IMG/VR virus record: IMGVR_UViG_3300030451_006131
Span: 1-20,796 of that record
Direction: 5' to 3' (one strand)
DNA: 20,796 bases
Source: a virus
Part shown: positions 1 to 20,796 of the stretch, piece after piece
Layout of the letters: every line of letters begins with the position of its first letter
Position numbering within the stretch: the first letter of the stretch is position 1
The notes under the pieces: generated by a model
What the model saw: the letters and a program-made list of their open reading frames with translations, nothing else
Database searches by the model: none
Told to the model about the DNA's origin: nothing
Translations under genes and position numbers: made by a program

Positions 1-272
1 TCGTTTGCGATCAAGCCTGCGAATACACGACGTACGATGGGGAACGCGACGGCTGCGAAGCCCTCAACATCTCCAGCGCTCATGCTGCTGCTTTCGCGGA
101 GCAGTTCTTTTGCTTGGTTTTCAAGCAAGCGAGCCATGGCACTTCTCTGACGATCTTTATCAAGACCTTCGAGCAAACCAGTCTTCTCCCACTTGGAAAG
201 AAGAGCGGAGCCTTCGGCGCGCATATCACGATTGACAACACCTTCTGTCAATCTATCGATAATACTAGACAT
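1..272 (-). CDS. 23: Major capsid protein, T4 gp23-type (N-terminal part only)
   Basis: The first 90 residues of a capsid protein; the rest lies beyond the left edge. The block LLSKWEKTGLLEG (residues 24-36) followed by ARLLENQAKELL (47-58) matches the order and spacing of LLNKWKPLLEG and IFENQEKDF in the T4 gp23 propeptide. PIVRRVFAGLIAND (from 78) corresponds to MVRRAIPNLIAFD, where the mature capsid fold begins. T4 gp21 cleaves after (L/I)-x-E; L58-R59-E60 before a serine run is a plausible maturation site here. The ATG at 272 is fixed by a perfect Shine-Dalgarno. Codons are of the highly expressed type (CGT, GGT, CTC, AAG, GCC). It follows the scaffold gene, as gene 23 follows 22 in T4. 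Assignment is strong although only the N-terminus is seen. Confidence 0.9.
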   Translation of the reverse strand, partial: MSSIIDRLTEGVVNRDMRAEGSALLSKWEKTGLLEGLDKDRQRSAMARLLENQAKELLRESSSMSAGDVEGFAAVAFPIVRRVFAGLIAN

Positions 273-278
273 TTTAAA

Positions 279-288
279 TCACCTCCTT
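279..288 (-). promoter_or_regulatory. Perfect ten-base Shine-Dalgarno for the capsid gene
   Basis: On the minus strand the bases read AAGGAGGTGA, fully complementary to the usual 3' end of bacterial 16S rRNA, with six bases (TTTAAA) before the ATG. Other genes in the window have only partial matches such as GGAG. This fits a gene whose product is needed in hundreds of copies per particle. Confidence 0.85.
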
Positions 289-299
289 TTTTTATATGA

Positions 300-1559
300 T
301 TATTTTATTCCAGCTAGTCTTTTCATACGTTCCTGTAAAGGATCGGATGAAGGCTTCTCTTCACGAGTTGCCCTTAAAACAGTAGAACGACGACCAATTG
401 CTTCGCTCAGTGATTGTGGGCTGCGCTTAGGTGCTGCCTCCACTGTGCTTTGAAGCGTATCATATATCGTACGTGCTTCTGCTACTGAACCGGCGCCAGA
501 AATCGCTTCGACAATCTTTTCTTTTTGTCGCTCATTCAAGGAGGTATTTCTCAATACTCGGTTCGTGTAAAGCAAACGAGCATTCGAAAGATTTACATCT
601 TGTAAATTTTCTTTCAGCTCCTGGGTTGCTTGCTTATACTTATTGTTCTGCTCGTTAAGTTGGTTATTTTCAAATACCAACTCTTCGTGAGCTTTCTTCA
701 AAGTTTCTAATTCTTCTTCCACATCTGTACTACGACGATGTGCTAATTCTTTTTCGATTTGGTGCTTCATATCGTCAGACGATCTGCCAGCCCAGCCAGC
801 AAGATCGGCGCCCATATCGACAGTAAGTTTTTCCATTATGGAGTCGACGAGAGAATCCATGTCGATGTTCTCAGCCTCATTTTCGTCTAATCCGCCGTCA
901 TCTGATGCTTCAAATTCTTTTTCTTCAGCATCAGCTTCATCAGCGGTTCCAATACTAGGAGTAGCGGAGGCAACAGTCATATCTTCGCTGATATCTGGAT
1001 CATCCTCATCTTTGTCGGCGCCATCAGGTACTCCATCGTGATCTTTGTCAAATTTTGCTCTGGCGCCGTCGAGAGGATCAGCATCTCCCTTCTCGCCCTT
1101 AGCTTCTTCAATGACTTCTTCCACTAATGCAGAAATAAAATCTTCAGAAATATCCATTTCTTCATCATCTTCGCTTAGTGCGGAAGCTAAATTATCAATA
1201 CTCTCCTGGAGAGCACCTAAATTAATGTCTATTTCTACTTCGGCTCCATCGGCAGGGAACGAGTTTAAGTTTTTTCCGTCTAATTCAGCAAAATCGTTTG
1301 TAGCTGCTAGTGGGATATCATCCTCCGTAACCTCTTCTGCCGCTTCGCCAGATATTGTGTCACCAGCGTCCAAGGCAACTTCGGAATCTAGTCCTAAATC
1401 AGCATCAAGTGCCAGTGGATCGTCTTGTTCCAGTAATTTGTCCAAGGTATTCCTCACTTCACTCGAATACTTCTCGATTACGATAGTTTCGGCATTTTTT
1501 AAGGCTGCATCGCGCAGAGCTTTGGCATCAACGATGGCTTCATTAAGCAAATTAGACAT
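300..1559 (-). CDS. 22: Prohead core scaffold protein, T4 gp22-type
   Basis: Internal scaffold around which the prohead shell is built, normally digested by the gp21 protease on maturation. The call rests on position directly before the capsid gene, a very acidic middle (about residues 45-240), a predicted coiled coil (about 265-325), and the C-terminal block ELKENLQDVNLSNARLLYTN followed by LNERQKEKIVEAI, which resembles gp22-type scaffolds of marine T4-like phages. At 419 residues it is longer than T4 gp22 (about 270); the extra length is the acidic region. That region contains DKDHDGVPDGADKDEDD (171-187), a calcium-loop-like motif not expected in a scaffold. The ATG at 1559 has AGGAG seven to eight bases upstream. 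The C-terminus is basic (RMKRLAGIK). Family assignment by motif and order, not by database search. Confidence 0.82.
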   Translation of the reverse strand: MSNLLNEAIVDAKALRDAALKNAETIVIEKYSSEVRNTLDKLLEQDDPLALDADLGLDSEVALDAGDTISGEAAEEVTEDDIPLAATNDFAELDGKNLNSFPADGAEVEIDINLGALQESIDNLASALSEDDEEMDISEDFISALVEEVIEEAKGEKGDADPLDGARAKFDKDHDGVPDGADKDEDDPDISEDMTVASATPSIGTADEADAEEKEFEASDDGGLDENEAENIDMDSLVDSIMEKLTVDMGADLAGWAGRSSDDMKHQIEKELAHRRSTDVEEELETLKKAHEELVFENNQLNEQNNKYKQATQELKENLQDVNLSNARLLYTNRVLRNTSLNERQKEKIVEAISGAGSVAEARTIYDTLQSTVEAAPKRSPQSLSEAIGRRSTVLRATREEKPSSDPLQERMKRLAGIK

Positions 1560-1573
1560 GTAGTATCTCCTAA

Positions 1574-1609
1574 ATCACAACATATTTCAAAAATAAATAG
1601 TGCTGTGAT
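1574..1609 (-). repeat. Inverted repeat in the leader of the scaffold gene
   Basis: Arms ATCACAGCA (1609-1601, minus strand) and TGTTGTGAT (1582-1574) pair over nine positions with one G-U pair, leaving an 18-base AT-rich loop that contains CTATTTA. The hairpin ends two to three bases before the AGGAG ribosome-binding site. There is no U-run after it, so it is not a typical terminator. It could be a translational control hairpin, an mRNA-stabilising end, or a protein-binding dyad; the sequence alone does not decide. Confidence 0.45.
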
Positions 1610-1633
1610 GCATGAAAACCCATTTTTTTACTT

Positions 1634-4321
1634 TCATACTTTTTCAATGATAATCCATGCCTGACGCGCTACCGTTGAAGCTCGTGCTGGTGTGTGTCCA
1701 TAGTCGTGCTCTACATAAAGCCTTAAAACATCATTGGTACTAAGGGATGCCATGAACGCGGCAGAATTAGAGCCACGCGATGCACCACCTTGAGGGCCTT
1801 CTATTCTAGCATAATTTAGGGAATTCGCAAGTGTTCCTATCGACGAGGTATTTGCGGCTGATCCAGAACCTGCTGCGAAGCTAGATGTTGCAATGTATGT
1901 TTTCAAGGAGCCGGTAACCATAGAGTCTCCGCCGCTTTGATGCCATGACACTCCATATGCTATCTTGTAATCTCCCGATTCCATTATGTGAACCTGATCC
2001 ATGGAGGCAGAATAGTAATCAGTATCCAAGCGTGGATAATTATCCCAAGACAAAGATGCTGACTGGAAGCTTGGTGTCCAATCAAAACTTGCTGTGGCAT
2101 CTCTCGATGCATGAAACAAGCCTTTTCGTATCACTGCTTTAGTTACGCTAAGTGAGCCGCTAACAGTAAGTCCTTTTTCTGCTATTCGACTTAAGCTGTC
2201 CCAACTATCAGTGCTAGCTACATATACTCTCTCTTCTTTATCAGCAGCCACATATACACGATCTCCATCTGACGGAACATACACATCCCATCCGCCGGAA
2301 CTGTTGCGTGTTATGATTCTATTATTATAGTTTGTGCCGGCATTAGCGATCTCGGCATAATAGTCTTTTACCGAAGTATACAGCGATGTCATTGCACTTC
2401 CTGTAACGCCACTATCAAAATCCCATGCGGATGCACTAAGGTGGATTCCACCGGCAGTCCCACTAAAATGAACCTGCGTATAGCTGTCTCCGTATGCAGA
2501 ATTAACGTCAGTTTCAAAAACAATTTTAGTAGATGAAGTAAGGGATGCTGTAATTGTATGTGTCGTTGCCCAAGATGCCTCGTTCTGTCCTCCGGAGGCA
2601 GACGTGTTTAAATAAAATGGAGGATCTGCAACTCCATGTGAGCCCGTACCTGAGCCTGAGACTCCTACCGCTGTTAGCCAATAATCAGGATAGCCGCCCG
2701 CATGTGCCACTTTAAAGTACAAGGTACCGGGACCGTAAGCTAATTTAGTGGTGAAGCGCTGATAATGTCCTCTAACTGCTAATTGATATCGAGGAAAGGT
2801 AGTTTGTATATCATACTTTGTTGATGTATCTGCTCTTTGTTCAAAAATTCCAGAGACAGGGGTAGGCTGCAAGTAAAGTGGATAATTCCACACCAATACC
2901 CCGTCTGAATGCGCAGATCCAGATCTAAATTTTTGTTCAATACTTTCCGGAGGAATTGAATCATCAAACAAGAATCCTTGCTGCGTGTGTAATATTCCAG
3001 TGTTCGGACATGTACGTCGATAAGAAGCAAAAATATCTGGCAGGCGTGCTTGTATTGCGCCGGTATGGTTTCCATAAACAACAACTGCGCGTGGGCATTC
3101 AGCGACATATCGATATCTTTCATTAGTTTCCGCCATATATCTACCGTTATAATGACCAGCCGCGGATGCGCTTAAGGTGACACCGCCATTTATGTCAAAC
3201 ACTGGTTCTCCAATCCTACCGTTTTGTCGCGAAATTTCTCTATCTCCTGCCAGATTTGTAAGAAGTCGAATATCGCCAACAGAAAAGACGCGCTTTTGAA
3301 ATTCGTTTGTATCAGTGCTGCTGCTGAGGTACATTCTTATCTCATTGCTCCCTGTGACTAAATGGGAGCTAATTTCTTGGGAGAAAACTTCAATCCTTTC
3401 ATCGTTTTGAACCGAGTCACTATAAACTAATTGTGAATTTAACCACACATATTTTTTAATATTCGGATGACCGGCTTGATCATTTGTGTCGGAATGTAAG
3501 AATTCTAAAGAGGCAGACGTCGGAAGGGGGCTTTTTAATTTAAAAGTGTGGGTTGCTCCGATATATTCATTTGCAAGCGTGGGGAAACTATAGGTAAAAC
3601 CAATACGAGTGGAGGGAATTGCATTAATCAAAGCATCTTTCACATAGTGTGTCGGCCAAAATTGAAAATCCTTGTTCCAACGTTTTGCACCTCGAACTAT
3701 GTCGGCGGTATCGCCGCGAGTATAATTATTTTGTAACTGATTGTCATTATAAGACGAGAAATCATCAATAGTAAAGCCAATTAAGTTAGGATAAGTTTTA
3801 GACAAGTTTGACAATTCTATGGCTGCTGCAGTATATTTACGCGCTGCCGAGTCATGGGGCTCAATAAACCTATATGTACCCGCGTGGTAGCCGCCTCTTA
3901 CACCCCATCTGTCAACACTTTCTGATGCAATCTGTGCTCTGGGCGCCACCATTGCAAATACTTTGATATTGGTGTCTTGTGATTGACTTAAGAAGCTTAC
4001 CATTTCCGACCAAAGGAACCCACTTGAATTATCATACGGGGTTCCACCAGTCTCCTTAAGGCTTAAGCCGTATAAGGTGTGATTTAGTGCCGATAAGGCG
4101 CCCATTGTACCTGTGTTGTTTGTTTGTGATCTGGCGTTACCAACTTTGATCGTGTTTGGATAGCTGCCAACTAAGACTCCCTTTTTCAAGCCAGTCGAAT
4201 CAGTAACCAAAAAGCGATCACCTGGAGAGGCAGCGTTAACAGAAGCAACAATGTCAGCGCTGTGAACCGATAGGACTGGCTCAAGCAAGGAGCTTTCTTC
4301 GTCAGTTTTAGTATATGTCAT
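1634..4321 (-). CDS. Large virion surface protein with putative glycosidase barrel and C1q-like tip
   Basis: 895 residues. Residues about 80-255 look like the first half of a TIM barrel: IKVFAMVAPRAQ (119-130, a beta strand ending in candidate substrate-binding residues), YPNLIGFTIDDF (177-188, a strand ending in paired acidic residues D186-D187, as in many retaining and inverting glycosidases), and STRIGFTYSFP. A beta-rich insert (about 256-355) interrupts it, and the barrel seems to resume at 403-484 with QQGFLFDDSIP and SDGVLVWNYPLYL, the latter typical of late strands of glycosidase barrels. Then come beta-rich segments (500-720) with SGSLSV-type fibre motifs. The last 160 residues, with SGDYKIAYGVSW, SNSAAFMASLSTNDVLRLYV and the ending AWIIIEKV, resemble a C1q/TNF-like trimeric jelly roll. 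Likely a receptor-binding or depolymerase fibre. Catalysis is inferred, not shown. Starts at ATG 4321 with AAAGGA upstream. Confidence 0.6.
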   Translation of the reverse strand: MTYTKTDEESSLLEPVLSVHSADIVASVNAASPGDRFLVTDSTGLKKGVLVGSYPNTIKVGNARSQTNNTGTMGALSALNHTLYGLSLKETGGTPYDNSSGFLWSEMVSFLSQSQDTNIKVFAMVAPRAQIASESVDRWGVRGGYHAGTYRFIEPHDSAARKYTAAAIELSNLSKTYPNLIGFTIDDFSSYNDNQLQNNYTRGDTADIVRGAKRWNKDFQFWPTHYVKDALINAIPSTRIGFTYSFPTLANEYIGATHTFKLKSPLPTSASLEFLHSDTNDQAGHPNIKKYVWLNSQLVYSDSVQNDERIEVFSQEISSHLVTGSNEIRMYLSSSTDTNEFQKRVFSVGDIRLLTNLAGDREISRQNGRIGEPVFDINGGVTLSASAAGHYNGRYMAETNERYRYVAECPRAVVVYGNHTGAIQARLPDIFASYRRTCPNTGILHTQQGFLFDDSIPPESIEQKFRSGSAHSDGVLVWNYPLYLQPTPVSGIFEQRADTSTKYDIQTTFPRYQLAVRGHYQRFTTKLAYGPGTLYFKVAHAGGYPDYWLTAVGVSGSGTGSHGVADPPFYLNTSASGGQNEASWATTHTITASLTSSTKIVFETDVNSAYGDSYTQVHFSGTAGGIHLSASAWDFDSGVTGSAMTSLYTSVKDYYAEIANAGTNYNNRIITRNSSGGWDVYVPSDGDRVYVAADKEERVYVASTDSWDSLSRIAEKGLTVSGSLSVTKAVIRKGLFHASRDATASFDWTPSFQSASLSWDNYPRLDTDYYSASMDQVHIMESGDYKIAYGVSWHQSGGDSMVTGSLKTYIATSSFAAGSGSAANTSSIGTLANSLNYARIEGPQGGASRGSNSAAFMASLSTNDVLRLYVEHDYGHTPARASTVARQAWIIIEKV

Positions 4322-4334
4322 CTGTTTTTTCCTT

Positions 4335-5348
4335 TTAAATTATAAACCAATCAGTGCCATTAGAATGTAAACTTAATGACTCATGAAGAGTGGTGAGGGT
4401 TTTGCTAACTGCGCCGTCAATAGTTCCGCCGCCGGTGGCGATTGTTAAAGTATTGGATGAATCAACTTTTTTTATGTTGTAAATTTTTCTTTTGGCAGCA
4501 CTGGCAGCAGGAAGTGTAACCGTTATATTTCCAGAATTGGTATTAACTAATATTGTATAATCCAACAACGTAACCGTATAGGCGCCCGTTACTGTCTTGA
4601 TAGGATAATGTAAGCCTTCTGTATTTCCATGAAATGAGGAGCCTGTGATACCGAGAGACGCGGAGACGTGTCCAATAACCGATAGCGGATGTGATGGAGC
4701 ATTTGTGTTAATACCAACTCTATCTGTTGAGCCTTGCACATAAAGCATGTGCGCATTGTTATCGGACTCTACTCGAAAATCAACAAGCGAATCAGAAGTT
4801 TGATTCACGACGACTTCGGGAATTTCTCCGTCCAAGCGGAATCCTTCTTTGATTGTGCCATTATCATTAGTTTTAAAAACAATGTGCCTATCTTGTAAGT
4901 CGTTTTGAATTAGGATATTATTAGCACTATTATAGCCAATAACCCCCATGCCGGTACCAGCACTATTTGAAAATTTAAGTCTCGGCTCAGTGTTTTGCAT
5001 TCTCAAGTTACCAGAAACATGCAACATTACACCGTCAAAAGTAAGCCGTGATTCCCCTTGAACTGTAGTTGAGTTTACAGATGTAATGATTCTATTGTCA
5101 CCTGACGTGTTGTAAGTTACAATTGCTGCAGCAGGAAGGTTTGTTAAGTTTGAGCCATCACCGTAAAATGCGGCACCAGAAATATTTACCGAGGCTGATA
5201 CGTGACTATTGTTAGTCACTAATCTATAAGATCCCCCTGTTTTAAGTTTAATCGAGTCGTTTTCAAAATCTATTTGGGTGTCTTCAGGATCATTTTCGTA
5301 TCGAATATCTCCCGACATTTGACTACCTGTCGTGCTATTGTATGCCAT
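4335..5348 (-). CDS. Fibre-like structural protein with shared C-terminal module
   Basis: 337 residues, starting MAYN like two sister genes; the frame is open further upstream, but this start has GGAG ten bases away and matches its paralogues. Two internal fibre repeats are visible: SASVNISGAAFYGDGSNL (51-68) and SASLGITGSSFHG (229-241). ESRLTFDGVMLHVSG (99-113) recurs in the genes at 8145 and 5380. DRVGINTNAPSHPLSVIG (209-226) is a motif seen in many phage tail and collar fibres. Residues about 254-337 are the shared C-terminal module, ending LSLHSNGTDWFII. Probably a trimeric beta-rich fibre segment on the virion. Its exact position (head, collar or tail) is not visible. Confidence 0.7.
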   Translation of the reverse strand: MAYNSTTGSQMSGDIRYENDPEDTQIDFENDSIKLKTGGSYRLVTNNSHVSASVNISGAAFYGDGSNLTNLPAAAIVTYNTSGDNRIITSVNSTTVQGESRLTFDGVMLHVSGNLRMQNTEPRLKFSNSAGTGMGVIGYNSANNILIQNDLQDRHIVFKTNDNGTIKEGFRLDGEIPEVVVNQTSDSLVDFRVESDNNAHMLYVQGSTDRVGINTNAPSHPLSVIGHVSASLGITGSSFHGNTEGLHYPIKTVTGAYTVTLLDYTILVNTNSGNITVTLPAASAAKRKIYNIKKVDSSNTLTIATGGGTIDGAVSKTLTTLHESLSLHSNGTDWFII

Positions 5349-5379
5349 CCATGTAAATCTCCGTTTTGTTAAATAGGGG

Positions 5380-6507
5380 TTAGCTTCCCTTGCTGCCAAT
5401 AATCCACCAGTTTTCTCCGTCACACTGCAATGTGCGAGTCGAATAATTCATCTTAATAGTAACTTCACTACCGATATCTATTCTTCCATCTTCACAAGTT
5501 AATTTTAAGTAATTAGAGGCAAATTTGTGCTTATTCGAGTCTATTTTTTTAATAATCAATATCCTACCTTTATTATTACAGGGAGCAGGAAGTTGAATAT
5601 TTACCGAGTTCGCCGAAGTATCGCAAATGATGGTATAGTCTTCGGACTCAACTGTATATTCCTCTTCATTGGTTTTTGTTACGTTCTTATATACGGCGCC
5701 ATTGCAACGCAACGACAAGGAGCTAACTATTTCGTGTCCTTTAACTTTTCCGGAAACATTCAAAGTACTTTGTTTCTCATCAAATATTAAACTTTCTGAC
5801 GATGTAAAGCCAGAGGCTCCTTTAAATTGCACTTGATTTTTTGCGCCGGCGGCTTGAGGCACCTTAAGCCGAATATAGTTGTCATATAAATTGCGAAGAG
5901 TGGTACCTGTTACCTTGTCTCTTGATATATCAGAAACCAAAAGCACATCATCATCGCTTAAGTTTTGCCCCTTTGAGTTAATAGGTGGAGTGGACACAGG
6001 GCTTATTGTCAGCTTGTCTCCTTTTAGCATTAAACCAGAGTTTGGATTTATTGATAAAGCTACACTGCCATCTTCAATTTTTATGCCGCCTGAAGCTCTT
6101 ACCTGCAGAGCACCGCGTACATTATGCAGTCCATTGCCATGATTTATATATTTAGCGGAGATTTCTCCCTCAAACTGATCGCTAGGGACATTTGTTAGCC
6201 CGGTGGCTGAGCCTCTTAGAGTGTGCGCTATTAAATTGTAAGTTGTTAAAGTGTCTCCGTTAAACCTTAATTTTCGATTTGTGGCAACTTCACCATTACC
6301 ATCCCACACCATAATACCGCCAACACTTTGGCTTTTAATTTTTTTAACTACAACATCTTTTAAAGTTGCACAGGGGCTTTGGGCATCAGTATCATAAAAT
6401 ACACTAGCACTTATTGCGCTCTTAAAAATCTTAACGCCATCAATTTCCTGATCGGCATGCTGATCAACAGAGCCGTCTACTTTTCCTTTTAATACATTGT
6501 ATGCCAT
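5380..6507 (-). CDS. Fibre-like structural protein with shared C-terminal module
   Basis: 375 residues beginning MAYN. Contains RKLRFNGDTL (78-87) and SSESLIFDEKQSTLNVSG (236-253), the latter related to ESRLTFDGVMLHVSG and ESNLTFDGNILRIN in the sister genes. DDDVLLVSDIS (185-195) looks like a degraded form of the SIAIIDADDSN segment in the 6618-8021 product. Residues about 284-370 form the shared C-terminal module (EYTVESEDYTI, then VNIQLPAP, LIIKKIDS and ENWWIIG), with an unusual added tail GSKGS. It follows a terminator and a promoter-like AT-rich gap, so it may start a new transcript. Codon use is ordinary for the window. Confidence 0.68.
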   Translation of the reverse strand: MAYNVLKGKVDGSVDQHADQEIDGVKIFKSAISASVFYDTDAQSPCATLKDVVVKKIKSQSVGGIMVWDGNGEVATNRKLRFNGDTLTTYNLIAHTLRGSATGLTNVPSDQFEGEISAKYINHGNGLHNVRGALQVRASGGIKIEDGSVALSINPNSGLMLKGDKLTISPVSTPPINSKGQNLSDDDVLLVSDISRDKVTGTTLRNLYDNYIRLKVPQAAGAKNQVQFKGASGFTSSESLIFDEKQSTLNVSGKVKGHEIVSSLSLRCNGAVYKNVTKTNEEEYTVESEDYTIICDTSANSVNIQLPAPCNNKGRILIIKKIDSNKHKFASNYLKLTCEDGRIDIGSEVTIKMNYSTRTLQCDGENWWIIGSKGS

Positions 6508-6523
6508 ATCTTACCCTTCTCAA

Positions 6524-6548
6524 TAAATAGATTTATATCTGTAAATAG
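6524..6548 (-). promoter_or_regulatory. Possible late-promoter-like sequence before the 5380-6507 gene
   Basis: On the minus strand this stretch reads CTATTTA, then a few bases, then TATAAAT followed at once by CTATTTA. TATAAATCTATTT resembles the T4 late-promoter consensus TATAAATACTATT with one base missing. It lies directly after a terminator and 17-35 bases before the ATG. This would let the downstream fibre genes be read separately. The match is suggestive only; the same CTATTTA element occurs in other gaps without TATAAAT. Confidence 0.35.
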
Positions 6549-6552
6549 TCAT

Positions 6553-6583
6553 AAAAAAGGATGCCCCCACAGGGAGGGCATCC
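6553..6583 (-). terminator. Rho-independent terminator
   Basis: Minus strand: GGATGCCC (6583-6576), a nine-base loop, GGGCATCC (6566-6559), then TTTTTT (6558-6553). The eight-base-pair GC-rich stem followed directly by a run of six T is a classic intrinsic terminator for the 6618-8021 gene. It is the only clear one in the window. Confidence 0.9.
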
Positions 6584-6617
6584 AAAAGATTCCAATATGA
6601 AATATCGGAAAGATTGA

Positions 6618-8021
6618 TTAGGCGATTCGCCAATCGCAAGAGTTACCAGCCGTAGCAGCAATAAGAGTTACTGCACCGTAAGATGAACGCAACACAAGTG
6701 AAGCAAGTCCATCAATACTTTGGTTGGCGTGTCCGCGGTTGATTGTGACAGCCTTGGTGTCCGCGATTGTGTGTGCCTTGATGACGCAAACATCACCAGC
6801 AGCAGGGTTCGCTGGAAGCGTAACCGAAGCATTATCACTAAGAGCCGCAAAGAAGTTAAGACCGACTGCAACAGTTCCGCCATCTGCAATAGCAGCAGCA
6901 GACATACTGTCACCACCAGTGGTGTCAACAGACATAACACCGTTAGTAGCAGTAATACCGGTACCAGCGATGCTGTTCACAAGATCAGCAATGCTTTCTT
7001 TCTTAGATTGGTTAGAATCATCAGCGTCGATAATAGCAATACTATCGTTAGCGACGTTAGCAACCGCAGCGCTCAACTCGTTAAGATCGAGAGCAAGAAC
7101 ACCAGATGCAGCACCAAGACCAACACCAGCCAAATCAGAAGCAACGTCGGTACGAGTGCGGATCTTCATGTCTTTTGTACTTGCATCAAGAGCCACGAAC
7201 AAGTCGGTTGCACCAACTGCAGCAGCAGAGACACCAGGGAAGTTGATGACAGAGCCATCAGCTTGGAAGTTGCCAGACATTTGCAAGTTAGCTTCGAAGA
7301 TTGCATTACCAACGACGAGCAAAGTGCTAGAAGCCGAAAGGCTAGAGAACGTACCGGCACCAGCGGAATTGAACCCGAATTGCGATGCGCCACCAGCACG
7401 GAAGGAACCGCCAACAGAAGCGGACATAATTTTACCGGTAAGAACGCCACCTTCGCCGGTAGAAGCGAAGGAAAGATCACTGTCATCTTTTATTACTCCG
7501 TTAGCACCAGCAAGAAGCACACTACCAGAAACTAAGCTATCAGCAGTAAGTGTTTGAGCACGAACGTCGAAAGCACCAAAGTCTTGGTTTGAATCGTTGT
7601 TAGAGATACCGCGAGACAAAGCAGCAAGATCTTGAGCAGCCGAAGTGGTAAGAGTACCAGCAGAGACATTAAGAGTCTTGCCAGCGCCAACAGTGATATC
7701 ACTGGTAGCGATAGTAGCACCATCAATTGTACCACCGTTGATGTCAACAGTAGTAACAATACCGAGATCGGCGACGGTACGACCAGCGTTAGTCCAGTTA
7801 GCTGCGAAAGCAGACGCAGTTAACTGCCCACTTTGGGAGATACCATATGCTCCACCGATGACTAAGCCACCTTTGAAAGTTGCGTCACTAGACGCGGAAA
7901 GGACACCAGTTTTCAGAAGACTACCTACTTCTGCGCCTTGATCATTTTTGACAATGAGGCTACCAGAGCGAGTAAGTGATCCGCTGACAATAGCAGGTCC
8001 TACTTGAAATTTATAAGCCAT
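6618..8021 (-). CDS. Probable high-copy fibre or decoration protein
   Basis: 467 residues rich in Ala, Gly, Ser and Thr, with short beta-type repeats (SGSLTRSGSL, LTASAFAANW, FEANLQMSGNFQADGSV). DLNELSAAVANVANDSIAIIDAD followed by KKESIADLVNSIAGTGI (about 312-355) is a segment I recognise from marine phage tail-fibre proteins. Residues about 378-467 are a divergent copy of the module that ends the four neighbouring fibre proteins (VTLPANPAAGD, VCVIKAH, SIDGLASLVLRSSYGAV). Codons are strikingly biased to GCT, GGT, ACT, CGT, AAC, GAC and ATC, unlike its neighbours. This, its own terminator and a 123-base leader suggest a very abundant virion protein. It could be a head fibre, a whisker-like or tail-fibre protein; I cannot tell which. 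Starts at ATG 8021 with GGAGGG upstream. Confidence 0.7.
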   Translation of the reverse strand: MAYKFQVGPAIVSGSLTRSGSLIVKNDQGAEVGSLLKTGVLSASSDATFKGGLVIGGAYGISQSGQLTASAFAANWTNAGRTVADLGIVTTVDINGGTIDGATIATSDITVGAGKTLNVSAGTLTTSAAQDLAALSRGISNNDSNQDFGAFDVRAQTLTADSLVSGSVLLAGANGVIKDDSDLSFASTGEGGVLTGKIMSASVGGSFRAGGASQFGFNSAGAGTFSSLSASSTLLVVGNAIFEANLQMSGNFQADGSVINFPGVSAAAVGATDLFVALDASTKDMKIRTRTDVASDLAGVGLGAASGVLALDLNELSAAVANVANDSIAIIDADDSNQSKKESIADLVNSIAGTGITATNGVMSVDTTGGDSMSAAAIADGGTVAVGLNFFAALSDNASVTLPANPAAGDVCVIKAHTIADTKAVTINRGHANQSIDGLASLVLRSSYGAVTLIAATAGNSCDWRIA

Positions 8022-8144
8022 GTTTAAAAACCCTCCATATTATAGTTTTATATTTAGGCATGGATGGCATACACCTATCCATATTTAAGCACAAATGTAT
8101 ATCTATGCTTGCTTTTAAATAGTACGTACTCATCGGTACTAAAC
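8022..8144 (-). other. Longest intergenic gap, with hairpin and palindrome
   Basis: 123 bases with no gene on either strand. Contents: the palindrome AGTACGTACT (8121-8130) joined to a CTATTTA element (8122-8116); a hairpin (8060-8082) with stem ATGGAT/ATCCAT, extended by two G-C pairs across a bulged A; and an AT-rich stretch TAAATATAAAACTAT (minus strand) leading into GGAGGG. I read it as the control region of the highly expressed gene that follows. No exact T4 late promoter is present. Confidence 0.4.
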
Positions 8145-8690
8145 TTAGTAGATAAAGTATTTATTTGTCCCGTTACAATAAAGCTGAATAGATGCAAAGG
8201 GCGACTTCAAAACTACTGAATTTATGCCGTCGATTGTGTCGCTTCCGGGAGCCACAACGGTGATGTTATTATTTGCTGCAGCGCCTCCTTCATCCTTTAT
8301 GACAAACGTTTGTCCACTCGATGTCGAAGATGCTGCCGGCAAAGTTATTTGTAATACACCGTTGCTAGAATCGGCGCCTATAAAAAAATCTGATGTTGTA
8401 ATAGTATAGTTTTCATTAACAAATTTTCGTACATGCTCAATGCCGGCGTTTATTCTTAGAATGTTTCCATCAAAAGTTAAATTGCTCTCGCACGTAAGAG
8501 AGTTAGCATCCCCGCCCACATTGGTAACAAGTGCATTGTTGGTAGCGTTTGATAAACGTGGAATGTTAGTGATGTTGGAGCCGTCAGAGTAATCTAAATT
8601 ACCTGAAATAATAGAACCACTGGCTAAATTAAGCCGAGTGGTTAATTTGTCTGGAAGAAAAACAGTTCCTGATAAATTATTGTATGCCAT
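8145..8690 (-). CDS. Short fibre-like protein with shared C-terminal module
   Basis: 181 residues, essentially an N-terminal adaptor plus the shared module. MAYN start; SGSIISGNLDYSDGSNITNIP (25-45) is the same fibre motif as FYGDGSNLTNLP in the 4335-5348 product; ESNLTFDGNILRIN (68-81) is a second shared block. The C-terminal module runs from about 93 (NYTITTSDFFIG) through LQITLPAASS, FVIKDEGG, DTIDGINSVVL to LYCNGTNKYFIY. The leader has GGGAGG about six bases before ATG 8690. As the smallest member of the array it shows the minimal architecture. Likely a virion surface component; no enzymatic motif. Confidence 0.7.
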   Translation of the reverse strand: MAYNNLSGTVFLPDKLTTRLNLASGSIISGNLDYSDGSNITNIPRLSNATNNALVTNVGGDANSLTCESNLTFDGNILRINAGIEHVRKFVNENYTITTSDFFIGADSSNGVLQITLPAASSTSSGQTFVIKDEGGAAANNNITVVAPGSDTIDGINSVVLKSPFASIQLYCNGTNKYFIY

Positions 8691-8710
8691 TGGGCGCCTC
8701 CCTTACTTAA

Positions 8711-9385
8711 TTAGAAGACAAACCAATTGCTACCGTTTGAATATAAACTAATCGCCGGATTGGATCCTGTTAAAATATAAAAGCTACTATTGTCAATGTT
8801 ATATCCTGCTGAGCAAGTAAGTCGAATGTTTGTGCCACCTCTTCCAACAACTTCATCTTTTACAATCAAAACAGCACCAGCACCATATGTAGCTGCAGCC
8901 GGTATATTAATCTCGACATTGTTATTAAGTGTAACCCCTAAAATATAACTTGGTACACTAGCTGTTACCTTGGCTGAATTAACTGCCGTATACATCCCCT
9001 TAAACCCGCGGACACTGACTGTTTCGGTAGTATTATCAGCCCGAAGAATCATTGTTCCGTCAACCTTGGCTACCTCTAAACTTCCTGTTCTTATGTGTCG
9101 ATCATTATTGGTGTCACCAAAGAATGTTGAACCGGTAGCATCGATCTCTGTTATGTTGTCAATATGGTAATGACTGGCAGAAACAGCGCCATTGACAACA
9201 AGTGTGCCAGTTAAAATGAGAGTATTTGCTGGGAATGTGCCATACGCTGCTGTGTGGTACATAAAATTTGCGGAGCCGGAAGTGCTACCAGCGCCCGACA
9301 TAAATTGCACGGAGCCTGTCGGCCCGAAAGCAGCACCACTAGCAGAACCGGTGCATCGTACATATGCCCAACCAAATGATGGCAT
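8711..9385 (-). CDS. Fibre-like structural protein with shared C-terminal module
   Basis: 224 residues. The N-terminus MPSFGWAYVRCTG is followed by GPTGSVQFMSGAGSTSGSANF (21-41), a segment also found in degraded form in the 5380-6507 product (NQVQFKGASGFTSSESL). NTLILTGTLVVNGAVSASHY (54-73) is a typical phage-fibre beta repeat. EIDATGSTFFGD (80-91) follows. The C-terminal module (about 138-224) includes VEINIPAAATYGAGAVLIVKD and ends LYSNGSNWFVF. The gene starts four bases after the upstream stop, with AGGA in the end of that gene as its likely ribosome-binding site. Similar proteins occur in marine T4-like phages as far as I can recall; no precise function is known to me. Confidence 0.7.
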   Translation of the reverse strand: MPSFGWAYVRCTGSASGAAFGPTGSVQFMSGAGSTSGSANFMYHTAAYGTFPANTLILTGTLVVNGAVSASHYHIDNITEIDATGSTFFGDTNNDRHIRTGSLEVAKVDGTMILRADNTTETVSVRGFKGMYTAVNSAKVTASVPSYILGVTLNNNVEINIPAAATYGAGAVLIVKDEVVGRGGTNIRLTCSAGYNIDNSSFYILTGSNPAISLYSNGSNWFVF

Positions 9386-9389
9386 CTCT

Positions 9390-9833
9390 CTATCCTACAC
9401 CTATGGAGCCAGACCAGCTAGTGCCTGTTTCGGTAGTAACCTTGTCTTTGCTGATTGTTGTCAAACCGGCAACTATATCCACATTGCTGGAGCCTTGGAT
9501 CCAAAGTTCGGTTACTTTTAACTCTAAGCGACCTGAATTTGGATAAAGTCCTGGCGCACCGCCACGATTTGGAACTAGAAAAAAGTATGGCGCATCTGAT
9601 TCCGTAATACCTCTTTCTGAGAATCCGACTTTAACTTCTCGCCCGCCGGCGGTGTCGTTGTTTATTACCATAACCCACCTAGTCACCGACGGGAAGTCTA
9701 TTCTGTTTGGGCCGGCGAGACAATTAATAGATCCGCTAGCGAACGGAATTCCACTTACTTGATACGCCGGCGCGTGGTTAAGCCCAGCTGACCGAATATG
9801 CCAGGAGGGTGTAAAGTTTTTTTCATCTGCCAT
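9390..9833 (-). CDS. Paralogue 2 of a small beta-rich virion protein
   Basis: 147 residues, closely related to the product of 9877-10320. Shared blocks are KNFTPSW, PAYxVSGIPFAxG, INC, FPSVTRW, VKVxFSExG, a second block RLExKVxExWxQGSxNVD, AGLT and the ending SWxGSxGVG. The alternation of short hydrophobic strands suggests a beta sandwich. No catalytic motif, signal peptide or membrane helix. The upstream bases AATGGAG-ATTTAAA before the ATG are also shared with the paralogue, so the duplication included the ribosome-binding site. A head decoration or collar protein is plausible from location and size, but this is inference. The gap before it contains a CTATTTA element. Confidence 0.65.
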   Translation of the reverse strand: MADEKNFTPSWHIRSAGLNHAPAYQVSGIPFASGSINCLAGPNRIDFPSVTRWVMVINNDTAGGREVKVGFSERGITESDAPYFFLVPNRGGAPGLYPNSGRLELKVTELWIQGSSNVDIVAGLTTISKDKVTTETGTSWSGSIGVG

Positions 9834-9876
9834 TTTAAATCTCCATTTTGTTTAATGATAAATAGTTGCTTTTTAT

Positions 9877-10320
9877 TTATCCAACACCAGTACTGCCTTT
9901 CCAACTTGCGCCGGCTGATGTGGATACGCTTGCTGGTACAATTCTCGTCAAACCAGCTATGACGTCGACGTTCTCGGAACCTTGCAGCCATATTTCAGAA
10001 ACTTTTACTTCTAGTCGCTGGGTGATTGGAAATGTTCCACGATTAGGCGTTATTGTCACTCTTGGCACTATAAAAAAGTTTTTACTTGAAAGGCCAGCTT
10101 CAGAAAAGGCGACTTTAACATCTCGGTTGCCGAGTAGGGCATTACCGTGATTAATAATTATTATCCACCTAGTAACAGACGGAAACTCTATTTTGACAGC
10201 CGAGCCTTGGTTGCAATTAATCCCACCTCTTGCAAAGGGTATACCAGAAACCTCATATGCTGGAGTATAGTTTAGCCCTACTCTAGAATTCCACGAGGGT
10301 GTAAAGTTTTTGTCTGCCAT
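9877..10320 (-). CDS. Paralogue 1 of a small beta-rich virion protein
   Basis: 147 residues, the first of the tandem pair in reading direction. It differs from its copy mainly in two loops: GNALLGNRD (80-88) against DTAGGRE, and PRVTITPNRGTFP before RLEVKV. The sequence KNFTPSW at the start, FPSVTRW, and EIWLQGSENVDVIAGLT near the end are conserved between the copies and so probably define the fold. It is the first gene of the structural block after the bS21 homologue. Start at ATG 10320 with GGAG nine bases upstream. Probably a capsid- or tail-associated surface protein present as two isoforms. Confidence 0.65.
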   Translation of the reverse strand: MADKNFTPSWNSRVGLNYTPAYEVSGIPFARGGINCNQGSAVKIEFPSVTRWIIIINHGNALLGNRDVKVAFSEAGLSSKNFFIVPRVTITPNRGTFPITQRLEVKVSEIWLQGSENVDVIAGLTRIVPASVSTSAGASWKGSTGVG

Positions 10321-10346
10321 TTTAAATTCTCCATTTAATTAGGTAA

Positions 10347-10595
10347 TTATCTTCTTTTTTTGTTACGGCGTTCTTGCGCTCTTTGTTTTTTTAATTCTTC
10401 ACGACGCCTGCGGCGCTCTGCTTTTGCTCTTTCTTCTCTTTTTTTAATTGATGGTTTTTTGTAATATTTTCTGTCTTTAATTTGTTCTACTATTCTTTCT
10501 TTTTTAGTTTTTTTAATAAATCTTCTAATCATTCTCTCATGATTGCCGCGGCATTCTTTTGAAGTAACCAATACGTTTGCTTTCTTTTTAGGCAT
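10347..10595 (-). CDS. rpsU: Ribosomal protein bS21 homologue
   Basis: 82 residues from MPKKK. The core matches bacterial bS21: MIRRFIKKTKKERIVEQIKDRKYYKKPSIKKR parallels [32 protein letters not shown] of E. coli S21, including the RRF, R-x-Y/F-Y-x-KPS/T and following basic segments (about residues 22-52). The C-terminus is a long Arg/Lys run, as in many bS21 proteins. bS21 sits near the mRNA exit site, and phage copies, known from pelagiphages and other phages, are thought to exchange into host ribosomes. An open GTG start 21 bases upstream would overlap the previous gene; ATG 10595, three bases past that gene's stop, is preferred and gives the usual S21 start. The gene lies between the protease neighbour and the structural block, so it would be made late with virion proteins. 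Confidence 0.82.
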   Translation of the reverse strand: MPKKKANVLVTSKECRGNHERMIRRFIKKTKKERIVEQIKDRKYYKKPSIKKREERAKAERRRRREELKKQRAQERRNKKRR

Positions 10596-10597
10596 CT

Positions 10598-11002
10598 TTA
10601 CTTCATTGCCTCCCACATGCGTGAGGCGCCACCCATTATAGAGCTAATATCAACACCAGGATCTCTAGGATCTCCCAAATCTACGGCGCCGGCTTTAGGT
10701 TCCGCGGATTCATATCCCGTCATTGGCTGCGTATCTTCAAACAAATTAACTCCGTTATAAGCATCGTTCCCAATAGCATCCATTAGCTTCCTTCGCTTTT
10801 CTGTCAAATCGGCAGGTTGTTGTTGTATTGGAGATCGTACAGGCTTTGGTGGCGGAGCGCTTTCAACAACAATATTGCTTTGATTCATCCCGCGGGCAAC
10901 CTCAGAAACAATATTAGATAAAACACCTTCCTCTATTAATACCTCGTTAATACACTCTTTGACAAGTGGTTTAATGATTTTCTTTAAATCACTTTTCTTC
11001 AT
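10598..11002 (-). CDS. Small head-cluster protein after the protease, unknown function
   Basis: 134 residues. The N-terminus SDLKKIIKPLVKECINEVL (4-22) is amphipathic and related to the MKI-type start of three other proteins here. IEEG at 23-26 fits the (L/I)-x-E cleavage pattern of gp21 proteases. The middle (50-70) is rich in Pro and Gln and probably disordered. The end VDISSIMGGASRMWEAMK is conserved-looking and hydrophobic. It overlaps the protease gene by 14 bases, so the two are probably translationally coupled. Candidates are a minor prohead core protein (T4 has gp67 and gp68 in this neighbourhood) or an internal protein. I recognise similar proteins in marine T4-like phages but know no function. 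Confidence 0.6.
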   Translation of the reverse strand: MKKSDLKKIIKPLVKECINEVLIEEGVLSNIVSEVARGMNQSNIVVESAPPPKPVRSPIQQQPADLTEKRRKLMDAIGNDAYNGVNLFEDTQPMTGYESAEPKAGAVDLGDPRDPGVDISSIMGGASRMWEAMK

Positions 11003-11600
11003 CTAAAACCTCATTTAATAATCTGTTAATTCTATCAGCGCGAGTAAACATCTTCGACTCGTTTAAATCTTTTGCTTCTCTCATCATAAAGGCGCCAGGA
11101 GTGGAGGGTTCTGAAACCATGTCAAAGCAGATCAACTGAAAGTCGTCTTCAACAATGGTTTTGCCCTTATCTTCACGCACAGAGCCCATGCCTCTAGAAG
11201 ATACTCCAACAGTAACTCCACCATTTACAAGCTCTTTGAGTATTTTTCCAGATGGTGTTTCAAGTACTTTAATTTTACCCATCACATTCTTGCCATCCAT
11301 CCATATCTCTGTAACCATATGGGATGCATTTTTAAGATTGATAACTGAATCGTCTGGGTGATCTAATTCCCCAAGAGCACGATTTTCTTTGACAAGTTTT
11401 TGATAGTTCTTAACCTCTCGCACCATTGTGCTGTGCTGATATACTCTGCCATTGCCGTTTTGTGTTTCTGTCATTTGCATGATACCCGAAAGAATCATAC
11501 CGCCGTCAGTAACATAACGCTTCTCTTCCTCAGTTAGAAGATCCTGACAAACGCCGCCATCACATAAAGCGTAATATTCTCTCAGTAGCTTTTTGGACAT
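10989..11600 (-). CDS. 21: Prohead core protease, T4 gp21-type
   Basis: 203-residue serine protease that digests the scaffold and trims head proteins during maturation. ALGELDHP (75-82) carries the catalytic His81; VGVSSRGMGSV (131-141) carries the Ser134/Ser135 nucleophile region; FDMVSEPS (159-166) completes the conserved set of the herpes-protease-like fold. ILSGIMQMTETQNGNGRVY (36-54) is the usual early strand block of this family in marine T4-like phages. The length fits T4 gp21 (212). It starts within TAATG of the previous gene (one-base overlap). The C-terminus RADRINRLLNEVLDEEK is basic then acidic and may be autoprocessed. Confidence 0.92.
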   Translation of the reverse strand: MSKKLLREYYALCDGGVCQDLLTEEEKRYVTDGGMILSGIMQMTETQNGNGRVYQHSTMVREVKNYQKLVKENRALGELDHPDDSVINLKNASHMVTEIWMDGKNVMGKIKVLETPSGKILKELVNGGVTVGVSSRGMGSVREDKGKTIVEDDFQLICFDMVSEPSTPGAFMMREAKDLNESKMFTRADRINRLLNEVLDEEK

Positions 11601-12031
11601 TATTCTGCCGCTCCAGCGCGACGATTAAGTGATTGAGTAGCGACGGCGCGTTGCAGCCCACTCAGAGCTTGCTTGATTCCAGCTGAATCTGTATCGAGTC
11701 CAAGTTTTTCAAGATCTTTAGCAAGCGACTTCAAGTGGGATTGCAAAATAGATAATGTTCTCTTCGCTAGTGCCTTGTCTGCTGTGCCGGCTTTAGTTGC
11801 CGCGGCTCTGTCTCTCATTGTTTGAGCCATTTCGTCTTCACCAGCAGCGGATGCAATGGCTCCGAGTCCCTTTTGTATTGCGCCTCTACCGGCGCCTTTT
11901 AATTTCGTTCCAACGCCAGATGCTCGGGCTTTAAGTCGATCGAGGATACCCTCGTCGATTTCGCCAGATTCAATCATCGCCTGAATTTCTTCATCGATAA
12001 TCTGTTTAATTTCTGATTCTGTTATTTTCAT
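11600..12031 (-). CDS. Small Ala/Gly-rich MKI-type protein before the protease
   Basis: 143 residues. Begins MKITESEIKQIIDEEI, the N-terminal motif shared with the 17349 and 19992 genes. A gp21-type site, I25-D26-E27 before G28, lies soon after the motif. The rest is Ala, Gly and Lys rich with helical stretches (about 88-130: KALAKRTLSILQSHLKSLAK) and a net positive charge in the middle. Good AGGGAG ribosome-binding site nine bases before ATG 12031. It touches the protease gene, so the two are probably co-translated. Size, basic character and context would suit an internal head or prohead core protein; this is inference. Confidence 0.55.
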   Translation of the reverse strand: MKITESEIKQIIDEEIQAMIESGEIDEGILDRLKARASGVGTKLKGAGRGAIQKGLGAIASAAGEDEMAQTMRDRAAATKAGTADKALAKRTLSILQSHLKSLAKDLEKLGLDTDSAGIKQALSGLQRAVATQSLNRRAGAAE

Positions 12032-12058
12032 TGTAGCTAACTCCCTTTACAGCAATGT

Positions 12059-12388
12059 CTAACTGGTTGGAGCATCCACTTTTGTGTCCATATGTTTGTG
12101 TTCATGTTTTATTCCTTCATCTCCAAAAACCATGTTTAAGATGTATGAGGTTCCTGATGATAACCATCCTAGTAAAAAGAAGTTAGCTACAGAAACGTCA
12201 AAATTAAATAGTTCCGTGAACGGAGAAAGTAGCATTAAAAACCAACCCACGTGAAATCCAACACACATTGGACAGCTAAACAGCTCTCCAAGCTTACCTT
12301 CGGTGGGTCTAATGCTATTAAATATTTTTCCGTACACTAAAACTTGCGTGAGCCCGTAAGCGGCAAGTATAAATGTTAGTAGTTCCAT
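12059..12388 (-). CDS. Small membrane protein with CPMC motif
   Basis: 109 residues from ATG 12388, which has AGAGGA four bases upstream; the frame is open through a TTG at 12403 but the ATG is better placed. Three hydrophobic segments are visible (about 3-19, 43-60, 68-87). CPMCVGFHVGW (39-49) precedes the second helix, and a His-rich tail HEHKHMD (95-101) follows the third; together they could bind a metal. The pattern 'GLTQVLVYGKIF ... LGELFSCPMC.GF' resembles DUF1360-like membrane proteins and homologues I recall from marine phages. A membrane protein inside the prohead gene run is notable because T4 proheads assemble on the inner membrane; a link is speculative. Confidence 0.6.
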   Translation of the reverse strand: MELLTFILAAYGLTQVLVYGKIFNSIRPTEGKLGELFSCPMCVGFHVGWFLMLLSPFTELFNFDVSVANFFLLGWLSSGTSYILNMVFGDEGIKHEHKHMDTKVDAPTS

Positions 12389-12395
12389 GTTTCCT

Positions 12396-12938
12396 CTATT
12401 CAAATGTGTACATGTAGTCCAAGGCGTAAGGATCTCTAATGTATCGATTACTAAGCGAGCCTTGGTTTGAAGACTGCGGTACCTCTCCCAATTCTGTCGA
12501 ATCTTCTTTGTCCGGGTGTATCAGCTCATCGTCTTCCATTGATACAATGGCTTCCATATTTTCAAAATATGGACGCTCTTCTTCTATAAACTGAGAAATG
12601 TTAATAAGAGCTAACTTCGGTGCACTTACATTTGGATCTGCAGATTCTTGTATCGCGCCTTCAATGGCACCGTAAAAAGCTCCGGCTTGCACTGACTCTG
12701 GGGTTAAGATTCCCTTTTTAATTAAATGTGACATCAACCGATTTTGTGCTCCATATACTAAATCTGACATGTTTTCTTTTGGGAACGCTACGATTTTTTT
12801 TGTGCCAGGAGATAATACAATATCTATATCTCCGTGATCAAATATCATTATATCCCCTGCAAGACTTTTTCGAGCATCGATCTCTAGTCTAACTTTTTTC
12901 TCATTAGCCTTTTCGCCTATTTTAATTAATACTGCCAT
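12396..12938 (-). CDS. Conserved head-cluster protein, unknown function
   Basis: 180 residues. A beta-rich N-terminal half (KKVRLEIDARKSLAGDIMIFDHGDIDIVL, seen in parts at 14-43) is followed by a helical segment (AQNRLMSHLIKKGILTPESVQAGAFYGAIEGAI) and an acidic tail ending YALDYMYTFE. No membrane segment or catalytic motif that I recognise. It overlaps the preceding gene by 17 bases, so the two are probably coupled. Conserved neighbours in marine T4-like phages suggest a head-assembly role between portal and protease. I do not assign a function. Confidence 0.6.
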   Translation of the reverse strand: MAVLIKIGEKANEKKVRLEIDARKSLAGDIMIFDHGDIDIVLSPGTKKIVAFPKENMSDLVYGAQNRLMSHLIKKGILTPESVQAGAFYGAIEGAIQESADPNVSAPKLALINISQFIEEERPYFENMEAIVSMEDDELIHPDKEDSTELGEVPQSSNQGSLSNRYIRDPYALDYMYTFE

Positions 12939-13758
12939 CTTGTTCGGTTTCCTTACAAAGTGATTGTATTCTTAAAACAGTAAGAATAATATTTTCGTTT
13001 ATCTCAGTATCGCGAAAACTATCTAATTTTGCGATGACTTGGTTTGTCTTATCTGTCATTTCTGAATCTTGTACTATATCTTCTTGAGTTTTTGCATTTT
13101 CAATATTTTCTCTTAAGCGTGATATTTCTTCATTTAAGTAAATTTTAAATTCAAGGGAATTATCTACAAAAGATTTGATATAAAGATTTAAAAGAGTTTT
13201 TTGCTCTTGTAAAAGTGTTCCTTCATATTTCTCATTAAACTTTTTTACAAAAGATTCAACAACAAGATCATCAATATGACTTTCTACATCGGCGGTTTCT
13301 AATTCAGAAATCAGCATATCTTCTACAACTGCTTTTTCCAAAAGAACCTTTTCTTTGGGCGCAGAAGAAAAAGAAAACATCTGGTAAATGTTAGCTAAGG
13401 ACTTATAATTTGGAACAAAATTATCAAAAACACTTGATTCAATTTCTTTATTAATAGAATGAATAAGAGAAGTCTGCTCTTTAAATAAAACTTCTGGATT
13501 TAAATAACTCTTTTGAAGGCGCGCCTCTTTTATGATATTTCTACAGTCTTCTTTATCGGCAGATTGATTTTTATATAACGACTGGTAGCATTCCAAATCT
13601 TTCCTCAAAATTGTTCCTGGCTTGAAGTGCTCTTTAATAATTGAAATAACTTTGTCGCGACGTTCACTATCTTTTTGGAGTATTGCCGATGTTCCTTCTC
13701 GAATCAATGCTTCATATACAAACGCTGTGTTTCGCTTCTTATTATATCTAGTCTTCAT
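12922..13758 (-). CDS. Conserved protein following the portal, unknown function
   Basis: 278 residues, largely helical and charged. The start MKTRYNKKRNTAFVYEALIREG is a recognisable block in proteins that follow the portal gene in marine T4-like phages; FDNFVPNYKSLANIYQMFSF (115-134) is a second such block. Long helices follow (about 190-260), including a likely coiled coil RLRENIENAKTQED. It overlaps the end of the portal gene by 11 bases. The position matches that of genes 67/68 in T4, which encode prohead core components, but I see no sequence relation to them. Codon and base composition are more AT-rich than in the neighbouring portal gene. Confidence 0.65.
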   Translation of the reverse strand: MKTRYNKKRNTAFVYEALIREGTSAILQKDSERRDKVISIIKEHFKPGTILRKDLECYQSLYKNQSADKEDCRNIIKEARLQKSYLNPEVLFKEQTSLIHSINKEIESSVFDNFVPNYKSLANIYQMFSFSSAPKEKVLLEKAVVEDMLISELETADVESHIDDLVVESFVKKFNEKYEGTLLQEQKTLLNLYIKSFVDNSLEFKIYLNEEISRLRENIENAKTQEDIVQDSEMTDKTNQVIAKLDSFRDTEINENIILTVLRIQSLCKETEQDGSIN

Positions 13759-15760
13759 TTTCTTGCTCCGTAATTAATTTGTCTTTAGCTTCTAAAAGAT
13801 TGATTAAGCCATGAAGAGAATCATTCACTTCAAAAAGAAGTTGCTCTTCGTTAGCATCCTTCAAAGTATAAATAGGTTCTCCGGAGGGATAATCACTTTC
13901 TGTGATTCCTTTTGCCAATGGTAGCATACTCGGGATACTCGCAATCTCAGCACCGGGATTTTTGGCGCGAGCGGATCTTCCACGTTTTTCCATATTAGTT
14001 AACCCATGCATATGTCGAGTTCTGGCGCCGGCATCGCGACGATCTACCTTCTTTGGAAAATACAATTTTTTGCCTTTACTATTTTCTCCACCATGAAGTC
14101 TTGGAGAATTTCTAGATCCAGGGGGAACCGCTAAAAGTGGTGAGTCATCGTCATCGGCGCCAGCATCTGCATCGCCTGCGGGCATTTCTTCTCCGCCGGA
14201 TGCCAAGTCGCCGGCTAAATCGCCACCAAGATCTGCATCCAAGTCTCCACCTAGATCATCCCCTAGTTCGCCGCCAAGATCACCACCCAATCCACCACCA
14301 ACCTCTCCAGCGGCGGCAGCTTCTGCAACAGCTTGTAAGGCAGCATCATGTTTGCGATCGTAATACATTTCTCTTTGATTGCGTAAAAACTCTTCGTGCG
14401 ATAGTCCAAAAATATTATCAGCAACCCATCGACGTGAGAAATATCCCTCTGTCGCTGATGCTGCAATATCGAACTTCGCTTTCCAATGCTCAATCTCCTG
14501 AAGCTCGGCGATTTTTGATGGATTGTTGAGAACTGTCTGAAAACTGATTAAATCGTCGCCGCGGAATCCGAGTGTATAAAGATGAATGATGCCAATTTTT
14601 TCAAGCTCAGCAGTAATAACTCTTTGTAATCTTTGTATAGTTCTCGCAAATCGAACGTCTTTTTGAGCAAGTGTTGTTTTGTCTTCTGCAGCACCTTCAC
14701 CCATTGCAAGATATGCTTGGGGAATTTTTAGCGCGGAAAAGAGTTTATCGCGAAGATATTTAACATCATCAATCGCTGTTGTATTTTGCCCGGCAGCAAG
14801 ATTCTGAATATCTGTTACGGAACCGGGGCGAACAGGTATAAAGTAATCCTCTTCAATTGACATTGGATTATATCTTAAGTCCACCCTGCCGCTAGTTGGA
14901 TCTACTACTGAGTGTCTTTTTAGTTGGGTTACAATTTTCTCCATGTATTGCTCCACATCTTGCGGAGGAATAGATCCCACATCAATCTTGAACACTCGAC
15001 GTTCAGATGATCTAATAACCCTATAAGCCATCATAGCGTCTTCAAGCAATATAAGTTGTCTAAATATTCTACGAGCAGGATCTAAAATAGAAGTTCCGTA
15101 CGGCGAGTGTTTATCATTGCCTAAAACTCGAAAATGCGCGATCTGCCAGTTTTCAAATGTCATTCCAGCAGAGTTCCACTGATATTGGACATAGTTTGGG
15201 TTTGTTGCGTCCTTTCCTTCTAATCTTTCAATCTCTGATATCGGCAAGGAAATAACTGATTGGACTCCAAATTTATCGTCAATGTCCAGATATAAGAAGA
15301 AGTCGCCATATTTACACATGGTACGCGCCCAGCCAAACAAGTTATAATCAATGTTCAAAATTTTAGAATAAAGGTTTTCCAAAACAGCTTTGATTTCTTC
15401 ATTTGGGCAGCGTACGCTTAACATAGGACGCAAATCAGAATAGGTTGTCATCTCGTCGGCATATATATCCAGGGAAGATGCAATCTCGGGGGTATACTCC
15501 ATTTGATCAAAATCGACATAACGCTCAACTCTGCGTTGGTTTTGCATTGCATTTGCTGCAATGGTGTCAAGCGGGTTATAGAGTGACTTCTTAAACTGTT
15601 GCCCAGATGCTGACTTAAATCTGCTAGAAAATTTGTCTAGGTGTTGGCGACGAATTTTTCTTCCTGTCTGAGATCTGTAATTTACAATAGGTCCAGAAAA
15701 AAGGCGCGTTAGAGCCTTAAAAAGTTGTGATTGAGTATTTCTTGAATTTTTATCTGCCAT
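13748..15760 (-). CDS. 20: Portal protein, T4 gp20-type
   Basis: 670 residues (T4 gp20 has 524). The dodecameric ring at the special vertex through which DNA enters. Recognisable blocks: NPLDTIAANAMQNQRR (62-77), YTPEIASSLDIYADE (89-103), the wing/stem region LLEDAMMAYRVIRSSERRVFKIDVG (238-262 in parts), KIPQAYLAMGEG (345-356), KDVRFARTIQRLQRVI (367-382) and HWKAKFDIAAS near the end of the core. After residue 480 comes an Ala/Gly region with repeated GGDL units (488-523), then a basic linker and a helical C-terminus (635-665). The extra 150 residues are this C-terminal extension. TerL ends eight bases upstream, and the next gene overlaps the stop. Confidence 0.93.
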   Translation of the reverse strand: MADKNSRNTQSQLFKALTRLFSGPIVNYRSQTGRKIRRQHLDKFSSRFKSASGQQFKKSLYNPLDTIAANAMQNQRRVERYVDFDQMEYTPEIASSLDIYADEMTTYSDLRPMLSVRCPNEEIKAVLENLYSKILNIDYNLFGWARTMCKYGDFFLYLDIDDKFGVQSVISLPISEIERLEGKDATNPNYVQYQWNSAGMTFENWQIAHFRVLGNDKHSPYGTSILDPARRIFRQLILLEDAMMAYRVIRSSERRVFKIDVGSIPPQDVEQYMEKIVTQLKRHSVVDPTSGRVDLRYNPMSIEEDYFIPVRPGSVTDIQNLAAGQNTTAIDDVKYLRDKLFSALKIPQAYLAMGEGAAEDKTTLAQKDVRFARTIQRLQRVITAELEKIGIIHLYTLGFRGDDLISFQTVLNNPSKIAELQEIEHWKAKFDIAASATEGYFSRRWVADNIFGLSHEEFLRNQREMYYDRKHDAALQAVAEAAAAGEVGGGLGGDLGGELGDDLGGDLDADLGGDLAGDLASGGEEMPAGDADAGADDDDSPLLAVPPGSRNSPRLHGGENSKGKKLYFPKKVDRRDAGARTRHMHGLTNMEKRGRSARAKNPGAEIASIPSMLPLAKGITESDYPSGEPIYTLKDANEEQLLFEVNDSLHGLINLLEAKDKLITEQENED

Positions 15761-15768
15761 TTATTTTC

Positions 15769-17352
15769 TCACTTTATAATCCACTTATACTGATTATACA
15801 TCTTTTTTGCTGAATCCATTTTATCAAACATATTGTTCTTTTTGTAGCCCTCTTGCCCAGCTATTTGTGTATTCATCGTTGTTCTTGAGGTATATATTGA
15901 ATTTGCATAAGCTTTTTGATAATTTAATTCTCTTGCGTTTGCCTGTAATGCTGTATCTCTAACCCAGCATGCGATCGCAAGTGCCATGATTAAGTCATCA
16001 TGATACCCCTTCATTGCTTGTGGCTTACCATTCCTCCAAATAAAAGTCTTCATTTCGTTAACTGTGCGAGATGAGTACACCTTAATTAGTTTGTTTCTTA
16101 TGAATTCTTCTAGTTTTGCAATTATCAAGGGGCGTGTCTTCATTGATGTGGTAAATCCTGGAACTGCAGTCGATCTGTATTCGGCTTGATGTTGTTCAAT
16201 GTATTCGTGAGTTGATTTAATTGAATAATATATATTAGGATATCCGTGCTCTACAAGCTTATCTAGAATAGAATAGCCAATATTGTTATTTTCTACAACC
16301 AACATGCATCCCCCATATTCTCTACCAACTTGATTTAATATATTAGCGTACATATCTAGCGTTGGCTTGCCTTGATACTCACCTACAACCTCTAAAGTTT
16401 CAAGCTTAATAATGTGAAACGTTGAATAATCTGCACCATCACCACGAGCAACATCAGCTACCATGAGATAATTGCACGAAGGATCGAACTCTTCCCATAT
16501 CCAAAAATTTCTATCAAACCCTGTTCTGTGTTTAGGCTCGCAAACATTCGACAATAACCACTCCATACATTCAGGATCAATGACAGTTTCACCAGACGTG
16601 TTGAAGTTACATTCTAGCTCTTGTGCAATTTGTCGCTTGGACATATTCTTAGTTTCTTTCTTGTACCATTCCTCATCTCTATCGGGATGCACGTCCCATG
16701 GAAGAGTAGTTAAATTAAAGTTATTGGCACCAGAGTCAGCGTCTGTGCACGTTTTATGAAACCAGTTTCCTACGCCATTTGGAGTAGACAAAGCTATACA
16801 CCGCCCACCAGTTGACAGTGTGGGATACAACCCAGTCCACAACTCTTCAAGTCCCTCGATGTGTGCTGCCTCATCGAGCACCAAAAGAGACAACGCCTCT
16901 GAACGTCCGGCATCTCCAGAAGTAGAAGCTGCCTTGATAGAGGAGCCGTTTGATAATTCAAAAGAAGTTCTATTGTCAACAGAAATTGTCGCTATACTAA
17001 GCCACTCTGGAATATTTCGCATTATGTTTTTAACTTTTTTAACGAGGTTTCCAGCAGTTGCAAATTTAGTTGCCATAACTAAAATTGATTTATCTCTATG
17101 AAACAACATTAGCCAAACAATGTAACCTGCTGTAATTGTTGATATTCCTAATTGGCGCGCTTTTAAAATTACATTAAAACGATAATCATTAAAATCAGTC
17201 AAGAGAGTATCTTGGAAATCATACGTATCAAAAAGAATTAACCCGTGCATGGGGTGAGAAATTCTTGCATATGTTTTTAAAAAGTAAGATGGATCTTTAC
17301 CACATTTAATTATTTCTTTTACTTTTTGTTTTTTGTCTAACTGGAAGCTCAT
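15769..17352 (-). CDS. terL: Terminase large subunit (packaging ATPase and nuclease)
   Basis: 527 residues, T4 gp17-like. ATPase: KARQLGIST (64-72) sits where T4 has the SRQLGKTT Walker A; LLVLDEAAH (156-164) is Walker B with Asp160 and the catalytic Glu161; ALSTPNG (187-193) is the coupling motif. Nuclease: ADVARGDGADYS (299-310) with Asp300, LVVENNN (351-357) with Glu354, and GYHDDLIMALAI (449-460) with Asp452/453 supply the metal-binding acids of the RNase H-like domain. It drives ATP-dependent DNA translocation into the prohead and cuts the concatemer. The start overlaps the previous gene by four bases (ATGA). No gene for a sheath or tube follows, unlike T4. Confidence 0.96.
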   Translation of the reverse strand: MSFQLDKKQKVKEIIKCGKDPSYFLKTYARISHPMHGLILFDTYDFQDTLLTDFNDYRFNVILKARQLGISTITAGYIVWLMLFHRDKSILVMATKFATAGNLVKKVKNIMRNIPEWLSIATISVDNRTSFELSNGSSIKAASTSGDAGRSEALSLLVLDEAAHIEGLEELWTGLYPTLSTGGRCIALSTPNGVGNWFHKTCTDADSGANNFNLTTLPWDVHPDRDEEWYKKETKNMSKRQIAQELECNFNTSGETVIDPECMEWLLSNVCEPKHRTGFDRNFWIWEEFDPSCNYLMVADVARGDGADYSTFHIIKLETLEVVGEYQGKPTLDMYANILNQVGREYGGCMLVVENNNIGYSILDKLVEHGYPNIYYSIKSTHEYIEQHQAEYRSTAVPGFTTSMKTRPLIIAKLEEFIRNKLIKVYSSRTVNEMKTFIWRNGKPQAMKGYHDDLIMALAIACWVRDTALQANARELNYQKAYANSIYTSRTTMNTQIAGQEGYKKNNMFDKMDSAKKMYNQYKWIIK

Positions 17353-18074
17353 ACATTTTTCAGTGCCGCTATTACTTCTTCTCGATTGGCAAGATCTCCT
17401 TCAAGATCAACAACCAAGATCTCTTCTATTCCCTCTTTTTCTGCCATTTCTATTAATTCTGCATCTGACATCTTATCAAAACCGTGGGGATCTAGGGCAT
17501 CATACATCTCGCCCTCGTCTTCCATATCGCGGTACTCGCCCTCATCGACTTCTTCCTCTTCGTCTCGGGCGCCAGGAATTCCAGCCATCGATCGAAGCCC
17601 ATATGAGCCCATTTCCACAATCTTCTGGAAAACTGCTTCTCTTAAAGGTCCGAGGCTAATTTGTGGACGCCCTTCAGCACCGGGCGAATATAGCGTTTCA
17701 GGTTCTTCTTCTGCGTCACCCATTTCAACACCAGGGATTCTAGCAAACACGGCTTGAAATAAATCAGCCACATCATCTGGTTGCATTCCTTTCACCAAAT
17801 TAGATATTTGATCTTCTAAGTTTTCAGAACTGGGGGCTGGATCATCACCGGTGTCGAGAGCCATAGTATCCGATGCAGCTTGATGTGGTTTTTCCATCGG
17901 GGCAGTGTCTCCTCCGCGTGAGCCACGATTCTTAAGAGCTTGGCGTCGTTCATATTCCTCATCACCAAGAATTTGTCTCAAAAGATCTTGAGCAGCCTGA
18001 CTTTCTTCCAAGCCCTCTTCTTTGATATATTCTTCAACGACTATGCGCCTTAATTCTGCTTGTGAAATTTTCAT
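17349..18074 (-). CDS. Acidic MKI-type protein upstream of TerL
   Basis: 241 residues, strongly acidic. Starts MKISQAELRRIVVEEYIKEEG, the shared N-terminal motif. The middle (50-90, 120-140, 170-195) is low-complexity and probably disordered. The C-terminus KMSDAELIEMAEKEGIEEI ... LANREEVIAALKN (201-240) has the helix-loop-helix pattern of small SAP/Rho-N-like domains, which often bind nucleic acid. It is translationally coupled to TerL through ATGA. In T4 the small terminase subunit precedes TerL, so this is one candidate for that role, but I see no DNA-binding helix-turn-helix or known TerS motif. A packaged internal protein is another option. Confidence 0.6.
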   Translation of the reverse strand: MKISQAELRRIVVEEYIKEEGLEESQAAQDLLRQILGDEEYERRQALKNRGSRGGDTAPMEKPHQAASDTMALDTGDDPAPSSENLEDQISNLVKGMQPDDVADLFQAVFARIPGVEMGDAEEEPETLYSPGAEGRPQISLGPLREAVFQKIVEMGSYGLRSMAGIPGARDEEEEVDEGEYRDMEDEGEMYDALDPHGFDKMSDAELIEMAEKEGIEEILVVDLEGDLANREEVIAALKNV

Positions 18075-18076
18075 TG

Positions 18077-18625
18077 CTATTTCTTCCTGGTGTCATTGCT
18101 TGGGCGTTTTCCACCGGATCCATCCCAGCCGCCTTGTTCCATAAAGCTTTTCCAATTTGATTCTGGTTGTGGTTTTGAGCCTCTATTGTCATCATTCATG
18201 GCTTCGTCCAAGCCGCCGACACGATAATGTTTTTTGGCTTGAACCCAGCTTCGGACACGTGAAGAATTTTGCACCATCACATCACACTCACCTTCTTGTG
18301 TTAGGGTGACTGACTCTCCTGTAACTTTTCTGTATTCTTTCTTTAGCCAGCCGGCTATGTCTGTGATTCTCTGATCCATCTCTTCTTCGAATCCTCCAGC
18401 ATAAACCTCTTTTAATTGAACCTCAGAGTGATATGACAAGCACATCATATTGCCTTCAAACTTCACGTTAAATCCATCCATCACTCTTTCATCAATAAGT
18501 GCATTACCTTCCTCTCTTCGGAGAGCGCCGACGGATACCGGAGACATATCTTCCCCCAAAGCACCATCATAAGCATTTGCTGCGGCTTGTGATAAGCCTT
18601 GAATTATTTCATAAACTGTTGCCAT
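18077..18625 (-). CDS. Conserved phage protein, unknown function
   Basis: 182 residues. The opening MATVYEIIQGLSQAAANAYDG is a block I recognise from proteins of marine phages near their terminase genes. A mixed alpha/beta core follows: VKFEGNMMCLSYHSEVQLKEV (54-74), a helix EEEMDQRITDIAGWLKKEYRKV (80-101), then SVTLTQEGECDVMVQNSSRVRSWVQAKKHYRV (105-136 in parts), which ends in a likely strand and helix. The last 45 residues are polar, Gly- and Asn-rich and probably disordered. No enzymatic motif. The start has AAGGAA upstream. It lies two bases before the acidic protein and may be part of the packaging or neck machinery. Confidence 0.65.
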   Translation of the reverse strand: MATVYEIIQGLSQAAANAYDGALGEDMSPVSVGALRREEGNALIDERVMDGFNVKFEGNMMCLSYHSEVQLKEVYAGGFEEEMDQRITDIAGWLKKEYRKVTGESVTLTQEGECDVMVQNSSRVRSWVQAKKHYRVGGLDEAMNDDNRGSKPQPESNWKSFMEQGGWDGSGGKRPSNDTRKK

Positions 18626-18639
18626 TTTTGTTTCCTTTT

Positions 18640-19017
18640 TTAGTTAGGTCTCCAACCTTCTGTCCATCTTTCCTCTCTGCCTTCCACATATTGAATATAA
18701 CATTTGCTGCAACATTCATATTTGATTAGGCAGACATCATCCATAGATTTCTTTGGAAAACTTCCGCAGACTGGACAACACTTTAAAGATTCTCTATTAA
18801 GTAGTTTTTTCGTAACCTTTATACCATTTATATCAATTTTCTCTTCTTGCGATTCATTTCTTTTAATTTTACTATAAAACTCGGACATCTGTTGCAAGTA
18901 TTCTTTTTCTTTTTCTTCATTCCATTTTGAACGCGGGTTTTCAACCGCCTCTTTTCCATATTTTTCTGTGATTGCTTTTTCGATCGCTGCAATCTGGTTT
19001 GAATCTTTCTTACTCAT
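18640..19017 (-). CDS. Zinc-ribbon-like small protein
   Basis: 125 residues from ATG 19017, which overlaps the upstream stop in ATGAGTAA; an upstream TTG is open but unlikely. The N-terminal half is helical and charged, with EKEYLQQMSEFYSKIKR (37-53). The C-terminal half holds two Cys pairs, CPVC (81-84) and CSKC (103-106), with further Cys at 80, 96 and 102, consistent with a small zinc ribbon. It ends YVEGREERWTEGWRPN, a tail I recognise from similar proteins in marine T4-like phages. Function unknown; a structural zinc site in a virion or DNA-handling protein is possible. Confidence 0.65.
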   Translation of the reverse strand: MSKKDSNQIAAIEKAITEKYGKEAVENPRSKWNEEKEKEYLQQMSEFYSKIKRNESQEEKIDINGIKVTKKLLNRESLKCCPVCGSFPKKSMDDVCLIKYECCSKCYIQYVEGREERWTEGWRPN

Positions 19018-19429
19018 TAAATGCTCTATATGCTCCATATGATGCCGCAGTACCAACTAGGATCCCACCAGCAAAATATAACCATTTGTGCCGGGGTGAA
19101 GTTTTTTTTAGTGCTTTAGCCAATAGATCGATTTCTTTATCTTTCTGCATTATAAACAAATCGTACTCATCTGTTAAGGCTTTGTGTTCTATTCTCATAT
19201 TCTCTAATTTAAATTCATATTCTTCTTTTTGAATCTTTAATTGATATTCTGTTCTTATATCGCAAGAATACTTTAAAATATCATAGTCTGCCATAATTTG
19301 TGCCATGGCGTATTCATCGAACAATACACCTGCAAACGGTGCGGGTGCTTTATATTCTAAAACTGTAAACTTCGCCGGCTCAGTTGCTCCGACAGCCATT
19401 GTCAACATTAGCAAAAGATTAAGGAACAT
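19010..19429 (-). CDS. Exported coiled-coil protein with C-terminal membrane helix (lysis candidate)
   Basis: 139 residues from ATG 19429, overlapping the upstream stop by 11 bases; a TTG at 19441 is an alternative start. The first 15 residues (LNLLLMLTMAVGA before TEP) look like a cleavable signal peptide. Residues about 60-108 form a charged coiled coil (KIQKEEYEFKLENMRIEHKAL). KWLYFAGGILVGTAASYGAY (115-134) is a membrane helix near the C-terminus. There is no lipobox. A periplasmic coiled coil with a second membrane anchor, next to a membrane-anchored coiled-coil protein, suggests a spanin-like or lysis-accessory role. This is inferred from topology and context. Confidence 0.55.
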   Translation of the reverse strand: MFLNLLLMLTMAVGATEPAKFTVLEYKAPAPFAGVLFDEYAMAQIMADYDILKYSCDIRTEYQLKIQKEEYEFKLENMRIEHKALTDEYDLFIMQKDKEIDLLAKALKKTSPRHKWLYFAGGILVGTAASYGAYRAFNE

Positions 19430-19802
19430 ACTGAATACCAAACTTCTCTTCTATATCTTTAATTAGTTGTTCTCGATCACTATTAAATTTGTTTCTATAT
19501 TTACCTTTCTTATCTTCTCTTAATTCGTCAATCATCTCTAGCGCATCTTCGTAGTCTTCTTCAATTGCAGCTATGGATTCCAGATGACTTTCCATCAATT
19601 TTTGTTTTTCACGAATCTCTTTCTTGTGTATTTCTTTTAAGCCTTCGATCTGCGCTTGGTGAGACTCGTTTTGTGTCTCATATGCTTTTTGCATGAGATT
19701 GTAATCTCTTTGATTTTTAAGAGCTAAAACAACCAAAAGCAATATGATTAATATTGCCTTCCAATTTTTGAGAATAAAATCTAAAATTTTTGCTTTAAGC
19801 AT
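19419..19802 (-). CDS. Membrane-anchored coiled-coil protein, possible i-spanin (Rz-like)
   Basis: 127 residues from ATG 19802, which has AGAGGG five bases upstream and overlaps the previous stop by eight bases; a TTG at 19832 is open but weaker. One N-terminal membrane helix (about 14-29, WKAILIILLLVVLALK) is followed by a long charged coiled coil (about 35-100) and a short folded end FGIQYVP. That is the layout of inner-membrane spanins (Rz type). A holin-like gene lies just upstream and an exported protein just downstream. No endolysin is visible in the window, so the cassette would be incomplete here. Coiled-coil proteins are easily misassigned, so confidence is moderate. Confidence 0.55.
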   Translation of the reverse strand: MLKAKILDFILKNWKAILIILLLVVLALKNQRDYNLMQKAYETQNESHQAQIEGLKEIHKKEIREKQKLMESHLESIAAIEEDYEDALEMIDELREDKKGKYRNKFNSDREQLIKDIEEKFGIQYVP

Positions 19803-19995
19803 TGTACCCTCTGAGTCTGGAGATTCCGTCAATTACAGTCTGTCCGCCGATGTAAATTGCTGAAATAATCACCCAATCCTCACTTGTTACGTGTCCCGCT
19901 AAAGTTAATCCTGTGGCAGTTAGCCATACCATTAGCTTGCGGGATGTAAGTTTCGCAAGCCATGTATCCATAAATGCTTGTGCTTTTGCTGTCAT
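19795..19995 (-). CDS. Small two-helix membrane protein, holin-like
   Basis: 66 residues. A short amphipathic start with KLTSRK (15-20) is followed by two hydrophobic helices (about 21-36 and 40-57) separated by a polar turn HVTSED, then a basic tail SRLRGYNA. The size and the arrangement 'SRKL...LAG..TSEDW...A.YIGGQ..ID' resemble small phage holin-like proteins. It starts in a four-base overlap (ATGA) with the upstream gene and overlaps the coiled-coil gene downstream. Holins share little sequence, so the call rests on topology and neighbours. Confidence 0.5.
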   Translation of the reverse strand: MTAKAQAFMDTWLAKLTSRKLMVWLTATGLTLAGHVTSEDWVIISAIYIGGQTVIDGISRLRGYNA

Positions 19996-20369
19996 TTTTT
20001 CCTCACTTTAATTATGCGTACTGAATCTGGTTTTGTTGCGCAGCCTTCTTCCTCTACTTTAGATTTACACATCTCTTCCGCTTCCGCAGCAGATAAGCCC
20101 GGGGCTCTTTCAGATGCAGATTTGTCTTTTTGAGCGCATGCCCAACGTCGTTGCTTTTCTGAAGATACTTCTTCGATATCATCTTCTGATTTAGCCTCTT
20201 CTGCTATTTTTGACATAATAGCAGACCAGATAACCCCTTGTGCTTCAAGAGGTATTTTATCGATTTCTTTAGAAATAATATTATAGATAGCATCCACTTC
20301 GCCCTGTAACGAGGCAAGTTCTATTTCTTCTATAATGATTTTTTTAAGCCTAGATTTCGATATTTTCAT
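19992..20369 (-). CDS. MKI-type small protein, unknown function
   Basis: 125 residues starting MKISKSRLKKIIIEEI, the clearest copy of the shared N-terminal motif. A helical segment (20-60) follows. The C-terminal half has EKQRRWACAQKDKSASER (71-88) and GLSAAEAEEMCKSK (91-104), a pattern (basic-aromatic-Cys stretch, then a short 'LS.AEAEEMC' helix) that I recall from other phage small proteins without known function. Cysteines at 78, 101 and 110. It overlaps the holin-like gene by four bases. No enzyme motif. Confidence 0.55.
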   Translation of the reverse strand: MKISKSRLKKIIIEEIELASLQGEVDAIYNIISKEIDKIPLEAQGVIWSAIMSKIAEEAKSEDDIEEVSSEKQRRWACAQKDKSASERAPGLSAAEAEEMCKSKVEEEGCATKPDSVRIIKVRKK

Positions 20370-20373
20370 TCGA

Positions 20374-20700
20374 CTACAGCCTCGCTAATTTTGCTGCTAT
20401 CACCCCAGGGTGTTCTACCTTAAACTGTTGTATGGAGTTTAGGATACTTTGCTCGTCGCAATCTCCATCATACCAACTTTCAAAAGCTTCAACAATTCCA
20501 TTTTTAACAAGTTCATGATGCCCCACTTTTGCTTGACGGCAAATACGATAAAACAAATCTCCGACGCAACCTTCTTCTTCTTCGACTTCCACGGGTGTTG
20601 GCTCTTCAGTAGCCACTGGCTCTTCCTCAACAACCGCAAGCTTAGGTGCGGTAGAAGTTTTACGCACTATCCAATTCCATAATTTTTTAAGCCAACTCAT
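20374..20700 (-). CDS. Small protein, unknown function
   Basis: 108 residues. A basic-aromatic start MSWLKKLWNWIVRK, possibly an amphipathic membrane-associated helix, is followed by an acidic Pro/Glu/Val linker (22-43) and a helical domain (45-108) with GCVGDLFYRICRQAKVGHH (44-62) and AFESWYDGDCDEQSILNSI (72-90). I do not recognise it. GGAG lies eight bases before ATG 20700. It overlaps the end of the partial frame to its right and sits four bases before the next gene, so it is probably part of one long operon. Confidence 0.55.
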   Translation of the reverse strand: MSWLKKLWNWIVRKTSTAPKLAVVEEEPVATEEPTPVEVEEEEGCVGDLFYRICRQAKVGHHELVKNGIVEAFESWYDGDCDEQSILNSIQQFKVEHPGVIAAKLARL

Positions 20701-20796
20701 TATAATCTCCTATGTCGCTAATCCATTCATACTTAGTATCGCAATCAAGCCGGGCACATTCTTTCTGACATAAACGCCAGAGAAAAGTGTCTCGCA
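20687..20796 (-). CDS. C-terminal end of an upstream gene (partial)
   Basis: The frame open from the right edge to TAA at 20687 encodes about 35 residues including FLWRLCQKECARLDCDTKYE and ending DYNELA. The composition (three Cys, Trp, charged residues) looks like a real protein, and the two other frames look less protein-like. It would overlap the next gene by 14 bases, in keeping with other overlaps here. A neighbouring frame is also open to a stop just before the ATG, so this remains tentative. Confidence 0.4.
   Translation of the reverse strand, partial: RDTFLWRLCQKECARLDCDTKYEWISDIGDYNELA

Follow-up and report, generated by a model that had tools for sequence, protein, structure and literature searches.

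The internal head proteins of bacteriophage T4 carry an N-terminal amphipathic capsid-targeting sequence (CTS, MKxYQEFI) that is removed by the protease gp21 after (L/I)-x-E. Packaging of IPIII needs only its first ten residues, residues 4 and 7 acting in targeting and residues 8 and 10 in processing (PMC9026906); such T4 propeptides comprise 10–20 residues (PMC5694885). As a rule, a phage has to be cultured and its virions subjected to proteomics before its packaged and injected proteins are known. Could a comparable address be read directly from the genomes of uncultured ones?

We analyzed a window of 20,796 nt (positions 1 to 20,796 of IMG/VR record IMGVR_UViG_3300030451_006131), a 20.8-kb piece of a T4-like phage in which terminase, portal, S77 protease and a gp22-like scaffold are present. 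Four of its ORFs, all on the minus strand, start with a related peptide. We consider it highly probable that this peptide, here called the tag, serves to target internal head proteins (probably injected ones) to the capsid and is then removed by gp21. The features are:

20322..20369, minus strand: tag 1, residues 1-16 of ORF 19992-20369, MKISKSRLKKIIIEEI
19992..20369, minus strand: tagged protein of 125 aa, body without annotation (Pfam/PHROG)
18027..18074, minus strand: tag 2, residues 1-16 of ORF 17349-18074, MKISQAELRRIVVEEY
17349..18074, minus strand: tagged acidic protein of 241 aa, directly upstream of terminase
15769..17352, minus strand: T4-type large terminase, gp17 (Pfam/PHROG)
13748..15760, minus strand: T4-type portal, gp20 (Pfam/PHROG)
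11984..12031, minus strand: tag 3, residues 1-16 of ORF 11600-12031, MKITESEIKQIIDEEI
11600..12031, minus strand: tagged protein of 143 aa between portal and protease (T4 gp67/gp68 position)
10989..11600, minus strand: gp21-type prohead protease, Peptidase S77 (PF03420, E=5e-31; phrog_207, E=6.5e-57)
10928..11002, minus strand: looser tag 4, residues 1-25 of ORF 10598-11002, MKKSDLKKIIKPLVKECINEVLIEE
10598..11002, minus strand: protein of 134 aa with the looser tag, directly behind the protease gene
300..1559, minus strand: gp22-like scaffold, recognized by similarity to the Flavobacterium phage immuto gene that immediately precedes the one for the major capsid protein

The preliminary description had assigned the strict form of the tag to three ORFs (19992-20369, 17349-18074 and 11600-12031) and the looser form to 10598-11002. 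Coordinates and sequences proved to be as claimed, and a looser scan from every ATG found no other carrier in the window. The same holds for the statement that the four bodies are mutually unrelated (lowest E value 0.04, from a 4x4 comparison run without composition correction); none of the four ORFs has a Pfam or PHROG match at E<=0.001. The adjacent gp21-type protease is real, with PF03420 scoring 108 bits against a Pfam gathering cut-off of 27, and both quoted cleavage sites, I25-D26-E27/G in 11600-12031 and I23-E24-E25/G in 10598-11002, are present (the slash marks the cut). Behind tag 3, residues E27 and G28 of this candidate cut are invariant in 8 of 8 homologues, the body contains zero further (L/I)-x-E, and a structure model of low confidence places helices at residues 5-22 and 28-43 with a break between them. 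The protein of 10598-11002, whose N-terminus is MKKSDLKKIIKPLVKE, offers a candidate cut at I18-N-E20/V in addition to that at residue 25. A candidate overlooked earlier, L22-E23-E24/S25, lies just behind tag 2 in 17349-18074, and (L/I)-x-E is kept at this place in its homologues (LDE/S, LVE/V, LVE/A, ITE/Y and LDE/A). ORF 19992-20369 has no (L/I)-x-E from the tag to residue 55; its nearest relative locus encodes the same gene 8.8 kb upstream of S77. The gp22-like scaffold is 36% identical to the immuto gene over 107 residues and contains 16 (L/I)-x-E sites, as expected of a core protein that is cut to pieces. Such scaffolds (300-1559 of the window on the minus strand, immuto 204 and WWT39314 of Microcystis phage Mel-JY01) have in common a C-terminal KLAGI or RLAGI followed by (I/V)K or K.

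Other minus-strand genes of the window include a phage-encoded ribosomal protein bS21 (10347-10616; PF01165, E=1.9e-7), found in the same neighborhood behind gp21 as RpsU of Mel-JY01. Two adjacent paralogous ORFs, 9390-9833 and 9877-10320, start with MADEKNFTPSW or MADKNFTPSW and possibly encode decoration or neck proteins. Several fibre-like ORFs within 4335-9385 have a common C-terminal module with an end pattern like L..NG..W/YFI.

How widely is the tag distributed? A degenerate DNA pattern for it retrieved at least 120 stretches from IMG/VR and its reversed control 7 contigs from the whole collection, which argues that the motif is not due to chance; exact matches reach 10 per record for the tag, the control giving none. 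The tag is found on dozens of otherwise unrelated proteins from many uncultured, mostly marine, T4-like phages. Among the fetched ORFs, 171 occurrences are N-terminal and 39 internal, a ratio that is descriptive only, since the loci were picked by the motif. The consensus of 209 proteins is MKITKsqLKqIIKEEl..vLxE, that is, M-K-I-T-K-s-q-L-K-q-I-I-K-E-E-l followed by L/V19, L20 and E21/22. In an alignment of 108 tagged proteins only columns 1-15 align, and 202 bodies fall into 163 families; a conserved body in place of a conserved tag was therefore rejected, the N-terminal peptide being what proteins with unrelated bodies have in common. Synonymous codons within the tag vary freely (all six for Leu8, all three for Ile11 and Ile12), so the constraint acts on the protein. 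Tags are more alike within genomes (0.61) than between them (0.44; 0 of 300 permutations), as expected if they are read by one genome-specific partner, and the bodies show no such difference. Single matches in bacterial genomes look like chance, and the multi-tag contigs in two MAGs belong to genomes that have S77. No cultured phage checked contains the tag, and the nearest relatives in culture that we found are Flavobacterium phage immuto and Microcystis phage Mel-JY01; tblastn against cultured phages returned nothing usable, either with the bare 22-aa peptide, which is too short, or with an artificial 52-aa extension. The library searched held no paper that names the peptide or gives it a role, and we found no earlier description of tag use on this scale.

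Directly behind the tag, a cleavage signal is enriched. The motif (L/I)-x-E occurs at residues 19-26 in 101 of 224 nonredundant tagged proteins, compared with 49 expected by column shuffling (z=10.9). Gaps of 0, 2, 3 and 4 residues between (L/I) and E yield z values of -1.4, 3.0, -1.4 and -0.4; only the one-residue spacing is strongly enriched, and the excess is thus not one of helix periodicity. Enrichment is strong at residues 21/22, and only 45% of tagged proteins have the canonical site at residues 19-26, the 123 that do not including 19992-20369. The residue after the site is often Ala (18 observed, 6.3 expected) or Gln (11 and 4.8) and never Pro or Thr (4.9 and 4.4 expected). L-x-E/(S,A,Q) is conserved in major capsid proteins of tag-bearing phages, in the stretch where T4 gp23 is processed, so the protease of this clade plausibly has the same preference; LTE/G and LLE/G also occur nearer their N-terminus. 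Within the tagged bodies, (L/I)-x-E/(A,G,S,Q) is found at 0.68 of the shuffled expectation, versus 1.33 in untagged ORFs. The I-x-E14 inside the tag is less likely to be the main cut, as this would leave Glu15, unlike the Ala, Ser or Gln at the capsid sites; it may be a second cut.

Is the tag tied to the protease that would remove it? Co-occurrence with gp21, a check proposed in the preliminary description, was found in 32 of 50 large motif records, among them every one of the 12 that reach 140 kb. Of the 18 records lacking S77, 17 also lack a T4 portal and a convincing terminase match and are therefore probably fragments without a head module. S77 is present in essentially every motif contig that has a T4-type portal; one possible exception of 125 kb (G014) has tag, portal and terminase, gives no S77 match and may be incomplete. 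The motif is not frequent in phages without a gp21-type protease: 0 of 101 viral records (2.65 Mb) from three S77-lacking groups (HTVC019P-like, HMO-2011-like and PSS2-terminase-like) have the tag, whereas it occurs in 35 of the 80 loci for which S77 was the sole selection criterion (Fisher p=2e-15). Absence of S77 was tested directly in the PSS2-terminase-like group, in seven HTVC019P-like records and in the type phages HTVC019P and HMO-2011. An uncultured 484-kb phage has S77 and four tags, the tagged ORFs lying directly upstream of S77; S77 without the tag is seen in HTVC008M and in the cyanophages checked. Clade and S77 are not fully separable here, and common descent within a single branch of these phages may account for the distribution of the tag, so the association supports a functional link and does not prove it. 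In two records the S77 gene itself apparently contains an intein (L579:128-2047 in record G005 and L580:1580-3304 in LR756508), in both at an identical position immediately after the Asp-His-Pro of the catalytic region (DHP-C...TGN-SSVV); TPNH and LAGLIDADG-like motifs were recognized by eye.

Gene order points the same way. In the 80 S77-selected loci, 69 of 69 tags share the strand of S77; all lie upstream of it, at 0-2 kb or 5.6-10 kb, and the 10 kb downstream contain none. The near tags occupy the T4 gp67/gp68 slot in the gap between portal and protease, and the far ones lie beyond terminase. The window has the same layout, except for the looser tag of 10598-11002 directly behind S77. These loci are a cleaner test of proximity than rotation of exact-pattern tags, by which 9 of 30 records have a tag beside S77 with 2.1 expected, a result that is suggestive only. 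Tags often stand in tandem gene arrays, several of them far from S77.

Cargo release by gp21 is the most likely mechanism; packaging, cleavage, injection and the docking partner are what we infer from these sequence patterns. The amphipathic helix of the tag would attach new proteins to the prohead core, whose gp22-like scaffold is the presumed docking partner. The activated S77 protease would then cut behind (L/I)-x-E, with residue 21 or 22 as the commonest position, so that the mature protein is set free in the head and the tag leaves with the core debris. Proteins so released would be internal to the head and would probably enter the host together with the DNA. The preliminary suggestion of a head-targeting tag cut by a gp21-type protease thus gains support from the S77 association, the prohead-core gene slot and the coupled (L/I)-x-E, and further from the capsid-like next residue, the depletion of sites in the bodies and the genome-specific dialects.

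Might the tagged proteins instead be parts of the prohead core or scaffold like T4 gp67 and gp68, which assemble via a common helix and are then degraded rather than kept as stable cargo? The gp67/gp68 slot from portal to protease is exactly where several tagged genes are found, and many tagged bodies are small and acidic. Yet protease sites are depleted in the bodies but number 16 in the gp22-like scaffold, most bodies are lineage-specific and mutually unrelated, and a few have enzyme domains (SET, TseH-like hydrolase, GNAT), so that we regard this alternative as improbable. Lower still we rate a binding helix for a partner outside the head, such as a membrane, ribosome, host protein or early complex, with the S77 link due to shared ancestry. 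The amphipathic helix pattern, the tag arrays remote from S77 and the cultured cyanophages that have S77 without the tag would suit it, but it leaves the coupled (L/I)-x-E, the Ala/Gln preference and the site depletion in the bodies unexplained. That the tag is fixed to the start codon, often in tandem arrays, could also reflect a DNA or RNA element there (a promoter, a translation enhancer or a recombination site for body swapping); the freedom of the synonymous positions at Leu8, Ile11 and Ile12 makes this very unlikely indeed.

If the tag is a CTS, metagenomes give direct access to the set of internal head proteins in a large group of uncultured phages, and hundreds of unrelated, mostly unannotated bodies become candidate effectors of the first minutes of infection, possibly including anti-restriction proteins of the IPI kind. 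The few recognizable bodies, a SET domain (L045:449-814), a TseH-like hydrolase (L024:10031-10849) and a GNAT domain (L039:4679-5431), fit effector delivery, albeit thinly; PDB and NCBIfam searches of the tagged bodies added little. The tag would also offer a second targeting sequence for loading phage capsids. Carrying the targeting reading further, the tag could be a modular address code, with a dialect in each genome that the core of the phage itself reads, and could load into the head, for injection, unrelated and quickly exchanged effectors (up to a dozen or more) in a large group of uncultured marine and jumbo T4-like phages; a grammar close to the N-terminus, Phi-x-x-Phi-(L/I)-x-E, would then predict injected proteins on the basis of sequence only. 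For this broader proposal we see the chances as evenly balanced. In T4 the grammar recovers IPII, IPIII and gp24, which are established substrates of gp21, together with gp2 and some probable chance ORFs. It also picks a 54-aa T4 ORF (NC_000866, around 18966, minus strand) with the CTS-like start MKTFKEFIKEDM (MKTFKEFIKED). Enrichment was observed in immuto and four records (G026, G040, G033 and G042) and not in P-HM1, HTVC008M, HTVC019P or HMO-2011, so the grammar is not universal to S77 phages. The virion-MS annotation of PA5oct was dropped as a test, this phage being without the tag and outside the clade; our search turned up no virion proteomics of any phage that bears the exact tag.

How does the tag compare with described head-protein signals? 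The cultured phage immuto, which has S77, carries several N-terminal motifs of tag-like layout, of the NFDLKKFLxENKLTxN and MKKSQLRQIIKEAL types, on proteins encoded upstream of terminase; unlike the tag, they come in several sequence variants. Looser tag 4 of the window resembles the MKKSQLRQIIKEAL type. We found no functional study of these N-termini. Several proteins share the first type as an additional N-terminal tag family, NFDLKKFLxENKLTxNSxxLxE (MW353175; L342, L441-L448); one kinase-like and one HAD-like protein of immuto also begin with tag-like peptides, and its protein 200 has EHFIAEAR near the N-terminus (compare QEFIAEAR of the T4 CTS). The inner head proteins of phiKZ and SPN3US likewise have N-terminal propeptides, cut by a gp21-like protease after x-x-E (PMC5694885), but these mostly exceed 100 residues and are cut at (S/A)-x-E, whereas the propeptide predicted here would measure about 21-22 residues and be cut at (L/I)-x-E. 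The T4 CTS of IPI, IPII, IPIII and Alt, like the tag, is a short N-terminal peptide on unrelated proteins, with an (L/I)-x-E cleavage signal close behind (for the tag a candidate signal, in 45% of the proteins) and a gp21-type protease encoded in the genome. The sequences differ (MKITKsqLKqIIKEEL versus MKTYQEFIAE), the tag is about twice as long, and it marks up to a dozen or so proteins per genome, often arrayed, as against a few in T4. The spacing is identical, Y4-F7-I8-x-E10 of T4 corresponding to L8-I11-I12-x-E14 of the tag. Spacing alone agrees, and we do not claim common descent; the comparison supports the view that the tag works like the T4 CTS.
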